NCBI RefSeq assembly: GCF_012935695.1
Contig: NZ_CP052859.1
Location: forward strand, 1,839,001-1,903,000
DNA: 64,000 nt
Direction of reading: 5' to 3'
From: Pseudomonas sp. ADAK18
Lineage (GTDB): Bacteria > Pseudomonadota > Gammaproteobacteria > Pseudomonadales > Pseudomonadaceae
Positions within the stretch are counted from its first letter, which is position 1. The number at the start of each line of letters is the position of its first letter. The translations under genes and the position numbers were made by a program. The notes under the pieces were generated by a model. It saw only the letters and a program-made list of their open reading frames with translations, did not search any database and was not told where the DNA came from. This document shows, in pieces, positions 1 through 64,000 of this stretch.

Positions 1-1389
1 CTGAAAACCGGCGTCTCGCAGATCGGCGCCGAGTTGGCCTTGAGTCACACCAGTTCGTTGTCCGGCTCTGATGTGCTGTACGACAGCCTCTTTGCCCGCC
101 TGGGTGTGATCCGCGTCAGTGGGCCGGTGAGTTTTGTCGAAACCCTGAAAGCCGCGGCGTGCGGCAACTTGCCGGCGGGCAACCACCTGATCGCACTGGC
201 CTGTTCCGGCGGCGATGCCGGGTTGATTGCCGACTATGCCGAGCGCAACCACCTGGGCCTGCCGAAGTTGGATGCCGGTCAGCGTGAGGAGCTGGCGCAG
301 GTGCTGCCCAGCTACGCCAACCTGGTCAACCCACTGGACTTCACCACGGCCATCTGGGGCAACCGCGAAGCGCTGAACGCCATGCTCGACACGGCGCTGC
401 GCACGGACGCCGATGCCGCCATGTTGGTGCTCGACTACCCCGCAGAGTTTACCGGCGAGCGTAAGGAGTGCGACCTGTTGCTGGAGTTGTTTTGCAGTGC
501 ATTGGTGCGCCATGGCAAGACCGGTTTTGTCACCTCGGCGTTTCCGGAGTTGCTACCTGCCCATGCCCGTGAACGCTTGCACGCCCAGGGCGTCGCGGCC
601 TTGCAAGGTGTGGAAGACGCGCTCGCTGCCTGGGGCCGAATTGCCGACTACCAGAGCAACCGTCGGGCCTTGTTGGCGCGGGGGGAGTCAGCGTTGATTC
701 CGCTGTGCCCGCAAGCCCTTCAGGACCCTGGGTTTCCTCTCAATGAATGGGACTCCAAACAAGCCCTACGCGCCTTTGGCCTCACCACACCGACCGGCAT
801 CCTCAGTACCCCCGAGCACGCCATTGCCGACGCGCTGACCTTGGGCTATCCGCTGGTGCTCAAGGCGGTCAGCGCCGAGCTGCCGCACAAGACCGAAGCG
901 GGCGCTGTGGCGTTGAACCTGCGGGACGATCAGGCGCTGACGGCGGCTCTGGCGCACATGCGCGTGCAGATTGCCGCCTACGCGCCGGGCGTGGCATTTG
1001 ATCAACTGCTGCTGGAGACCATGGCCACGCCACCCTTGGCCGAGCTGATCGTGGGCATCAAGCGTGAAAACGACTTCGGCCTGGCGTTGGTGATCGGTGC
1101 CGGCGGGATTCTGGTGGAGTTGCTCAAGGACAGTCGCAGCCTGTTGCTGCCCACCACCGACGATGCCATTCGCAATGCCTTGTTGAGCCTGCGCAGCACC
1201 GCGTTGTTGCAAGGCTTTCGCGGTCGTGAAGTGGCCGATATGGAAGCCCTGGTGGCGGCGATTCGCGCCGTGGCCGATTACGCCTGCGCCAATGCCGGGC
1301 TGTTGCTGGAGCTGGATGTCAACCCACTGCTGGTCAATGCCCGGGGCGCCACAGCGGTCGATGCGTTGATCCGCCTCGCCCAGGCTTGA
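1..1389 (+). CDS. Acetate--CoA ligase (ADP-forming) family protein, 3' part
   Basis: The reading frame is open to the first base of the window, so the start and the N-terminal CoA-binding domain lie upstream; 462 residues are visible. The first ~210 residues resemble the succinyl-CoA-ligase-like domains (ALSHTSSLSGSD near the start). From about residue 245 there is an ATP-grasp domain, with PLVLKAVSAELPHKTEAGAV and the later GIKRENDFGLALVIGAGGI. Family members interconvert an acyl-CoA plus ADP and phosphate with the free acid plus ATP in the cytoplasm. The stop is 11 nt before an AruI-like decarboxylase gene, which suggests it handles the acyl product of that pathway. The substrate cannot be read from the sequence. 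Confidence 0.85.
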   Translation: MKTGVSQIGAELALSHTSSLSGSDVLYDSLFARLGVIRVSGPVSFVETLKAAACGNLPAGNHLIALACSGGDAGLIADYAERNHLGLPKLDAGQREELAQVLPSYANLVNPLDFTTAIWGNREALNAMLDTALRTDADAAMLVLDYPAEFTGERKECDLLLELFCSALVRHGKTGFVTSAFPELLPAHARERLHAQGVAALQGVEDALAAWGRIADYQSNRRALLARGESALIPLCPQALQDPGFPLNEWDSKQALRAFGLTTPTGILSTPEHAIADALTLGYPLVLKAVSAELPHKTEAGAVALNLRDDQALTAALAHMRVQIAAYAPGVAFDQLLLETMATPPLAELIVGIKRENDFGLALVIGAGGILVELLKDSRSLLLPTTDDAIRNALLSLRSTALLQGFRGREVADMEALVAAIRAVADYACANAGLLLELDVNPLLVNARGATAVDALIRLAQA

Positions 1390-1400
1390 AGGAGATGACG

Positions 1401-3008
1401 ATGCAAAGCAAAACCTTGACGGGCGGCCAAGCCCTGGTGCGATTGCTGGCCAACTATGGCGTCGACACGGTGTTCGGCATTCCCGGGGTACACACCCTGG
1501 AGCTGTATCGCGGATTGCCTGGCAGTGGCATTCGCCATGTATTGACCCGCCATGAGCAGGGCGCCGGTTTTATGGCCGACGGATACGCACGGGTCAGTGG
1601 CAAGCCGGGCGTGTGCTTCATCATCACCGGCCCCGGCGTGACCAACGCCGCTACCGCTATCGGCCAGGCTTATGCTGATTCGATTCCTATGCTGGTGATT
1701 TCCAGCGTCAACCACACAGCCAGCCTCGGCAAGGGCTGGGGCTGCCTGCATGAAACCCAGGACCAGCGTGCGATGACAGCGCCTATTACTGCGTTCTCGG
1801 CCGTCGCGTTGAGTACTGAAGACCTGCCCGAATTGATCGCACGGGCCTACGCGGTGTTCGACAGTGAGCGGCCACGGCCGGTGCATATCTCTGTGCCGCT
1901 GGATGTGCTGGCGGCGCCGATTGAGCGGGACTGGAGTGGTGAGGTGGTGCGCCGTCCCGGACGTGGTGTGCCGTCGGCTGAAACCCTTGAGCTTGCCGTG
2001 GCGAAACTGGTGTCTGCCAAGCGCCCGATGATCATTGCCGGAGGGGGGGCGTTGCTGGCCGCTGATGCCTTGCAACGTCTGAGCACACAACTGGCCGCGC
2101 CGTTTTTCAGCAGTGTCGCGGGCAAGGGTTTGTTGCCGGTGGATCATCCGCTGAATGCCGGTTCCACCCTGTGCGTCGAGCCCGGCTGGCAACTGATCAG
2201 TGAGGCCGATGTGGTGTTGGCGATGGGTACCGAAATGGCCGACACCGACTACTGGCGTGAGCGTCTGCCGCTCAGTGGCGAACTGCTGCGGGTGGATATT
2301 GATCCGCGCAAGTTCAACGACTTTTATCCTTGTGCCGTCGCCTTGCAGGGCGATGCCCGGCAAACGGCAGAGGCGCTGCTGGAGCGCTTGCCGTCCACGC
2401 CGCGTAACGCCGATGCGGCGGTCCAAAAAGTGACGGCATTACGCCAAGCCGTCAGCGCCGGGCACGGACCGTTGCAGTCGATTCACCAGGCCATTCTCGA
2501 CCGCGTTGCTGCCGAACTGCCTGCCAACGCTTTTATCAGCAGCGACATGACCCAACTGGCCTACACCGGCAATTACGCCTTCGGCAGCCGTGCTCCGCGC
2601 AGTTGGTTGCATCCCACCGGCTACGGCACCTTGGGCTATGGCTTGCCCGCCGGTATCGGCGCCAAGTTCGGCGCTCCCCAGCGACCTGGATTAGTGCTGG
2701 TGGGCGACGGCGGCTTTCTCTACACCGCCCAGGAACTAGCAACCGCGGTGGAAGAATTGGACAGCCCGCTGGTGGTGCTGTTGTGGAACAACGACGCCCT
2801 GGGGCAGATCCGCGACGACATGCTGAACCTGGACATCGAACCCATTGGCGTGTTGCCGCGCAACCCGGATTTTGCCGCCCTGGCGCGAGCGTTCGGCTGC
2901 ACCGTGACCCAACCCCAGAACCTGGATGAGCTGCAGACGGATTTGCGTAACGGCTTCAAGCGCAACGGCGTGACGTTGATCGAGCTGAAACATGCCTGTG
3001 CCTGTTGA
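1401..3008 (+). CDS. ThDP-dependent 2-oxoacid decarboxylase, AruI-like
   Basis: A 535-residue acetolactate-synthase-superfamily enzyme. The ThDP-activating glutamate is visible in RHEQGAGFMADGYAR (Glu52). The diphosphate/Mg site GDGGF sits near residue 435, followed ~25 residues later by NND. The sequence resembles 5-guanidino-2-oxopentanoate decarboxylase (AruI), which decarboxylates 2-ketoarginine in the arginine transaminase pathway; other 2-oxoacid substrates are equally possible. An in-frame ATG at 1395 directly abuts the AAGGAG ribosome site at 1389-1394, so the ATG at 1401, 6 nt after it, is preferred. It lies in an operon with the acyl-CoA synthetase and an ABC importer. Family is firm, exact substrate is not. 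Confidence 0.8.
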   Translation: MQSKTLTGGQALVRLLANYGVDTVFGIPGVHTLELYRGLPGSGIRHVLTRHEQGAGFMADGYARVSGKPGVCFIITGPGVTNAATAIGQAYADSIPMLVISSVNHTASLGKGWGCLHETQDQRAMTAPITAFSAVALSTEDLPELIARAYAVFDSERPRPVHISVPLDVLAAPIERDWSGEVVRRPGRGVPSAETLELAVAKLVSAKRPMIIAGGGALLAADALQRLSTQLAAPFFSSVAGKGLLPVDHPLNAGSTLCVEPGWQLISEADVVLAMGTEMADTDYWRERLPLSGELLRVDIDPRKFNDFYPCAVALQGDARQTAEALLERLPSTPRNADAAVQKVTALRQAVSAGHGPLQSIHQAILDRVAAELPANAFISSDMTQLAYTGNYAFGSRAPRSWLHPTGYGTLGYGLPAGIGAKFGAPQRPGLVLVGDGGFLYTAQELATAVEELDSPLVVLLWNNDALGQIRDDMLNLDIEPIGVLPRNPDFAALARAFGCTVTQPQNLDELQTDLRNGFKRNGVTLIELKHACAC

Positions 3009-3027
3009 TCATTAGAGGAACAAGACC

Positions 3028-4614
3028 ATGAGTGATAACAACAACAAAATGACTCAAGCCATGCACCGCCGGGACTTCCTCAAACACAGCGCCGTCGCCG
3101 GTGCCGTGGCGGCAGCGTTCTCCATGGGCCTGCCGTTTCAAGCCTTCGCAGAAGACGCCACGCCCAAGGCAGGTGGCGTGCTGCGCCTGGGACTGGCGGG
3201 TGGTAGCACCACCGACTCCCGCGACCCAGGCTCCTGGACCGATACCTTTACCTTTGTCGGCTTCTCGGCCGTATACAACACCCTCACTGAAATTGCGGTA
3301 GACGGCAGCGCCATCCCCGAACTGGCGCAAAGCTTTGAATCCACCCCAGATGCCCGCGTCTGGACCTTCAAGCTGCGCCAGGGCGTGACCTTCCACAACG
3401 GCAAAAGCCTCACCGCCGACGACGTGGTGGCGTCGATCAATCATCACCTGAGTGCTACGTCCACCTCCGCAGCCAAGACCGTGCTGGGCGACGTCGCCAG
3501 CGTCAGCGCCAAGGGTGCCGATACCGTGGTGTTCGCTCTGCATTCAGGCAATGCCGACTTCGCTTTTGTGGTCGCCGATTACCACCTGGTGATCATGCCG
3601 GCCAAGGACGGCACCGCCGACTGGCAAGCTGGCATCGGCACCAGCGGTTATCGCCTGAAAAGCTTCGAGCCCGGCGTGCGCATGGACCTGGAGCGCAACC
3701 CCGATTACTGGAAGCCGGGCAGGGCGCATTTCGCCAGTGCCGAACTGCTCGCCATTGCCGACGGCGCGGCGCGGATCAACGCGCTGGTCACGGGGCAAGT
3801 GGACGTGATCAACAAGGTCGACCTGAAAACCGTGGCCCTGCTCAAGCGCAATCCCAACCTGGTGATCGAGGAAACCAAGGGCGCCCAGCAATACACCTTC
3901 CCGATGCTGTGCGACAGCAACGAGTTCAAGAACAACGATATTCGCATGGCCATGAAGCACGCGATCAACCGCGAAACCCTGCTGGCCTCGGTGCTGCACG
4001 GCTATGGCCTGGTGGGCAATGACCATCCGATCCAGCCCGGCAGCCGCTTCATCAATACCGCGTTGGAGCAGCGCACTTACGATCCGGACAAGTCGCGGTT
4101 TTACCTGCGCAAGGCCGGTGTCGATTCCCTCAAGGTGCGCCTGCAAGCCTCGGACGCCGCCTACACCGGCGCGGTGGACGCTTCGGTGCTGTTCAAAGAA
4201 CAGGCGCGCCAGGCCGGGATCGACATCGACGTGGTGCGCGAGCCGGCGGATGGTTTCTTCTCCAACGTCTGGATGAAACAGCCGTTCACCACCTCCTTCT
4301 GGTACAGCAGCCTGACTGCCGACCGCATGTTCAGCATCGGTTATGCCAAGGGCGCGGCATGGAACGAAACCCATTGGGATAACCCCCGTTTCAACCAGTT
4401 ACTCAACGCCGCGCGCGGCGAGATGAACGCTCCCTTGCGCCAGGAGATGTACAACGAAATGCAGGCCCTGTGCCGGGACGACTGTGGGGCGATTTTGCCG
4501 CTGTTTGCCAGCTCGGTGGCGGCCCGCTCGAACCGCGTCAGCCATGGGCCGCTGACAGCACCGTATGGGGAATTGGACGGCTTGCGGCTGATCGAACGGT
4601 GGTGGCAGGCCTGA
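3028..4614 (+). CDS. ABC transporter substrate-binding protein, family 5, Tat signal
   Basis: A 528-residue periplasmic solute-binding protein of the peptide/opine/nickel class (SBP_bac_5). The N-terminus carries twin arginines (Arg14-Arg15 in HRRDFLKH) followed by an alanine-rich hydrophobic stretch and AFA, a plausible Tat signal with cleavage near residue 41. The body has family features such as VWTFKLRQGVTFHNGKSL and NPDYWKPG. It begins 19 nt after the decarboxylase and is followed by two permeases and an ATPase, so it is the ligand receptor of this importer. Tat export suggests folding before export. The ligand is unknown; operon context favours an amino-acid-derived or guanidino compound (inference). 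Confidence 0.9.
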   Translation: MSDNNNKMTQAMHRRDFLKHSAVAGAVAAAFSMGLPFQAFAEDATPKAGGVLRLGLAGGSTTDSRDPGSWTDTFTFVGFSAVYNTLTEIAVDGSAIPELAQSFESTPDARVWTFKLRQGVTFHNGKSLTADDVVASINHHLSATSTSAAKTVLGDVASVSAKGADTVVFALHSGNADFAFVVADYHLVIMPAKDGTADWQAGIGTSGYRLKSFEPGVRMDLERNPDYWKPGRAHFASAELLAIADGAARINALVTGQVDVINKVDLKTVALLKRNPNLVIEETKGAQQYTFPMLCDSNEFKNNDIRMAMKHAINRETLLASVLHGYGLVGNDHPIQPGSRFINTALEQRTYDPDKSRFYLRKAGVDSLKVRLQASDAAYTGAVDASVLFKEQARQAGIDIDVVREPADGFFSNVWMKQPFTTSFWYSSLTADRMFSIGYAKGAAWNETHWDNPRFNQLLNAARGEMNAPLRQEMYNEMQALCRDDCGAILPLFASSVAARSNRVSHGPLTAPYGELDGLRLIERWWQA

Positions 4615-4635
4615 ATCTTGTGCAGTACGGGCTCC

Positions 4636-4665
4636 TGTGGCGAGGGGACAAGCCCCCTCGCCACA
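4636..4665. repeat. REP-type palindrome between ABC genes
   Basis: TGTGGCGAGGGG (4636-4647) and CCCCTCGCCACA (4654-4665) form a perfect 12-bp stem around a short loop. It is the familiar Pseudomonas intergenic palindrome, lying in the 80-nt gap between the binding-protein and first permease genes. Such a hairpin inside an operon may stabilise the upstream transcript and favour the abundant binding protein (inference). Confidence 0.8.
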
Positions 4666-4694
4666 GAGGCTCTATCCTTTCAAGGAACCCAGCG

Positions 4695-5654
4695 ATGAAT
4701 AGCTTATTTAAACTGGTCCTCCAACGCCTGGCCCTCGGCTTGCTGTCGCTGTTCGCCGTCTCGGTGATCATCTTCCTGGCCGTTGGCATGCTTCCCGGCG
4801 ATATCGCCCAGGCCATGCTCGGCCAGTCCGCGACACCGGAAACCATCGCCGCGTTCCGCGCGCAATTGGGCCTGGACCTGCCGCCCTTGAGCCGTTTTGT
4901 GCAATGGCTGTTGCGCCTGCTACACGGCGACCTCGGTGCCTCCTTGGCCAACCAGCGACCCATCGCTGAACTGATCGGCGCTCGCCTGGGCAACACCTTG
5001 CGCCTGGCGGCCCTGGCCGCGCTGGTCTCGGTACCGCTGGCGCTGGTATTGGGGATGCTCGCCGCGCTCTACCGCAACAGTTGGTTCGACCGCCTGCTCA
5101 ATACCTCGGCATTGAGCGCCGTCTCGTTCCCGGAGTTCTTCGTCGCCTACCTGTTGATCCTGGTGTTCTCGGTCAAGCTCGGCTGGTTCCCCAGCCTGTC
5201 CAACCTGGCGCCGGATGCGTCCTTGGGCACGATCCTGGAACGCTCAGTGCTGCCGGTGGCGACCCTGAGCCTGGTGGTGATCGCGCAGATGATGCGCATG
5301 ACCCGCGCATCCTTGATCAACTTGCTGGCCAGCCCCTACATCGAAATGGCCCGGCTCAAGGGCATCAGCCAATCACGAATCATCTGGCGGCATGCTTTGC
5401 CCAATGCCCTGGCGCCCATCGTCAACGTGGTGGCGTTGAACCTGGCGTATCTGGTGGTAGGCGTGGTGGTGGTCGAAGTGGTGTTTGTCTATCCGGGCCT
5501 CGGTCAGTTGCTGGTGGACTCGGTGTCCAAGCGCGACATCCCGGTGGTGCAGGCTTGCAGCCTGATCTTCGCCGCTACCTACATCCTGCTCAACACCAGT
5601 GCCGACGTGCTGTCCATCGCCAGCAACCCACGCCTGATGCATCCGAAGGGGTAG
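4695..5654 (+). CDS. ABC transporter permease, DppB/OppB type
   Basis: A 319-residue inner-membrane permease with an N-terminal membrane helix (LALGLLSLFAVSVIIFLAVG) and the DppB-type periplasmic segment. The EAA loop contacting the ATPase is visible as EMARLKGISQSRIIWRHALP. The frame stays open upstream, but the ATG at 4695 after AAGGA (4682-4686) gives the normal permease N-terminus MNSLFKLVLQRL. It ends 3 nt before the partner permease. Confidence 0.92.
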   Translation: MNSLFKLVLQRLALGLLSLFAVSVIIFLAVGMLPGDIAQAMLGQSATPETIAAFRAQLGLDLPPLSRFVQWLLRLLHGDLGASLANQRPIAELIGARLGNTLRLAALAALVSVPLALVLGMLAALYRNSWFDRLLNTSALSAVSFPEFFVAYLLILVFSVKLGWFPSLSNLAPDASLGTILERSVLPVATLSLVVIAQMMRMTRASLINLLASPYIEMARLKGISQSRIIWRHALPNALAPIVNVVALNLAYLVVGVVVVEVVFVYPGLGQLLVDSVSKRDIPVVQACSLIFAATYILLNTSADVLSIASNPRLMHPKG

Positions 5655-5657
5655 ACC

Positions 5658-6485
5658 ATGAACCTGATCCAACAACTGGCCAAGGCGCCATTGAGCGCCA
5701 AGTTCGGCCTGCTGGTCATCCTGCTGTACATCCTGGTGGCGCTGTTTGCACCGCTGCTCGCGTCTTACGGTGAAACCCAGGTGGTGGGCGACGGCTTTGC
5801 ACCCTGGAGCGGGCAGTTCCTGCTGGGCACCGATAACCTGGGGCGCGACATGTTCAGCCGCCTGGTCTACGGCGCGCGTAACACCCTGGGGATTGCCTTT
5901 CTGACCACCGTCCTGGCCTTTGCCCTGGGAGGCTTGAGCGGTTTGATCGCGGCGATCAAGGGCGGCTGGATCGACCAGGGATTGTCGCGAGTGGTGGACA
6001 TCCTCATGGCCATTCCGCAGTTGATCTTCGCCTTGTTGATTCTCAGTGTGGTGGGCACCAATGCCATGTCCCTGGTGCTGGTGATTGCGTTGCTGGATTC
6101 AACCCGAGTGTTTCGCCTGTCCCGCGCTGTGGCGATGACGGTGGTGGTGCAAGACTTTGTCGAAGCCGCAAGGCTGCGTGGGGAGGGGCTGTGGTGGCTG
6201 GTGACCCGTGAAGTGCTGCCCAACGCCGCTGCGCCGTTGATTGCGGAATTTGGCCTGCGTTTCTGCTTCGTGTTTTTGTTTATCAGCGCGCTGTCATTCC
6301 TCGGGCTGGGCATTCAACCACCCACCGCCGATTGGGGCAGCATGGTCCGCGACAACGCGGTGTTGATCACCTTCGGCGATATCAGCCCGCTGCTGCCGGC
6401 CCTGGCAGTGGCGTTGATTACCGTCAGCGTGAACTTTGTCGTCGACTGGATGCTGCATAAATCCAGCGGCCTGAAGGAGTGTTGA
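5658..6485 (+). CDS. ABC transporter permease, DppC/OppC type
   Basis: A 275-residue partner permease. It has the N-terminal helix LLVILLYILVALFAPLLA, then the DppC signature GTDNLGRDMFSRLVYGAR, and an EAA-like loop (EAARLRGEGLWWLVTREVLP). It pairs with the preceding permease to form the channel of an oligopeptide-family importer. It starts 3 nt after that gene and stops 2 nt before the ATPase start, consistent with coupled translation. Confidence 0.92.
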   Translation: MNLIQQLAKAPLSAKFGLLVILLYILVALFAPLLASYGETQVVGDGFAPWSGQFLLGTDNLGRDMFSRLVYGARNTLGIAFLTTVLAFALGGLSGLIAAIKGGWIDQGLSRVVDILMAIPQLIFALLILSVVGTNAMSLVLVIALLDSTRVFRLSRAVAMTVVVQDFVEAARLRGEGLWWLVTREVLPNAAAPLIAEFGLRFCFVFLFISALSFLGLGIQPPTADWGSMVRDNAVLITFGDISPLLPALAVALITVSVNFVVDWMLHKSSGLKEC

Positions 6486-6487
6486 GG

Positions 6488-8107
6488 ATGGACAGGCCAC
6501 TGCTGGAAATTCGCGACCTGTACATCGAAGGTCACTACGAAGACGCCTGGCACCCGTTGATCAAGGGCATCGACCTGACCTTGCAGCGGGGCGAGGTGTT
6601 GGGGCTGATTGGCGAGTCTGGCGCCGGTAAATCCACCCTGGGATTGGCCGCCATGGGCTATGCCCGTGACGGCTGCCGCATCACCCGTGGTTCAGTGTGC
6701 TTTGACGGTATTCAACTGTTGCAGGCCAAGCCCGAAGCCTTGCGTAAATTGCGCGGATTGCGGATTGCCTACGTCGCGCAAAGCGCCGCAGCTTCGTTCA
6801 ACCCGGCGCACCGCTTGATCGACCAACACGTGGAAACAGCGGTGATCAACGGCGGCATCAGCCGTGCCCAGGCCGAGGCCGAGGCGGTGGAGTTGTACCG
6901 TGTGCTGCGCCTGCCCAACCCGGAACAGATCGGCCAACGCTATCCGCACCAAGTGTCGGGCGGGCAGTTGCAACGGGTCATGACCGCGATGGCCATGGCT
7001 TGTCATCCGGACCTGATCATCTTTGACGAACCCACCACAGCCCTCGATGTCACCACTCAGATTGAAGTGCTGGCAGCCATCCGTGATGCGATCAAGACTT
7101 TCGGCAGCGCCGCGATCTACATCAGCCACGACCTGGCGGTGGTCGCGCAAATGGCTGACCGGATTATGGTGTTGCGACACGGCAAGTTAGTGGAAGAGGC
7201 CGAGACCCGCAGTATGCTCAGCGCACCGCAGCAGGACTACACCAAATCCCTGTGGGCGGTGCGCAGCTTTCGTACTGAACCCAAAGCCTGCCCGGTGCAG
7301 CAGACACCGCTGTTGGAAGTGCGTCAGGCGTGCGCCAGTTACGGTCATCAGCCGGTGCTGCACGATGTATCCATGAGCCTGTATCGCGGGCAGACGTTGG
7401 CGGTGATCGGTGAGTCCGGCAGCGGTAAAAGCTCCACGGCGCGCTTGATTACCGGGTTGTTACCGTCCACGGCCGGGCAAGTGCTGTATGAGGGCGAAGC
7501 CTTGCCGGCGGACTTTCGCCGGCGCAGCAAGGAGCAATTGCGGCGGATCCAGATGATCTATCAGATCCCCGACACCGCCTTGAATCCGCGTCAGCGCATC
7601 GTCGATATCATCGGTCGGCCACTGACGTTCTACCTCGGCCTCAAGGGCCGTGCCCTGCGTGCGCGGGTCGCCGAATTGCTGGAGATGATCGAGCTGGACC
7701 CGGCGACCTTCATGGAGCGCCAGCCCCGGGAACTGTCCGGCGGCCAGAAGCAGCGAATCTGCATCGCCCGCGCCTTGGCGGCCGATCCACAACTGATCAT
7801 CTGCGACGAAGTGACCTCAGCTCTCGATCAACTGGTGGCCGAAGGCGTGCTGAAACTGCTCAATCGCCTGCAGCAGCAACTGGGTGTGGCTTACCTGTTT
7901 ATCACCCACGACGTCGCCACCGTGCGCGCCATCGCCGATGAGGTGGTGGTGATGCAACGCGGGCGGGTGGTGGACCACGGCAGCCGCAGCGCGATCTTCA
8001 CCCCGCCGTACCAGGACTACACCGGCCTGTTGTTTTCGTCGGAGCCGGAAATGGACCCCGACTGGCTCGATCATTTGCTGGCCCAACGTGCCGCGCTCAC
8101 TTCTTGA
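6488..8107 (+). CDS. ABC transporter ATP-binding protein with two ATPase domains
   Basis: A 539-residue protein that fuses the two ATPases (DppD- and DppF-like) of an oligopeptide-family importer. Domain 1 has Walker A GESGAGKST near residue 42, signature VSGGQLQRV and Walker B LIIFDEPT. Domain 2 has Walker A GESGSGKSS near residue 308, signature LSGGQKQRI and LIICDEVTSALD; the usual DEP(T/V) is DEV here. The fusion gives a complete importer with the preceding three genes. An upstream in-frame GTG exists, but the ATG at 6488 follows the permease stop directly and is preferred. Confidence 0.92.
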   Translation: MDRPLLEIRDLYIEGHYEDAWHPLIKGIDLTLQRGEVLGLIGESGAGKSTLGLAAMGYARDGCRITRGSVCFDGIQLLQAKPEALRKLRGLRIAYVAQSAAASFNPAHRLIDQHVETAVINGGISRAQAEAEAVELYRVLRLPNPEQIGQRYPHQVSGGQLQRVMTAMAMACHPDLIIFDEPTTALDVTTQIEVLAAIRDAIKTFGSAAIYISHDLAVVAQMADRIMVLRHGKLVEEAETRSMLSAPQQDYTKSLWAVRSFRTEPKACPVQQTPLLEVRQACASYGHQPVLHDVSMSLYRGQTLAVIGESGSGKSSTARLITGLLPSTAGQVLYEGEALPADFRRRSKEQLRRIQMIYQIPDTALNPRQRIVDIIGRPLTFYLGLKGRALRARVAELLEMIELDPATFMERQPRELSGGQKQRICIARALAADPQLIICDEVTSALDQLVAEGVLKLLNRLQQQLGVAYLFITHDVATVRAIADEVVVMQRGRVVDHGSRSAIFTPPYQDYTGLLFSSEPEMDPDWLDHLLAQRAALTS

Positions 8108-8116
8108 GGAGTTTAC

Positions 8117-8815
8117 ATGAACGTTCTGATTGTCCACGCTCACCCCGAGCCGCAGTCCTTCACGGCGGCGTTGCGTGACCAAGCCATCGCCACCATGCAA
8201 GCCCAAGGGCATGAGGTGCAGGTCAGCGACCTGTACGCGATGGGCTGGAACCCGGTAGCCACGGCTGCCGACTTCACCGCGCGGGAAAATCCCGACTATT
8301 TGATGTACGCCCTGGAACAACGTCTGGGGGTGAAAAGCCAATCCATTGCTGCAGATATCCAGCAGGAACTGGACAAGTTGCTGTGGGCCGACCTGCTGAT
8401 TCTCAATTTCCCGATCTTTTGGTTCTCCGCCCCGGCCATGCTCAAGGGCTGGATCGACCGGGTGCTGGTGTCCGGCGTGTGTTACGGCGGCAAGCGCTTT
8501 TACGATCAAGGCGGGCTCGCCGGCAAGAAAGCGTTGGTGACGGTGACCTTGGGCGGGCGCGAACATATGTTCGGCGAGCGGGCGATTCATGGCCCCCTTG
8601 AGGACATGCTGCGACCGATTCTGCGCGGGACGTTGGCGTATGTCGGCTTCGACGTGCTGGCACCGTTTGTGGCCTGGCATGTGCCGTACATCAGTGCCGA
8701 GGCGCGCGGGGAGTTTCTGCGCAGTTATCAGCAGCGGCTGGAAGGGCTGGCGGATGATCAGCCCTTGGTATTTCCAAAACTTGAACAATTCGACGAGGCG
8801 CTTTACCCGTTGTAG
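8117..8815 (+). CDS. NAD(P)H dehydrogenase (quinone), flavodoxin-like fold
   Basis: A 232-residue Flavodoxin_2-family protein related to NQO1 and MdaB. The N-terminus MNVLIVHAHPEPQSFTAAL gives the FMN/FAD phosphate-binding strand and loop. NFPIFWFSAPAMLKGWIDRV and the later TLGGREHMFGE are typical of the family. Such enzymes transfer two electrons from NAD(P)H to quinones or other electrophiles in the cytoplasm. It begins 9 nt after the ABC ATPase, so it probably belongs to the same operon, and ends 1 nt from the convergent LuxR gene. Its substrate in this pathway is not evident. Confidence 0.85.
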   Translation: MNVLIVHAHPEPQSFTAALRDQAIATMQAQGHEVQVSDLYAMGWNPVATAADFTARENPDYLMYALEQRLGVKSQSIAADIQQELDKLLWADLLILNFPIFWFSAPAMLKGWIDRVLVSGVCYGGKRFYDQGGLAGKKALVTVTLGGREHMFGERAIHGPLEDMLRPILRGTLAYVGFDVLAPFVAWHVPYISAEARGEFLRSYQQRLEGLADDQPLVFPKLEQFDEALYPL

Positions 8816-8816
8816 C

Positions 8817-9668
8817 TCAGAGCGGCTGGCCCTGGGTCAGCCACTCTATGAACAACGCAAACAACTCGGCCTGGGAACTGATCGCCAGCTTCGTATAGAG
8901 ATTCTTGCGATGCATGCGCACGGTTTCCGGGGAGATGCCCAGCATCTGCGCTGTGGATTTCACCGAGTGCCCGCGCAGGATCAAGTGGGCGATTTCCCGT
9001 TCCCGCACGGTCAGCAGGCCGCTGCCAAAATGCATGAACGCGGCTTCGATCTGCTGATGCACCGGGGTTTGTGCAAAGACGCTTTCATCACCGATCACCT
9101 TGGCCATGCCGCCCGAGGTGCCGAACCGGCGCAGCAGCTCCCGGACCATCGGCAGCACGCTTCTCAGCACGGCCAATTGTTCGTCGCTGAACTGACCGGC
9201 ACTCAAGCCTTGAAACATGCACAACGAGATTTTGCTCTGGGCACAGAGGTCGACAATGTAATAGCCCTCCTGGGCGCCGCCGCTGCGCAGGTAATAGGTC
9301 TTGTAGTACTCGCTGTTGAAGAAATCGTCCGGAGCAATCTGTGCCAGGTGGTAGAAACCTTCCGCCAGGCCCTTGTCCACCGCCAGGCAGAACGGGTCCA
9401 GGAGGTAGCCGCGGGAGAAATAGCGGTTGATGATTTCTTCCTGGTACGCCTTGGGAATGCCTTGCTGATACAGCGAATGCGGCGGCAGGCCCCGGCGCTC
9501 CAGGCTGATCATCATCGATTCGATGGGTGTCAGCGTGCTTAGCGCGGTGGCCAGATGCTCCAGGAACGACGCCTCATCCACGTGGGTGAAGGCGTGGGCC
9601 AATGCGTCATGCCAGGCTTCAAGCAACGGGAATGACGGGGCAGGGTAGCGATCGCTGGATGGGCTCAT
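8817..9668 (-). CDS. LuxR-family transcriptional regulator
   Basis: About 283 residues. The C-terminal ~60 residues are a GerE/LuxR helix-turn-helix (LTVREREIAHLILRGHS, then ISPETVRMHRKNLYTKL). The N-terminal ~200 residues form a sensor region that I cannot assign to a known ligand; no clear acyl-homoserine-lactone-binding signature was noticed. Upstream extension is possible in the frame, but the ATG at 9668 (MSPSSDRYP) gives the expected length. It sits between a catabolic operon and an aminotransferase/polyamine-binding pair, so it is the obvious candidate local regulator (inference). Confidence 0.85.
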   Translation of the reverse strand: MSPSSDRYPAPSFPLLEAWHDALAHAFTHVDEASFLEHLATALSTLTPIESMMISLERRGLPPHSLYQQGIPKAYQEEIINRYFSRGYLLDPFCLAVDKGLAEGFYHLAQIAPDDFFNSEYYKTYYLRSGGAQEGYYIVDLCAQSKISLCMFQGLSAGQFSDEQLAVLRSVLPMVRELLRRFGTSGGMAKVIGDESVFAQTPVHQQIEAAFMHFGSGLLTVREREIAHLILRGHSVKSTAQMLGISPETVRMHRKNLYTKLAISSQAELFALFIEWLTQGQPL

Positions 9669-9733
9669 GCCGGCCAGTCTACCTGGCAGCCACGGCCCAG
9701 GCAAAAACGCCGAGACGGGCTCGGCGTTGGAGG

Positions 9734-11152
9734 TCATCGGCCCTGATACTCGCCGCTCTGGCGTAATTGGGTGGCGGTGTCGAGGATGCACTGGCGCAGG
9801 ATCTCGACCACCTCGTCTACCTGGGCATGGGTGATGATCAAGGGCGGTGACATCACGTTCAGATGACCAATCGGCCTGACCAACAGACCCTTGGCCTGCG
9901 CCCGCAGATGAATTTTCTCGCCGATGTTTACCGCATCCGGCAGCAGCGCCTTGCTGTGTTTGTCGGCGACAAACTCGATGCACGCCATCAGGCGCTGACA
10001 GCGCACGTCACCCACCAGCGGCAAGTTCGCCAGGGTTTGCAGGCGCTGTTCCATGTACACCCCGACGTCTTCGACATGAGCCAGCAGGTTTTCCCGCTCG
10101 ATAATCTCGATGTTTTTCAGTGCTGCCACGCAACTCACCGGGTGGCCGCTGTAGGTGAAACCATGGGTAAAGCAGCGGCCCTTGCCGGGTTCGCCGATCA
10201 CTTGCCAGATGCGCTCGGAGAAAATGCAGGCGCCCAGGGGCAGATAACCCGAAGTCAGCCCCTTGGCCGTGGTGATGATGTCCGGCTGCATGTCGAACAC
10301 TTCCTGAGAGGCGAAGAATTTGCCCAAGCGCCCGAACGAGGTAACGACCTCATCCGCCACGTACAGCAGGTCGTGGCGCTGGCAGACTTCCCACATGCGC
10401 CGGTGATAACCCTTGGGCGGAATAATCACGCCGCCCGAACCCATGATCGGTTCAGCAAAGAACGCCGCGACCTTGTCGGCGCCGATGGTCAGGATCTTGT
10501 CTTCGAACTCGTTCACCAGAAAGTCGAGAAAATCCGCTTCGCTCATGCCCTGTGGCGCCCGGTAATAGTTGGGGCAGGAGATGTGGTGGAACAGGTCGTT
10601 CATGAAGTCGAATTCCGGCGCGCGGTCGGCTGCCTTGTTGCCGATGGACATCGTCAGGAAGGTCGAGCCGTGATAGGCATTGAGCCGCGAGATCACGTGT
10701 TTCTTTTCATGCTTGCCACGGCTGTTCTGATAGAACTGCACCAGCCGATAGGCGGTGTCGACCGCCGTGGAACCGCCGGTAGTCAGAAACACATGGTTGA
10801 GGTCGCCCGGGGCCAGGCTGGCAAGCTTGGCGCACAGCTCGATGGCGGTGACGTTGGCCATGTCGCAAAACGGATTGGAGTAAGCCAGTTGGCGAACCTG
10901 GTTGGCGATGGCATCGGCCATTTCCTCACGGCCCAGGCCGATGTTGGTGCACCACATGCCGCCGACGGCATCCAGGTAGCGGTTGCCAGCGGTATCGTAG
11001 ATATACGCGCCATCGCCTGCGGCAATGTTCAGCGAGCCTTGTTCCCGATGTTCATCGAACATATGGAAACCGTGCATGTAGTGGGCCTTGTCGGCGGCCA
11101 CCAATTGGTTGTGGTCGAACTGTGCGAAGAATTCGGGATTCGGCAGGGTCAT
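9734..11152 (-). CDS. Class III aminotransferase (PLP-dependent)
   Basis: A 472-residue fold-type I aminotransferase. Visible motifs include the N-terminal MGHFHMF-like region (HGFHMFDEH), DAVGGMWCTNIG, LYVADEVVTSFGRLG, and TTAKGLTSGY with the PLP lysine near residue 297. The family includes putrescine, taurine and omega-amino-acid:pyruvate transaminases. The adjacent PotF-like gene (34 nt away, same strand) favours a polyamine or omega-amino acid substrate. The ATG at 11152 is chosen over a GTG 9 nt upstream because AAGGTG is well spaced for it. Confidence 0.88.
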   Translation of the reverse strand: MTLPNPEFFAQFDHNQLVAADKAHYMHGFHMFDEHREQGSLNIAAGDGAYIYDTAGNRYLDAVGGMWCTNIGLGREEMADAIANQVRQLAYSNPFCDMANVTAIELCAKLASLAPGDLNHVFLTTGGSTAVDTAYRLVQFYQNSRGKHEKKHVISRLNAYHGSTFLTMSIGNKAADRAPEFDFMNDLFHHISCPNYYRAPQGMSEADFLDFLVNEFEDKILTIGADKVAAFFAEPIMGSGGVIIPPKGYHRRMWEVCQRHDLLYVADEVVTSFGRLGKFFASQEVFDMQPDIITTAKGLTSGYLPLGACIFSERIWQVIGEPGKGRCFTHGFTYSGHPVSCVAALKNIEIIERENLLAHVEDVGVYMEQRLQTLANLPLVGDVRCQRLMACIEFVADKHSKALLPDAVNIGEKIHLRAQAKGLLVRPIGHLNVMSPPLIITHAQVDEVVEILRQCILDTATQLRQSGEYQGR

Positions 11153-11186
11153 GAGGTTCACCTTCTAGGGTTGAGGAGGTCCTGGA

Positions 11187-12287
11187 TCATTTGCCGGTCT
11201 TGACGGCATTCCAGGTTCGGGTGATCAGGCGCACGGCATCTGGCGGCTGGCTTATCTGCGTAAAGAGCCGCTGCATCGTCGCCGGGTCTGGGTAGATGGC
11301 CGGGTTATCGCGAATATCGGCATTCACCAGAGGCTTGGCCGCCAGGTTGCTGTTGGCGTAATGAATGGTGTTGCTGACGCCAGCCATCACCTGGGGTTGC
11401 AGGAGAAACTCGATGAATGTGTGGGCGTTGGCGACATGGGGGGCGTCGGCCGGGATATAGAAATTATCGAACCAGATCAACGAACCTTCCCGGGGAATGA
11501 AATAGTCCAGTTTGATCTTGGCTCCAACCTCTTCAGCCCGTGCCTGGGCGGTGGCGTAATCGCCGGACCAACTGGTGGACAGACACAGGTCGCCGTTGGC
11601 CAGGCCATTGATAAAACCACTGGAATCAAATTTGCGCAGGTAAGGGCGCACGGCCATCAATACATCCTGGGCGGCCTTGAGGTCTTTGGGTGCTGCGCTG
11701 TTAGGGTCCCGGCCCAGGTAGGTCAGGGCCAGGGGGATCATGTCGGTGGGGGAGTCCATGAAGGTAATGCCGCAGTCGGCAAACCGGGAAATAATCTTCG
11801 GATCGAAGATCATTGCCAGGGAACCGATCGGCGCGTTCGGCATGCGCTCTTTGATCTTGTCGACGTTGTAGGCCACGCCATTGCTGCCCCAGGTATACGG
11901 GGCGGAATAGGTCACGCCTCGGTCGTAGTTTTCCAGGCTGCTGAGAACCAGCGGGTCGAGGTTTTTCCAGTCCGGCAGTTGTGTCTTGTCCAGGGGCTGG
12001 AACATTTTCGCCTTGATCAGCAGCGGTACCAGCGCCGCATTGAGCACCACCAAATCGTATCCCGAACGGCCGGAAAGCAATTTACCCTGGACCGTTTCAT
12101 AGGAGTCATAGGTGTCGTAGATCACCTTGATACCGGTGGCCTTTTCGAAATCCGCCAGAGTGTGTTCGCCGATATAGTCTGCCCAGTTGTAGATACGCAG
12201 CGTGTTGCCAGGATCGTCCGCCGCCCGGCTCAGGGGGGAGAGAATCAGCAATGTAATGCTGAGCAGGGCGATACGGGCTTTATGCAT
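11187..12287 (-). CDS. Polyamine ABC transporter substrate-binding protein, PotF/SpuD-like
   Basis: A 366-residue periplasmic binding protein with a Sec signal (ARIALLSITLLILSPLSRAA, cleavage about residue 22). The mature start NTLRIYNWADYIGEHTLADF and YDTYDSYETVQGKLLSGRSG are typical of spermidine/putrescine receptors (PotD/PotF/SpuD). No cognate permease or ATPase lies next to it, so it may share components encoded elsewhere or act as an orphan receptor. It is upstream of, and probably co-transcribed with, the aminotransferase. Confidence 0.88.
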   Translation of the reverse strand: MHKARIALLSITLLILSPLSRAADDPGNTLRIYNWADYIGEHTLADFEKATGIKVIYDTYDSYETVQGKLLSGRSGYDLVVLNAALVPLLIKAKMFQPLDKTQLPDWKNLDPLVLSSLENYDRGVTYSAPYTWGSNGVAYNVDKIKERMPNAPIGSLAMIFDPKIISRFADCGITFMDSPTDMIPLALTYLGRDPNSAAPKDLKAAQDVLMAVRPYLRKFDSSGFINGLANGDLCLSTSWSGDYATAQARAEEVGAKIKLDYFIPREGSLIWFDNFYIPADAPHVANAHTFIEFLLQPQVMAGVSNTIHYANSNLAAKPLVNADIRDNPAIYPDPATMQRLFTQISQPPDAVRLITRTWNAVKTGK

Positions 12288-12454
12288 GGCGAACCCACCT
12301 TGATATTGTCAGTGTTGTCAGGGGCTGAGAACACTTTCAAGCAGGTACCACGGGTTTGCCATACCCCGTTCGGGTAGGTGGGTATGCGGCCGATTGAACC
12401 CTTTCGGCAGATCAGTGCCACACTGTTAAACCGCGAACTCATCTGGAGGTGCCT
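12288..12454. promoter_or_regulatory. Divergent promoter region with an inverted repeat
   Basis: This 167-nt region separates the minus-strand polyamine-binding gene from the plus-strand aldo/keto reductase. It contains CATACCC (12360-12366) and GGGTATG (12380-12386) as inverted 7-bp arms, and a direct TTGTCAG repeat near 12306-12320. These could be operator sites, but no bound regulator is identifiable. GGAGG at 12445-12449 is the ribosome site for the reductase. Confidence 0.35.
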
Positions 12455-13276
12455 ATGCGAACCATTGATCTGGCCGGCGTTTCTGTCCCTGTTATCGGCC
12501 AAGGGACCTGGCGCATGGGAGAAGACCGTCAGCAGCGGCAAGCTGAGGTTGGCGCCTTGCAGTTGGGCATCGATGAAGGCATGACCCTGATTGATACCGC
12601 TGAAATGTATGGCGAAGGCGGCGCGGAAGAGGTGGTGGGCGAGGCGATTCGTGGCCGGCGCGGCCAGGTGGTGCTCGTCAGCAAGGTCTACCCACATAAC
12701 GCCAGCCACAAAGGTATTCCTCGTGCCTGCGAAGCCAGTCTCACCCGACTGGGCACGGATTACATCGACCTGTATCTGCTGCACTGGCGCGGGCAGTATC
12801 CTCTTGAGGAAACCGTCGAAGCCTTCGAACGTCTGCGCGAAGCGGGCAAGATCGGCCACTGGGGCGTTTCCAATTTCGACGTGTCAGACCTCCAGGAACT
12901 GGCGTCCCCGGCGTGTGCCACCAATCAGGTGCTCTACAACATTGAAGAGCGCGGTATCGAATTCGATTTGCTGCCTTGGTGGCAACAGCATCACTTGCCA
13001 TTGATGGCTTATTGTCCGATCGCCCAAGGCGGTGAGCTGTTGTCCAGTCCCACCCTCAAGCAGATTGCCCATCGTCACGAGGTGACACCGGCCCAGGTAT
13101 CGTTGGCCTGGGTCCTGCGCCAGGAAGGCGTGATTGCCATTCCCAAGGCGGTACAGCCCGAGCATGTTCGACTCAATGCCGCAGCAGCCAATATCGTCCT
13201 TGACGAGCATGACCTGGACGCCATTGACCGGGTGTTCGGTGCACCGAAGCGCAAACATCCGTTGGCGATGGTCTGA
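12455..13276 (+). CDS. Aldo/keto reductase
   Basis: A 273-residue NADPH-dependent TIM-barrel oxidoreductase. The catalytic set is visible: aspartate and tyrosine in LIDTAEMYGEG, lysine in VLVSKVYP, and histidine in LYLLHWRG. GVSNFD and the C-terminal IPKAVQPEHVRLN (cofactor phosphate binding) also fit. It reduces aldehydes or ketones in the cytoplasm; the substrate is unknown. ATG 12455, 5 nt after GGAGG, is preferred to the GTG at 12449 that overlaps the ribosome site. Confidence 0.88.
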   Translation: MRTIDLAGVSVPVIGQGTWRMGEDRQQRQAEVGALQLGIDEGMTLIDTAEMYGEGGAEEVVGEAIRGRRGQVVLVSKVYPHNASHKGIPRACEASLTRLGTDYIDLYLLHWRGQYPLEETVEAFERLREAGKIGHWGVSNFDVSDLQELASPACATNQVLYNIEERGIEFDLLPWWQQHHLPLMAYCPIAQGGELLSSPTLKQIAHRHEVTPAQVSLAWVLRQEGVIAIPKAVQPEHVRLNAAAANIVLDEHDLDAIDRVFGAPKRKHPLAMV

Positions 13277-13293
13277 TACGCCATTTCCGGTGA

Positions 13294-13328
13294 ATCGGCA
13301 TCACCTGTGGCAATGCCGATCCTCTTTC
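13294..13328. terminator. Hairpin terminator between convergent genes
   Basis: ATCGGCAT (13294-13301) and ATGCCGAT (13313-13320) make a perfect 8-bp stem with an 11-nt loop, followed by CCTCTTTC. It lies 18 nt after the aldo/keto reductase stop and just before the end of the convergent hcp gene. Confidence 0.5.
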
Positions 13329-13336
13329 AATCGGGT

Positions 13337-13852
13337 TTAGCCCGCGACGGGGCTGCGCCAGTCATCGGAGCCGGAAGTACCGGAAACCTCGTGGGTCCAG
13401 ACGATTTTGCGGTAGGTGAAATACACCTCTTCCTGATGAGTGAAGTGGGCATTGTTCGGATCCTGGCAGTTGGGCATCCGCGACTGGATGTCGACGATAA
13501 TCGCGTCCTCCAGCTCAATGGTGAAGTAGTGCTCCTGAGTGCCGGCGCTGGAGGTGCGGTACCACTCCAGCCGGCATTTGACCATTTCCCCTGAAGTCAG
13601 CGCGCTGAACAGCAGCGGCGAAGATTTATCGAATACCTTGCTGATCATCAGCGGTTTGTGAACGCGCTGGCCTGTCGGCTGGCCGGATTGTGGATCGCGG
13701 GGAATGATGACCTGATGCGCAAAGGCCTGGACCAGAATCTGATCTTCATGGCCCTCTTGGTAAATGTTGCCGACCGAGTCCTGAGTAAACGTGCCTGCGG
13801 TAATCAGACCTTGTTTGGTGCCGGTAATGGACAGATACGCGGGTGTTGGCAT
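13337..13852 (-). CDS. hcp: Type VI secretion tube protein Hcp
   Basis: A 171-residue Hcp-family protein (MPTPAYLSITGTKQGLITAG at the N-terminus, EEVYFTYRKIVWTHE near the end). Hcp hexamers stack into the inner tube of the T6SS and carry effectors. It is transcribed away from tssA with about 600 nt between them. It appears intact although the sheath and baseplate genes next door are deleted, so it may serve another T6SS in the genome, or be a relic. A good sigma-54-type promoter lies about 70 nt upstream. Confidence 0.93.
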   Translation of the reverse strand: MPTPAYLSITGTKQGLITAGTFTQDSVGNIYQEGHEDQILVQAFAHQVIIPRDPQSGQPTGQRVHKPLMISKVFDKSSPLLFSALTSGEMVKCRLEWYRTSSAGTQEHYFTIELEDAIIVDIQSRMPNCQDPNNAHFTHQEEVYFTYRKIVWTHEVSGTSGSDDWRSPVAG

Positions 13853-13922
13853 GATTGGTTTCCTTGCCTGATAAATAGAATCGCCCCAAATGGCGATATT
13901 GCCCGGTGGGCGATATTTGATA

Positions 13923-13937
13923 ACAAGAAGCGTGCCA
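13923..13937 (-). promoter_or_regulatory. Candidate sigma-54 (RpoN) promoter of hcp
   Basis: Read on the minus strand the site is TGGCACG-CTTC-TTGT, against the consensus TGGCACG-N4-TTGC: 14 of 15 agree where specified, with the -12 C replaced by T. It would start transcription near 13911, about 59 nt before the hcp ATG. RpoN control of hcp genes and of the H2/H3-type systems is established in Pseudomonas, which supports the call; the -12 mismatch lowers certainty. Confidence 0.6.
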
Positions 13938-14301
13938 AAAGATTATGGAGTAGGTAACTAGTGGGTTTCGTGGTGGGTGGTGTTTCAAGTTGATGCGCTT
14001 GCTGGGAATTTTGAATTGTTAAGTTGATTTGCTTGCGCAGCGGTGCGCAGTTAATTGCTCATTCTATTTGGCGTTGCATGTGGTTTGAGAGGTGGATGAT
14101 AAAGAGGTATTCAGCTGGAATTAGCTGCGCAAGTTATTGCATAGGTATTTTTGGTTGAGTGGTTTCGATGTTTTTGTGTCCAGTAATCATTGGGTTTTAT
14201 GGCTTTTGTGTCAGGGTGTTAATAAGGCGAATGTAGGGTGAGTGCTGGTTGTTTTGTTATTATTTTTAGAGCTTTCATTATTTTTGTAGGAGGTTTCTTA
14301 A

Positions 14302-14400
14302 GTGCGTTCCTTCTACTTGATCAATGCTAAGGGTGTGGATAAGGTGCGTGCTATTCGTTGTGTTAAGACGGAACTTAAACAGTGTTTCGATTCGGGTTGA
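14302..14400 (+). CDS. Possible short leader ORF upstream of tssA
   Basis: A 32-codon ORF starting with GTG, 7 nt after a strong AGGAGG (14289-14294). The peptide (MRSFYLINAKGVDKVRAIRC at the start) is not recognised. It ends 53 nt before tssA, which itself has a poor ribosome site, so this could be a translated leader or the scar of a lost gene. The good ribosome site is the only real support. Confidence 0.2.
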   Translation: MRSFYLINAKGVDKVRAIRCVKTELKQCFDSG

Positions 14401-14453
14401 AAGCTTTGTCGGAACTGTCGGCGTCCCTTGGGAATTAAAGTGCGGTCCCTCAA

Positions 14454-16004
14454 ATGGTTTATTCAGACAAGCTTTCTGCTTATTACCTGGAACTTGCTCA
14501 GTCGCCGAGTTCTGAAATGAGCTTCTCAGGTGAGGATGTGCGTTTTTCTGGCGAGTACGAGGCCCTGGAAAACGAACTGAGCAAGGCGCATTCGATACAT
14601 GGCCATGGTCAGCCTGACTGGCAAAAGATTGTGGAAAAAAGCGATACCTTGTTGCGCCATGAATCCAAGGATCTGCGAATCGCCGTCTGGTTGACCTGGG
14701 CACTGTATCAGCGCGAATCCTTCCCTGGACTGCTCGCTGGGTTAGGGCTGTTGCGCTATCTCTGCGAGCATCACTGGGCGGTGGTTTATCCGCGTAAATC
14801 GCGTACCCGTGGTGCTGCGTTTGCCTGGCTGGTTCCGCGTATTGAACAGGTATTTACCCAGAGTCTGTCGCTCAAGGACCAACGACCTCTGTTCGAGTGC
14901 ATGCTCGAACACCTGTCTCGCCTTGACCAGTTGTGGAGTGAACTCCTCGGTGATGAAGCCCCCTTGCTGTTACCCATTCGCCGGCAGCTGGCGGACAGGC
15001 TGCAGCGGGTCGCCGAAGGCAACCCCCAGCCTGGAGGGGTGAGTGGTGTCATTACTCAAATCAAGCAAGTCACCACTCAGTTGCTGTCGCCCGATCACGT
15101 CGTGGATAACGAAAAAGACGCCCATAAGCTCCTGCGCGTCATGCAGGAAAATGCTCGCCCCTTGTGCGCCTGGTGGTTACGCCAGAGTGCGACTGATCTG
15201 CGTGCCCTACGCCTGAACCGAACACTGACCTGGCTGGCGATCTGCACCCTCCCGGAGTGTGACAACGAACAGATTACCCCCTTGCGAGGACCCGCCCCGG
15301 ACAAGCTCAAGCGTTATCAGGAGCGCTTTCAACAGGGCTGCCATGCCGATCTTTTGCTGGAACTTGAGGGCAGCCTGACCCTCGCTCCTTTCTGGTTCGA
15401 CGGATTACGCATGGTCTGGGAGTGCCTGCAGGCATTGCAGGCTCACTTGGCCATGACCGAGACGGAAGTGTGCTTCGCCCTGTTATTGCAACGCTTGCCA
15501 GGGCTGGCCCAGCTGCGATTTCACGATGGAACGCCGTTTGCCGACGCGGTCACTCGCAACTGGATCAATACCCAGGTCATGCGCCACCTGCATACACCTG
15601 CACCAAAAGCCGCACTCGACACTGAGGCCGCCCCTTGGGAGAACGCGTTGCAGGAGGTCACACCCTTGCTTCGCAAGGATGGGCTCAAGGCTGCCGTCCG
15701 GGCCTTCAAGCCAGGTCTACAGGCCGCCCGGGGAGCGCGCGCCCGGTTCCATTGGCGGCTGGGCCTGGCCAGGTTATGTGGCCTGGCGGGCAGGTATGAA
15801 CTGGCCAAAATCCAGCTGGAACAGCTTGATCAAGAGCTACAGCTCGCAGGTTTGCAGCATTGGGAGCCTGACTTGAGCCTTGAAGTGCTGCAACTGTTGT
15901 ACGGCTGTTGCGATGTGTTGCCGCAAAGCCATGCCGTACGTGAGCGCAAGGAAGAAATCCATCGCAGGCTGTGCCACTTCGATCTTGAAGCGGTACTTGA
16001 ATAG
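14454..16004 (+). CDS. tssA: Type VI secretion protein TssA (ImpA family, HsiA2-like)
   Basis: A 516-residue protein with an N-terminal ImpA domain (SGEDVRFSGEYEALENEL, ALYQRESFPGLLAGLGLL) and a C-terminal VasJ-like region ending DLEAVLE. TssA caps or initiates sheath and tube polymerisation at the baseplate. The reading frame looks complete and undamaged. It is the first gene of the former main T6SS operon, followed after 32 nt by a normal ribosome site and the first codons of tssB. Without the sheath, baseplate and membrane-complex genes beside it, it cannot act at this locus unless paralogues elsewhere supply partners. Confidence 0.92.
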   Translation: MVYSDKLSAYYLELAQSPSSEMSFSGEDVRFSGEYEALENELSKAHSIHGHGQPDWQKIVEKSDTLLRHESKDLRIAVWLTWALYQRESFPGLLAGLGLLRYLCEHHWAVVYPRKSRTRGAAFAWLVPRIEQVFTQSLSLKDQRPLFECMLEHLSRLDQLWSELLGDEAPLLLPIRRQLADRLQRVAEGNPQPGGVSGVITQIKQVTTQLLSPDHVVDNEKDAHKLLRVMQENARPLCAWWLRQSATDLRALRLNRTLTWLAICTLPECDNEQITPLRGPAPDKLKRYQERFQQGCHADLLLELEGSLTLAPFWFDGLRMVWECLQALQAHLAMTETEVCFALLLQRLPGLAQLRFHDGTPFADAVTRNWINTQVMRHLHTPAPKAALDTEAAPWENALQEVTPLLRKDGLKAAVRAFKPGLQAARGARARFHWRLGLARLCGLAGRYELAKIQLEQLDQELQLAGLQHWEPDLSLEVLQLLYGCCDVLPQSHAVRERKEEIHRRLCHFDLEAVLE

Positions 16005-16036
16005 GCCCTCGATCCACCTAAAAAAGGAGATACATC

Positions 16037-16104
16037 ATGGCCAAAGAAAGTTCGGTAGCCTGAATGGCAGCGGACGGATCGAGGTCAAACCGGGTGTCCT
16101 TTAA
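16037..16104 (+). pseudogene. Fused remnant: first codons of tssB joined to the tail of tssE
   Basis: AAAAAAGGAG then ATG (16037) opens MAKESSVA, the conserved start of TssB (VipA; relatives begin MAKEGSVAPKERI), but TGA follows at 16061. In another frame the next bases encode LNGSGRIEVKPGVL and stop at 16102-16104, overlapping the tssF start as a TssE tail normally would. The simplest reading is one deletion from codon ~9 of tssB through tssC into the last ~15 codons of tssE. The tssB assignment is strong; the tssE tail is inferred from position and style. Confidence 0.7.
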
Positions 16105-16424
16105 CCGTTACTACCAGAGCGAGCTCAATGCCTTGCGGCAGTTGGGTCGGCGCTTCTCCGAGCGCAATCCGGCACTGGCGCCGTTTCTCGGGGATGCGGG
16201 CCAGGATCCTGATGTGGAACGGTTGCTCGAGGGTTTTGCTTTCCTGACCGGTCGTCTGCGGCAGAAGCTTGATGACGAGTTGCCTGAGCTGAGTCATTCG
16301 CTGATGCACTTGCTGTGGCCCAACTACATGCGGCCTTTACCAGCGTTCAGCATGTTGCAGTTTGATTCCCTCAAGCGTGCAGGTCCAGCTGTTCGGGTGG
16401 AGCGAGACACTCCGGTAGAAAGCG
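16094..16424 (+). pseudogene. tssF: tssF, N-terminal fragment
   Basis: Starts with GTG at 16094 in MSFNRYYQSELNALRQLGRR, the typical TssF (VasA/ImpG) baseplate N-terminus, and runs through ELPELSHSLMHLLWPNYMRP to about VERDTPVES. After about 110 of the normal ~600 residues the homology stops and the frame runs into unrelated residues, terminating at 16456. The following bases encode TssK in another frame, so tssF 3', tssG, clpV and everything up to mid-tssK are missing. Confidence 0.85.
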
Positions 16425-16693
16425 CTGCTACCTGCTGTCCTGCCTCAAGGAGGTGATCGGTCTACTGGCCAACCGTGGCGATGCCATTGCCGAACGCCTG
16501 GGTTCCAATGGCAACGCTGGAGGAACGGAGGTTGGCGACTTTCTGATGTTGCAACTGATCAACCGCACTGAGTTGGTTCTGCGTCACTACCTGGACCTCG
16601 TCCAAGTCAGTCCTGAAGTGTTGTACCGGACCTTGTTGTCGATCTTGGGCGAACTGTCGACGTTTGCCAGCGACAGCAAGCGCCCCAGCCTTG
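16419..16693 (+). pseudogene. tssK: tssK, internal fragment
   Basis: From RCYLLSCLKEVIGLLANRGD through VGDFLMLQLINRTELVLRHY and SPEVLYRTLLSILGELSTF to about FASDSKRP, this is the middle of TssK, the baseplate adaptor to the membrane complex. Only ~90 of ~445 residues remain. There is no start codon of its own, and the frame becomes nonsense after KRP where the tssM fragment begins. The bounds are approximate, set by where the homology seems to change. Confidence 0.8.
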
Positions 16694-16694
16694 A

Positions 16695-18500
16695 GGGACG
16701 CTATCGGACAGCTTGCGGGCGTACTTGATGCTCAACCTGCGAGAGCGGCGTGACCCGGACTGGCTGAAGGAACGGGTCGCGGGCCAATGGTCCTCGCTGC
16801 ACACCGGTGAAACCGGGGCGCAGCGACGGTTGAATGAGCACTTTGAGCGGCTGCTTGAACAACCCTTTGTGCAGACACTCAATGACGAGTTGGTGGCTCA
16901 GGCACGTCAGGTGCTGCGAGGGGAGTCATTGGCCAGTGTGGTGTACCGTGTATTGCGCGAGCAGGCGCGTAACCTTGAACCTTATCGCTTTAGCCAGCAT
17001 CTGGATCCACAGGGTCGGGTGTTTGCTGGGATTGATCACCCTATTCCCGGGTTTTACACACAGCGTTATGTGCGTTATTTCGCGGGGCAAGGAGCCAAAC
17101 TGGTGAACACGCTCGTGCAAGAGAACTGGGTGCTGGGCGAGGGTACCGACCTGAGCCCGATGGACTTGCGTCGGCTGATAGTGGAGTTGGAGCAACGTTA
17201 TTTCAGCGAATACGCCGAGGCCTGGAGCGAAGCCCTTGGCCGGGTTCGCCTGCAAGACACCGACACCGTCAGGCAAGGTTCCGAGCAATTGGCCAGCCTG
17301 ACCTCGGCACAGTCGCCATTGTTACAGCTGTTGCAACAGGTAAAGGAGCACACGCGTTTCCCGTCGGCTGCGGAGCGTGTCGATGAGCTGGCTGCCAGCA
17401 AATCGGGGCAGGTGACGCCCATGGGACACGTTGCCCAGGTCGCATTGGGCAGTGCTCTGGCCGCAATTCCCAATGAGTCATCTGATAACGCTCGCCGGGC
17501 ACTGCAACGTCGTTTCGAGTCCCTGCATCAATTGCTGGATGACCAGCACAATCCAGGAATCGAACTGACCCAGGTGTTGCAGGCGCTCAATCTGCTGCAC
17601 TTGCAACTGGCAACTCTGAGCCGAGAGGGGCAGCCGGAGCAGGCGGCGTTCAATAGAGTCAGGCAGCGGATGCAGGGACAACAGGATGCCCTGAGCGACC
17701 TGCGCAATGTCGCCATGCGTTTACCGTTGCCGCTAGCCTCCTGGATTGATGGCTTGGCTGACAGTCATTGGCGTCGGGTACTCGATGATGCCTACCGCCA
17801 TGTGAATCAGCGCTATCAGAGTGATGTGTACGGTTTTTACGCTAAGGCAATCAAGCAACGCTATCCATTCAATGCCCACGCCAGCAGTGATGTTGCCCTT
17901 GATGACTTCCATGAGTTCTTCAGGCCCCAGGGGGTACTGGCGCGATTCTTTGACGGCTACTTGAGACCTTTTGTCAGTGGTGATGCGGGCCGTTATCGAT
18001 TGCGTAGCTTGGATGGCCGCAGTTTACCCATGTCTCGAGCGTTGCTTGATCAGTGGGGAAAGGCACAAGTTATTCGCCGCGGTTTTTTTGCTGATGATCA
18101 GGGCCCGCCTCATGTGCGTTTTACGCTTGCGCCGTACAGCCTCGACTCAACGGTGAGTCGTGCGATCTTTCGATTCGGTGGCCAGCAAATGGAATACCGC
18201 CATGGTCCGATTGTACCCATGGCGTTCCAATGGCCGACCGAGACTGAAGATGGTCGTAGCAGTCTGGTGTTGGAGCGGGGTGCGGAGCGACCGGTGGGCA
18301 TTGAGAAGAATGCCGGGCTCTGGTCCTTGTTTCGATTGTTCGATCTGATGCAAAGCGAGTCTTTAAGCGGTCGAGATGTGCGGGTACTCAAGGCCGACCT
18401 CGGTGGTTTACGCGCCAATTACTTGCTGACCAGTCAGAGCACGTCCAGCCCGTTTGATCTGGCGATATGGCGTACTTTCCGCATCCCGGAGCAGTTGTGA
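16695..18500 (+). pseudogene. tssM: tssM (icmF), C-terminal half
   Basis: From SDSLRAYLMLNLRERRDPDW to the stop, about 600 residues match the periplasmic C-terminal half of TssM/IcmF, including PGFYTQRYVRYF and the terminal domain QMEYRHGPIVPMAFQWP. The membrane helices and cytoplasmic Walker-containing N-terminal half are gone. An in-frame TGA at 16692-16694 precedes the homology, so any product would need an internal start (for example TTG 16713) and would lack a membrane anchor or signal. The end overlaps the stp1 start, as in intact clusters. Confidence 0.88.
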
Positions 18501-19228
18501 TCCGCCGGAACGGTCGCTGGCGCAGCGCTGGACGAACCGACCGCGGCAAGGTCAGGGGTCGCAATGAGGATGCTTTTCTCGATTGTCCACAACAAGGTTG
18601 CTGGGCGGTGGCAGATGGGATGGGTGGCCACGAAGCAGGTGACGTTGCCAGTCAACTGGTGGTCAATAGCCTGGCCGAGTTGCCAGGGCAAGGCAGTTTC
18701 GATGAGCGCCTCCTGAATGTTCGACGATGCCTGCAATGGCTTGATCGGCAGTTGGGGCAGGTATTACCAGTAACGGATCACGCCACTGATTGCATCATGG
18801 GGAGCACGGTGGTGGCGCTATTGCTTGAGGGGGATCGCGCGGCCTGTATCTGGGCCGGTGACAGCCGCTGTTATCTCTGGCGGGAACAGGCGCTGTACCA
18901 ACTGTCCCGGGATCATTCCTTGATGGAGCAACTGATCGATGAGCGGCAGATGAGCCTGGAACAGGCGCGAGGTCATCCACAGGCCAGGGCCTTGACCCGG
19001 GCAGTAGGTGCGCGGGCGCCATTGACATTGGAGGTGCTGGAGCTCAGGACTGTTCCTGGGGATGTGTTTCTATTGTGCAGCGATGGTTTGTATCAGGGAC
19101 TCAGTCCTGGAGAGTTGGGAGGTGCCCTGAGCCTGAGAACACCACAACGGGTCCTGGACTGGCTGTTCGAAGCGGTATTGCGTGGTGCTGCCAGGGATAA
19201 TTTGACGGCGGTGGTGGTGCAGCCATGA
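18497..19228 (+). CDS. stp1: T6SS-associated PP2C-type protein phosphatase (Stp1/PppA)
   Basis: A 243-residue PPM-family serine/threonine phosphatase. All metal-binding motifs are present: VADGMGGHEAGDVAS, GSTVVALLL, WAGDSRCYLW, LSRDHSL, LCSDGL and RDNLTAVVV. It counteracts the neighbouring kinase in post-translational control of the T6SS. GTG 18497 overlaps the tssM stop (GTGA), so translation was coupled; the frame is also open upstream within tssM. The gene is intact although its T6SS operon is deleted. Confidence 0.9.
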   Translation: MIRRNGRWRSAGRTDRGKVRGRNEDAFLDCPQQGCWAVADGMGGHEAGDVASQLVVNSLAELPGQGSFDERLLNVRRCLQWLDRQLGQVLPVTDHATDCIMGSTVVALLLEGDRAACIWAGDSRCYLWREQALYQLSRDHSLMEQLIDERQMSLEQARGHPQARALTRAVGARAPLTLEVLELRTVPGDVFLLCSDGLYQGLSPGELGGALSLRTPQRVLDWLFEAVLRGAARDNLTAVVVQP

Positions 19229-20154
19229 GTGATATACAGGCAGGCTCCGGTGCAGGTCCGGCCCCGACGGCCACCAGCATGCCTTCCTTGCTGGCTGGGC
19301 GTTATCGTATTGAAAGAGTGCTGGGTGCAGGCGGCATGGGGGTGGTGTACCGAGCTAGGGATCTGCTGCATGAGCAATTTGGCGAACCTGAATCCAGTGT
19401 GGCGTTGAAGGTGCTGGGGGAAGTATTTTCCCAGGCGACGGACGCTCATGTGCTGTTGTACCGCGAGTTTTCCCTGACACGTCGCCTGCTACATGAGCGG
19501 GTGATCCGGGCTTACTCGTTCGAAGTGGACACAGCTTGCGAGATGGCGTTCTACACCATGGAACTGATGACTGGTGTGACCCTGGACCGTTTGCTGCATG
19601 AGTGTCCAGGCGGATTGCCGTGGCATGAGTTGCAGCCCATTGCCGTCGGTTTGCTCGAAGCATTGAGTTATACCCATCAACAAGGTGTGCTGCACGGGGA
19701 TGTAAAACCAGGCAATGTCATGGTGGGTGATCAAGGGCTGCGACTGTTTGACTTCGGACTTGGTCAAACCGTGAAACAGGTAGCGGCAGGGCTGCCTGGT
19801 TTAAGCCGCAGTCGATTCAACGCCTGGACCCCGTCCTATGTCGCACCGGAACTGCTTGATGGTGCACCACTGTCTGCGAATGCCGACCTCTATGCCGTGG
19901 CGTGTGTACTCTACGAACTGGCGCAAGGGAGGCGCGCTTGTGACGGCCACTTGAGGAATCGGTCGGCAGCACGGTGGGGCTCACCTGGAGAGTTACCCCG
20001 GCACTGTTGGTCAGCGCTACGTGTGGCCATGGATTTCGACCCTCGCTGTCGCACGGTGACAATCGGTGAGTTACAAGAGGTGATAGGGCGCGCCAGAGGC
20101 GGCATTCGAGGCTGGTTCAAGCTCCGAGGTTGTACTCAGCCAACCAAATCATGA
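19225..20154 (+). CDS. stk1: T6SS-associated serine/threonine protein kinase (Stk1)
   Basis: A 309-residue soluble eukaryotic-like kinase. Visible motifs are the glycine loop GAGGMGVVYRARD, VALKVLG (ATP lysine), HGDVKPGNVMV (catalytic loop with HGD in place of HRD), LFDFGLGQ (DFG) and YVAPELLDG. It lacks the transmembrane and periplasmic parts of PpkA, matching the shorter Stk1 of the HSI-II cluster. It overlaps stp1 by 4 nt. HGD marks a non-RD kinase. It overlaps the convergent DUF6388 gene by 19 nt. Confidence 0.9.
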   Translation: MSDIQAGSGAGPAPTATSMPSLLAGRYRIERVLGAGGMGVVYRARDLLHEQFGEPESSVALKVLGEVFSQATDAHVLLYREFSLTRRLLHERVIRAYSFEVDTACEMAFYTMELMTGVTLDRLLHECPGGLPWHELQPIAVGLLEALSYTHQQGVLHGDVKPGNVMVGDQGLRLFDFGLGQTVKQVAAGLPGLSRSRFNAWTPSYVAPELLDGAPLSANADLYAVACVLYELAQGRRACDGHLRNRSAARWGSPGELPRHCWSALRVAMDFDPRCRTVTIGELQEVIGRARGGIRGWFKLRGCTQPTKS

Positions 20155-20465
20155 AGCTGGCAGTATTCGGCCCAGCTCAGTCCAGCCATCTGAGCGACTT
20201 CTTTATGGACTTCAAGGCGCCGCGCCTCGAATTCTTCGGGCGAGGGTGCCGTCAGTTGCAGTGTCAGCTCCCAGGCGAACAGTCCTTGGCGTTCCGCTTC
20301 GGCTTCAAAGGCTTCGTGCAGGCGTTCGGCACGGTATTGCTCAAGCGTTTCTCCCTTGGCCTGGGCGGCCAGGGGGTTCAACGTGTTCAGCTCAGCAGCT
20401 AGGTCAGGGTGTTGGTTCAAGAACCTGTCCAGTGCGAGTTGGTGGTTTTCGCCGGGTTGGGACAA
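20136..20465 (-). CDS. DUF6388-like small protein
   Basis: A 109-residue, charged, mostly helical protein (ALDRFLNQHPDLAAELNTLN and EQYRAERLHEAFEAEAERQG). It resembles the Pseudomonas DUF6388 family, whose function is unknown to me. The start is TTG at 20465, supported by GGAG spaced 7 nt upstream. It has no signal peptide or membrane segment. Its 3' end overlaps that of stk1 on the other strand. Confidence 0.65.
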   Translation of the reverse strand: MSQPGENHQLALDRFLNQHPDLAAELNTLNPLAAQAKGETLEQYRAERLHEAFEAEAERQGLFAWELTLQLTAPSPEEFEARRLEVHKEVAQMAGLSWAEYCQLHDLVG

Positions 20466-20501
20466 AGGCTTACTCCAAAATGGCCAGGTGGTCGATTGGT
20501 G

Positions 20502-20759
20502 TCACGAGGTTCTGTGTAGACGGCTGTTACGTCTGGCGCGTTTGCGCAGACGGTGGTTTATCCAGGTTTGCAATGGGTCAAGCAAGAAGAACAGCAGGTA
20601 GGCTGTCAGTACCAGAGCCAAGTCGATCCAGGTTTCCGCTATCGGTCCTTCAAACAACTCGATACCGGCTTTGATCAAAAACAGAAGTGCGACACCACAC
20701 AGCCATAGCATCAGGGTGAAAAGCAGTGGGCGTGCACGACTTGAACGCTTGTGTTGCAT
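20502..20759 (-). CDS. Small two-helix membrane protein, unknown function
   Basis: An 85-residue protein with two predicted membrane helices (LLFTLMLWLCGVALLFLIKA and the later LALVLTAYLLFFLLD) and a very basic C-terminus (RLRKRARRNSRLHR). The ATG at 20759 (MQHKRSS) is chosen over an upstream in-frame start that would add an unlikely 15-residue leader. I do not recognise the family. It lies 36 nt upstream of the DUF6388-like gene on the same strand and may be co-transcribed with it. Confidence 0.5.
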   Translation of the reverse strand: MQHKRSSRARPLLFTLMLWLCGVALLFLIKAGIELFEGPIAETWIDLALVLTAYLLFFLLDPLQTWINHRLRKRARRNSRLHRTS

Positions 20760-21086
20760 GTTGAATACCCTTTCCTTGAAGACGCAGATGGGCTTCGGCC
20801 ACACCTGCTGAGTCGGTCTTCCCGCTCGGTTCGAAGCGCGTCTTTCCTAACTGCGCCATATTTCTCATGACTGGCTTGGACGGCTTTGGTTCCCGTATCG
20901 ATAGTGTTCCTCAGTTGCAGGGTCTTAACCTGTAACGTTGCTGAGCAAAATCGTTTCGAGCACCGCGCAACCTGAAAAAGCATCCTTGGCCAGGCACATG
21001 ACCATTCGGCCAAATTAAGACGCAGATAGTAACAATTTATCCCGTTTATGTGGGCATAAGTCTCTATCAGAAAACGCTTGAATCCC
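20760..21086. other. Intergenic region with no clear gene
   Basis: About 327 nt. A minus-strand frame here encodes LQLRNTIDTGTKAVQASHEK and similar helix-like sequence but has no supported start and runs across the next gene, so it is not called. The right edge contains the terminator hairpin of the serine hydrolase. Confidence 0.4.
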
Positions 21087-21094
21087 TCAAGCGT
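21071..21094 (-). terminator. Rho-independent terminator of the serine hydrolase
   Basis: On the minus strand ACGCTTGA-GGGAT-TCAAGCGT forms a perfect 8-bp stem followed directly by TTTTCTG. The stem includes the TGA stop codon (21089-21087), so the gene ends inside its own terminator. Confidence 0.7.
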
Positions 21095-22418
21095 GCGGGA
21101 TTGCCAGCAACCGTCGCGCCATTGCCTCGAAGGCGGGCAAGGTCACACTGTCGTTGGCGGCATTGCCAGCAATCGGATGAGAAGCGTAGCGGACAATTAC
21201 CATTTCGGCCTTGGGGTCGATATATATGCTTTGGCCATGTACCCCGCGGGCCATGAAGGCGCCGTCCGGGTTATGGGTCACCCACCACATCGAACGATAG
21301 CTCCAGCCTTTCAACTGACCATAACCCGCTTGGGCAAACGCCTGTTTGTCGCCACCTTGCCGGATATCCGTCACAACACTTTCGGGCACGATCTGTTGCC
21401 CATTGAAGCGCCCACCGTTGCGCAGCATTTCGCCAAACCGTGCCAGGTCCCGCAGTCCGGTATTCAGGCCGCCGCCGGCGAACGGCGTACCGATGGAATC
21501 AACGGTGAAGTAGGCGTCTTGTTCCGCGCCGAGTCGGCTCCAGATTCGCTCGCTGAGCAGTTGGGCGACGTTGCGCCCGGTGGTTCGGGCAATCACCCAG
21601 CCCAGCACATCGGTATTCACTGTTTTGTAGCCGAATGCCCGGCCGTGTTCGCCCTTTGGCTGAACGGTTTGCAGGAACTCGTAGTAACTGCGCGGTCCGG
21701 TGTAGTCCTTGGGCTTGGGCAGCGGATTGCCGGCTTGGGCGTGGGCCCATACTTGGGCGTTGGGGTCTGCGTAGTCTTCGCTGTAGTCCAGGGCGGTGGT
21801 CATGTCCAGCACCTGGCGCAGTGTCGCACTGCCAAAGGCTGAATCAGCCAGTTCCGGAACATACTCGACGATCTTTTTCCCGGCATCGAGTGTGCCGTCT
21901 GCCACCAGCATTGCCCCCAGGGTGCCGATCACCGATTTGGTGACTGACATGGCCGCATGTTGCCCGTCTGGCTTGAGCACCCCAAAGTAGCGTTCATAGA
22001 CAATGGCCCCGCGATGCAGGACCACGATGCCGTCGGTGTAGGTGGCGTCGAGGGTCTGGCGCCAGGTGAGGGGCTGGCTGGCGCCCACTGGCACAACGGA
22101 CAGCTCATCAATCCCCGGCACAGGGTTTTCCGGCAACGCCAGTGGTGCGCCGAGCCCCCGGGAGACATTGACGGTGGGCATCAATTGGCGAAAATTGGCC
22201 ACGCTCCAGCGCATGGCCGGGAAGCGGAAATAGCTGCCGCCTTCAAAACGCAAGGTACGGTCAGCCGGTGGCGGGGCGCCGACCATCCATTTGAGTGTCA
22301 CCGGATCGCTGGCGGCTGCGTCGGGAAAGGTCGGCTGGGTTGCCGCGCTGGCGACGGGGCCAGCCAGCCAGAGCAGCGCACAGGTGGCGACGGTGAGCAA
22401 GGGGGAGATTCGCAGCAT
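21087..22418 (-). CDS. Serine hydrolase, beta-lactamase class C fold, exported
   Basis: A 443-residue protein with a signal peptide (LLTVATCALLWLAGPVASAA). The catalytic SxxK is visible in MSVTKSVIGTLGA; RAFGYKTVNTDVLGWVIARTTG and MARGVHGQSIYID are family-like. Relatives include 6-aminohexanoate-dimer hydrolase and esterase-type proteins, so an esterase or amidase in the periplasm is more likely than antibiotic resistance. The ATG at 22418 gives the signal peptide; the frame extends 59 codons upstream without support. It appears to be monocistronic. Confidence 0.85.
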   Translation of the reverse strand: MLRISPLLTVATCALLWLAGPVASAATQPTFPDAAASDPVTLKWMVGAPPPADRTLRFEGGSYFRFPAMRWSVANFRQLMPTVNVSRGLGAPLALPENPVPGIDELSVVPVGASQPLTWRQTLDATYTDGIVVLHRGAIVYERYFGVLKPDGQHAAMSVTKSVIGTLGAMLVADGTLDAGKKIVEYVPELADSAFGSATLRQVLDMTTALDYSEDYADPNAQVWAHAQAGNPLPKPKDYTGPRSYYEFLQTVQPKGEHGRAFGYKTVNTDVLGWVIARTTGRNVAQLLSERIWSRLGAEQDAYFTVDSIGTPFAGGGLNTGLRDLARFGEMLRNGGRFNGQQIVPESVVTDIRQGGDKQAFAQAGYGQLKGWSYRSMWWVTHNPDGAFMARGVHGQSIYIDPKAEMVIVRYASHPIAGNAANDSVTLPAFEAMARRLLAIPHA

Positions 22419-22722
22419 CAGTGGGCGCCTTGACGTCGGGGAGTCGCTCTGGACAAGGGCATGAGGGTGCTCATGGGCTCGAGTCCGTTCGAGAGGAGCG
22501 TCGCCTCTTGAGGCAACAAGTTTGGCAAAGGATGGGCCAAACCCGGGCAGTCGACAAGCGCCGTGGGTCAAGGCGGATGCTGAATAATCGTGCACCCTTG
22601 GGCAAATTGCTTTCGTTTGCGGTCTCAGGACGTGTAGCGTTATAGCTTCGTTGAACGCAACGACTTAAGCGTTGCTCCCGGTACCGCGAAGGCCTGGGAG
22701 CGATGGGGCAGAGGGATATGTC
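22419..22722. other. Divergent intergenic region, serine hydrolase / EIIC-EAL
   Basis: About 304 nt between divergent genes. I saw no convincing gene, repeat or operator; it presumably contains both promoters. GAGGG at 22711-22715 is the likely ribosome site of the plus-strand gene. Confidence 0.4.
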
Positions 22723-24795
22723 ATGGCGCAAACGCTGTTCAAACTCTTCTTCACCCAACGCCTGGCAGCCTTGGCCAGCACCGAGTCGTTACGGGCCATA
22801 CGCGAAGGGTTGTTGTGGATCCTGCCGTGCCTGCTGGTCTCGGCGGGTTTTCTGGTGTTGTCCGAATGCGCCCAGGTGCTGGGGTTCGACCCGCAACTGG
22901 TGACCTTCCTTTCCGGGTTGCACGCCAAGATCAGCTCGGTGATTCCGTTGCTGGTGGCGGCTTCCATCGGTTACATGCTGGCGATTCAACACCGGCTACC
23001 ACAGTTGCCGGTGGCCTTCCTGTGTCTGGCCCATGTAGTGATCGCGACGTTCGTCCTGCGGGACCATCCCCGGGCAGCGGCGACTTTTATATTGTTTATC
23101 GCGATTGCTTCGCCGCTGCTCAACGTGCCGATCATTGCCTGGCTGCACCGACGCCGCTGGACCCGGTTGGTCAACGTGGATCTGGTAGGGCATAACCTCA
23201 AGGGCACCATCAATATGGTACTGCCGGGGGCGATCACGGCGGTGATCCTGGTGTGCGTGCTGTCGCTGTTGCTGCAAATTCCTCATATTGCGCAGATCGA
23301 GGGGCCGATGGCGCTCGATGCGCTGGAATCGCCCTACACCAGCGGGACGTTTGTTGCGGCGATCAATTCACTGCTGTGGTTTTTTGGTATCCATGGGGTC
23401 TATGCCATTCAGCCGTTGTTCGACGTCATGGAGCAGGCCGTTGCCCTCAATGGTGCAGCCCTGGCCGCAGGCGAGCCGATCAAATACGTGTTGAACGGCG
23501 GCCTGCTGGGGTGTTTTGCGTTTATCGGCGGGTCGGGTGGTTCATTGTGCCTGCTGCTGGCGATCCTGCTGTTTTCCAAGAGCCAGTCCATGCGCTTGCT
23601 GGCGGTGGCCAGCCTGCCGTTGTCGCTGTTCAATGTCAGTGAAGTGCTGCTGTTCGGTTTGCCCATTATTCTCAACCCGCGGTTGTTCATTCCCTTCCTG
23701 CTGGTTCCCGTGCTCAACGCGCTGCTGGCCATGACGGTGGTGCAGATGGGCTGGGTGTCGCCGTCGGTGGTCAGCGTGCCGTTTACCGCTCCAGTGTTGC
23801 TCAACGCTTACTTGAGCACCCACGGTGACTGGGGGGCGGTGTTGCTGCAGGTCGTGCTGGTAGCAGTGGGGACATTGATTTATATGCCCTATGTGCGAGC
23901 CATCCATCGGGCAGCAGAGGGCGGGACGGTGTACCTCAAATCCTTCGATACAACCTTTAGAGGGTTGGAGGAGAAGGGGCGCCTGCTGGAACTGGACCCG
24001 GTATTGGCGTCCCATAAAACCCTGGCCCGCCAGGCGAGTGAGTTGAGCCATATCCAGCAGATCAGCGACTACGAGTTTTACCTGGAATTCCAGCCGCAGG
24101 TGTCGACCACCACCGGCTTGTGTACCGGCTGTGAAGCACTAATGCGCGCGCGCGATGCCAAAGGTGTGGTGCATTCGCCCTGGGAGTTCCTGCAATGGTT
24201 GGCGCAGGCCAGGCTGATGCCGGATGTCGATGTCTGGGTGGCGACCCAGGCGGTACGGCAATACCAGAAGTGGCAGAAGGTGGGTTTCACGCTGCCCATG
24301 ACCATCAATATTTCCAGCGCAACCCTGACGTCCCGGGCCTATGGCGACCGCTTGGTGGCGATTCTTGCCCAGGCCCAGGGCCAGGTGTCGGTGGAGATTA
24401 CCGAGGATGCGTTGGTGGGGGACATTCAGGTGACGCGCCAGATGATCGAGAAGCTGCAGGGTATCGGTGCCAAGGTCTATATCGATGACTTTGGCACCGG
24501 CTTTTCCGCCCTGAGTTATTTGCATCAATTCCCGGTGGACTTCATCAAGATCGACCGCAGCTTCGTGGTGGCCCAGCACGACCCCAAAGGTGCCCAAGTG
24601 CTGACGGGCTTGTTGCGTTTTTGTGAGGCGTTGAACCTGGGTGTGGTGGTGGAGGGAGTGGAAACCGCCGAACAGTTGGCCTTCCTGCAGTCTGGATCGG
24701 AGCTGATTATCCAGGGCTGGTATTTCAGCAAGGCGCTACCGGGTGATCAACTGCAGGGCTTTGTCCGCGATAGGGCGGTCAAGGCCGCAGGCTAG
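22723..24795 (+). CDS. PTS EIIC-like membrane domain fused to an EAL phosphodiesterase
   Basis: A 690-residue protein. Residues ~20-420 form a multi-helix EIIC-type sugar permease domain (LREGLLWILPCLLVSAGF-like start, GGSGGSLCLLLAILLFSKS, NVSEVLLFGLPIILNPRLF). Residues ~455-690 are an EAL domain: CEALMRARD, DDFGTGFSALSYL, DFIKIDRSF and VEGVETAEQ, so the catalytic set looks complete. It should hydrolyse cyclic di-GMP, perhaps with the EIIC part sensing a sugar in the membrane (inference). No EIIA or EIIB gene is nearby. The ATG at 22723 follows GAGGG. The 3' end overlaps the convergent gene by 17 nt. Confidence 0.88.
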   Translation: MAQTLFKLFFTQRLAALASTESLRAIREGLLWILPCLLVSAGFLVLSECAQVLGFDPQLVTFLSGLHAKISSVIPLLVAASIGYMLAIQHRLPQLPVAFLCLAHVVIATFVLRDHPRAAATFILFIAIASPLLNVPIIAWLHRRRWTRLVNVDLVGHNLKGTINMVLPGAITAVILVCVLSLLLQIPHIAQIEGPMALDALESPYTSGTFVAAINSLLWFFGIHGVYAIQPLFDVMEQAVALNGAALAAGEPIKYVLNGGLLGCFAFIGGSGGSLCLLLAILLFSKSQSMRLLAVASLPLSLFNVSEVLLFGLPIILNPRLFIPFLLVPVLNALLAMTVVQMGWVSPSVVSVPFTAPVLLNAYLSTHGDWGAVLLQVVLVAVGTLIYMPYVRAIHRAAEGGTVYLKSFDTTFRGLEEKGRLLELDPVLASHKTLARQASELSHIQQISDYEFYLEFQPQVSTTTGLCTGCEALMRARDAKGVVHSPWEFLQWLAQARLMPDVDVWVATQAVRQYQKWQKVGFTLPMTINISSATLTSRAYGDRLVAILAQAQGQVSVEITEDALVGDIQVTRQMIEKLQGIGAKVYIDDFGTGFSALSYLHQFPVDFIKIDRSFVVAQHDPKGAQVLTGLLRFCEALNLGVVVEGVETAEQLAFLQSGSELIIQGWYFSKALPGDQLQGFVRDRAVKAAG

Positions 24796-25627
24796 TGTAT
24801 TCCTCGTGTGTCCGTTGTACTTCTTCAACCAGCCGGTCAATTCCCGCAAGCCGTGCCCGGTTGTCATGATCCCAAGGATGAAACCCCGGCTTGAAGTAAT
24901 GCATCCACGGCCGTGCCATCCGTGGAAACACGCCCTTGGACCCGTATAGAAACTTGAGCATCCGCCAGAACCCCTTCAGGTGTCCCCCGGCGCGGCGGTC
25001 GGCGATTAACAGGTGCAGGTGAAAATCAAACACCACCAACCAGAAGAGCACCGTGGTGAACAGCATAGTCCCGGTGCGTAACAGGTAGCGCTTGGGCCCT
25101 GGTTTGATCACCGTATTCCAGACGTCAAACGCCACCGCCTTGTGCTCTGTCTCCTCCAGCGCATGCCAGTACCACATCTGTTGATAGCTCTTGATCGACA
25201 CACCAAAGCGTGAAGGGTCGCTGAGGAGAATTTCGGCCAGCATCGCGGTGTAATGTTCCAGGGCAATGGTCACCGCCAGGTTGAACGAGGCGGGCAGGTG
25301 CTTCTTCTGCAAGTCCAGTATCACTTTCAGTCGACGGTCCAGGGTATGTGCCGGCAGGCCGGCGGCTTGCAGCAGGTCGTTGTAGGCCACATGTTCACGG
25401 CTGTGCATGGCTTCCTGACCGATGAATCCTTGGACTTCTTTCTTCAACTGCGGGTCTTCAATGCGATCGCGGTAGTGGCGCACGCTGTCCATGAAGAACA
25501 ATTCGCCCTGAGGAAACAGCAACGACAAGGCGTTGAAGAAGTGGGTGATGAAGGGGCCTTGCTCGTGCCAGTTCTTGATGTGCTCGGCAGGCAGGGCAAA
25601 ACGCAGATCGCGACGAATGGGCAGCAT
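24779..25627 (-). CDS. PF10118-family putative metal-dependent hydrolase
   Basis: A 282-residue protein of the family annotated as predicted metal-dependent hydrolase (PF10118). Histidines and acidic residues that could bind a metal pair are visible: FIGQEAMHSREHVAYN, ALEHYTAMLAE and HALEETEHKAVAFD, an arrangement like di-iron helical proteins. A hydrophobic hairpin (GTMLFTTVLFWLVVFDFHLH) may touch the membrane. It is the last gene of a minus-strand set with an SDR and a BVMO-like enzyme (28 nt gap), so a role in lipid or alkane oxidation is likely. Function is not proven for the family. Confidence 0.75.
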   Translation of the reverse strand: MLPIRRDLRFALPAEHIKNWHEQGPFITHFFNALSLLFPQGELFFMDSVRHYRDRIEDPQLKKEVQGFIGQEAMHSREHVAYNDLLQAAGLPAHTLDRRLKVILDLQKKHLPASFNLAVTIALEHYTAMLAEILLSDPSRFGVSIKSYQQMWYWHALEETEHKAVAFDVWNTVIKPGPKRYLLRTGTMLFTTVLFWLVVFDFHLHLLIADRRAGGHLKGFWRMLKFLYGSKGVFPRMARPWMHYFKPGFHPWDHDNRARLAGIDRLVEEVQRTHEEYTSLRP

Positions 25628-25655
25628 GTTGGGTGCTCCGTGGCGTGATGAAAAG

Positions 25656-26549
25656 TTAGAGACGGTGTTCGTCCTGGGTTTCAAAGGCCGGTGCCTTGGC
25701 CTTTTTTGGGGCCATGCGTTTGCTGGCAAATACCACCAGCGCCTGATAGGCCGCCGGCAGGCAGCGCGCGAGCAGGTCCAGGGCGTAGGCGTCGCGGCCG
25801 ATCAGCACGCGGCGCTTGTTTTTACGCACACCGTGCAGGATCACTTTGGCGGCCTGGTCGGCGTCGGTGATGAATAGTTTTTCGAAGTCGGCCCGGGCCT
25901 GTTGTTCGCTGTGGATCAAGAAGCCGTTCATGTTGGGATCGATCCGGCTGCTGCGGCAGATGTCGGTACGAATCCCACCGGGATGTACGCAGGTAGCCGA
26001 GACGCCGGCACGTTGCAGGTCCAGTTCCTGGCGCAGGGATTCGGTAAAGCCGCGCACAGCGAACTTGGTGGCGTTGTAGGCACTCATTCCTGGTTGGGCG
26101 AACAGGCCGAATACGCTTGAGGTGTTGACCACATGCCCATCGCCGGAGGCCTTGAGGTACGGCAGGAAGGCCTTGGTGCCGTGGACCACGCCCCAGAAGT
26201 TGATGCCGACGATCCATTCCAGGTCGGCGTAGTCCACACCTTCGACGGTGCTCGACAGGGCGACTCCGGCATTGTTGAAAATCAGATTGACCTGGCCGTG
26301 CTCGGCAAAGCAGAGGGCAGCCCAGTCGAGCATCGCCTGGCGGTCGGAAACATCCAGCACTTGAGAGGTGACGAGCACGGGCGACAGGGTCGAGGTCTTC
26401 ACCAACTCCACCGTCTGGGCCAGGCCTTGGCTGTTTTTATCGGCCAGGGCCAGGTGGCAGCCCTCCCGGGCTAACGCCAAGGCCAACGCGCGGCCCATGC
26501 CTGATGCGGCGCCGGTGATGGCTGCTACGCGGCCGGTAAATGATTTCAT
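25656..26549 (-). CDS. Short-chain dehydrogenase/reductase
   Basis: A 297-residue classical SDR. The cofactor site is ITGAASGMGRALA; NNAGVAL and the catalytic YNATK (in SAYNATKFAV) are present, with the catalytic serine in NTSSVFG. Such enzymes oxidise alcohols or reduce ketones with NAD(P). It overlaps the upstream BVMO-like gene by 4 nt, so the two are translationally coupled and probably act on successive intermediates. The C-terminus is lysine- and proline-rich. Confidence 0.9.
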   Translation of the reverse strand: MKSFTGRVAAITGAASGMGRALALALAREGCHLALADKNSQGLAQTVELVKTSTLSPVLVTSQVLDVSDRQAMLDWAALCFAEHGQVNLIFNNAGVALSSTVEGVDYADLEWIVGINFWGVVHGTKAFLPYLKASGDGHVVNTSSVFGLFAQPGMSAYNATKFAVRGFTESLRQELDLQRAGVSATCVHPGGIRTDICRSSRIDPNMNGFLIHSEQQARADFEKLFITDADQAAKVILHGVRKNKRRVLIGRDAYALDLLARCLPAAYQALVVFASKRMAPKKAKAPAFETQDEHRL

Positions 26550-28102
26550 GACAGGCTGCCCTCCGCCGTGGTGTTGGGGTGCGAAACTGGACGCGAATCA
26601 GCCGTAGCGGGTGCCGTGCTGACCACGTAATCCTTAAGGGAAAAGTGCCGGGTGACCTGTTTGAAGCGCCAGGTCGAGCCGGGCCACAAGGTGGTGTTCT
26701 TGCCGGTACGCGGGTCCAGGTACCAGCTTTGGCAACCGCCGGTGGACCAGATAGTGCGTTTGAGTTTTTCTTGCAGATTGAGGTTGTAGGCGCTTTCCAC
26801 GGCAGGCTTGACGTCTATCGTGTCGATGCGTTGTCGCTGCATCTGCTGCAGGGCATCGAGGATGTAGGTGACCTGGGCTTCGATCATCAGAATCATCGAG
26901 TTATGCCCCAGCCCGGTGTTGGGGCCGACGATCAGGAACAGGTTGGGATAGCCCGGCACCGTGGTGCCCAGGTAGGCGTGGGCGCCGTCGCGCCAGGTGT
27001 CCATGATGTCGACTCCGTGGCGGCCGATGATGCAGCCACGGGGCAGGGGATCGGTGGCCTGGAAGCCGGTGCCGAAAATCAGGCAATCCGCCGGGTGCTT
27101 GATGCCGTCAGCGGTGATCACCCCATCGGCTTCGATACGCACCACGTTGTAGGTGACAACCTGCACATTGCTGCGCGAGAGCGCTGGGTAGTAGTCGTTG
27201 GAGATGAGTATGCGCTTGCAGCCGATGGTGTAGTCGGGGGTCAGGGTTTTGCGCAGGGAAGGGCGGGTCACTTGTTTATGCAAGTGACCCACGGCGATCT
27301 TTTGCACCACCTTCATCAGCTTCGGGTGCAGGGCAAAACCCACCACGCGACTTTCCAGGGCCAGGTAGAACGCCCCGCGAACCAGGCGCTGGGTGAAGGG
27401 CAGGTATTTGAAGGTCCAGCGTTCAAACCGCGAAATCGGCCGGTCCCGCTTGGGCATGATCCACGGTGGGGTACGTTGGAACAGGTCCAGGTGCGCCACG
27501 TGCGGCGCAATCTGCGGCACGAACTGAATGGCGCTGGCGCCGGTGCCGATCACCGCCACACGTTTGCCTTTCAATGAATAGTCGTGGTCCCACTGTTGGG
27601 AGTGGAAGCGTTTGCCCTTGAAGCTGTCCAGGCCGGGAATGTCCGGCAGTGCGGGGCGCGACAGGCCGCCCATTCCCGACACCAGCACCCGGGCGCTGAC
27701 CTGGCGGCCATTGCTGAAGCGCAGGTTCCAGCGTTGCTGCGCATCATCGAATACGGCTTGGTCCAGGCCCATGCCGAAGCGCAAGTAAGACGCCAGCTCG
27801 TAACGCTGAGCGCATTGTTCCAGGTAGGCGCGGATCTCGGCTTGGGGGGCGAACTGGCGTGTCCAGTCCGGGTTGGGCGCGAAGGAAAACGAATAGACAT
27901 GCGATTGCACGTCGCAGGCGCAGCCGGGGTAGTGGTTGTCGCGCCAGGTGCCGCCGAGGGTGTCCGCCTGCTCGGCAATAAAGAAGTCGTGCTGGCCTGC
28001 TTCCTTGAGTTTGATCGCCATGCACAGCCCGGCGAAGCCTGAGCCAATGATGGCGATGTCGACGCTATCCCTCGTACTGTCCTGCTGGGAGTAGGCATTC
28101 AT
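26546..28102 (-). CDS. FAD-dependent monooxygenase, Baeyer-Villiger type
   Basis: A 518-residue flavoprotein. The first Rossmann motif is AIIGSGFAGLCMA and the second VIGTGASAIQF. Between them FKGKRFHSQQWDHD matches the Baeyer-Villiger fingerprint FxGxxxHxxxW, with D in place of the final P. The family inserts oxygen into ketones to give esters using NADPH and O2; many members are of unknown substrate. The divergent alpha/beta hydrolase could cleave such an ester. ATG 28102 (MNAYSQQD) is chosen because the 49 residues upstream are not family-like. Confidence 0.88.
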   Translation of the reverse strand: MNAYSQQDSTRDSVDIAIIGSGFAGLCMAIKLKEAGQHDFFIAEQADTLGGTWRDNHYPGCACDVQSHVYSFSFAPNPDWTRQFAPQAEIRAYLEQCAQRYELASYLRFGMGLDQAVFDDAQQRWNLRFSNGRQVSARVLVSGMGGLSRPALPDIPGLDSFKGKRFHSQQWDHDYSLKGKRVAVIGTGASAIQFVPQIAPHVAHLDLFQRTPPWIMPKRDRPISRFERWTFKYLPFTQRLVRGAFYLALESRVVGFALHPKLMKVVQKIAVGHLHKQVTRPSLRKTLTPDYTIGCKRILISNDYYPALSRSNVQVVTYNVVRIEADGVITADGIKHPADCLIFGTGFQATDPLPRGCIIGRHGVDIMDTWRDGAHAYLGTTVPGYPNLFLIVGPNTGLGHNSMILMIEAQVTYILDALQQMQRQRIDTIDVKPAVESAYNLNLQEKLKRTIWSTGGCQSWYLDPRTGKNTTLWPGSTWRFKQVTRHFSLKDYVVSTAPATADSRPVSHPNTTAEGSLS

Positions 28103-28423
28103 AAGGTGTCCCTCGTTGGCGCTGCGCGCCTTGCGGGTTGAGGCATCGGATTGGCTCCTGTTTTTGTTATGGCTTGGGCGAACTGATTCGCCACAAATAG
28201 ATAGAACACCATTGCAAAGAAAAATTGAATTAATTATTTTAAAAAACATTTTAAATAATGTGCCTGAAAAATATCGCCTACGCTACGAACCAGTTCCTCA
28301 GGTGCGAGCTGTCCGACGGATGAGCGTTTTACGCATGCAGCAGGGTCCAGGGTGTGGACGATTGGCTAGGGGCTCGATCAATTCCGGTCGACCTCCAAGC
28401 ACAGGGAAGCAGAGGACCGAGCT
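28103..28423. promoter_or_regulatory. Divergent regulatory region with an AT-rich block
   Basis: About 321 nt between the BVMO-like gene (minus) and the alpha/beta hydrolase (plus). The centre (28210-28275) is strikingly AT-rich and contains the near-palindrome ACATTTTAAATAATGT. Similar AT-rich blocks precede alkB and fadE. AGAGGA at 28411-28416 is the ribosome site of the hydrolase. No coding sequence seen. Confidence 0.4.
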
Positions 28424-29422
28424 ATGGCTGTTGAATGGGTTGTTGCTGCGGGTGTGTTTGTGGGGGCCAGTGCGGTGTTATGGGGCATCAGTGCCTGGAT
28501 GACACGGCGTATCGAAGCGGCTGTTCCGATCAACGGGCGCTTTCTGGAGGTCGATGGCGAGCGCTTTCATTATGTAGAAGAGGGCAAGGGCCCGCCGCTG
28601 GTGATGATTCACGGCTTGATGGGCAGCAGCCGTAACCTGACCTATGCCTTGTCGGCGCAGTTGCGTGAGCACTTCCGGGTGATCACCGTCGACCGGCCGG
28701 GCTCCGGGTATTCCACTCGCCACAAAGGTACGCCTGCCGACCTGCCGGGCCAGGCCCGGCAAATGGCGACTTTTATCAAGACCCTCGATCTGGGTCAGCC
28801 CCTGGTGCTGGGGCATTCCCTGGGTGGGGCGATTTCCCTGGCGCTGGCTCTTAATCATCCCCACGCGGTTTCAGGATTAATCCTGGTGGCGCCTCTGACT
28901 TATCCTCAAGGCATGTTGCCGTTGGTCTTCGTATCATTGGCCGTGCGTCCAGCGTGGTTACGCCGCTGGGTATCGCGAACGCTGGCGGCACCCTTGGGGA
29001 TGCTGACCAAGGGCTCGGTGGTCAAGGGCGTATTTGCGCCCGATATTGCCCCGGATGATTTCTCTACCCGAGGTGGTGGTTTGCTGGGGATGCGCCCCGA
29101 TAATTTTTATGCCGCCTCCAGCGAGATTGCCCTGGTCAACGATTATCTGCCAGAGATGGTCAAGCGGTACCCGCAACTCAGCCTGCCGATTGGCTTGATC
29201 TATGGCTCGAGGGACAAGGTGCTGGACTTTCGCAAGCATGGCCAGGCCCTGGCGGACAAAGTGCCCGGGCTGAAACTGCAATTGGTCAACGGTGCCGGGC
29301 ATATGCTGCCGATCACCTCCCCGGAGCGCATTGCGGCCCTGGTCGAGCAGGTGGCCAAGCGTGCCAGGCCAGCGCAAAGCGCCACGATCCTGCACCCGCC
29401 CTTTGCCCTGGCGAGCAAATAA
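28424..29422 (+). CDS. Alpha/beta hydrolase, membrane-anchored
   Basis: A 332-residue alpha/beta-fold hydrolase with an N-terminal hydrophobic anchor (WVVAAGVFVGASAVLWGISA). The oxyanion segment is MIHGLMGSSRN, the nucleophile elbow GHSLGGA, the acid is likely in YGSRDKVLDF, and the histidine in GAGHMLPI. An esterase or lipase activity is likely, fitting its position between a BVMO-like enzyme and AlkB. It could release alcohol and acid from esters made by the BVMO (inference). Confidence 0.88.
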   Translation: MAVEWVVAAGVFVGASAVLWGISAWMTRRIEAAVPINGRFLEVDGERFHYVEEGKGPPLVMIHGLMGSSRNLTYALSAQLREHFRVITVDRPGSGYSTRHKGTPADLPGQARQMATFIKTLDLGQPLVLGHSLGGAISLALALNHPHAVSGLILVAPLTYPQGMLPLVFVSLAVRPAWLRRWVSRTLAAPLGMLTKGSVVKGVFAPDIAPDDFSTRGGGLLGMRPDNFYAASSEIALVNDYLPEMVKRYPQLSLPIGLIYGSRDKVLDFRKHGQALADKVPGLKLQLVNGAGHMLPITSPERIAALVEQVAKRARPAQSATILHPPFALASK

Positions 29423-29748
29423 TTGTGGCAATCGCGGCGTGCTCAATAGTCCTCAAAGCTTGCTCTAGACACCTGACCGAACAGATGAAAAAGAGACTGT
29501 GCGGTCACGTTTAAAAGGGCTCGAGAAAGTAGTTGACGACCTAACGATTACGCGCTATTTATTTAAAAAAATATTTCAATGTTTGTTTTGAAATGATTTT
29601 TGAAGTGCCTAAGAGCGAATAAAATAATGAAAAAAACGTCTTTTATCGCATGGTTGATTTCCTGGAGCAGTCATCGCTCCCTGAACCTGTTCACCGTTCA
29701 TTTTGCTTCCCTGCCATGCCGCGTTGCGCCAAGCGCCCGGAGGTTGCC
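29423..29748. promoter_or_regulatory. alkB upstream region with sigma-70-type promoter and inverted repeat
   Basis: A 326-nt gap. TTGACG (29533-29538) and TATTTA (29556-29561) are separated by exactly 17 nt, a good sigma-70-type promoter. Just downstream, ATTTCAA (29573-29579) and TTGAAAT (29588-29594) form a 7-bp inverted repeat with an 8-nt spacer, in the right place to be an operator. The region is AT-rich to about 29650. No regulator gene for the island lies in the window. Confidence 0.5.
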
Positions 29749-31026
29749 ATGAATCAGACCCTGGCAGCTCCGCACGTCTGGACCGATGGCAAACGCCACT
29801 TGTGGTGGCTCGGCATCATGCCCCTGGCAACTCCTTTGCTCTCCGGCGCCCTGGCCATTACCACCGGTGTACAGCAACTGTGGTGGGTCGGCGTACTGGT
29901 GATCTTCGGCCTGATCCCGCTGATCGATGGCCTGTTGGGCGAAGACGTCAGCAACCCGCCGGAATCCGCCGTCAGCGGCCTTGAATCCCAAAGCTACTAT
30001 CGCTGGATCGTCTACACCGGTGTGCTGTTTGTTATTTCCTCGGTGATCATCACCGGTTGGCTGGCAGTCAGCGGCATCGACTGGATCATCAGCGGCGGCT
30101 TGCTGCATGCCACCGCGTCGATGGATCCGTCGAGCTGGATGGCACAAACCGCCAGCTTCATCACCGCCCGCACGCAGTTACATGGTGAAGTCAGTTGGTT
30201 CACCTACCTGGGCATGGCCATGTCCACTGGCGCTGCCACCGGGATTGCCATCAACACTGCCCATGAGCTGGGCCATAAGCCGCGCCTGTTGGAAGTCATC
30301 CTGGCGAAGATCACTTTGGCACCCACCTTCTACGGACACTTCTACACCGAACATAACCGCGGCCATCACGTTCGTGTTGCGACACCGGAAGATCCGGCCA
30401 GCTCGCGGTTGGGGGAGAGCTTCTGGGCCTTCCTGCCACGCTCGGTAGGGTTCAGCGCGCGGTCGGCCTGGAACCTGGAGCGTGAACGTCTGCGCAAACT
30501 GGGGCTGCCGGCCTGGCATTGGAAGAACGGAGTACTGAGTGCCTGGATGTACAGCGTGGTGTTATGGGGCGCGATGATTGCCTGGCTGGGGGTTGGGGTG
30601 ATTCCGTTCCTGGTGATTCAGGGTGTCTACGGCTTCTCGCTGCTGGAAGTGGTGAACTACGTCGAGCACTACGGTTTGATGCGCCAGAAGTTGCCTAACG
30701 GTCGTTATGAACGTTGCTCGCCTCGGCACTCCTGGAACAGTAATCGAATTGTCACCAACATCTTTCTGTTCCAGTTGCAGCGTCATTCCGATCACCATGC
30801 CAACCCGACTCGCAGTTATCAGTCTTTGCGCCACTTTGATGAATCGCCGCAACTGCCTTATGGCTATGCAAGCATGATTGTCTGGGCTTATGTGCCGTAC
30901 TTGTGGCGTCGCCGGATGGATCATCGGGTACTCAAACATTATTCGGGTGAGGTGACATTAGCCAATATCCACCCGCCAAAACGTTTGAAGATGCTGGAGA
31001 AGTACGGCAATACCAGTAGCTTTTGA
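29749..31026 (+). CDS. alkB: Alkane 1-monooxygenase AlkB
   Basis: A 425-residue membrane di-iron hydroxylase. The histidine boxes are all present: HELGHK, EHNRGHHVRVATPEDP and LQRHSDHHANPTRSY, plus the alkane-specific NYVEHYGLMR. Paired hydrophobic helices lie near the N-terminus and between the boxes. It hydroxylates medium-chain alkanes at the terminal carbon, using electrons from rubredoxin and rubredoxin reductase, which are not in this window. The frame opens 33 codons upstream, but ATG 29749 starts the conserved N-terminal region. Followed by PraA/PraB-like genes, as in other fluorescent pseudomonads. Confidence 0.95.
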   Translation: MNQTLAAPHVWTDGKRHLWWLGIMPLATPLLSGALAITTGVQQLWWVGVLVIFGLIPLIDGLLGEDVSNPPESAVSGLESQSYYRWIVYTGVLFVISSVIITGWLAVSGIDWIISGGLLHATASMDPSSWMAQTASFITARTQLHGEVSWFTYLGMAMSTGAATGIAINTAHELGHKPRLLEVILAKITLAPTFYGHFYTEHNRGHHVRVATPEDPASSRLGESFWAFLPRSVGFSARSAWNLERERLRKLGLPAWHWKNGVLSAWMYSVVLWGAMIAWLGVGVIPFLVIQGVYGFSLLEVVNYVEHYGLMRQKLPNGRYERCSPRHSWNSNRIVTNIFLFQLQRHSDHHANPTRSYQSLRHFDESPQLPYGYASMIVWAYVPYLWRRRMDHRVLKHYSGEVTLANIHPPKRLKMLEKYGNTSSF

Positions 31027-31047
31027 TATGAAGTAGACAGTTGTTGA

Positions 31048-31110
31048 AGTACTCGGGATCTGTGTATCGCGCAGGTTTTTATCGCCCACGGTTTGCCGAT
31101 TTCGAGTACT
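31048..31110. repeat. Spaced inverted repeat between alkB and the praA/praB genes
   Basis: AGTACTCG (31048-31055) and CGAGTACT (31103-31110) are perfect 8-bp inverted arms separated by 47 nt, just after the alkB stop. It could be a large RNA hairpin or a spaced protein-binding pair. Confidence 0.35.
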
Positions 31111-31172
31111 GACTAGTTGCACGAAAGTTGTTTGACCCGAACAAAAATAAAACCAAGGGAAGGGCGTCAACC

Positions 31173-31670
31173 ATGCAAACCACTGCCAAGTTCACCACCC
31201 ATATTGTACTGGCTGCACTGGGTCTTATTGTCTATCACCAGGCCCAGGCTGCTGCGCGTATCGAACCCGCCGGCAGTGCGTTTACCGCCCAGGGTCCTAT
31301 CAGTTTCTCCAAGGGTGCCCTCATCAGCGCCGACTGCACCATCAAAGTGGCCGGCAAGGTGGCGGCGGATGGTGCGTCAGTCAGTGTCGACAAAGTCGTG
31401 TTCGACGGCGGCCTCAAGTGCAGTCGGGTTGAGGCGACAAACCTGCCCTGGATATTAGTGGCCAAAGATACCAAGAGTGGCTCGATGTCGAAAATCAGCG
31501 TCGACGTGCACGCGTTCGGCTTGGGTGGTAAGTGCGGTCCATCCACGGCCGATGGCACCTGGGATAACGCCACCGGCAAGTTGGAGGCCGCAAACGTCCC
31601 TATCGGCGAAGACTGCACCATCAAAACGGTGTCGATCAAAATGCCGCCGACTTTCAAGGTCGTCGAGTAA
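31173..31670 (+). CDS. PraA/PraB-like exported protein (alkane-oxidation activator family), copy 1
   Basis: A 165-residue exported protein with a signal peptide ending QAQAA. The mature part shares the plan of the two genes that follow: an N-terminal F-x(n)-G-P-(I/F)-S segment, paired cysteines (SADCTIKV, LKCSRV, GKCGPST, EDCTIKTV), LPW and a TWD/TW near CGP. This fits the family named alkane oxidation protein activator PraA/PraB. It is the most diverged of the three copies here. Known members are secreted and surface-active or adhesive; how they promote alkane use is not settled. Confidence 0.7.
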   Translation: MQTTAKFTTHIVLAALGLIVYHQAQAAARIEPAGSAFTAQGPISFSKGALISADCTIKVAGKVAADGASVSVDKVVFDGGLKCSRVEATNLPWILVAKDTKSGSMSKISVDVHAFGLGGKCGPSTADGTWDNATGKLEAANVPIGEDCTIKTVSIKMPPTFKVVE

Positions 31671-31804
31671 GCGCATTCGAATGTTGTAGCGGTAATTGAA
31701 TTGAGATTTGGCTGGAAAGGGAAGTTCTGCAGTTTCACCGTGACCTCTCGATCATGGCCATTACCCCCCGGCGAAATGATTCGCCATACATGTGAGGAAA
31801 AACA

Positions 31805-32287
31805 ATGAAAAGCTTGAAAACCCTCGTTTGTGCAACTTCTTTCGCAATGTGCTTTGGCGCCGCTTCCATGGCGACTGCTGCTTCGGTCTCGCCGGAAGGT
31901 CCGTTCTCGACGAATGCGGGCACCATTGTAGTGAAGTCGCCTTCGTCCTTCGGTGCTGCCGTGACCTGCGGCATCACCTTTACCGGCAACGTTAGCGGTG
32001 GCGTGGCTTCGATCAATGGCGCTTCCCTGACCGGCGGCGGTCTGTGCAGCCTGCCGACGCTGACCAACATCCCTTGGGTACTGACTGCTGCGTCTCCTAC
32101 CACCGGGACTGTGACCAACGTGGGCTATAAGATCTCGTCGATCCCGGCCACCAACTGTGGGCCTACCACTATTAACGTCGCTTGGACAGCAGGCACCAAA
32201 ACCCTCTCGGCGGCCAATCAGTCGCTGAGCGGCAACTGCACCGTGGTATCGCTGAGTGTCGTGGCACCGACGCTGTCGGTTAATTAA
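31805..32287 (+). CDS. praB: PraB-like exported protein (alkane-oxidation activator family), copy 2
   Basis: A 160-residue exported protein (signal CFGAASMATAA). The mature protein begins SVSPEGPFSTNAGTIVV and holds cysteine pairs in VTCGITF, GGLCSLPTL, TNCGPTT and GNCTVV. The sequence matches the PraB type closely. GAGG lies 8 nt before ATG 31805. It is small, glycine/serine/threonine-rich and beta-rich in appearance, as expected for a secreted amphipathic protein acting at the cell surface on hydrophobic substrates. Confidence 0.8.
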   Translation: MKSLKTLVCATSFAMCFGAASMATAASVSPEGPFSTNAGTIVVKSPSSFGAAVTCGITFTGNVSGGVASINGASLTGGGLCSLPTLTNIPWVLTAASPTTGTVTNVGYKISSIPATNCGPTTINVAWTAGTKTLSAANQSLSGNCTVVSLSVVAPTLSVN

Positions 32288-32327
32288 CCACTGCAAGACT
32301 CCGAAAAGGGTTGATCACCCGTTGAAA

Positions 32328-32380
32328 GACCGGTGCCTCGCAAGAGGCCCCGGTCGAGGGGCGCCACCGGCGGAGCCGGT
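32328..32380 (+). terminator. Two adjacent hairpins between praB-like copies 2 and 3
   Basis: Hairpin 1: GACCGG/CCTC pair with GAGG/CCGGTC around a GCAA tetraloop (32328-32355). Hairpin 2: ACCGGC-GGA-GCCGGT (32366-32380). No T-run follows, so these may be partial terminators or RNA-stabilising structures that set expression of copy 3 relative to copy 2. Confidence 0.45.
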
Positions 32381-32414
32381 TGTGAGCGGTATTTATTGTC
32401 TGGGGAACATGGCA

Positions 32415-32921
32415 ATGCAAAGCCTCAAGAAAACAGCACTTTTGGGCTCGATGTTACTCAGCCTGGGAGTTGCCTCATCCATGGCGGGCGCGGCGGGGTT
32501 CAGTCCACCGGGGCCGTTTAGCAGTACCAGCGGTAATGTTGTATTGAAATGGCCAGCGACTTTCCAGGCGCCCATGACATGCAATCTCAGTGTGTCCGGG
32601 TCCATTGATGTGAACGGTGTGGCAACCATTACAGCTGCCTCGTTGTCGGGCAACAACGCGCTCTGCACCTTGCCCAAAGTGCAGGGGCTGCCCTGGAGCG
32701 TGAACCTGAGTAGCGCTTCACAAGGCACCATCACCAACATTGGATTCTCGATGCCCAATCTTGCGCGACCAGGCGAGTCCGTCTGCGGGCCTGGCAGCCT
32801 CGCCGTCACTTGGGATAACGCCGCTCATGTGTTGGGTGCCGCCAATCAGGCAATGAACAGCAACTGCACGCTGGTGTCGTTGAACGTCACGTTGGCCGGT
32901 TCGCTCACCACTCATCCTTGA
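32415..32921 (+). CDS. PraA/PraB-like exported protein (alkane-oxidation activator family), copy 3
   Basis: A 168-residue exported protein (signal SLGVASSMAGAA). The mature start GFSPPGPFSSTSGNVVLKWP aligns by eye with copy 2, as do the cysteine segments MTCNLSV, ALCTLPKV, SVCGPGS and SNCTLVSL, and LPWSVNLSSASQGTITNIGF. ATG 32415 is preferred to ATG 32409 because GGGGA (32402-32406) is properly spaced only for the former. Probably the PraA counterpart or a duplicate of PraB. Confidence 0.75.
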   Translation: MQSLKKTALLGSMLLSLGVASSMAGAAGFSPPGPFSSTSGNVVLKWPATFQAPMTCNLSVSGSIDVNGVATITAASLSGNNALCTLPKVQGLPWSVNLSSASQGTITNIGFSMPNLARPGESVCGPGSLAVTWDNAAHVLGAANQAMNSNCTLVSLNVTLAGSLTTHP

Positions 32922-33031
32922 AGTCCACGTATCAGTCACGCCGTTCCAGGACAGGCGCTCTTTGAAAGACGCCCAGTGGGTACACGATCAACCGGCAGGG
33001 GCCGGGCGCAAATAATAATAAGGAGTGCCGC

Positions 33032-34477
33032 ATGAACAATAAGAAACAACACGCACAAACGTTACTGGGACTGGCTTTGCTGGGAAGCCTGATAACGACA
33101 GGGCAAGTGCAGGCGGGTGGCTTCTCCACACCGACCTATGGCGCTCCCGGTTGGGGTCGTGCCTTCGGTGGTGGTTCACTGTTCAAGAACGACCCGAGCT
33201 CTGCCTTCAACAACCCGGCGGCCATGGCATTCATTGATCAGAGCATCGCCCAGCAAACCGTCGATTATGCCCGGATAAAGATCAAGTACAGCGGCAAGGC
33301 TTACGACTATGCCGGTAACCCGGTCACCAATACACCCGTGCTGGATGACTTGGGCAACGTGGGTGACACGACGCTCAATAACAACAACGGCGGTCAAGGG
33401 GGCTTCACGGCCTGGCTGCCGACGGGTTTTCTGGTCATTCCGATCGGCGATCGTTTTGCGTTTGGCTTGAGCCAGGTTGTGCCTCAGGGGATGCGTACTA
33501 CCTGGGATGAGGGTTCAAAGTTCCGTGACTTTGCAGTCGACACCAAAATCGAAACCGTGGGGCTTACGGGCTCGTTGTCGTTCAAGGTAAACGACGAGTT
33601 TTCGGTGGGTGGTGGTGCCATTGTTCAACGCAGTCAGGGCTTCGTCAGTCAGAACGTGGACTTGTACGCAGCGGCCGCCAACTCACCGGGACTGGGTGGG
33701 TCCGCGTTCCCGTCAGGCATCGGCGAGTCGTTGATCAGGGTCAAGGTCGATAATGTGTCGGTCGGCTGGTTTGGCGGTGTGGTCTGGAAGCCGACGGCAC
33801 AAGACACGCTGGGTCTGAACTACCACGCCAAAATCAAAAACAAGATGACCGGCAAATATAACTTCAAGACCGATGCGGTAGGTCGTAACGCCATGACGAC
33901 GCCCTTTGGGCCCAATGGCGAAACGCTGGTGGAATTCGCCTACCCGGGCCTCAAGCTGTTCCCGGACGGTGCTAACGCCAGTGTTCAGCTGGACATCCCG
34001 GCCACGGCGGCGATTGACTGGGTACACCAGTTCAACGATCGCTGGACCTTGGGCCTGAGTGCCCAGTGGACCGAATGGTCGTCGTTCCAGGACCTGACGC
34101 TCAAATCCGAGGGGGCGACGATTGTTGCTATTCCGTACAACTACAAAAACTCGTGGATGACGTCGATTGGTGGTGACTACAAAGCCACCGACGAACTCAC
34201 CCTGCGTGCCGGTGTAGCGTACGACCAGACACCTACCCGCAACTCCACCCGTGATCCACGGATCCCGGACGGTGACCGCTACTTCCTGGCGTTTGGTGCC
34301 GGTTACGACATCAAGTATGTTCCAGGCCTGTCCATTGATGCAGCGTACTCGCACCAGTTCGTACAAACGGTCAACATCAAGACCAAGAACGTCGATCGAC
34401 TGGGCGCAGGCCAACTGGACGGCAAGGCCGAGTCTTCGGGCGATGTGGTCAGCTTGTCGGCAACCTACAAGTTCTAA
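33032..34477 (+). CDS. FadL-family outer-membrane transporter
   Basis: A 481-residue outer-membrane protein. The signal peptide ends VQAGG; GGFSTPTYGAPGWGRAFGGG then NDPSSAFNNPAAMAFID is the typical N-terminal hatch (NPA) of FadL proteins. The end, SGDVVSLSATYKF, is a terminal beta strand with final phenylalanine. FadL homologues carry long-chain fatty acids or hydrocarbons across the outer membrane; between the praB genes and fadE an alkane or fatty-acid role is the natural reading. AAGGAG precedes the ATG. Confidence 0.9.
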   Translation: MNNKKQHAQTLLGLALLGSLITTGQVQAGGFSTPTYGAPGWGRAFGGGSLFKNDPSSAFNNPAAMAFIDQSIAQQTVDYARIKIKYSGKAYDYAGNPVTNTPVLDDLGNVGDTTLNNNNGGQGGFTAWLPTGFLVIPIGDRFAFGLSQVVPQGMRTTWDEGSKFRDFAVDTKIETVGLTGSLSFKVNDEFSVGGGAIVQRSQGFVSQNVDLYAAAANSPGLGGSAFPSGIGESLIRVKVDNVSVGWFGGVVWKPTAQDTLGLNYHAKIKNKMTGKYNFKTDAVGRNAMTTPFGPNGETLVEFAYPGLKLFPDGANASVQLDIPATAAIDWVHQFNDRWTLGLSAQWTEWSSFQDLTLKSEGATIVAIPYNYKNSWMTSIGGDYKATDELTLRAGVAYDQTPTRNSTRDPRIPDGDRYFLAFGAGYDIKYVPGLSIDAAYSHQFVQTVNIKTKNVDRLGAGQLDGKAESSGDVVSLSATYKF

Positions 34478-34580
34478 GATCGTCCAGGGCAGTCGGGGAG
34501 AGGGCATCAAGCGCATCTTGATGCTCGCTTCGCGCGGTTACCCTAGCACTCGTTCCAATCTCCTTTCCTTTTGAATAACA

Positions 34581-34608
34581 AGGCTGACTCGTTCAGCCGC
34601 TATTTTTT
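34581..34608 (+). terminator. Rho-independent terminator after the fadL-like gene
   Basis: GGCTGA (34582-34587), loop CTCGT, TCAGCC (34593-34598), then GCTATTTTTT. A second hairpin, GCATCAAG/CTTGATGC at 34504-34524, lies closer to the gene without a T-run. Together they end the fadL transcript; fadE then has its own AT-rich upstream region. Confidence 0.75.
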
Positions 34609-34742
34609 CGCCAAAGCATTAAATTTAAATTTAAAAACATAATTTGAAATTATCTTTCCAAGTTTGTAGTGTGGCTTTACGCCGCAGGTCTTATCGACCG
34701 GCCTGCGTATTGGCTACGCCCTGAATCAAGTGAGGTATCTCC

Positions 34743-37280
34743 ATGGTTATCTGGTTATTGGCGGGACTCGCTGCGGCGATTGCCCTGGCGTATCGACAAG
34801 CAGCTGCCATCCTGTGGCTGGGCGCTGGGCTGATCTGGCTGGCGGGTGGTTATCTGTTCAACGCAGTGGCGGGTTTGGGGGGCACGGTCACAGCGCTTCT
34901 GGTGGTGTTACCGGCGCTGTTGCTTTCCATCAAACCCCTGCGCCGCAGCCTGTTGACGAGCAAGGCCCTGGGCCTGTTTCGCACGATCATGCCGGCCATG
35001 TCCGACACCGAACGTGCCGCCATCGAGTCCGGTACCGTGTGGTGGGATGCCGAGCTGTTCAGTGGCAAACCCCGTTGGGAGCGCCTGCTGCAAGCCGCGC
35101 CGGCCAGCCTGACGACGGAGGAACAAGCTTTCCTCGACAACGAAGTGGAAACCCTCTGCGACATCGCCAACGACTGGGAAACCACCCAGATCTGGCAGGA
35201 CATGTCCCCCGAAGGCTGGCAGTACACCAAGGACGCCGGCTTCCTGGGGATGATCATTCCCAAGCAATACGGCGGCAAAGGTTTCTCCCACTACGCCCAT
35301 TCCCAAGTGGTCATGAAGCTGTCGACCCGTTGCTCGGCGGCGGCGATTTCTGTGATGGTGCCCAACTCCTTGGGCCCGGCCGAACTGCTGTTGCACTACG
35401 GCACAGACGCCCAACGCAATTACTACTTGCCACGCCTGGCCCAGGGTGAAGACATCCCGTGCTTCGCCCTGACCAGCCCGTATGCCGGCTCCGATGCGGG
35501 TGCGATTCCTGACTTGGGCATCGTCTGCAAAGGGATGCATGAAGGCCAGGAAGTGCTGGGTTTCAGCGTCACCTGGGACAAGCGATACATCACCCTCGGT
35601 CCCATCGCCACGGTGCTCGGCCTGGCGTTCCGCGCTGAAGACCCGGACGGGCTGCTGGGCCAGCCGGGTTCCCTGGGGATCACCTGTGCGCTGATCCCGA
35701 CGTCTCATCCGGGCGTGAACAGCGGTCGCCGTCATTGGCCCCTCAACGCGGTATTCCAGAACGGTCCCACCACCGGCAAGGATGTCTTCATTCCCCTGGA
35801 ATGGGTCATCGGCGGCCGTGAGCAAGTGGGTAACGGCTGGCGCATGTTGATGGAATGCCTGGCGGCCGGGCGCGCAATTTCCCTGCCGTCGGCCAACGTC
35901 GGCCTGGGCAAGGTAGCGGTGCGCGGCACCACAGCCTACGCGGCGATGCGCAAGCAGTTCGGCTTGCCTATCGGCAAGTTCGAAGGGGTGCAGGCGCCGT
36001 TGGCACGCATGGCCGGGCATTTGTATGCCTGTGATGCGGTGCGCAAGGTATCGGTGGCGTCCCTGGATGCCGGTGAAAAACCGTCGGTGATCTCGGCGAT
36101 TGCCAAGTACCACGTCACCGAGCGTGCACGAATCATCGTCAACGACGGCATGGACATCGTCGCCGGTAAAGGTATCTGCATGGGGCCGAACAACTTCCTG
36201 GCCCGTGCCTACCAACAAAGCCCCATCGCGATCACCGTGGAGGGCGCGAACATCATGACCCGCTGCCTGATCATCTATGGGCAGGGCCTGATTCGTTGCC
36301 ATCCCTATGTGTTCCGCGAGATGGAAGCGGCGCGCAACACCGACCGCCGCAAGGCGCTGGTGGATTTCGACAGCGCGATGTTTGGCCATCTGAGCTTTGT
36401 GCTGGCCAATACCGTACGTGCTGCGGTGCATTCGCTGACGGGGGGGCGGCTGATTTCCGTGCCGGGTAAAACCGACCCGGCCCTGGCGTCCTACTACCGC
36501 CAGGCCAATCGTCTGTCGGTGGTGCTGGCGTTGACTTCCGACATTTCCATGGGTGTGTTGGGCGGTGCCCTCAAGCGCAAGGAAAGCATCACCGGGCGCC
36601 TGGGGGACATTCTGTCGCAGTTGTACATCCTGTCCTGCGTACTCAAGCGTTTCGAGGACGATGGTCGGCCCCAGGCGGACTTGCCACTGGTGCATTGGGC
36701 GGCCCAGGACGCGTTGTTGCGCGCCCATGAAGCCCTGGCTGAAGTACTCGATAACTACCCGTCAAAACCTGCGGCAGCGGTGATTCGCGGCTTGAGTTTT
36801 CCGTTCGGTATCCCGCAGCGCAAACCGTCGGATCGCCTGCTGGCCCAAGTGGCGGAACTGGTGCAAATCCCGGGGGAAACCCGCGACCGCCTTCTGGCCA
36901 ATTCCTACGTTCCACGGCCGGAAATCGACAAGCTGGCCTATGGAGAACTGGCTCTGCGCCTGCTGCCACAAGTGGAAGTGATCGAGGCGCGCCTCAAAAC
37001 GGCGATCAAGCAGGGCCTGATCGAACCGATGCCGATTTCTGCTACCGCGTTTACCGCCTGGCGCATCAAGGCCCGGGCGCTGGACCTGATCAGCGACGAC
37101 GAAGACACGTTGCTGGGTCGCTATGTGGAATACGCCGACCACGGCATCCAGGTGGACGACTTCCCGCAGGACTTCGGGTTGCTGGAGGCGTTGCAGAAGC
37201 GTCAGCAAGCGCTGGAACAAGCAGAAAAACCCAGTGTGAAAAAACGCGTGAGCCAAGGCGAAAACGCATCGGTTAACTAA
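34743..37280 (+). CDS. fadE: Acyl-CoA dehydrogenase, FadE type
   Basis: An 845-residue membrane-associated acyl-CoA dehydrogenase. N-terminal hydrophobic helices (VIWLLAGLAAAIALAYRQ and AAILWLGAGLIWLAGGYLF) precede the dehydrogenase core (WQYTKDAGFLGMIIPKQYGG, CFALTSPYAGSDAG, KRYITLGPIATVLGLAFR), and a long C-terminal extension matches the FadE family (DUF1974 region). It catalyses the first beta-oxidation step with FAD. The length is close to E. coli FadE. It opens a downstream set with reductase, hydratase, thiolase and ligase genes. Confidence 0.93.
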   Translation: MVIWLLAGLAAAIALAYRQAAAILWLGAGLIWLAGGYLFNAVAGLGGTVTALLVVLPALLLSIKPLRRSLLTSKALGLFRTIMPAMSDTERAAIESGTVWWDAELFSGKPRWERLLQAAPASLTTEEQAFLDNEVETLCDIANDWETTQIWQDMSPEGWQYTKDAGFLGMIIPKQYGGKGFSHYAHSQVVMKLSTRCSAAAISVMVPNSLGPAELLLHYGTDAQRNYYLPRLAQGEDIPCFALTSPYAGSDAGAIPDLGIVCKGMHEGQEVLGFSVTWDKRYITLGPIATVLGLAFRAEDPDGLLGQPGSLGITCALIPTSHPGVNSGRRHWPLNAVFQNGPTTGKDVFIPLEWVIGGREQVGNGWRMLMECLAAGRAISLPSANVGLGKVAVRGTTAYAAMRKQFGLPIGKFEGVQAPLARMAGHLYACDAVRKVSVASLDAGEKPSVISAIAKYHVTERARIIVNDGMDIVAGKGICMGPNNFLARAYQQSPIAITVEGANIMTRCLIIYGQGLIRCHPYVFREMEAARNTDRRKALVDFDSAMFGHLSFVLANTVRAAVHSLTGGRLISVPGKTDPALASYYRQANRLSVVLALTSDISMGVLGGALKRKESITGRLGDILSQLYILSCVLKRFEDDGRPQADLPLVHWAAQDALLRAHEALAEVLDNYPSKPAAAVIRGLSFPFGIPQRKPSDRLLAQVAELVQIPGETRDRLLANSYVPRPEIDKLAYGELALRLLPQVEVIEARLKTAIKQGLIEPMPISATAFTAWRIKARALDLISDDEDTLLGRYVEYADHGIQVDDFPQDFGLLEALQKRQQALEQAEKPSVKKRVSQGENASVN

Positions 37281-37304
37281 ATAATGCTGGAGGAATGCGG
37301 TCCG

Positions 37305-37391
37305 TGTGGGAGCTGGCTTGCCTGCGATGCAGAGCACTCGGTACATCAGTTACATCGAGGTGATGCTATCGCGGGCAAGCCCGCTCCCACA
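37305..37391. repeat. Paired REP palindrome after fadE
   Basis: TGTGGGAGCTGGCTTGCCTG (from 37305) and GCGGGCAAGCCCGCTCCCAC-A (to 37391) are inverted REP units around a ~35-nt centre, the Pseudomonas BIME arrangement. It separates fadE from the fabG4-like gene and may end or protect the fadE transcript. Confidence 0.8.
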
Positions 37392-37437
37392 TGGGTCGGG
37401 TTTCCATGGCAAGACAGTGTTGTGAGTGAATCTATCC

Positions 37438-38781
37438 ATGAGTGACAGCTACCTATCTTTCGTCAACTCCCCGTGGGGACGCTGGTTCGCCAAGACCGCC
37501 GGGTTGCCCCAGCCACTGCCGTTGCAGCGTCATCGCAGCGGCCAACAAGGGTTGGTCAACCCGGTGATCGTGGCCGGGGCAGGGCGTCTGGCGGATGAGA
37601 TTCGGCGGATCTTTACGGCCACCGACACCGTGACCGCACAGCCGGCGACGATCAAGGCGCCGTCCACGGTCAAGGTTCAGGGCGCAGTGTTTGATGCCAG
37701 CGAGATTGTCGACCTCAAACAGCTGGATGAGCTTTACGCGTTCTTCCACACCAATGCCCGGCGCTTGGTGCAACACGCACGGGTGGTGGTGCTCGGCACC
37801 GCGCCCGAGCAGTGCAAGGACTTGCCTCAAGCTATCGCCCAGCGTGCCTTGGAAGGCTTGGTGCGTTCATTGGCCAAGGAGCTGCGTCGAGCGATTACCG
37901 TGCAGTTGATCTATGTGGCGCCGGGTGCCGAAAGTGCCTTGGAAAGCAGCCTGCGATTCTTCCTGTCACGACGTTCGGCCTATGTGTCGGGGCAAGTGGT
38001 GCGGTTGGAAAAACCGGTCGACCAACCCACCGATATCGATTGGGACAAACCCTTCAGCGGATGCCGTGCCTTGGTCACTGGCGCCTCCCGAGGCATCGGC
38101 CTGGCGATTGCCCAGGTCTTGGCCCGTGACGGTGCACAGGTAGTCTGTGTGGACGTGCCGCAAGCACAGGAGTCGCTGCAGCAGGCGGCCAATAGCGTTG
38201 GCGGCACGGCCTTGGCGCTGGATATCACCGCCGCCGACGCCGCACAAAAATTGCAGGATCATGTCAGCGAACACGGTGCCTTTGACGTCGTGGTGCATAA
38301 CGCCGGGATCACCCGCGACAAGACTATCGCCAAGATGACCGAAGCTGCCTGGCGCAGTGTGTTGGCGGTCAATCTGGAGGCGCCGTTGCAGCTCAGTACG
38401 GCGTTGTTGGAAGGACAGGGATTGAAACCGGGCGGGCGGATTGTTTGCGTCTCGTCGATTTCCGGGATCGCCGGCAACCTGGGGCAAAGCAACTACGCCA
38501 CCTCCAAGGCCGGGGTGATTGGCCTGGTCCAGGGCCTGGCGCCCCGGGCGGCGCAGCAGCAGGTGACGGTCAATGCCGTGGCTCCAGGGTTTATCGAAAC
38601 CCAGATGACCGCAAAAATCCCGCTGATGATTCGTGAAGCGGGGCGGCGGATGAACTCGTTGTCCCAGGGCGGCCAGCCCATCGACGTCGCAGAAACCATC
38701 GCCTGGCTCGCCCATCCGGCCTCCGGTGGCGTCAACGGCCAGGTGGTGCGGGTTTGTGGCCAAAGCCTGTTGGGGGCCTGA
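37438..38781 (+). CDS. 3-oxoacyl-ACP reductase, FabG4 type
   Basis: A 447-residue high-molecular-weight FabG. An N-terminal flavodoxin-like domain (~200 residues) precedes a classical SDR domain with VTGASRGIGLAIA near residue 213, HNAGITRDKTI, and the catalytic YATSK near residue 351. The family reduces 3-oxoacyl-CoA or ACP thioesters; here, beside FadE, MaoC and a thiolase, it may serve as a 3-hydroxyacyl-CoA dehydrogenase. ATG 37438 (MSDSYLSF) fits the family start better than the upstream GTG at 37426; the ribosome site is weak for both. Confidence 0.88.
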   Translation: MSDSYLSFVNSPWGRWFAKTAGLPQPLPLQRHRSGQQGLVNPVIVAGAGRLADEIRRIFTATDTVTAQPATIKAPSTVKVQGAVFDASEIVDLKQLDELYAFFHTNARRLVQHARVVVLGTAPEQCKDLPQAIAQRALEGLVRSLAKELRRAITVQLIYVAPGAESALESSLRFFLSRRSAYVSGQVVRLEKPVDQPTDIDWDKPFSGCRALVTGASRGIGLAIAQVLARDGAQVVCVDVPQAQESLQQAANSVGGTALALDITAADAAQKLQDHVSEHGAFDVVVHNAGITRDKTIAKMTEAAWRSVLAVNLEAPLQLSTALLEGQGLKPGGRIVCVSSISGIAGNLGQSNYATSKAGVIGLVQGLAPRAAQQQVTVNAVAPGFIETQMTAKIPLMIREAGRRMNSLSQGGQPIDVAETIAWLAHPASGGVNGQVVRVCGQSLLGA

Positions 38782-38783
38782 AC

Positions 38784-39668
38784 ATGGAGTACGTGACGCA
38801 GATTATCGACCCGCCGCCGTCCCGCAACCAGCTGTTGTGGGATGGGGTGCGGGCCTTGCGCAAACCCAAGCTTGAAGGCGCACCGACGTTGCCGAAAGAG
38901 CGGCTGGTGCGCTCGGCGGTGGAGTTGTCCGCCACCGCTATCGCCGCTTATAGCCGGGCCTGTGGCTTTCGCCGTGAGCAAGGTGTGCCGTTGTCCTATC
39001 CTCATGTGCTGGCGTTCCCGCTGCACCTGATGTTGCTGACCCGTCCGAGCTTTCCATACCCCGCCAGCGGCATGGTGCACCTGGCCAATCGCATTCGTCA
39101 GCATCAGCGGCTGGAGGAGGGGCAGGCTTTGCGCCTGGAAGTGTATTGCGAACGTTGGGTCGCCCATCCCAAGGGCCAGGCGCTAAGCATCGCCACCCGT
39201 GCCTACAGCGCCGGAGCATTGGTGTGGGAAAGCGACAGCCTATATTTGCGCCGTGATGTTGCAGCGCCGGTAGGTGAGCCATGGAGCGACGCCTTGCCGT
39301 TGGAAACTGAAGGCCTGGCCCGCACCCAGCGCTGGGTATTGCCTGCTGACCTGGGGCGACGGTTTGCCAAGATTTCCGGAGACTACAACCCGATTCACAC
39401 CTCAGTGATCGGTGCCCGATTGTTCGGCTTTCGCCGGGCCATCGCCCACGGCATGTGGACCCTCGGGCGCGCACTGGCTGCCCAGCAACCACCGGGTGGG
39501 CTGGAAACTGCTGAGGCCCATTGCGATTTCAAACTGCCGATCTTCCTGCCTGGCCAGGTGGCCCTGTGGAATGCCCCAGTGACCGGCCCACGCCGCGAGT
39601 TTGAAGTGCGCAACTTCGCGGGTGACAAGCCCCATATGCGCGGCCTGTTTATCTGGACTGCCAGATGA
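38784..39668 (+). CDS. MaoC-type enoyl-CoA hydratase
   Basis: A 294-residue double-hotdog hydratase. The hydratase-2 motif is in the C-terminal half: ISGDYNPIHTSVIGARLFGF (catalytic Asp and His), then AIAHGMWTLGRA. The N-terminal half is a degenerate hotdog. It hydrates trans-2-enoyl-CoA, complementing FadE and the FabG4 enzyme next to it. The start is 2 nt after the fabG4 stop, so the genes are coupled. Confidence 0.88.
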   Translation: MEYVTQIIDPPPSRNQLLWDGVRALRKPKLEGAPTLPKERLVRSAVELSATAIAAYSRACGFRREQGVPLSYPHVLAFPLHLMLLTRPSFPYPASGMVHLANRIRQHQRLEEGQALRLEVYCERWVAHPKGQALSIATRAYSAGALVWESDSLYLRRDVAAPVGEPWSDALPLETEGLARTQRWVLPADLGRRFAKISGDYNPIHTSVIGARLFGFRRAIAHGMWTLGRALAAQQPPGGLETAEAHCDFKLPIFLPGQVALWNAPVTGPRREFEVRNFAGDKPHMRGLFIWTAR

Positions 39669-39719
39669 CAGTCACCCATCGCTGTAACCCTCGTAACCCT
39701 CGACAGCTGTTACGAAGAC

Positions 39720-39770
39720 GATGGTGATGGTGATGGCGAAGGCGAAGGCGAAGGCGATGACGATGACGAG
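39720..39770. repeat. Hexanucleotide tandem repeat between maoC and thiolase genes
   Basis: Eight and a half 6-bp units: GATGGT x2, GATGGC, GAAGGC x3, GATGAC x2, GAG. It is preceded by a doubled TAACCCTCG (about 39683-39701). One frame would encode an Asp/Gly/Glu-rich run but has no start codon, so it is treated as noncoding. Such repeats can change length by slippage. Confidence 0.8.
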
Positions 39771-39803
39771 GCTACGTATTGATTTCCAGAATGAGAGCCA
39801 TCC

Positions 39804-41102
39804 ATGAGTGACTACAGCTTTAACCCCGCGCCGACCCGTCGCGTGGCGATTATCGGCGGCAACCGCATTCCGTTTGCCCGTTCCAACACGGTGTACGCCC
39901 ATGACAGCAACCAGGACCTGCTGGTCGCTGCCCTGCAAGGCCTGGTGGACCGCTACAATCTCCACGGCCAGCGCCTTGGTGAGTTCGCCGCCGGTGCAGT
40001 GATCAAGCATTCCCGGGATTTCAACCTGGCTCGGGAAAGCCTGCTCTCCACCACGCTCTCCCCAGAAACCCCGGCCTACGACCTGCAGCAAGCCTGTGGC
40101 ACCGGCCTGGAAGCGGCCTTGCTGGTGGCTAATAAAATCGCCCTCGGCCAAATCGAAGTGGGCATTGCCGGGGGCGCCGACACCACCTCCGATGCGCCGA
40201 TCGGCATCAACGAATCCCTGCGCCGCACCTTGCTTTCGGCCAACCGCGCCAAGGGCGCCGGCGCTAAAGTGCGCAGCTTGTTGAGCGTACGGCCTTCGAT
40301 GTTTTTCAAGCCGCTGCTGCCACGCAATGGCGAACCGCGTACCGGCCTGTCCATGGGTGAGCATTGCGAAGAAATGGCCAAGCGCTGGCAGATCAAGCGC
40401 CTGGCCCAGGACGAATTGACCCTCATCAGCCATCAGCGACTGGATGCGGCCTATAAACGCGGTTTCTTCGACGACCTGATCAGCCCTTATCGCGGCCTGG
40501 CCCGGGACAACAACCTGCGGGCCGACGCCAGCCTGGAAAAACTCGCCGGACTGTCCCCGGCCTACGACCGTCAAAATGGCACCCTCACGGCGGGCAACTC
40601 CACACCGTTGACTGACGGTGCCTCGGTAGTGCTGTTGGCCAGCGAGGCGTGGGCCGCCGAACGCGGCTTGCCAGTGTTGGCCTACCTGCGTACCGGCGAA
40701 ACGGCGGCGGTCAATTTTGTCGACGGCAGCGAAGGCTTGCTGATGGCCCCGGCCTACGCTGTGCCAAGAATGCTTAAACGCGAAGGTCTGAGCTTCGCCG
40801 ACTTTGATTTCTTCGAAATTCACGAAGCCTTCGCCGCCCAGGTGTTGTGTACGCTCAAGGCCTGGGAAGACGCTGACTACTGCCGCGAACGCCTGGGCCT
40901 GGACGTGCCGTTGGGCGTCATCGACCGCGCCAAGATGAACGTCAACGGTGGGTCCCTGGGCTGCGGTCACCCGTTCGCCGCAACCGGTGGCCGGCAACTG
41001 GCGGCGTTGGCCAAGGCGATTCATCAGCGGGGCGGCGGGCGTGGCTTGATCTCGATCTGCGCAGCCGGTGGGCTGGGCATCACGGCCATTGTCGAAAAGT
41101 AG
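39804..41102 (+). CDS. Acetyl-CoA acetyltransferase (thiolase), FadI-like
   Basis: A 432-residue thiolase. The nucleophilic cysteine is in DLQQACGTGLEA (about residue 98), the catalytic histidine in EIHEAFAAQ, then NVNGGSLGCGHPFAATG and the second cysteine in SICAAGGLG near the end. It cleaves 3-oxoacyl-CoA to acetyl-CoA. The length and MSDYSFNPAPTRRVAIIGGN start fit the FadI-like branch. It lies 135 nt after the hydratase, with the tandem repeat in between. Confidence 0.92.
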   Translation: MSDYSFNPAPTRRVAIIGGNRIPFARSNTVYAHDSNQDLLVAALQGLVDRYNLHGQRLGEFAAGAVIKHSRDFNLARESLLSTTLSPETPAYDLQQACGTGLEAALLVANKIALGQIEVGIAGGADTTSDAPIGINESLRRTLLSANRAKGAGAKVRSLLSVRPSMFFKPLLPRNGEPRTGLSMGEHCEEMAKRWQIKRLAQDELTLISHQRLDAAYKRGFFDDLISPYRGLARDNNLRADASLEKLAGLSPAYDRQNGTLTAGNSTPLTDGASVVLLASEAWAAERGLPVLAYLRTGETAAVNFVDGSEGLLMAPAYAVPRMLKREGLSFADFDFFEIHEAFAAQVLCTLKAWEDADYCRERLGLDVPLGVIDRAKMNVNGGSLGCGHPFAATGGRQLAALAKAIHQRGGGRGLISICAAGGLGITAIVEK

Positions 41103-41133
41103 CTCTGCCAAAAACAACAACAAGGAGACTGCC

Positions 41134-42837
41134 ATGAACGCTGTAAGCCTGGAACAAACAGAACGCATCTGGTTGGACGCTTATCTGCCTGGCGTGCCAG
41201 CGGACATCGAGGCCGGGATCGAGGACTATCCGTCCTTGCGCGAGGTGTTCCTGGAGCACCTGCAAAAATTTCGTGAGCGCGTGGCTTATGTCAGCGTCGG
41301 CACCGAGATGACCTACGCCGACTGGCAGGTGCAGGGCATTGCGTTTGCGGCCTGGCTGCAGGCCCAGGGCGTGAAAAAGGGCGACCGGGTGGCGCTGATG
41401 ATGCCCAACTGCTTGCAGTACCCGATCTGCCTGCTGGGCACGATCCTGGCCGGCGCGGTGGTGGTCAACGTCAACCCGCTGTACACCGCCCGTGAACTTC
41501 AGCACTTGCTCAAGGACAGCGGCGCCGAGACCCTGGTGATCTTCGAGAACTTCGCCCACACCCTGGAAAAGGTCGTCGCCACCAGTACGGTCAAGCGCGT
41601 GGTGGTGGCCGCCATTGGCGACTTGCTCGGCACCTTCAAGGGCGCAGCGATGAACTTCATTCTGCGCAGCGTGCAGAAGCAGGTGCCGAGCTTCAACCTG
41701 CCGGGCGCGGTGCGCTTCAACAAAGTACTCAGACAGGGGCGGGGCCTGACCTACCTTCCGGTGGCGATGGAGCGCGAAGACCTGGCCTTTCTGCAATACA
41801 CCGGCGGTACCACCGGCGATGCCAAGGGCGTGATGCTCAGCCACCGCAATATCATCGCCAACCTGTTGCAGGCCAAAGCCTGGGTGGGTGATCAACTGGA
41901 TCAGGACAAACAGGAAACCAACGTCACCCTGTTGCCGCTCTATCACATCTTTTCCCTGACGGTGAATTGCCTGATGTTCATGTGCCTGGGCGGGCGCAAC
42001 ATTTTGATCGCCAACCCTCGGGACGTGAAACGGGTGCAGATGATCCTGCGCAAGGAACGCTTCAACGGTATTGCCGGGGTCAACACGTTGTTCAACGGCC
42101 TGCTGGAAAACAAAGAGTTCTGTGCGCGGGATTTCTCCGACCTGCGGATGGTGATTGCCGGCGGCATGGCCACCCACACGGCTGTGGCCAAGCGTTGGAA
42201 GGAAGTCACCGGGCTGCCGATCATCGAAGGCTACGGCCTGACGGAGTGCTCGCCGGTGGTGAGCATCAGCCCCATCGACATCTCACGCATGCGAGAGATG
42301 GAGTTTACCGGCAGCATCGGCGTGCCGTTGCCGTCGACCTGGGTGCGGTTTATTCGTGAGGACGGTGAACTGGCGGAGGTCGGCGAGCAAGGTGAACTGC
42401 AAGTGCGCGGCCCGCAGGTGATGCAAGGTTACTGGCAACGGCCTGCGGAAACCGCCGAGGTGCTGGATGCCGAGGGCTGGTTGTCCACTGGCGATATTGG
42501 GGTGATGAATGAGCAAGGCTACATCCGTCTCGTCGACCGCAAGAAGGACATGATTCTGGTCTCGGGCTTCAACGTGTACCCCAACGAGATTGAGGACGTG
42601 GTGGCGCTGCACCCGGGGGTTGGGGAAGTGGCAGCGATTGGCGTGGAAGATGGCGTCACGGGTGAGCGGGTGAAAATCATCGTGGTGCGCAAGGACCCGA
42701 GCCTGACTCAGGAACAGATCCTTGCCCACTGCCGGGAATACCTGACGGGGTACAAGGTGCCGCGGTACGTGGAGTTCCGCACCATCGAATTGCCCAAGAC
42801 CACGGTGGGTAAGGTGCTGCGTAGGGCGTTGCGTTAA
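41134..42837 (+). CDS. Long-chain fatty acid--CoA ligase (FadD-like)
   Basis: A 567-residue AMP-forming ligase. The ATP-binding P-loop is FLQYTGGTTGDAKGVMLSH near residue 220, followed by GYGLTECSPVV, STGDIGVM, DRKKDMILVSGFNVYPNEIE and the catalytic lysine in TTVGKVLRR. Fatty acids made from alkanes after AlkB and alcohol/aldehyde oxidation would be activated here for beta-oxidation. AAGGAG sits 7 nt before ATG 41134; longer frames upstream overlap the thiolase and are not used. It is the last gene of the island. Confidence 0.92.
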   Translation: MNAVSLEQTERIWLDAYLPGVPADIEAGIEDYPSLREVFLEHLQKFRERVAYVSVGTEMTYADWQVQGIAFAAWLQAQGVKKGDRVALMMPNCLQYPICLLGTILAGAVVVNVNPLYTARELQHLLKDSGAETLVIFENFAHTLEKVVATSTVKRVVVAAIGDLLGTFKGAAMNFILRSVQKQVPSFNLPGAVRFNKVLRQGRGLTYLPVAMEREDLAFLQYTGGTTGDAKGVMLSHRNIIANLLQAKAWVGDQLDQDKQETNVTLLPLYHIFSLTVNCLMFMCLGGRNILIANPRDVKRVQMILRKERFNGIAGVNTLFNGLLENKEFCARDFSDLRMVIAGGMATHTAVAKRWKEVTGLPIIEGYGLTECSPVVSISPIDISRMREMEFTGSIGVPLPSTWVRFIREDGELAEVGEQGELQVRGPQVMQGYWQRPAETAEVLDAEGWLSTGDIGVMNEQGYIRLVDRKKDMILVSGFNVYPNEIEDVVALHPGVGEVAAIGVEDGVTGERVKIIVVRKDPSLTQEQILAHCREYLTGYKVPRYVEFRTIELPKTTVGKVLRRALR

Positions 42838-42869
42838 CAGCATCGATCTATCAAACACCGAGTTCTCAA

Positions 42870-42959
42870 TGTGGGAGCGGGCTTGCTCGCGAAAGCGGTG
42901 GGTCAGGCAATGTATCCGCTGACTGATACACCGCATTCGCGAGCAAGCCCGCTCCCACA
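42870..42959. repeat. Paired REP palindrome after the CoA ligase
   Basis: TGTGGGAGCGGGCTTGCTCG (from 42870) is matched by CGAGCAAGCCCGCTCCCACA (to 42959) with a ~50-nt centre. Half of another unit (GCAGCTCCCACATTGG) follows at once. It lies between convergent genes and may serve as a bidirectional transcript end. Confidence 0.85.
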
Positions 42960-42992
42960 CAAGCAGCTCCCACATTGGATCATCGCTGGGCT

Positions 42993-44108
42993 TCAGACCT
43001 CATCAATCCTGACCCAACGCTCTTCCCGCGCCGCCACGCGAATCGCCGTCGCCAGCCGCTCAACCTGCCATGCCGCTTCAAAGTCGGTGCCGTCCGCTCC
43101 CTGGCCCGCCAGCGCCATGATCAACTCCTGCACCTCCAGCGTCTTGAGCTCGTTGTACCCCAACTGATGCCCAGCAGCCGGGCTGAACGCCGCATAGCCG
43201 GGCAGGGCAGGACCGGCCAGCAAGCGCTGGAAGCCATCCTGGCCCGCCCGAAACAGCCGCAGCTCATTCAACCGCTCCTGATCAAATGCCAACGTGCCTT
43301 TAGTACCGCTGATTTCAAAACTCAGGTGGTTCTTGTACCCATGTTTGAGCCAACTGCTGCTGACCGTGCCGCGCGCGCCGTTGGCAAAGCGCAGCAGGGC
43401 ATGCACCTGATCATCCACGGCGATCTCCCGCAGTTCCGTGCTGCCAGGCGTGGCAGGGCGGCGGCGGTGAACGGTCTGGGTATCGGCGCAGACACTCTGC
43501 ACATCCCCCACCAGAAAGCGCGCCATGGACAACAGATGACTGCCCAGGTCTGCCAAGGCACCGCCGGCATGCCCCACTTCGCAGCGCCATGACCAGGGCG
43601 AGGTCGGGTCAGCCATGAAGTCTTCACTGAACTCACCCTGGAAGCTGATGAGCTCGCCCAACTCGCCGTTGTCGATCATCTGCCGTGCCAGGCTGATCAT
43701 CGGGTTGTGCTGATAGTTGTAACCGACCCGCGTCACCACCCCGGCCGCACTGGCGGCGTGGCGCATGGCATCGGCTTGCTCCAGGCTGACCGCCAGGGGT
43801 TTTTCGCAATACACCGCCTTGCCCGCCGCCAATGCCGCCATGGCCATGGGGTAGTGCAAGTGATTGGGGGTGGTGATGGCAACGAGGTCGACCTTGGGGT
43901 CGTTGATCAGCTGTTGCCAGTCGCCATGGGCTTGGGCAAACCCCCAGGCGGTGGCGCAGCGCTGGGCACGCTCAGTGTCGGCATCGGCCAGGGCGGCCAG
44001 CTTGAGATTCACCGGCAGTTCAAACACCGCCCGGGCATTGTTGAATGCCAAGGCGTGGGCACGGCCCATAAAGCCCGTGCCGATCAGGCCGATTCCGAGT
44101 TCGCGCAT
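42993..44108 (-). CDS. Gfo/Idh/MocA-family oxidoreductase
   Basis: A 371-residue NAD(P)-dependent oxidoreductase. The Rossmann motif is GIGLIGTGFMGRAHA, with the family motif YCEKPLAV near residue 100. Its general plan is that of inositol 2-dehydrogenase-like and sugar dehydrogenases. No other inositol or sugar genes adjoin it. The upstream region carries a GGAA-N6-TTCC palindrome like the operator of RpiR/IolR repressors, which would fit inositol-linked control (inference). The true substrate is unknown. Confidence 0.88.
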   Translation of the reverse strand: MRELGIGLIGTGFMGRAHALAFNNARAVFELPVNLKLAALADADTERAQRCATAWGFAQAHGDWQQLINDPKVDLVAITTPNHLHYPMAMAALAAGKAVYCEKPLAVSLEQADAMRHAASAAGVVTRVGYNYQHNPMISLARQMIDNGELGELISFQGEFSEDFMADPTSPWSWRCEVGHAGGALADLGSHLLSMARFLVGDVQSVCADTQTVHRRRPATPGSTELREIAVDDQVHALLRFANGARGTVSSSWLKHGYKNHLSFEISGTKGTLAFDQERLNELRLFRAGQDGFQRLLAGPALPGYAAFSPAAGHQLGYNELKTLEVQELIMALAGQGADGTDFEAAWQVERLATAIRVAAREERWVRIDEV

Positions 44109-44151
44109 AGCCGTGGTCCTTTGGATTATTGTTGTCAGGAAGGCTATTTAT

Positions 44152-44193
44152 GGAATAAAAATTCCCTAAATTCAATAGATAGAATAAAAATTC
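44152..44193 (-). promoter_or_regulatory. Candidate IolR/RpiR-type operator pair
   Basis: GGAATAAAAATTCC (44152-44165) is a perfect GGAA-N6-TTCC site. A second copy of its core, GAATAAAAATTC, occurs at 44182-44193, 29 nt away (about three helical turns). Both lie 44-85 nt upstream of the Gfo/Idh/MocA start. GGAA-N6-TTCC is the reported recognition pattern of RpiR-type IolR repressors in rhizobia; that the same class works here is inference. Confidence 0.5.
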
Positions 44194-44402
44194 ATTGTCG
44201 GGGCGGATCATCCCGGCGAATGCCGCTACATTCAGCCCGCACCTGCACGCCCTTTAGTTAACAAAACATAACGTAGCGCCGATTGTCAGACGATTCCAAA
44301 GCCCGATAGGATGGCCGTGCTTCTCGCAAGGTGCTCTAGATTGCAGGTTTCAGCGCCCCGCAAAGCAATACGACCTAACAATAATAAATGGGAGAAAGGT
44401 CT

Positions 44403-45455
44403 ATGAGTGAGCCTGTCATGGGTGGGGTGGTTTGCCGCCCGCGAGCCGCGCGCACGGTCGCGTTGCTGGCTACAGCGCTCTCGCTGCTGGGGGCCGTCGC
44501 ATTGTCGACACCGGCCCACGCCGCCAGCGATACCGCCGCCCCGGCGGTGTTTGCCATTGAGTCGGCCAAGGCCGCCAAAAGCCTGATGATCGATGTGGTC
44601 CACGCCGGCAAGCGCCTGGTGGCCGTCGGTGATCGTGGGCACATCCTCTATTCCGATGACCAGGGCGCCACCTGGACCCAGGCCAAAGTACCCACCCGTC
44701 AACTGCTCACCGCTGTGTTTTTTGTCGATGACAAACAAGGCTGGGCGGTGGGCCATGACGCGCAGATCCTCGCCACTGCCGATGGCGGCGTCACCTGGAC
44801 CCAACAATTTCAAGACCTCAAGCGCGAAGCGCCACTGCTGGACGTGTGGTTCAAGGACGCCAGCAACGGGTTTGCCGTAGGCGCCTACGGTGCGCTGATC
44901 GAAACCACCGACGGCGGTAAGACTTGGGACGACGTCAGCGATCGCCTGGACAACGAAGACCAATACCACCTCAACGCCATCGCCTACGTGAAAGACGCCG
45001 GCCTGTTTATCGTTGGCGAGCAGGGCAGCATGTTCCGCTCTGGCGACGAGGGGCAAACCTGGGAAAAGCTCGAAGGTCCCTACGAGGGTTCGCTGTTCGG
45101 TGTGATCGGCACCGCGCAGCCCAAGACCCTGTTGGCCTACGGCCTGCGTGGCAACCTGTTTCGCTCGACGGATTTCGGCAGCACCTGGGCGCCGGTAGAG
45201 TTGAACGCCGCCCGTGGCGCCCTGGAGTTCGGCTTGTCCGGGGCGACCCTGCTGGACGATGGTTCCCTGGTGGTGGTCGGTAACGGCGGCAGCGTGGTGG
45301 TGAGCCACGACGATGGCCTGACCTTCAGCGTATTCAATCGTGCGGACCGTATTTCGTTATCGGCGGTCACGGCGGCGGGCAACGGCAACTTGATTCTGGT
45401 GGGGCAGGGTGGCGTTCGTGTCGCCACGCCAACCGGTGCCGAGCTCTCAAAATAA
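44403..45455 (+). CDS. YCF48/BNR-repeat exported protein
   Basis: A 350-residue exported beta-propeller-like protein with a signal peptide (VALLATALSLLGAVALSTPAHA-type). It contains repeated BNR/YCF48 units such as SDDQGATWTQ, ATADGGVTWTQ, TTDGGKTWDD and RSGDEGQTWEK. It is followed 18 nt later by an RND-type exporter; this pair commonly occurs together in pseudomonads, often with DUF1302 and DUF1329 genes, which are missing here. It probably assists the exporter in the periplasm. ATG 44403 follows AAAGG. Confidence 0.85.
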   Translation: MSEPVMGGVVCRPRAARTVALLATALSLLGAVALSTPAHAASDTAAPAVFAIESAKAAKSLMIDVVHAGKRLVAVGDRGHILYSDDQGATWTQAKVPTRQLLTAVFFVDDKQGWAVGHDAQILATADGGVTWTQQFQDLKREAPLLDVWFKDASNGFAVGAYGALIETTDGGKTWDDVSDRLDNEDQYHLNAIAYVKDAGLFIVGEQGSMFRSGDEGQTWEKLEGPYEGSLFGVIGTAQPKTLLAYGLRGNLFRSTDFGSTWAPVELNAARGALEFGLSGATLLDDGSLVVVGNGGSVVVSHDDGLTFSVFNRADRISLSAVTAAGNGNLILVGQGGVRVATPTGAELSK

Positions 45456-45473
45456 TAAGAAGGCGGGGATCAA

Positions 45474-47849
45474 ATGAGCAGTCATCACAACGATAAGGCG
45501 ACGTTTCTCGAGCGCCTGATTTTCAACAACCGCCCGGCAGTGATCGTCATCTGCCTGCTGGTCAGCGTGTTCCTGTTCTGGCAGGCGACGCTGATCCGGC
45601 CGTCTACCAGCTTCGAAAAAATGATCCCCCTCAAACATCCCTTCATCGAGAAGATGATGGAGCACCGTAACGACCTGGCGAACCTGGGCAACACGGTGCG
45701 GATCTCGGTGGAAGCCAAGGACGGTGACATCTTCACGAAGGAATACATGGAGACCCTGCGTCAGATCAACGACGAGGTGTTCTACATCTCCGGTGTCGAC
45801 CGTTCGGGCCTCAAGTCCCTGTGGAGCCCCAGCGTGCGCTGGACCGAAGTTACCGAAGAAGGTTTTGCCGGCGGCGAAGTGATCCCGCAAAGCTATAACG
45901 GCTCCCCGGAAAGCCTCGACCAGTTGCGCAACAACGTGCTCAAGTCCGGGCAGGTTGGACGGCTGGTGGCCAACGACTTCAAGTCGAGCATTGTCGACAT
46001 TCCGCTGCTGGAGTCCTATCCGGACCCGCAAGACCAGGGCAAGTTGCTGGCCCTGGACTATCGCAAGTTCTCCCATGAGCTCGAGGACAAGATCCGCGAC
46101 AAGTTCGAAGCGCAGAACCCCAACGTCAAGATCCACATCGTCGGTTTTGCCAAGAAGGTCGGCGACCTGATCGACGGCCTGGTGATGGTGGTGATGTTCT
46201 TCGGTATCGCGTTTGTCATCACTCTGGTTCTGCTGCTGTGGTTTACCAACTGCCTGCGCAGTACGGTCGCGGTGTTGAGCACCACGCTGGTAGCGGTTAT
46301 CTGGCAGCTTGGGCTGATGCATGCCCTGGGTTTCGGGCTGGATCCCTACTCGATGCTGGTGCCGTTTTTGATCTTCGCCATCGGTATTTCCCACGGGGTG
46401 CAGAAGATCAACGGGATCGCCCTGCAATCCAGCGATGCCGACAACGCCCTGACCGCTGCCCGGCGTACCTTTCGCCAGCTGTTCCTGCCGGGAATGATCG
46501 CGATCCTCGCCGACGCCGTCGGCTTTATCACCCTGCTGATTATCGACATCGGCGTGATCCGCGAACTGGCGATCGGTGCCTCGGTGGGGGTAGCGGTCAT
46601 TGTATTCACCAACCTGATCCTGCTGCCGGTAGCGATTTCCTATGTCGGTATCAGCAAGCGCGCCATTGAGCGCAGCAAGAAGGACGCACACCGCGAGCAT
46701 TCGTTCTGGCGCCTGCTGTCGAAATTCGCCAGCCCCAAAGTGGCCCCGGTGTCGATTTTCCTCGCGCTGATCGCCTTCGGCGGCGGCCTCTGGTACAGCC
46801 AGAACCTGAAGATCGGTGACCTTGACCAGGGCGCGCCGGAGTTGCGTCCGGACTCGCGCTACAACAAGGACAACAACTTCATCATCAGTAACTACTCCAC
46901 CAGCTCCGACGTGCTGGTGGTGATGGTCAAGACCAAGTCCGAGGGCTGCTCGCGCTATGAAGCCATGGCACCCATCGACCAATTGATGTGGAAGATGCAG
47001 AACACCGAGGGCGTGCAGTCGGCCATCTCGTTGGTGACCGTGTCCAAGCAGATGATCAAGGGCATGAACGAGGGCAACCTGAAATGGGAAACCTTGTCGC
47101 GTAACCCGGATGTGCTGAACAACTCCATCGCCCGTGCCGATGGCCTGTACAACAACAATTGCTCCCTGGCGCCGGTGCTGGTGTTTCTCAACGACCACAA
47201 GGCCGAAACCCTCGACCGCGCGGTGCATGCCGTGCAGGACTTCGCCAAGGAGAACAACAAGGACGGCCTCGAATTTATCCTCGCGGCCGGTAACGCCGGG
47301 ATCGAAGCCGCCACCAACGAGGTGATCAAGGAGTCGGAGCTGACGATCCTGATTCTGGTCTACCTGTGTGTGGCGACCATGTGCATGATCACCTTCCGCT
47401 CCTGGGCGGCGACCCTGTGTATCGTGCTGCCGCTGGTGCTGACCTCGGTACTGGGTAATGCGCTGATGGCGTTCATGGGCATTGGCGTCAAGGTTGCGAC
47501 CTTGCCGGTGGTGGCGCTGGGGGTGGGGATTGGCGTGGACTACGGCATCTACATCTATAGCCGCCTGGAGAGTTTCCTGCGGGCCGGCCTACCGTTGCAG
47601 GAGGCCTATTACCAGACACTTAAATCCACCGGTAAAGCGGTACTGTTCACCGGTTTGTGCCTGGCGATTGGCGTGGCCACCTGGATCTTCTCGGCCATCA
47701 AGTTCCAGGCCGACATGGGCCTGATGCTGACCTTTATGTTGCTGTGGAACATGTTCGGCGCACTGTGGCTGTTGCCGGCACTGGCGCGGTTCCTGATCAA
47801 GCCCGAGAAGTTGGCAGGGCAAAAAGGCAACTCGTTGTTTGCCCACTGA
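45474..47849 (+). CDS. RND/MMPL-family transporter
   Basis: A 791-residue inner-membrane protein of the predicted-exporter branch of the RND superfamily. It has an N-terminal helix (PAVIVICLLVSVFLFWQ), a large periplasmic loop, a block of five to six helices (LVMVVMFFGIAFVITLVLLL, LGFGLDPYSMLVPFLIFAIG), and the same plan repeated in the second half (ATLPVVALGVGIGVDYGIYI). GIGVDYGIY is the RND family motif. Such proteins have been linked to export of lipids or hydrophobic compounds; the substrate is unknown. Operon with the YCF48 gene. Confidence 0.9.
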   Translation: MSSHHNDKATFLERLIFNNRPAVIVICLLVSVFLFWQATLIRPSTSFEKMIPLKHPFIEKMMEHRNDLANLGNTVRISVEAKDGDIFTKEYMETLRQINDEVFYISGVDRSGLKSLWSPSVRWTEVTEEGFAGGEVIPQSYNGSPESLDQLRNNVLKSGQVGRLVANDFKSSIVDIPLLESYPDPQDQGKLLALDYRKFSHELEDKIRDKFEAQNPNVKIHIVGFAKKVGDLIDGLVMVVMFFGIAFVITLVLLLWFTNCLRSTVAVLSTTLVAVIWQLGLMHALGFGLDPYSMLVPFLIFAIGISHGVQKINGIALQSSDADNALTAARRTFRQLFLPGMIAILADAVGFITLLIIDIGVIRELAIGASVGVAVIVFTNLILLPVAISYVGISKRAIERSKKDAHREHSFWRLLSKFASPKVAPVSIFLALIAFGGGLWYSQNLKIGDLDQGAPELRPDSRYNKDNNFIISNYSTSSDVLVVMVKTKSEGCSRYEAMAPIDQLMWKMQNTEGVQSAISLVTVSKQMIKGMNEGNLKWETLSRNPDVLNNSIARADGLYNNNCSLAPVLVFLNDHKAETLDRAVHAVQDFAKENNKDGLEFILAAGNAGIEAATNEVIKESELTILILVYLCVATMCMITFRSWAATLCIVLPLVLTSVLGNALMAFMGIGVKVATLPVVALGVGIGVDYGIYIYSRLESFLRAGLPLQEAYYQTLKSTGKAVLFTGLCLAIGVATWIFSAIKFQADMGLMLTFMLLWNMFGALWLLPALARFLIKPEKLAGQKGNSLFAH

Positions 47850-47872
47850 CCCTGCGGGAACGGCAAACAACC

Positions 47873-47960
47873 TGTAGGAGCGAGCTTGCTCGCGAAGAAC
47901 GCTAACGATGACGTACTCATTCTGAATGAACGCGTTGCCTGGGCGTTTTTCGCGAGCAAA
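47873..47960. repeat. Degenerate REP pair after the RND gene
   Basis: TGTAGGAGCGAGCTTGCTCG (from 47873) starts a REP unit, and TTCGCGAGCAA (47949-47959) is the inner part of the opposite unit, which then breaks off. The pair is damaged, unlike the perfect copies at 42870 and 60755. It separates convergent genes. Confidence 0.7.
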
Positions 47961-48003
47961 TTAATGGATTGCGGCCACAGTGATACCCGTCACGCGGGGC
48001 CGA

Positions 48004-51000
48004 TTAGTTGGGCAGCAGGCTGAGGAACAGTCGCTGATCCAGTGGCGCGGTGATGGGGTGATACAGGTCGCGCACGATGCTTCGGCTGTCTGCCCCCGCT
48101 TTTTCGATCAGGGTCTTGAAGGTCTCAAAGCGCTGCTCGGGGCGCTTGAGGTGTGCGGCGGTGTACTCGGCAGGCGGGCTATCGGCCCGGCTGTAGTGGA
48201 AATGGGCGTACCACAGCACCGTGAGGGCGTTTTTCTCGCGCACGGCGAATTCCGACACGTAGTCCTTGGCAGCGGTCCTCTGAGGGCGGTGAACCAGACC
48301 GATATCGACTGCGGCGTGGGTGCGCAGGAACTCAATGTTTTCCTGGCGCGGACGTTGCGCTTTGTAACCCTCGATGCAATGTTGAATGCCTTGTTCGCGC
48401 AACTCATTGGCGCGTTGGCGCAGGCGCTCCATGGTCAGTGGAATGTCCGGTTTGTCCGGATGGTGGCTGGCCAATTCAGTGGCGACGGTTTCAAGGCGAT
48501 CGGCTTGCTGTGCCAGCATGTCATGCCAGTCACGGGGGTTGAGTTCTTCACGGCGTGTCGGGTCGGTGAGTTTCTTTTTCTGGAACTCGATGGAGCGCTC
48601 GATGGCGGCCACTTCGTCGATCAAACGTTGCCCTTGGGCACGCAAGGCGGCCAGTGACGGCACCTGGGCACGTTCGACGGGTTGTACCGGCGGCGCCTCG
48701 ACAATCTCGACCCAACCTTCGCCTGGATGCTCGATGAAGCGGCCGCTGACCTGTTGGGTGACCGGGTTACGCGTGACCATCGTGGGAAAGGGTGTGCTGG
48801 CTTGCGCGGGTTCCAGGTCGCCGACCAGGGCACCCTTGTCCCGGGCCTTGAATACGCGTTTGGTTTTTGACGGCGCTCGCACTGCTTTTAATGGGGTAGG
48901 TTGGGACGGGAGGAATTCGTCTTCGCGCAACAAGGCGGCCAGGTCGGCCTCGGCACTGTCGCGCACGAAGTGCAGGCGTTCGACCAGCAGCGACATGTAT
49001 TTCGAACGAATTGTTGGCGATTCCAGCTCCACGAGGCTTTGGTAAGTCTGCAGGCGCCGGTTGTAATGCTTGATCACGTTGCTCAGCACCGCCTTACGTT
49101 CGGCGGCGGTGAAGCCTTCGGTGGTCTGCAAGTCCAGGTGCGAATCTTCCAGGGATGACAGAGAGGACAGGCGTTTTTCGTGGAGGTCGAGGAAGTACTG
49201 CTCTTGGGGCGTAGTGGCCGGAATCGTCTGGTCGATGCTCAAATCGGTCAGCACATCCACGGATTCCAGGGTGGCATTGAAACGGGTGTAGTACTTGCGC
49301 TTGGAGTGGCCATTGAGGTACTTGAGGCGTTGCGCCGGGCCGGTTTTCAAGTGTCCAGCCATCTCTTCCAGCGTGCTTTCGATGGCAATCATTGTCTGTG
49401 CATACTGCTCGGAGACGGCAAAATTGGTTTCCAGAAGGTCGTAGAAATAGCGCATTGACACGACATCTTGCGCGGTATTGTGCAGGTCGATCAGCGACTC
49501 GCCCTGCTCGGAGGTGAATGTCGCCAGGTACAGCGATGACAGTTGGTTGACCCGAATCTCGTCGGTGGCAAGGATGGACAGGTATTGCTCGACACATCGA
49601 CCCTCATAGTCAATTCGATTGTCGACTTCTTTCAATTGGCCAAAGGCCTTGATCAGCTCGCGGCGCAGTTGCGACAAGTCCGCGGCGGCTAGATCAAAGC
49701 GTTCTTGCTGCACCTGGAAGTTGGTCTTGGCTCGAGACCGCTGGGCCACTTTGCTGTTTTGGTCGGCGATCAGCGTCGGATCATCGGGGGTAGCGCGCAG
49801 CCTCTTATGGGCCACTCCCAGCGCATTGTGGGCGCTCTCGAATTGCAACTGGGCGACGTCCAGTGCTCCGCCGATAGGTGCTACGCGATTGATTTGGGCA
49901 CTGAGTGCATCGCTTATCCGATTGATCTCATGCGTGGCTTGGCTACGCTTCTCTTCAATTTCCGCAAGCTTGGCCTTGAGCCGATTCTTCGGCCCACCGC
50001 CCCGCAGTTTAAGCCCAAGATCCAACGTCCACTGTCCTTTGGCGTTGCGCGTGAGCTGAAAACCCGGGTGCTGGAGTTTTTGCGGGTGAACCAAGGACAC
50101 CTCGCCCGAGCGTGGCACGACAGCCACGCGAAACAGTAAGCCTGCCACCGAGGCATACCAAGTCTGGTCGATGCGGTACAAGCCTTTGAACTCGCCGATT
50201 TCCAGGGGTAGGGGAGCCGGCACTGGCCAAGGCACATGCAATTCGCGCAGGGCGTCCAGCAAGCGGCGGCGGCTGGCGTCGCGGGCATTGGAGTGGATAA
50301 AGTCCACCAGGGTCTTATCGCTGGCGGGCGGTTCGGCAGGCAGGCCGACGGGCCCTTGTTCGATCCGCGCCGCCGGATGGGCAGCGGTGACGCCAGGTGG
50401 GCGACGCAGCGCCGCGAGGGTCCGCGGCAACGGCGGTTCGACGGTCCGCGAGGACGGCTTGATGGCTGAGCCACCTCGCGAGGAGACGTGCAACAAAATC
50501 AGGCCGATGTTAAGCAGCACGTCGACCCAGGCCAGTTCTCGAGCAACGGCGTCGTCGCCGTGCAGCGCGGCCAGGTCGTGCTGGAGGCTGGTTGCCAGTT
50601 GCGCCATCCAACCTACCCACATCGCCGGGCCCTGTAACAGCGGCATCAACAGCGCGTTGAATAGCAACCAACCACCTTCGAGCAGCACTGCCCAGCGGCT
50701 TTCGGCATTGGACACCGAATCCCGGTCCGCCAGGTCCACCAGAGCCCGGGCATTGCTGCCGTACAGGTACTGAGTCAGGTTGCCGGCAGCCAGTGACTGC
50801 GCCAGGTCCCCCGGAATTTCGCCGCCATCGGCGTCTTGCGCCAGTTGGGCGGGTGGCGGGGCGGGCCATTGCACCGTCTCGTCGCCGAGGCCGAAGCGCA
50901 GGATATGTGGGCTGTGAAATCCATCATGGTTGTAGATCGGCCGGGCCTTATCCGATAGCCAGTCCAGGACGCTGTCTTGCAGCGCGCCGGGCTGGGCGAT

Positions 51001-52878
51001 GGCCTCGAACAACGCCTGGCGGGTGGCGAATTGCTGCAGCGAATCGCTGTACAGCGGCCGGTAGAGAATAAGCGGGCCGATATCGGTATCGCGGGGTTCG
51101 ATGATGAACATGTTGTCAGCGATATCCGGCAGGGCGCCGGGCGTGCGGGTGAACGCCAGCGGGCGGATGACAATGTCCTGGTTATCCACCACCCGGCCGG
51201 GTGCGCTGCTGTGCAACACGGCTTTGACGTAGCGATAGCCCTGGAACGTGAAGCCTTGCTGTCCGCGGACCTTGTGCTCCAGGGCTTGCATGGGCAGGCG
51301 CACCGCCAGCTCCTGGCCGAACAGGGCCTCGCGGCGACGTGCCTCGCGGCTGTCATCCAACAGCAGTTCGCGGATTTTCTCCGGGTAGCGCCGGCCGATA
51401 TCGACTTGGTTGATCAACCCATGCGCGCTGTGGAACAGGCCTTTTTCCCCCAGTACATAGTCTTGCGTCATCCAGGCCGGCACGGCGGCGCCCGAGGTGT
51501 CCCGCAGGGTCATCCGGCCCACAGGGGCGGCGGCCATATTCTTGATCGCAAGCTCGGTCAGCCCCATGGTCACGGGGGACAGGTAACCGCCATGCAGGTC
51601 ACCCACCGGCACGTGGAAGGTCAGCTCCAGGTTGTCCGGGTCTACAGCCGATTCGGGATGGTCACGATGCATCTGCTCGCGCAAGGTTCGGGTGGTGAAG
51701 TCATGCAGGTTCTCGACGCCGTCGAGAAAGGAGGCGCCGGCTGTTTGCCGTTGCAGGCGCGCCTGGTCCACCAACCGTTGGCGATAGGCAAAACGGTCGT
51801 CGGCGGCGGCCGCTTGCAGCCATTGGGGCAACGCCGCCTGGATGCGGGCCTGATGAGTCGGGTTGGGGACGGGCGCGTCGAGAAACCCGGGCACCGGGTC
51901 GGTGGCCTCGGCGAAGCGTTCTTCAAGGGCACGCACGCCATCGGTGGCGGGCAACGGGATAGCTTCGAGGTCGTCCAGTTGTTGGTTGAGCAGCAAGGCC
52001 GCCTGGGTATCGAAAAGATTGCCGTCGGGCTCATAGCGATTGACCAAAATGCTGTCGGCCAGCAACTGGCTTTCCAGGCGTTGGCCCCAGGCCAGGGTGA
52101 AGGCCTCCATCGAAGCAAAGGCCTCGACGCTGCCAGAAACCTTGCACAGCAAGACCTGACTAGCCTGCACCAGCAGGATGTCGGTGCTCAGCAGGCGGGC
52201 GCTGACGCCCTGATTGATCACACAGGCTTCCAGGCAGTACGCATGCACCCTGTCGCCGGGTGCTGTCTGGCGCTCGCGGCGGTCAGGCTGGCGCGTCACG
52301 GCGTACAGCATGTCGCGGGCGTGGGAATGGCTGGTCGGCAGCAGGCTTGCCGTGCTGTTCAGGTTGTCGGCCAGCAGGTCACCCAACCATTGCCAGCGGC
52401 TGGCGCCGGTGTCGGCGTTGAGGTTCCAGTAGTCCGCCAGTGCTTGCTGAAAACTGATGTGCAGGGTGAGGCTCAACTCCACGATCAGGTTTTCGATGAC
52501 GGCAATGTCCGGCTCCCTGGGGCCGTCTGCCTCATAGGTCACGCGCACGGGTGGTTGTTGGGTAAGGAAGCAGCGGCGTTCATCTATGGCGATGGTCAGG
52601 TTCAAGGCCGCGCCCGTACTCAGGTAGCTGAGGGCAACGTCTATCAATAGCTTAAGGTCCCAGCCGCCCCGTTGGTTGGGAGTGGCCAGCTTGAGGGTGC
52701 GCATATCCAGGGCCAGGGGTGGGTAGTGTTCCTGGATGCGCTCGCGCAGCTGTTGTGCGACCACTTGGCGCAAGGTTGGGCGGCTGGCAAATTGATGGGC
52801 GATGGCCTGGGCCAGGGTGTCGCTGTGATGGGGCAAAAGCAGTGGCGCAGGCGACTGGGCCGATGAGACTTCCGGCAT
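48004..52878 (-). CDS. Giant DUF6543 (dermonecrotic-toxin-like) protein
   Basis: A 1624-residue protein. The N-terminal several hundred residues match the plan of Pseudomonas DUF6543 / dermonecrotic toxin domain proteins: DTLAQAIAHQF, VAQQLRERIQEHYPPLALD, WDLKLLIDVALSYLSTG, YWNLNADTGASRWQWLGDLL. Two hydrophobic stretches follow at about residues 729-759 and 783-797. A long charged coiled-coil-like region covers about 970-1075. No signal peptide and no Walker or protease motif was seen. Neighbours give no immunity or export gene. Members are abundant in pseudomonads and presumed toxins or effectors, mostly untested; a contact-dependent or injected toxin is the leading guess. Confidence 0.75.
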   Translation of the reverse strand: MPEVSSAQSPAPLLLPHHSDTLAQAIAHQFASRPTLRQVVAQQLRERIQEHYPPLALDMRTLKLATPNQRGGWDLKLLIDVALSYLSTGAALNLTIAIDERRCFLTQQPPVRVTYEADGPREPDIAVIENLIVELSLTLHISFQQALADYWNLNADTGASRWQWLGDLLADNLNSTASLLPTSHSHARDMLYAVTRQPDRRERQTAPGDRVHAYCLEACVINQGVSARLLSTDILLVQASQVLLCKVSGSVEAFASMEAFTLAWGQRLESQLLADSILVNRYEPDGNLFDTQAALLLNQQLDDLEAIPLPATDGVRALEERFAEATDPVPGFLDAPVPNPTHQARIQAALPQWLQAAAADDRFAYRQRLVDQARLQRQTAGASFLDGVENLHDFTTRTLREQMHRDHPESAVDPDNLELTFHVPVGDLHGGYLSPVTMGLTELAIKNMAAAPVGRMTLRDTSGAAVPAWMTQDYVLGEKGLFHSAHGLINQVDIGRRYPEKIRELLLDDSREARRREALFGQELAVRLPMQALEHKVRGQQGFTFQGYRYVKAVLHSSAPGRVVDNQDIVIRPLAFTRTPGALPDIADNMFIIEPRDTDIGPLILYRPLYSDSLQQFATRQALFEAIAQPGALQDSVLDWLSDKARPIYNHDGFHSPHILRFGLGDETVQWPAPPPAQLAQDADGGEIPGDLAQSLAAGNLTQYLYGSNARALVDLADRDSVSNAESRWAVLLEGGWLLFNALLMPLLQGPAMWVGWMAQLATSLQHDLAALHGDDAVARELAWVDVLLNIGLILLHVSSRGGSAIKPSSRTVEPPLPRTLAALRRPPGVTAAHPAARIEQGPVGLPAEPPASDKTLVDFIHSNARDASRRRLLDALRELHVPWPVPAPLPLEIGEFKGLYRIDQTWYASVAGLLFRVAVVPRSGEVSLVHPQKLQHPGFQLTRNAKGQWTLDLGLKLRGGGPKNRLKAKLAEIEEKRSQATHEINRISDALSAQINRVAPIGGALDVAQLQFESAHNALGVAHKRLRATPDDPTLIADQNSKVAQRSRAKTNFQVQQERFDLAAADLSQLRRELIKAFGQLKEVDNRIDYEGRCVEQYLSILATDEIRVNQLSSLYLATFTSEQGESLIDLHNTAQDVVSMRYFYDLLETNFAVSEQYAQTMIAIESTLEEMAGHLKTGPAQRLKYLNGHSKRKYYTRFNATLESVDVLTDLSIDQTIPATTPQEQYFLDLHEKRLSSLSSLEDSHLDLQTTEGFTAAERKAVLSNVIKHYNRRLQTYQSLVELESPTIRSKYMSLLVERLHFVRDSAEADLAALLREDEFLPSQPTPLKAVRAPSKTKRVFKARDKGALVGDLEPAQASTPFPTMVTRNPVTQQVSGRFIEHPGEGWVEIVEAPPVQPVERAQVPSLAALRAQGQRLIDEVAAIERSIEFQKKKLTDPTRREELNPRDWHDMLAQQADRLETVATELASHHPDKPDIPLTMERLRQRANELREQGIQHCIEGYKAQRPRQENIEFLRTHAAVDIGLVHRPQRTAAKDYVSEFAVREKNALTVLWYAHFHYSRADSPPAEYTAAHLKRPEQRFETFKTLIEKAGADSRSIVRDLYHPITAPLDQRLFLSLLPN

Positions 52879-53028
52879 GACGGTTTCCGTTCTGTGGGAG
52901 TAAAGGGTTGAGTTCCCCCTCAGAATGGCAAGCCTGTGCTGGCCGGATGCGGTAGCCCGTTATCGCGACACGACGCACACGGCGGATTGGCCTATCATCA
53001 GCGTTTTCCTATTTGATGAATGATCCTG

Positions 53029-53319
53029 ATGACCGTTTCCAGCCTGCCTACTGAACTTGAAACCAGCGACATGCTCGAAATTGACGGCTTGCATGCCTTT
53101 GATTTCACCTTCGATGATAAAAAACTGCTGATCATCTGCATGGACGGCCGGGCCGAGAAACGTTGGTCTTTTACGCTGGAACAGGTGGCGGCTGCGATCT
53201 TTGACGAAACGCTGAAAAGCTGGACCCTCACCGGTGATTCAGGCGAACACCGCCTGGTGTGCATGAGCGCCTTCACCGGCAACAATAACGACGAGGAAGA
53301 TGAGCATGATGATGCGTAA
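53029..53319 (+). CDS. DUF5629 family protein
   Basis: A 96-residue cytoplasmic protein (DMLEIDGLHAFDFTFDDKK, FTLEQVAAAIFD, SGEHRLVCMSAF, acidic tail NNNDEEDEHDD). It fits the Pseudomonas family DUF5629, whose role I do not know. ATG 53029 is used; an in-frame ATG at 53020 is possible, neither with a strong ribosome site. Its 3' end overlaps the lactonase start by 14 nt, so the two genes are coupled. Confidence 0.75.
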   Translation: MTVSSLPTELETSDMLEIDGLHAFDFTFDDKKLLIICMDGRAEKRWSFTLEQVAAAIFDETLKSWTLTGDSGEHRLVCMSAFTGNNNDEEDEHDDA

Positions 53320-54481
53320 ATTCTGGCCGCTGCTGATGGCTGGCAGTGTCGGCGCGATGTCGGTGCAGGCCGCGCCGGTCGAAACCTTTGAACTGTTGGT
53401 GGGCACCTATACCGCTGGCACCAGCGAAGGGATCTACCGCCTGCAGTTCGACAGCCGCACCGGTCAGTTCAGCGGCAAACCGGTACTGGCCGCCAAGACG
53501 GAAAATCCGTCCTGGCTGACCTTGTCCAAAGACCAGAAACGCCTGTTCGTGGTCAATGAGAACGGTCCGGGCCAGAAGGACCCGGTGGGGCGTGTCAGCA
53601 GCTACAGTGTTGATCCAGCCAATCACCAACTGACGCTGATCAACCAGGTGCAAAGCCTGGGCAATGAGCCTACCCACTCCAGCCTGGCCGCCGATGGGCG
53701 TTACCTGTTTGTCGCCAACTATTCGGTGCTGGAAGATCCGGGCGGCAGCCTGGCGATCCTGCCGGTGGACGCCGAGGGCAAGTTGTCACCGCCCGTGCAA
53801 CTGAGCGGGCACCCGGCCAGCCGGGTCAACCCTGAGCGCCAGGCCTCCAACCATGTGCACTCGGTGGTGTCCTCGCCGGACGGCAAATACGTGTTTGCCA
53901 ACGATCTGGGGGCGGACAAGATTTTTGTCTACCACTACGACTCCAAGGCCAACCACGAGCTGCCGCTGACCCCAGCCGATCCAGCCTTCGTGCAGTTGCC
54001 CCCGGGCAGCGGCCCGCGCCACCTGCTGTTCAGTGCCGACGGCAAGCATGCCTGGCTGACCACTGAGATGAGCGCGCAGGTCGCGGTGTTCGACTATCAG
54101 GACGGTAAGCTGGTCCAGCGCCAACTGGTGGACTTCGCCGCCGGGCAACCAGTGTCCGACAAGGCCGGCGCGGCGTTGCATGCCTCCAACGACGGCAAGT
54201 TCCTCTACGTCAGCAACCGCGGCACCGCCAACCAGATGCTGGTCTTCGCCATCGACCCTGCCACCGCGCAGTTGAAGGAGGTCCAGCGGCGCTCCGTGGA
54301 AGGCGATCATCCCCGTGAGTTCGCCTTGGACCCGAGCGGCAAGTTCCTGCTGATTGCCAACCAGAAGAGCAACCAGATCGTGGTGGTCGAGCGCGACGCC
54401 AAGACCGGCCTGTTGGGCAAAACCGTGCAGACATTGCCGATTGATGCTCCCAGCGACCTCAAGTTTCTGGTGCGGCAATAA
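53306..54481 (+). CDS. Exported lactonase (6-phosphogluconolactonase-like beta-propeller)
   Basis: A 391-residue seven-bladed-propeller protein of the PF10282 lactonase family. The signal peptide ends SVQAAP; the mature protein begins ETFELLVGTYTAGTSEGIY and carries family features SWLTLSKDQKRLFVVNE, NHVHSVVSSPDGKYVFANDLG and GPRHLLFSADGKHAWLT. Cytosolic relatives hydrolyse 6-phosphogluconolactone; the signal peptide suggests a periplasmic role on another lactone. Several ATGs are clustered; 53306 is best spaced from AGGAAG. Confidence 0.88.
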   Translation: MMMRKFWPLLMAGSVGAMSVQAAPVETFELLVGTYTAGTSEGIYRLQFDSRTGQFSGKPVLAAKTENPSWLTLSKDQKRLFVVNENGPGQKDPVGRVSSYSVDPANHQLTLINQVQSLGNEPTHSSLAADGRYLFVANYSVLEDPGGSLAILPVDAEGKLSPPVQLSGHPASRVNPERQASNHVHSVVSSPDGKYVFANDLGADKIFVYHYDSKANHELPLTPADPAFVQLPPGSGPRHLLFSADGKHAWLTTEMSAQVAVFDYQDGKLVQRQLVDFAAGQPVSDKAGAALHASNDGKFLYVSNRGTANQMLVFAIDPATAQLKEVQRRSVEGDHPREFALDPSGKFLLIANQKSNQIVVVERDAKTGLLGKTVQTLPIDAPSDLKFLVRQ

Positions 54482-54485
54482 GCCA

Positions 54486-54508
54486 CAGGCCCCGCAACGC
54501 GGGGCCTG
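54486..54508 (+). terminator. Terminator hairpin after the lactonase gene
   Basis: CAGGCCCCGC (54486-54495), loop AAC, GCGGGGCCTG (54499-54508): a perfect 10-bp GC-rich stem 4 nt after the stop, followed by only a weakly T-rich stretch (ACTCCTTCTATT). Confidence 0.65.
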
Positions 54509-54636
54509 ACTCCTTCTATTAATGCCAGTGATAACAGCTACTGTTTCAATGAATTTCTACCGGTAAGCCCCCGGGCGTAAGTTTGCTTCAAGGCCTTCAC
54601 AGGCCAACCAGCCAACCGAACACAAGGGTTACCGAC

Positions 54637-54816
54637 ATGAACTTCAATCTCTTCTCGATCATCGCCGCTTCCGCTGTTTCTGCCTCTGTGGTCCTGCCTG
54701 CCAGCGCCAACGTGGAAATCAGCAGCAAAAAATCCAACACCAGCGCCTACACCCAGAAGTACCTGCAACAAAGTGCCAACTTCTATGCCGCTCTGGACCA
54801 CAAGGTTCAACACTGA
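54637..54816 (+). CDS. Small exported protein, unknown function
   Basis: A 59-residue protein with a clear signal peptide (LFSIIAASAVSASVVLPASA). The mature part is only ~35 residues, NVEISSKKSNTSAYTQKYLQ and a short tail, rich in Ser, Lys, Gln and Tyr with no cysteine. AAGGG lies 11 nt upstream. I do not recognise a function; it may be a small periplasmic peptide. It sits in its own gap after a strong hairpin, so it likely has its own promoter. Confidence 0.6.
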   Translation: MNFNLFSIIAASAVSASVVLPASANVEISSKKSNTSAYTQKYLQQSANFYAALDHKVQH

Positions 54817-54877
54817 GCGTTAATTGGCACGGGGTTGGTCCTGCATCGACCCGGTGTCAACGTTTAAGGAGCATCCC

Positions 54878-55084
54878 ATGGCCAGAGCCCTCTTGACCTC
54901 AGCCAAACACGGCGCTTACATCGCCATCGGCGTCTACGCCGCGATGGTTTTGGTGGTGACGCTTGCAACCTTCAGTCAACCCGCCGCCCAGCCGCCGATT
55001 CAAGTGGCGTATCCGGGGGTTCAGTTTGAGCATCAGGCACAGCAGACGGGTGGGGTGGTTCATAGCGTAGTTACTGCGCTCTGA
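54878..55084 (+). CDS. Small single-helix membrane protein, unknown function
   Basis: A 68-residue protein with one hydrophobic segment (GAYIAIGVYAAMVLVVTLAT) and a short soluble tail (QPPIQVAYPGVQFEHQAQQT). An ideal AAGGAG (54866-54871) precedes ATG 54878, which is the main support for a real gene. It follows the small exported protein by 61 nt and may share its transcript. The family is not recognised. Confidence 0.6.
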   Translation: MARALLTSAKHGAYIAIGVYAAMVLVVTLATFSQPAAQPPIQVAYPGVQFEHQAQQTGGVVHSVVTAL

Positions 55085-55089
55085 TATCT

Positions 55090-55231
55090 GTAGCCGCTGC
55101 CGAGGTACGAGGCTGCGATCGGCTGCGCAGCGGCCGTAAAATCATTCAGCAAGGTGTTTCATTTAGACCGAGTCGCCAAGTTTACGACTGCTACGCAGCC
55201 GGTCGCAGCCTCGTACCTCGGCAGCGGCTAC
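55090..55231. repeat. Long inverted repeat between convergent genes
   Basis: GTAGCCGCTGCCGAGGTACG (from 55090) and its continuation to about 55131 are matched, nearly perfectly over ~40 bp, by the inverse arm 55190-55231 (ending GGCAGCGGCTAC). The centre is ~58 nt. It overlaps the last 4 nt of the gst gene and probably serves both converging transcripts as a terminator. The GTAGCCGCTGCC type differs from the TGTGGGAGC REPs elsewhere in the window. Confidence 0.8.
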
Positions 55232-55833
55232 GGTTTTTCCATGACCCCTGTAAACAGCTCGGACTCCAGAAAACGCTGCAACCAGGCCTGCAAGCGCCGA
55301 TGCGACGTACCCGCAAACCACTCCCGATCGACATGGGCAAACTGCCGCACAAACGGTGCGATAGCCACATCCGCCAGGCTCAAATGATCGGCGAGTAAGT
55401 AGTTACGCTCCGCCAGCAACTCATCCAGCATGCGCAAAAACACTTCACCCTCGGCCCGATAATGCTCCGTCGGCTGCTCCGGGTAGCGCTCGGCGTACTT
55501 GTAGCGATTCAAGTGCAGCTTGAATGCCTGATCGTTCTCTTCAAGCAACCCAGCCATCAGCGCCCGCGCCGCCGGGTCATGCTTGAGCAACCAATCCTCG
55601 GGATCATTCTGCGCCAAGGCCCAGTGCATGATCGCCAGGCTTTCGTCGATCACCCGGCCATCCACGCTTAATACCGGCACCGTGCCCTTGGGCGACAGCG
55701 CCAGCATTTCGGCGGGCTTGGCCTTGAGGCTGACCTCGATAATCTGCACCGCCGCCCCTGAATACCGCAGGGCCATACGTGCCCGCATGGCGTAGGGGCA
55801 GCGGCGAAACGAGTACAACACGCCCCCGCTCAT
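55228..55833 (-). CDS. Glutathione S-transferase family protein
   Basis: A 201-residue GST. The N-terminal thioredoxin-fold domain has LYSFRRCPYAMRARMALRYS with a CPYA motif, SPKGTVPVL (cis-proline) and DESLAIMHW; the C-terminal half is helical (YLLADHLSLADVAIAPFVRQ). Members conjugate or reduce with glutathione; this CPYA type is also close to glutaredoxin-like GSTs. Its start overlaps the sbcC stop by 4 nt, making it the third gene of the sbcD-sbcC operon. Confidence 0.88.
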   Translation of the reverse strand: MSGGVLYSFRRCPYAMRARMALRYSGAAVQIIEVSLKAKPAEMLALSPKGTVPVLSVDGRVIDESLAIMHWALAQNDPEDWLLKHDPAARALMAGLLEENDQAFKLHLNRYKYAERYPEQPTEHYRAEGEVFLRMLDELLAERNYLLADHLSLADVAIAPFVRQFAHVDREWFAGTSHRRLQAWLQRFLESELFTGVMEKP

Positions 55834-58800
55834 TTGACCTCCAGGGTGCTCAAGCCGTTACCCTGGCGCTTGACCTGGATCTGCACCGGGATCCGCTCAT
55901 GCATTTCCTGCACATGGGAAATCACCGCTACCTTGCGGCCTTGGGCCTGCAAGCCGTCCAGAGCATCCATCGCCAGTTGCAGCGACTCGGGATCCAGGCT
56001 GCCAAACCCTTCGTCGATAAACAGCGATTCGATCTTCAAGGTACTGGACGCCATCGACGCCAATCCCAAGGCCAACGCCAGCGACACCAGGAACGTCTCG
56101 CCGCCGGACAGCGAATGCACCGAGCGGGTTTCGTCGCCCATTTCGGTGTCCAGCACCAGCAAACCGAGCATGCTGCCGCCGCGCTTGAGGCGGTAGCGGC
56201 GTACCAGTTGGCGCAGTTGCACGTTGGCGTGGTGCACCAGCAGGTCGAGGTTGTAGGCCTGGGCGAATTTGCGGAACTTGTCGCCAGTGGCCGAACCGAT
56301 CAGCACGTCGAGCCGTGCCCAGCGCTGCCACTCGTCGTAGGCCTTGGCGATCTGATCGGCCAAGGCCTGGTTGGCGTCCTGGCGACGTTGGTCTTCGGCT
56401 TGTTGCGCGCGCAGTTCGGCACAGTGTTTTTCGCCGCTGGCCAACTGGCTGTTGAGTTCAGCCAAGGCGCTGTCCAGTTGCTCGACGTCGAGGTTGCCAT
56501 TGTGCTGGGCCTGGTGATCCTTGAGACGCTGTTCGCGCTCCTGCAACAGGACCTTGGCCTGTTCGATGGCCTTTTCGCTCAATTGCAGCTGTTGCCTAAG
56601 GTGCCCCAATTGCGGCTCGTCGATGGCCAGCAGTCGTGCCAGGCCATCATCGTCCAGCTCCGGGTGCAAAGCGCGCCACTCGCTGATGCGGCTGTTCAGC
56701 ACCTGTTGTTCGGTTTCCAGGGCGTGTTGACGTTCCTGTTGGGCCTTGAGGTCGGCGGCCAGTTGGATCAGTTCGTTGCGGGTGTCCTGCAACTGCTGGT
56801 TGGCCTGGGTCTCGCTCTGTCGAGCGTGCTCGACGGCCTGATCCAACTGCTGCTGCCAGTGTTCGGCGCTGGAGTATTGGCCCAACAGCCCGGCGAGTTG
56901 TTCCTTGGCCGCCTGTTGCCGCGCGGTCAGCTCGGTAAATTGCAGTAGCAGCAGCTCCAGTTGTTGCTGGCGGTGTTGCTGGCGGTCCTGTTCTTTCTCG
57001 ATAACCTGCTGGCGCTGTTGCTGCTCGGTGAGTTCTTCACGCTGGTGTGCCAGTTGCTCCAGGCGCTGACTGACTTGCTGGTCGAGCAGCATGAAGGTTG
57101 CCGCCGGTTCGCTGCGCAGACCTTCCAGCGTTTGGGCAGGCAGGAGACTGGCGAAGGCGTTGAGCTCTTCGTCCAGGCGCTCACGGTCGTTGGCCAGTTC
57201 TCGTTGCTGGTCGATCAGTTGTTGGCGCGCCTGCTGGCTGGCGTCCTGGGCTGCTTGCAGTTGTTGCTGCAGGCGCCCGGCGTTTTGTTGCAGGTTGAGT
57301 AGCGCACCTTGGCGCTGTTCGTCCTGGGTGATGCTTTGGTTGAGCTGGCTCAGTTGTTGGGTCAGCCAGGCGTTGCGCTGGGTAGCGTCCTGATTGAGCA
57401 GCGCAGTGGACTGCGGGTGCGCCTCAAGGATCGGCGCCAAGGCCTGTTGTTCGGTTGCCACTTCTTGTTGCTGGCGTAAAAGCTCTTTTTGCTGGGCGAT
57501 CAGTTCGCCCAGCTCCGTGCGCAGCGCATCTACTTTTTCCTTTAGCACATCCACCGATTTGCGGGCGTTGGCCACTTCATCCTCGTCGTGACGTTCAAGG
57601 CTGTTCAGCAGCACGTCGGAAGCGTGATACGGATGGTCGACACTGCCGCAGACTGGGCAGGGTTGATCGGACTCCAGTTGTTCGCGCAATGTTTGTACGT
57701 TGACGTCACGGGCAAGGCGTTGGCGCTCCAACAGTTGCTGGATGACCGTCAGGGTTTGCTCCGCGACGGCAAGCTCGGCCTTGGCTTGAATACCTGTTCG
57801 GTTGAACGCCTCGCGTTGCTCCTTGGCTGCCTGTTGTTTGGCACTCAAGTCGTTCGCCCGTTTCTCCAACCCTTGGTAACTGCTCCACAGCCGGGCCACC
57901 TCTTCAAGGGCGCGTTGTTGCTTGCGATTGTCTTGCAGCAAGCTGCCCAGCAGCTGGATCTGCTCGGCTACCGCGTGGGGCTCGGCGCCGGCTTCGTGAT
58001 ACAGCAGGTCCAGCGTATTGTGCTGCTCGGTCCATTGTTCGCTGAGGCGGGTGGCTCGTTGCTCCAATTGCGGCAGTTCGGCCTGGCCTTTATTGAGGCG
58101 GTTGCCAATCAACATCAGTTGTTGCAGGCGTTCACGCTGGTAGGTCCAGGCATCGCTCAGGGGCGCGAGGGCGGCGCTGCGCTCAAGTTCTGCGGCGAGC
58201 CGTTGCAGGCGTTCGGCGACGTGCTTTTGCTTGTCCAGTAAGCCATTCAAGGTGGCTTGACCTTCCACGCAGGCGCTTTCGTGGAGTTGTTTTTCCGCGC
58301 TGCGTTTCGCCAGATCCTCGGTCAAGTGGGCGAGGGTGTTTTGCGTCTCGAAGGCCTGGCGCAGCAACGGCACGGCATCGCCTTGCTGCTTCAGGGCTTG
58401 GGCGAGGGCTGCTTGCACGTCGGTCTGCTGCAGTTGCAGTTGATCCCGACGCACATGCAGGCTGGCTTGTTGTTCAAGGTGCTGCTGAATCTGTGCGGCC
58501 AAGGGTTGCAACTGGCTGGTCAGCTCAGCTTGGCGTGAGAAGTGATGACGTTGCGGCGTCAATTGTTCCAGGCGGCTCAGGTCCAGTCGTTGCTGGGCCT
58601 GGCCATCCCAATCCTGCTGGGCCTGCTGCAGTTGCTCAGTCGCGTTTTGTTGACGCTCCTGCCACTCGCGCAGCTCCTTGAGCCACGTGTGCTGGAGTTC
58701 AAGCTGCTTGAGTTGGGCTTGTTGGGTCTTGAGCTGTTGCTGGGCCTCGCTTAACTGTTGATCCAGTTCAGCGCGTGCCTCGGCAGGCAGCGGCGTGACG

Positions 58801-59468
58801 CCGGTGGCCTGGTCTTGCAGCAGCTTGTGGGCTTCCTTGGCGTCTTTGGCCTTGTCGAAGGCGCGGCGGCCCAGTTGGGTGTAGAGCGCAGTGTCGGTGA
58901 GCTTTTCCAGTAGCTCACTGCGCTCGTTGTCATTGGCCTTGAGGAACGCGCTGAACTCACTTTGCGCGAGCAATACCGCACGGGTGAACTGCTCGAAGTT
59001 CAGGCCCAGGGCCAGTTCCAGCTGGGTCTTGTATTCGGTTTTCTGGCTGGCCAGCAGTTGCTCGCTGTCGAGATCAATCAAGCTCTGGCGGCTGTTTTGC
59101 AGCTTGCCGCTGGCCTTGTCCCGGGCACGGTTGGCTTCCCAGCGCGCGCGATAGCGACGGCCGCTGACGCCGACAAAATCCACCTCGGCATAACCACCGC
59201 CGGTGCCGCGACGAATCAGCGTGCGCGGGTCGCCAATGGAAATATCGCTGTCGGCATCGGGCATCTTCGCCTGGCCGGTGTCGCCCAGGCGCGGCACCGC
59301 GCCAAACAGCGCCAGGCACAGGGCATCGAGCAAGGTACTTTTACCGGCGCCCGTGGGCCCGGTAATCGCAAACAGCCCGGCGCTGGCCAAGGGTTCGGCG
59401 GTAAAGTCGATCTCGAACGGTCCGGCCAGGGAGGCAAGGTTTTTCAAGCGAATGGCGAGGATCTTCAT
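55830..59468 (-). CDS. sbcC: Nuclease SbcCD subunit C
   Basis: A 1212-residue SMC-like ATPase of the SbcCD (Mre11-Rad50) complex. Walker A is GPTGAGKSTLLDAL near residue 38; a very long Gln/Leu-rich coiled coil follows, with the zinc hook CPVC near residue 606; the C-terminal head has the signature LSGGETFLVSLALALG and Walker B FIDEGFGSLD. With SbcD it opens hairpins and trims double-strand ends, limiting palindromic DNA. It overlaps sbcD by 4 nt. Confidence 0.96.
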   Translation of the reverse strand: MKILAIRLKNLASLAGPFEIDFTAEPLASAGLFAITGPTGAGKSTLLDALCLALFGAVPRLGDTGQAKMPDADSDISIGDPRTLIRRGTGGGYAEVDFVGVSGRRYRARWEANRARDKASGKLQNSRQSLIDLDSEQLLASQKTEYKTQLELALGLNFEQFTRAVLLAQSEFSAFLKANDNERSELLEKLTDTALYTQLGRRAFDKAKDAKEAHKLLQDQATGVTPLPAEARAELDQQLSEAQQQLKTQQAQLKQLELQHTWLKELREWQERQQNATEQLQQAQQDWDGQAQQRLDLSRLEQLTPQRHHFSRQAELTSQLQPLAAQIQQHLEQQASLHVRRDQLQLQQTDVQAALAQALKQQGDAVPLLRQAFETQNTLAHLTEDLAKRSAEKQLHESACVEGQATLNGLLDKQKHVAERLQRLAAELERSAALAPLSDAWTYQRERLQQLMLIGNRLNKGQAELPQLEQRATRLSEQWTEQHNTLDLLYHEAGAEPHAVAEQIQLLGSLLQDNRKQQRALEEVARLWSSYQGLEKRANDLSAKQQAAKEQREAFNRTGIQAKAELAVAEQTLTVIQQLLERQRLARDVNVQTLREQLESDQPCPVCGSVDHPYHASDVLLNSLERHDEDEVANARKSVDVLKEKVDALRTELGELIAQQKELLRQQQEVATEQQALAPILEAHPQSTALLNQDATQRNAWLTQQLSQLNQSITQDEQRQGALLNLQQNAGRLQQQLQAAQDASQQARQQLIDQQRELANDRERLDEELNAFASLLPAQTLEGLRSEPAATFMLLDQQVSQRLEQLAHQREELTEQQQRQQVIEKEQDRQQHRQQQLELLLLQFTELTARQQAAKEQLAGLLGQYSSAEHWQQQLDQAVEHARQSETQANQQLQDTRNELIQLAADLKAQQERQHALETEQQVLNSRISEWRALHPELDDDGLARLLAIDEPQLGHLRQQLQLSEKAIEQAKVLLQEREQRLKDHQAQHNGNLDVEQLDSALAELNSQLASGEKHCAELRAQQAEDQRRQDANQALADQIAKAYDEWQRWARLDVLIGSATGDKFRKFAQAYNLDLLVHHANVQLRQLVRRYRLKRGGSMLGLLVLDTEMGDETRSVHSLSGGETFLVSLALALGLASMASSTLKIESLFIDEGFGSLDPESLQLAMDALDGLQAQGRKVAVISHVQEMHERIPVQIQVKRQGNGLSTLEVK

Positions 59469-60706
59469 GGCTGTTCATCCTCCTGTTGCACTTCCTGGAG
59501 CAGCACGGCGAAATCCTTCAGGGTCTGTTTGTCCACGTCATTGCCGTAGCTTTCCTGCCAGGCTCGGCTGAACAACTCCTGGGGAGTGAGCTGGTCGAGT
59601 TCGACCAGACGATCTTCATCACTGTGTTCGCGATTGCCACTGCCCGCATATTCGGCCGCGATGCGCACCAGGCGCACGGCCTTGCCTTGCAGGGCGTTTT
59701 CCACTTGTTGGCGCAGGTCGGGTTGCGGCTCGTCGAGGCGTACCCGCACTTCCAGCCAGGGTTGGCGCTGGGTTTCGGCCAGCAGGTCGATATCGGGCAA
59801 GTCGGCCAATTGCTTGAGGATGTCGGCCAGAGGCGCGGCTTCCAAGCGTTGCAGATTGACCGCGCGGGGAATCAGCCGGGACTCGACGCTGACCAGGGTT
59901 TCGCCGTCCAGCTGCACATCGAGGATCTGGTGCTGATAGCCGATTTCGGAGAACGACAGTGGAATCGGCGAGCCGCAGTAACGAATGCGTTCTTCGCCAT
60001 TGACCCGCTGGGGTTTGTGCAAGTGGCCAAGGGCGACATAACTGACACTGGCATCGAACAGACTGGCGGGGAGTGCTTCGGCATTGCCGATGATCAGGCT
60101 GCGCTCGGAGTCTTCCGACACCGAGCCACCGGCCATGTGCGCGTGGCTGATGGCAATCAGCGCCTGGCCCGGCTCGCGTTTGGCGTTGGCCGCGGCGATC
60201 AGCCATTCATGCACTTGGCCAATGCCGCGCAAGTAGTCATCCCCCAACTGCGAGCCGGTGACTTCGGCCGGGCGCAGGAAGGGCAGGGCCAGGCACCAGC
60301 CGGTCACGGCGCCGGTCTTGTCGGGCAATGGGATCAGCAGACGTTCGACGTCCAGTTGGCCGTCGTCCAGCCACAACACCCGTCCCAGCGCATGGGTGCG
60401 CAAACGGCGCATCAACGGCGCGGGCAGTTCGATCCGCGAGCCGGAGTCGTGGTTGCCGGCGATCATCACAATGGTCAGCGCTGGGTTTTGTTCGTGGGCG
60501 CTGATGATGAAGTCGTACAGACGCTCCTGGGCCTTGAGCGGCGGGTTGACCGTATCGAAGATATCCCCAGCGATCAGCAGCACATCGGGGCAGTGCAGCT
60601 TGAGTTGGCCCAGCAGCCAGTCGAGGAAACAGGCGTGTTCGAAGTCGCGTTCCTGGCCGTGGAGGTTTTGGCCCAGGTGCCAGTCGGAGGTGTGGAACAG
60701 ACGCAA
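59465..60706 (-). CDS. sbcD: Nuclease SbcCD subunit D (exonuclease)
   Basis: A 413-residue calcineurin-like nuclease. The metal motifs are FHTSDWHLGQNLHG, LIAGDIFDTVNPP, MIAGNHDSGSR, SHAHMAGG and LGHLHKPQ. It supplies the Mn-dependent exo- and endonuclease activity of SbcCD. It is the first gene of the minus-strand operon, preceded by a perfect paired REP. Confidence 0.96.
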   Translation of the reverse strand: MRLFHTSDWHLGQNLHGQERDFEHACFLDWLLGQLKLHCPDVLLIAGDIFDTVNPPLKAQERLYDFIISAHEQNPALTIVMIAGNHDSGSRIELPAPLMRRLRTHALGRVLWLDDGQLDVERLLIPLPDKTGAVTGWCLALPFLRPAEVTGSQLGDDYLRGIGQVHEWLIAAANAKREPGQALIAISHAHMAGGSVSEDSERSLIIGNAEALPASLFDASVSYVALGHLHKPQRVNGEERIRYCGSPIPLSFSEIGYQHQILDVQLDGETLVSVESRLIPRAVNLQRLEAAPLADILKQLADLPDIDLLAETQRQPWLEVRVRLDEPQPDLRQQVENALQGKAVRLVRIAAEYAGSGNREHSDEDRLVELDQLTPQELFSRAWQESYGNDVDKQTLKDFAVLLQEVQQEDEQP

Positions 60707-60754
60707 GGCGAACTCCGTGAAGAAGATGAAAAGGAGGGGAGTTTACCTGCAAAC

Positions 60755-60846
60755 CTGTGGGAGGGGGCTTGCTCCCGATGGCGGCGGATCAGTTACAGAT
60801 AAGCTGGCTGACACACCGCTATCGGGAGCAAGCCCCCTCCCACAGG
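60755..60846. repeat. Paired REP palindrome upstream of sbcD
   Basis: CCTGTGGGAGGGGGCTTGCT (from 60755) is matched by AGCAAGCCCCCTCCCACAGG (to 60846), 26-bp arms including CCCGAT/ATCGGG, with a ~40-nt centre. It separates sbcD from the DUF6124-like gene, 2 nt after that gene's end, and probably ends its transcript. Confidence 0.85.
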
Positions 60847-60848
60847 GG

Positions 60849-61148
60849 TTACGCGGTGTTCAGGCAACCCAACGCTCGGTCGGCCAGGGTTTTGGCCATC
60901 TCGATCAGGTGTTCGGTGGAGGCTGCCATATGGCGATGATCGCCGGTCAGCCCTTCGGTTGTGCTGGCTGCGGTGGCGGCTGCGCAGTGCAGCAGGTCGC
61001 AGATCTGGGCGAGGGCGTCTTCGAAGCTGAGGTCATGGTGCACGGTGAAGGACGGCGGCGAGGCGGGGTGCAGGTAGTGGCGCAGGGTGCGGTCAAGGGT
61101 TTCGCGGTCGGGGGTGAAGCGGGGTGGGTCGGGGACGATTTTGTTCAT
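60849..61148 (-). CDS. DUF6124/DUF3077-like protein
   Basis: A 99-residue protein (MNKIVPDPPRFTPDRETLDR, then FTVHHDLSFEDALAQICDLL, EHLIEMAKTLADRAL). The central SFEDAL...A segment resembles the Pseudomonas DUF6124/DUF3077 family of unknown function. ATG 61148 has AGTAGG 10 nt upstream; that Shine-Dalgarno is complementary to a loop of the structured leader. The frame stays open for 46 codons across the leader (to ATG 61286), which is probably not the main product. Confidence 0.7.
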   Translation of the reverse strand: MNKIVPDPPRFTPDRETLDRTLRHYLHPASPPSFTVHHDLSFEDALAQICDLLHCAAATAASTTEGLTGDHRHMAASTEHLIEMAKTLADRALGCLNTA

Positions 61149-61158
61149 AAATGAAGTA

Positions 61159-61164
61159 CCTACT
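61159..61164 (-). promoter_or_regulatory. Shine-Dalgarno of the DUF6124-like gene, complementary to the leader loop
   Basis: On the minus strand AGTAGG, 10 nt before ATG 61148. It is the exact complement of CCUACU in the second hairpin loop of the leader RNA (61239-61244), so loop binding would mask the ribosome site. Confidence 0.5.
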
Positions 61165-61204
61165 GGGTTTGGAGCCATTCTTTTGCCGATCTCACACGTC
61201 AAAA

Positions 61205-61286
61205 GGTGGCAGCTATGTGCGGGGTGAGATACCGGATTAGTAGGAGCACCCGGCCAGACCGAAGTCTGCCCGCACACAGCCGCCAT
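61205..61286 (-). ncRNA. C4-like structured leader RNA
   Basis: On the minus strand GGCGGCTGTGTGCGGG (61284-61269) pairs with CCCGCACATAGCTGCC (61223-61208) as a 16-bp helix with two G-U pairs. It encloses a CAGAC-UUCG-GUCUG hairpin (61268-61255) and a CCGG...CCGG hairpin (61253-61232) with CCUACU in its loop: a three-way junction. The junction strand AUCUCAC can also pair with GUGAGAU just downstream (61189-61198). The plan and the anti-Shine-Dalgarno loop resemble the phage P1-type C4 antisense RNA family, which I recall from Pseudomonas genomes, but no covariance model could be run. Confidence 0.6.
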
Positions 61287-61505
61287 AGAGCATGTTGCTC
61301 GTGGCGCCTACAAGTTCACGGGATCTCACACCCGATCGCTGATGTGCAGCGACGGAGCGAAGGCTAGCCAGTGGACTGAGCAGGCGCAAGGCCGTGGGAT
61401 TGTCTAGGAAACGTCCTGCAAATTAAAGGGATATGGATTGCTGGCCTTTAACAATGCATGTCGATCAGACGATGTAAATCAAGTGTGGTGTCAGGAATGT
61501 TTCGG
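61287..61505. other. Upstream part of the leader region
   Basis: About 220 nt between the C4-like RNA and the batD stop. It includes the hairpin TCGCTG-ATGTG-CAGCGA (61336-61352) and a second copy of GATCTCACAC (61323-61332) matching that at 61189-61198. It probably holds the promoter of the DUF6124-like gene. No gene seen. Confidence 0.4.
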
Positions 61506-63146
61506 TTACTTGGGATACAGCGGCGGCAAGCTGGTGTTATCCGTGACCGGGTCTTGTGTGTTCTCAGCCATCGGAATCGCCTTCACCGCCCGCCACAACT
61601 CTTCACCCTGCCAGTACTGCCCCGCCTCGCTATAGAGCGCTCCATTCAACCCATCCAGCGCATCCGACAACGGCACAAACCGCGCCGCCATTTCCGCCAG
61701 GGTTTCCGGTTGCTGGCGTGCCCACGCATCCAGCGCCTGACGCGTCGCCTGAGGGTCATTCGCCTGGCTTGCACGCTTGAGATCATCCAGCAACGTACGC
61801 GGACTCGGCCCGGTCTGCGCTGCCCGCAGGATCGCTGGCTGCCAGCGCGCGCGCCACCACAGGCCGAAGCCCAGCAGGGTCGTGCAGGCCAGGATCAGGC
61901 TGGTGAGCTGCCAGATCCACAGGCTGTCGGAGTCCGGTGCGGTGATCACCGTCGGCATGGCGGGGGTGTCTACCACCAGGCTTGGGTTGTTCGCCACCTG
62001 CAGGGTGCGGGCCGGCAAATGGGTACGTTCCAGATGGTCTTCATGGGTGTTCCACCACACGACTTCCACCGCCGGCAGTTCCACGGTGCCGGCGCGGTTG
62101 GGCACCAGCGCTTCACGGTCTTCGCGGCTGCCGATCACGCCGCGATCGCTGTTCTGGTTGCTCAATACCGGTTGGTCCGGGTAGCGGCGCAGGCCTGCAA
62201 CCTCGGTGTTCGGCAGCGGTGGCAATTGGGCGCTGGCCAGCCCTTCGGCCTTGAGGGTCAGGCTGCGGGTCACGGAGTCGCCCACCTGGACGTGATCCGG
62301 TTCCGGGTTCCAGCTTTCACTCAGGCTCAGGCTGCGGGCCGGCAGCCAAGGGGCATCCGCCGGGTACAGGGCGGGCTTGGCCTTGACTGTCAGGAGCAGC
62401 TCCGTGGAGCTGACATGCAACAGCTTGCCGGGTTTCGGGCCTTGCGGATTGCTGTCCTGGGCGGGGCGCGGTTCCACCAGGGTCGCACTGAAGACCTGTG
62501 CCGGAATCACCAGCGGGCCGCTGCGTTGCGGATAGATGCCGTAGCGCATTTCGATCACGCCATGGCGAATGCCGTTGATGACTTTCTCGTAGTTGCGCGA
62601 TTCTCCGAGCTGTTCGATGCGGGTGTCTGGAATCTGCAACGGCGTCAGGCTGCTGTCGTCGTACAGCGACACCGAATGGTAGACCCGCACGGTCAGCAAG
62701 GCCTGGGCCTGGACATAGACCGTGTCTTGGTCGAGGTTGGCCTCGATGAATACCGGCGCCAGTTGGGTGTTGGTGTCCTGGCTGGCGGTTTCGATGACTT
62801 GCAGGGTGATCGGCTGGCTCTTGAGCGCTCCCAACTGCAGCGACGGAATCACTACTGTGCCGTTCTCCTTGGGCAGTAACGTAATGATCCAGCGGGTGGT
62901 GGCGTGATTGTCGCCGCCCAGGGTGGTGAGTTGGTTGATCTGGCGTGTGCCGCGTACTTCGAACGTCGGGTCCAGGGGCGCCAGGTCGGGTTTGCCGAAC
63001 TGCGTGACGTCATTGGATTCCACGGTCAGTTCCACCGTCTCCCCGGAGTTGATGCGGCTGCGGTCGACGCTGGCAACCAGGTCCGCGGCCTGGGCATGGC
63101 AGGCCCACAGTGTGAGGGTGAGGAGAAGGGCGGTGCAGCGGCTCAT
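61506..63146 (-). CDS. batD: BatD-family protein
   Basis: A 546-residue envelope protein. The signal peptide ends CHAQAA; the mature part starts DLVASVDRSRINSGETVELT, and repeats of Ig-like beta domains follow. A single membrane helix (LWIWQLTSLILACTTLLGFG) near residue 400 precedes a cytoplasmic tail. It fits BatD (oxygen-tolerance family PF13584), encoded with VWA/TPR Bat proteins and MoxR ATPases. Its start overlaps the preceding gene by 4 nt (ATGA). Confidence 0.9.
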   Translation of the reverse strand: MSRCTALLLTLTLWACHAQAADLVASVDRSRINSGETVELTVESNDVTQFGKPDLAPLDPTFEVRGTRQINQLTTLGGDNHATTRWIITLLPKENGTVVIPSLQLGALKSQPITLQVIETASQDTNTQLAPVFIEANLDQDTVYVQAQALLTVRVYHSVSLYDDSSLTPLQIPDTRIEQLGESRNYEKVINGIRHGVIEMRYGIYPQRSGPLVIPAQVFSATLVEPRPAQDSNPQGPKPGKLLHVSSTELLLTVKAKPALYPADAPWLPARSLSLSESWNPEPDHVQVGDSVTRSLTLKAEGLASAQLPPLPNTEVAGLRRYPDQPVLSNQNSDRGVIGSREDREALVPNRAGTVELPAVEVVWWNTHEDHLERTHLPARTLQVANNPSLVVDTPAMPTVITAPDSDSLWIWQLTSLILACTTLLGFGLWWRARWQPAILRAAQTGPSPRTLLDDLKRASQANDPQATRQALDAWARQQPETLAEMAARFVPLSDALDGLNGALYSEAGQYWQGEELWRAVKAIPMAENTQDPVTDNTSLPPLYPK

Positions 63147-64000
63147 CGAGTCTTGTCCTGATGTTGTTGCTGTTCGTACCAGAATTTACGTCGCAGCAGC
63201 TCGCCGGGGTTGTCCGGGATCTGTCGCAGCCACTGTTCCAGGGCCTGGCGGTGTTCGCCGTCGAGGCTGGCATTCGCCCCGCGCAGGGGGGGCGTGGTGG
63301 TCTGCTCATCCCCCAGTTCGCTGCCGGGTACCTCGTTGCCGCCCGCGTGCGGCGTGGCGCCGGTTTGCGTCTCGGCGGTGCCCGGCTGGCCCTGGCCCTG
63401 TGGCGTCTGCTCGCCACTGGGGGCGGTCTGGCCGCTGGTGCCCGGTTGTGCAGTCTGGCCGGGTTGGGTGGTTTCGTCATCCTCCTTCTTGGGCGGTTTG
63501 GCGGGTTCCGGTTCCGGTTCTTCCTGCAGCAGGCTTTCCACCAGGGTTTTGTTTTTCAGGGCCGGTTGCAAATCCGGCTGGGCTTCCAGGGCTTGTTCAT
63601 AGGCGTCTATCGCCGCTTCCAGTTCACCGGCCTTGGCCAGGGCATTACCGCGATTGTAGTGGGAATAGGCATCGTTGCCTTCGGCAAAGCGCTTGGCGGC
63701 TTCGGCATAGTTGCCGGCTTCATACAGGGCAACACCTTGCCATTGCGGGTTTTCGAAGCGTTCGGCGGCTTCCCCAGGGCGTTTTTTCTTGAGCAGGTAT
63801 TGGCCTTGCTGGTCCGGGCGTAGCCACAGGTCCTGAACGTCGAAGGCGTAGCTCGGTTGCGGGGCGATCAATAGCAACAACGGCAGGCAGAACAGCCAGC
63901 CCCGACGACCGGCGCAGGCAGCGAGTAGCAGCAACGGTAACAGCAGCCAATAACCCTGGTCGGCCCAGGTGTCCAGCTGTAACCGTTGGCCGTCGTTGCG
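63143..64000 (-). CDS. BatB/BatC-type VWA-TPR protein, 3' part
   Basis: The frame is open to the window edge, so the start and the expected von Willebrand A domain lie outside; 285 residues are visible. They contain a membrane helix (DQGYWLLLPLLLLAACAGRR), then TPR units (WQGVALYEAGNYAEAAKRFA and AYSHYNRGNALAKAGELEAA), a Pro/Gly/Gln/Thr-rich low-complexity linker (~residues 175-240) and a C-terminal helix. This is the layout of the Pseudomonas BatB with fused BatC. It is coupled to batD. Confidence 0.85.
   Translation of the reverse strand, partial: RNDGQRLQLDTWADQGYWLLLPLLLLAACAGRRGWLFCLPLLLLIAPQPSYAFDVQDLWLRPDQQGQYLLKKKRPGEAAERFENPQWQGVALYEAGNYAEAAKRFAEGNDAYSHYNRGNALAKAGELEAAIDAYEQALEAQPDLQPALKNKTLVESLLQEEPEPEPAKPPKKEDDETTQPGQTAQPGTSGQTAPSGEQTPQGQGQPGTAETQTGATPHAGGNEVPGSELGDEQTTTPPLRGANASLDGEHRQALEQWLRQIPDNPGELLRRKFWYEQQQHQDKTR

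Follow-up and report, generated by a model that had tools for sequence, protein, structure and literature searches.

How a type VI secretion system (T6SS) locus can consist of open reading frames separated by slivers of other genes is the question raised by one stretch of the Pseudomonas sp. ADAK18 genome. This stretch, called the window here, is the whole 64,000 nucleotides that were analysed (contig NZ_CP052859.1, positions 1,839,001 to 1,903,000 of the forward strand). An earlier note made from the letters alone had proposed the stepwise collapse of an H2-type operon between preserved flanking genes. We believe, with considerable confidence, that an HSI-II-like cluster was freshly destroyed here by three illegitimately joined deletions, and that this is ordinary gene loss caught early.

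Profile searches assigned every sizeable remnant to a family. The tssB start and the tssE tail are below profile length and were positioned by base alignment to Pseudomonas spelaei, in which tssB gave 170 bits with TIGR03358 in a profile search. The remnants are the following:

13337-13852, minus strand: hcp (TssD), intact (PF05638, 120.7 bits; TIGR03344, 231 bits)
14454-16004, plus strand: tssA, intact, 516 aa (TIGR03362, 401 bits, cut-off 230)
16037-16063, plus strand: tssB, 8 codons from its start followed by a stop made by the junction (sequence; base alignment to the P. spelaei tssB start)
16061-16104, plus strand: last 13 to 14 codons or so of tssE, ending in the stop of that gene (collinear with the tssE of P. 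spelaei, TIGR03357, 118.6 bits)
16064-16430, plus strand: 5' part of tssF, about 115 residues (PF05947, 4-120 of 608; TIGR03359, 1-114 of 600)
16429-16703, plus strand: internal piece of tssK, about 91 codons (TIGR03353, 187-277 of 429)
16702-18500, plus strand: C-terminal half of tssM, about 599 codons, open frame, native start lost (TIGR03348, 565-1168 of 1168, 504 bits)
18467-19228, plus strand: stp1, PP2C-type phosphatase, 253-aa open frame (PF13672, 48 bits)
19225-20154, plus strand: stk1, Ser/Thr kinase, 309-aa open frame (PF00069, 113.6 bits)

The hcp gene is divergent from the cluster, which begins with tssA (dN/dS 0.19 against P. spelaei). The stp1 product reached 168.6 bits with NF033484, under the 230 cut-off of that model. 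No Rfam match at the gathering score was found in window 12000-21000. The earlier note had reckoned with homology searches failing to assign the fragments; they did assign the tssF, tssK and tssM pieces, and together with the base alignments for tssB and tssE they showed that its family assignments were right and that tssA, stp1 and stk1 flank the fragments as open frames. A complete set of TssA to TssM, ClpV and Hcp, as a working T6SS would have, is missing at the locus, where tssB, E, F, K and M are broken and tssC, G, clpV, J and L are absent.

When public genomes were scanned with the TssM piece, 10 loci were obtained. The protein identities of P. fluorescens ISL-62, P. spelaei CCM 7893 and P. 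karstica CCM 7891 to this piece were 95%, 92% and 86%, respectively; P. spelaei and P. karstica came from this public-genome contig scan and not from the genus-sample draws. P. spelaei has the same cluster unbroken, with the window pieces 89-94% identical to it. At thresholds of at least 82% identity and at least 25 bases per match, its sequence is collinear with window 1-35167 at 85-94% identity, with the exception of three gaps, a difference of about 2 kb at window 4622-4695 and smaller unaligned stretches. Ten ORFs of P. spelaei were profiled as TssE, TssF, TssG, TssH/ClpV, a sigma-54 activator (the regulator ORF scored as this only, with no model above cut-off), an FHA protein, TssJ, TssK, TssL and TssM, and further profiles identified Hcp, TssA, TssB and TssC (first 307 residues tested). 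P. karstica is collinear across the cluster and has a full-length TssF, the only Tss protein profiled there.

The HSI-II (H2-T6SS) order of P. aeruginosa, which we take to be tssA-B-C-E-F-G-clpV-sfa-fha-J-K-L-M-stp1-stk1, is the same in P. spelaei, and the window pieces are collinear with this intact cluster. Compared with HSI-II, the window is wholly without C, G, clpV, sfa, fha, J and L and has lost most of B, E, F and K and half of M. Gene order, the sigma-54 activator, the FHA protein and stp1/stk1 (in P. spelaei or the window), together with a TssL without the OmpA-like end that the H1-type TssL carries, support an HSI-II-like (H2-type) cluster, a type that goes by the gene order of P. 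aeruginosa and that found in P. spelaei. The HSI-II-like order read from the letters was thus borne out at this order-based level.

Alignment to the intact relative, which had been suggested as a check, placed each of the three separate junctions (B-E, F-K and K-M) that had been proposed, at approximately 16060, 16430 and 16703. Deletion sizes and shared bases were judged on the P. spelaei sequence:

16059-16060: junction 1, 2 shared bases, loss of about 2,367 bp (the remainder of tssB, all of tssC and most of tssE)
16429-16430: junction 2, 2 shared bases, loss of about 9,044 bp (the remainder of tssF, then tssG, clpV, sigma-54 activator, fha, tssJ, 5' tssK)
16702-16703: junction 3, 2 shared bases, loss of about 3,028 bp (3' tssK, tssL, first half of tssM)

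The three deletions total 14.4 kb, and the islands left between the junctions are 378 bp (tssE tail and tssF start) and 275 bp (tssK). At the three junctions the pieces abut, with no inserted bases or mobile element, so nothing there marks a deletion mediated by an IS or a phage, although an element that was cleanly excised is possible. No long direct repeats were found at the deletion ends, the exact shared run being 2 bases at each junction, which is not what deletion by homologous recombination would leave. When the P. spelaei stretch from tssF into tssM (L069:1300-13700) was searched against the ADAK18 genome, 14 matches were obtained, of which two were the known tssK and tssM pieces and the other 12 were only 65-72% identical. 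There was no close second copy of the lost tssF-tssM stretch, and a move of these genes elsewhere in the genome was rejected.

The same junctions were looked for in two overlapping draws that both sample the genus. Among 398 genomes, window 16380-17180 was matched at E 1e-60 or better by 4, namely its own genome, ISL-62 (93-95%, differently arranged), G048 (71%) and G261 (80%). Among 293 relatives, 24 matched window 16030-18600 at E 1e-150, none of them above 73% besides the own genome. No intermediate carrying only some of the three deletions was found among the genomes searched. Of the stepwise collapse that had been proposed, the three separate junctions were borne out; they could have arisen in one event or in several. 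One of the relatives compared, ISL-62, has lost the same cluster otherwise.

The locus of P. fluorescens ISL-62 (L033 / L042, NZ_JAGGOG010000006.1, window-equivalent 4384-16702) matches the window pieces at 90-94% and is scrambled. Seven small pieces of 180-979 bp separate the left flank from tssL-tssM, and five of these are in reverse orientation. Read from the left, the left flank (up to window 4384) is followed by a tssK/tssL piece. Next come the five reversed pieces, which match in turn window 11067-11540, tssK, the sigma-54 activator gene of P. spelaei, tssF and tssL. After them stand a forward tssF piece and then tssL-tssM-stp1-stk1, also forward, with a TssM of full length (1160 aa). 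Four of the pieces (tssK to tssM) adjoin in P. spelaei with no visible loss of bases between them, which is a mark of inversion. A breadth-first search showed that the order needs a minimum of 3 inversions, with two shortest paths, and a reversal distance that low is found in approximately 0.9% of the signed orders of 7 blocks; random shattering in ISL-62 is thus disfavoured. Four stretches are also missing, so that the fewest-event model for ISL-62 consists of three inversions and four deletions, and these events also took out adjacent non-T6SS DNA.

The eight junctions of ISL-62 all differ in position from those of the window. This indicates that the two lineages broke the cluster independently, and, judged by these junctions, ISL-62 lost the same cluster separately and by a different route. 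An ancestral lesion shared with ISL-62 was rejected for junctions 2 and 3, both sides of which ISL-62 keeps in rearranged form. Junction 1 is not scorable there because ISL-62 has no match to the window tssA-tssB. It likewise has no match to the hcp and tssA of this cluster; elsewhere in its genome, at C21:56385-56642, lies a truncated Hcp-like fragment that contains a stop (profile 52-129). ISL-62 also lacks window 21221-22478, within a 502-aa minus-strand ORF. The join there has an overlap of 4 bases, and this is a further deletion close to the T6SS locus.

ISL-62 is closer to the window than P. spelaei in most bins of window 16501-27000 (93-95% vs 89-93%) and in 1-3000, whereas P. spelaei is closer over 3001-4500 and 10501-12000, and its identity climbs to 95-97% in parts of window 3000-12000 (peak 96.7% in 9001-10500). 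By most of the flank sequence, ISL-62 is the closest relative compared, with a mixed ancestry on the left side, which suggests past homologous exchange beside the T6SS locus (window 3000-12000). The tssK and PotF pieces, which are short, place the window nearer to P. spelaei than to ISL-62 (the tssK piece is 93% identical to each), and this mixed regional ancestry makes branch counts on short pieces shaky. At window 4635-4666, where P. spelaei has approximately 2 kb of extra DNA, two 13-nt arms form a perfect inverted repeat around a 6-nt loop; the surroundings of this repeat have copies of 82-100% identity on many P. spelaei and ISL-62 contigs, and it looks like a REP-type element.

The earlier note had left two explanations for the open flanking frames, either selection on these genes or very recent decay. 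Codons were compared between the window and ISL-62 with P. spelaei as the outgroup, and between the window and P. spelaei with P. karstica as the outgroup; codons that differ in all three, the two compared genomes and the outgroup, were left out. Among the control ORFs, ctrl_3 (1-2 internal stops) and ctrl_824 (4) were left out as doubtful frames, and no three-way comparison was obtained for ctrl_324. With P. spelaei as the outgroup, the synonymous changes on the window branch in the tssM, tssF and tssK pieces were 36.5, 7 and 3, respectively, and the nonsynonymous changes were 12.5, 0 and 2, respectively. The pooled counts were 46.5 synonymous and 14.5 nonsynonymous, against a neutral expectation of approximately 3.1 nonsynonymous changes per synonymous one. 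The upper bound on the neutral share of the branch, which runs from the split from the closest relative, was 6.5-12.6% for the three pieces and 9.2-15.2% for tssM alone, bounds (6-15%) that depend on the assumed background ratios of 0.3 to 0.1. With P. karstica as the outgroup, the synonymous to nonsynonymous counts were 138:49 for the window and 134:51 for the intact P. spelaei, with no difference (Fisher p 0.82).

Compared with the ISL-62 branch (75.5:15.5), the T6SS pieces on the window branch (78.5:31.5) had somewhat more nonsynonymous changes (Fisher p 0.068), with the largest share in stk1 (16:14). Nearby control genes had no such excess (81.5:11.5 in the window vs 129:29 in ISL-62, p 0.29). 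No gaps or stops were found in the window remnant frames against P. spelaei. The locus thus retains the substitution pattern of functional genes with a mild excess over ISL-62, as a recent pseudogene locus would. Both comparisons fit a mild relaxation that possibly came before or after the deletions and perhaps predated them. The collapse looks recent on these counts. Fragments that are unable to work in this machine have kept a low share of nonsynonymous changes like that of working copies, as recency predicts, and continuing selection is not needed; the supposition of very recent decay was thus supported by the TssM, TssF and TssK fragments.

The ADAK18 genome keeps a second cluster with TagF, TssM, TssL (long form), TssK, TssJ, FHA, TssA, TssB, TssC, Hcp, TssE, TssF, TssG and VgrG, which would be H1-type by what we take to be the H1-type gene order. 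At its clpV position lies a 904-aa frame, where P. spelaei clpV DNA matches at 68-69%. A full-length TssF of the H1-type locus (779-781 bits) was found in 4 of 4 genomes (window, ISL-62, P. spelaei and P. karstica). The genome has four VgrG genes, of which three lie apart from both T6SS loci (chromosome positions 1488150, 2266331 and 6206594). Some of these stray VgrG may be ex-partners of the lost H2-type system.

This second cluster could in principle use the remnants of the first, and hcp, tssA, the tssM C-terminal half, stp1 and stk1 might have been kept by selection for it or for some other role. All flanking remnants have open frames, and hcp has only 2 nonsynonymous vs 30 synonymous differences from P. 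spelaei. However, the H1-type cluster already has its own Hcp, TssA and TssM, ISL-62 does without a match to this hcp and tssA, and the tssM piece without its N-terminal half and the tssF and tssK pieces show a similar pattern, so that recency explains the constraint better. With non-working fragments equally constrained, selection on the flanking genes is not needed, and we regard this explanation as quite improbable. Still less credit can be given to an assembly artefact that hides a truly intact cluster. The junctions are seen in one genome only; however, that genome is a single contig with a completeness of 100, and the tssF-tssM stretch is absent elsewhere in it. With just 2 bases in common between the junction flanks, an assembler would have no repeat to collapse, and misassembly was judged highly unlikely.

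Fresh destruction by three deletions would have started from a complete HSI-II-like cluster, as P. spelaei and P. karstica still have. Three deletions (about 2.4, 9.0 and 3.0 kb) would then have been joined illegitimately at 2 shared bases, presumably by end joining after breakage, in a number and order of events that we can only infer. The loss would have been unopposed by selection if the system had become dispensable, and tssA, the tssM remnant, stp1 and stk1 would still be open because there has been too little time for lesions. Microhomology was measured in two ways, initially by the span over which breakpoints are equally good and later by the exact run of bases that the two sides share. 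Over the 11 joins of both lineages, the mean span was 3.1 vs 0.98 in random joins (P 0.002) and the mean exact run was 2.1 vs 0.66 (P 5e-5); for the three joins of the window, P was 0.13 and 0.03, respectively. One ISL-62 join gives 12 by span and 4 by exact run, and 2 of the 8 ISL-62 joins have no shared base.

Shared runs above chance would also be left if the three junctions of the window and the eight of ISL-62 each came from one catastrophic break-and-rejoin or template switch at a fragile locus. The small islands kept (378 and 275 bp in the window, 180-979 bp in ISL-62) fit such an origin, and a breakpoint of ISL-62 falls no more than about 16-27 bp from a window breakpoint in tssF. However, this near coincidence is not significant (about 0.08 by a hand estimate), the window retains order and orientation, and the 3 inversions that suffice for ISL-62 favour successive inversions. 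We therefore consider such single catastrophes unlikely. It would be an equally long shot that double-strand breaks recur at the H2-type locus in this species group, so that related lineages independently shatter it by end joining, with small tssF and tssK islands left instead of one clean deletion.

Half-lost clusters are rare, judged by tssF in 69 sampled genomes of the genus. In the 62 genomes with a match, 112 TssF matches of all T6SS types made 110 loci after split genes were paired, and 107 of these were near full length, the exceptions being the window and two split genes (in G037 and G051). Studies have shown that T6SS clusters can be lost in several ways. For example, the available part of a P. 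aeruginosa study gives 38 putative loss events among the H1-H3 apparatus clusters, with the H2 apparatus deletion hitting almost exclusively T6SS genes (PMC11751169). The window resembles it in the deletion of an H2 cluster, but that part describes neither serial-fragment multi-deletions nor a scrambled relative. In Salmonella, as far as the text at hand goes, an internal deletion of approximately 24 kb in SPI-19 of Enteritidis, or of 15 kb in SPI-6 of one strain, left a few T6SS ORFs (PMC2907695); each is described as a single large deletion, whereas the window has three with islands of 275-378 bp. Bee gut symbionts, in the portion of the report consulted, lost the whole locus, or lost part of it with the rest then pseudogenized (PMC8125069), whereas the frames remaining in the window are still open. 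Among the papers listed in our literature searches, none dealt with this locus or with a scrambled T6SS cluster, and the accessible part of the P. spelaei genome note mentions neither "type VI" nor "T6SS" (PMC13151681).

The kind of event is ordinary, that is, the decay of a presumably dispensable T6SS by what would be illegitimate recombination. Its main interest lies in the early stage and in two differently built wrecks side by side. T6SS loss is usually seen afterwards, as absence, and half-lost clusters are rare snapshots of it. In this case the course can be followed at base level in two related lineages and an intact relative, with several illegitimate joins before decay by point mutation becomes visible. 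As more strains of this group are sequenced, the tempo and mechanism of secretion-system loss would become measurable.
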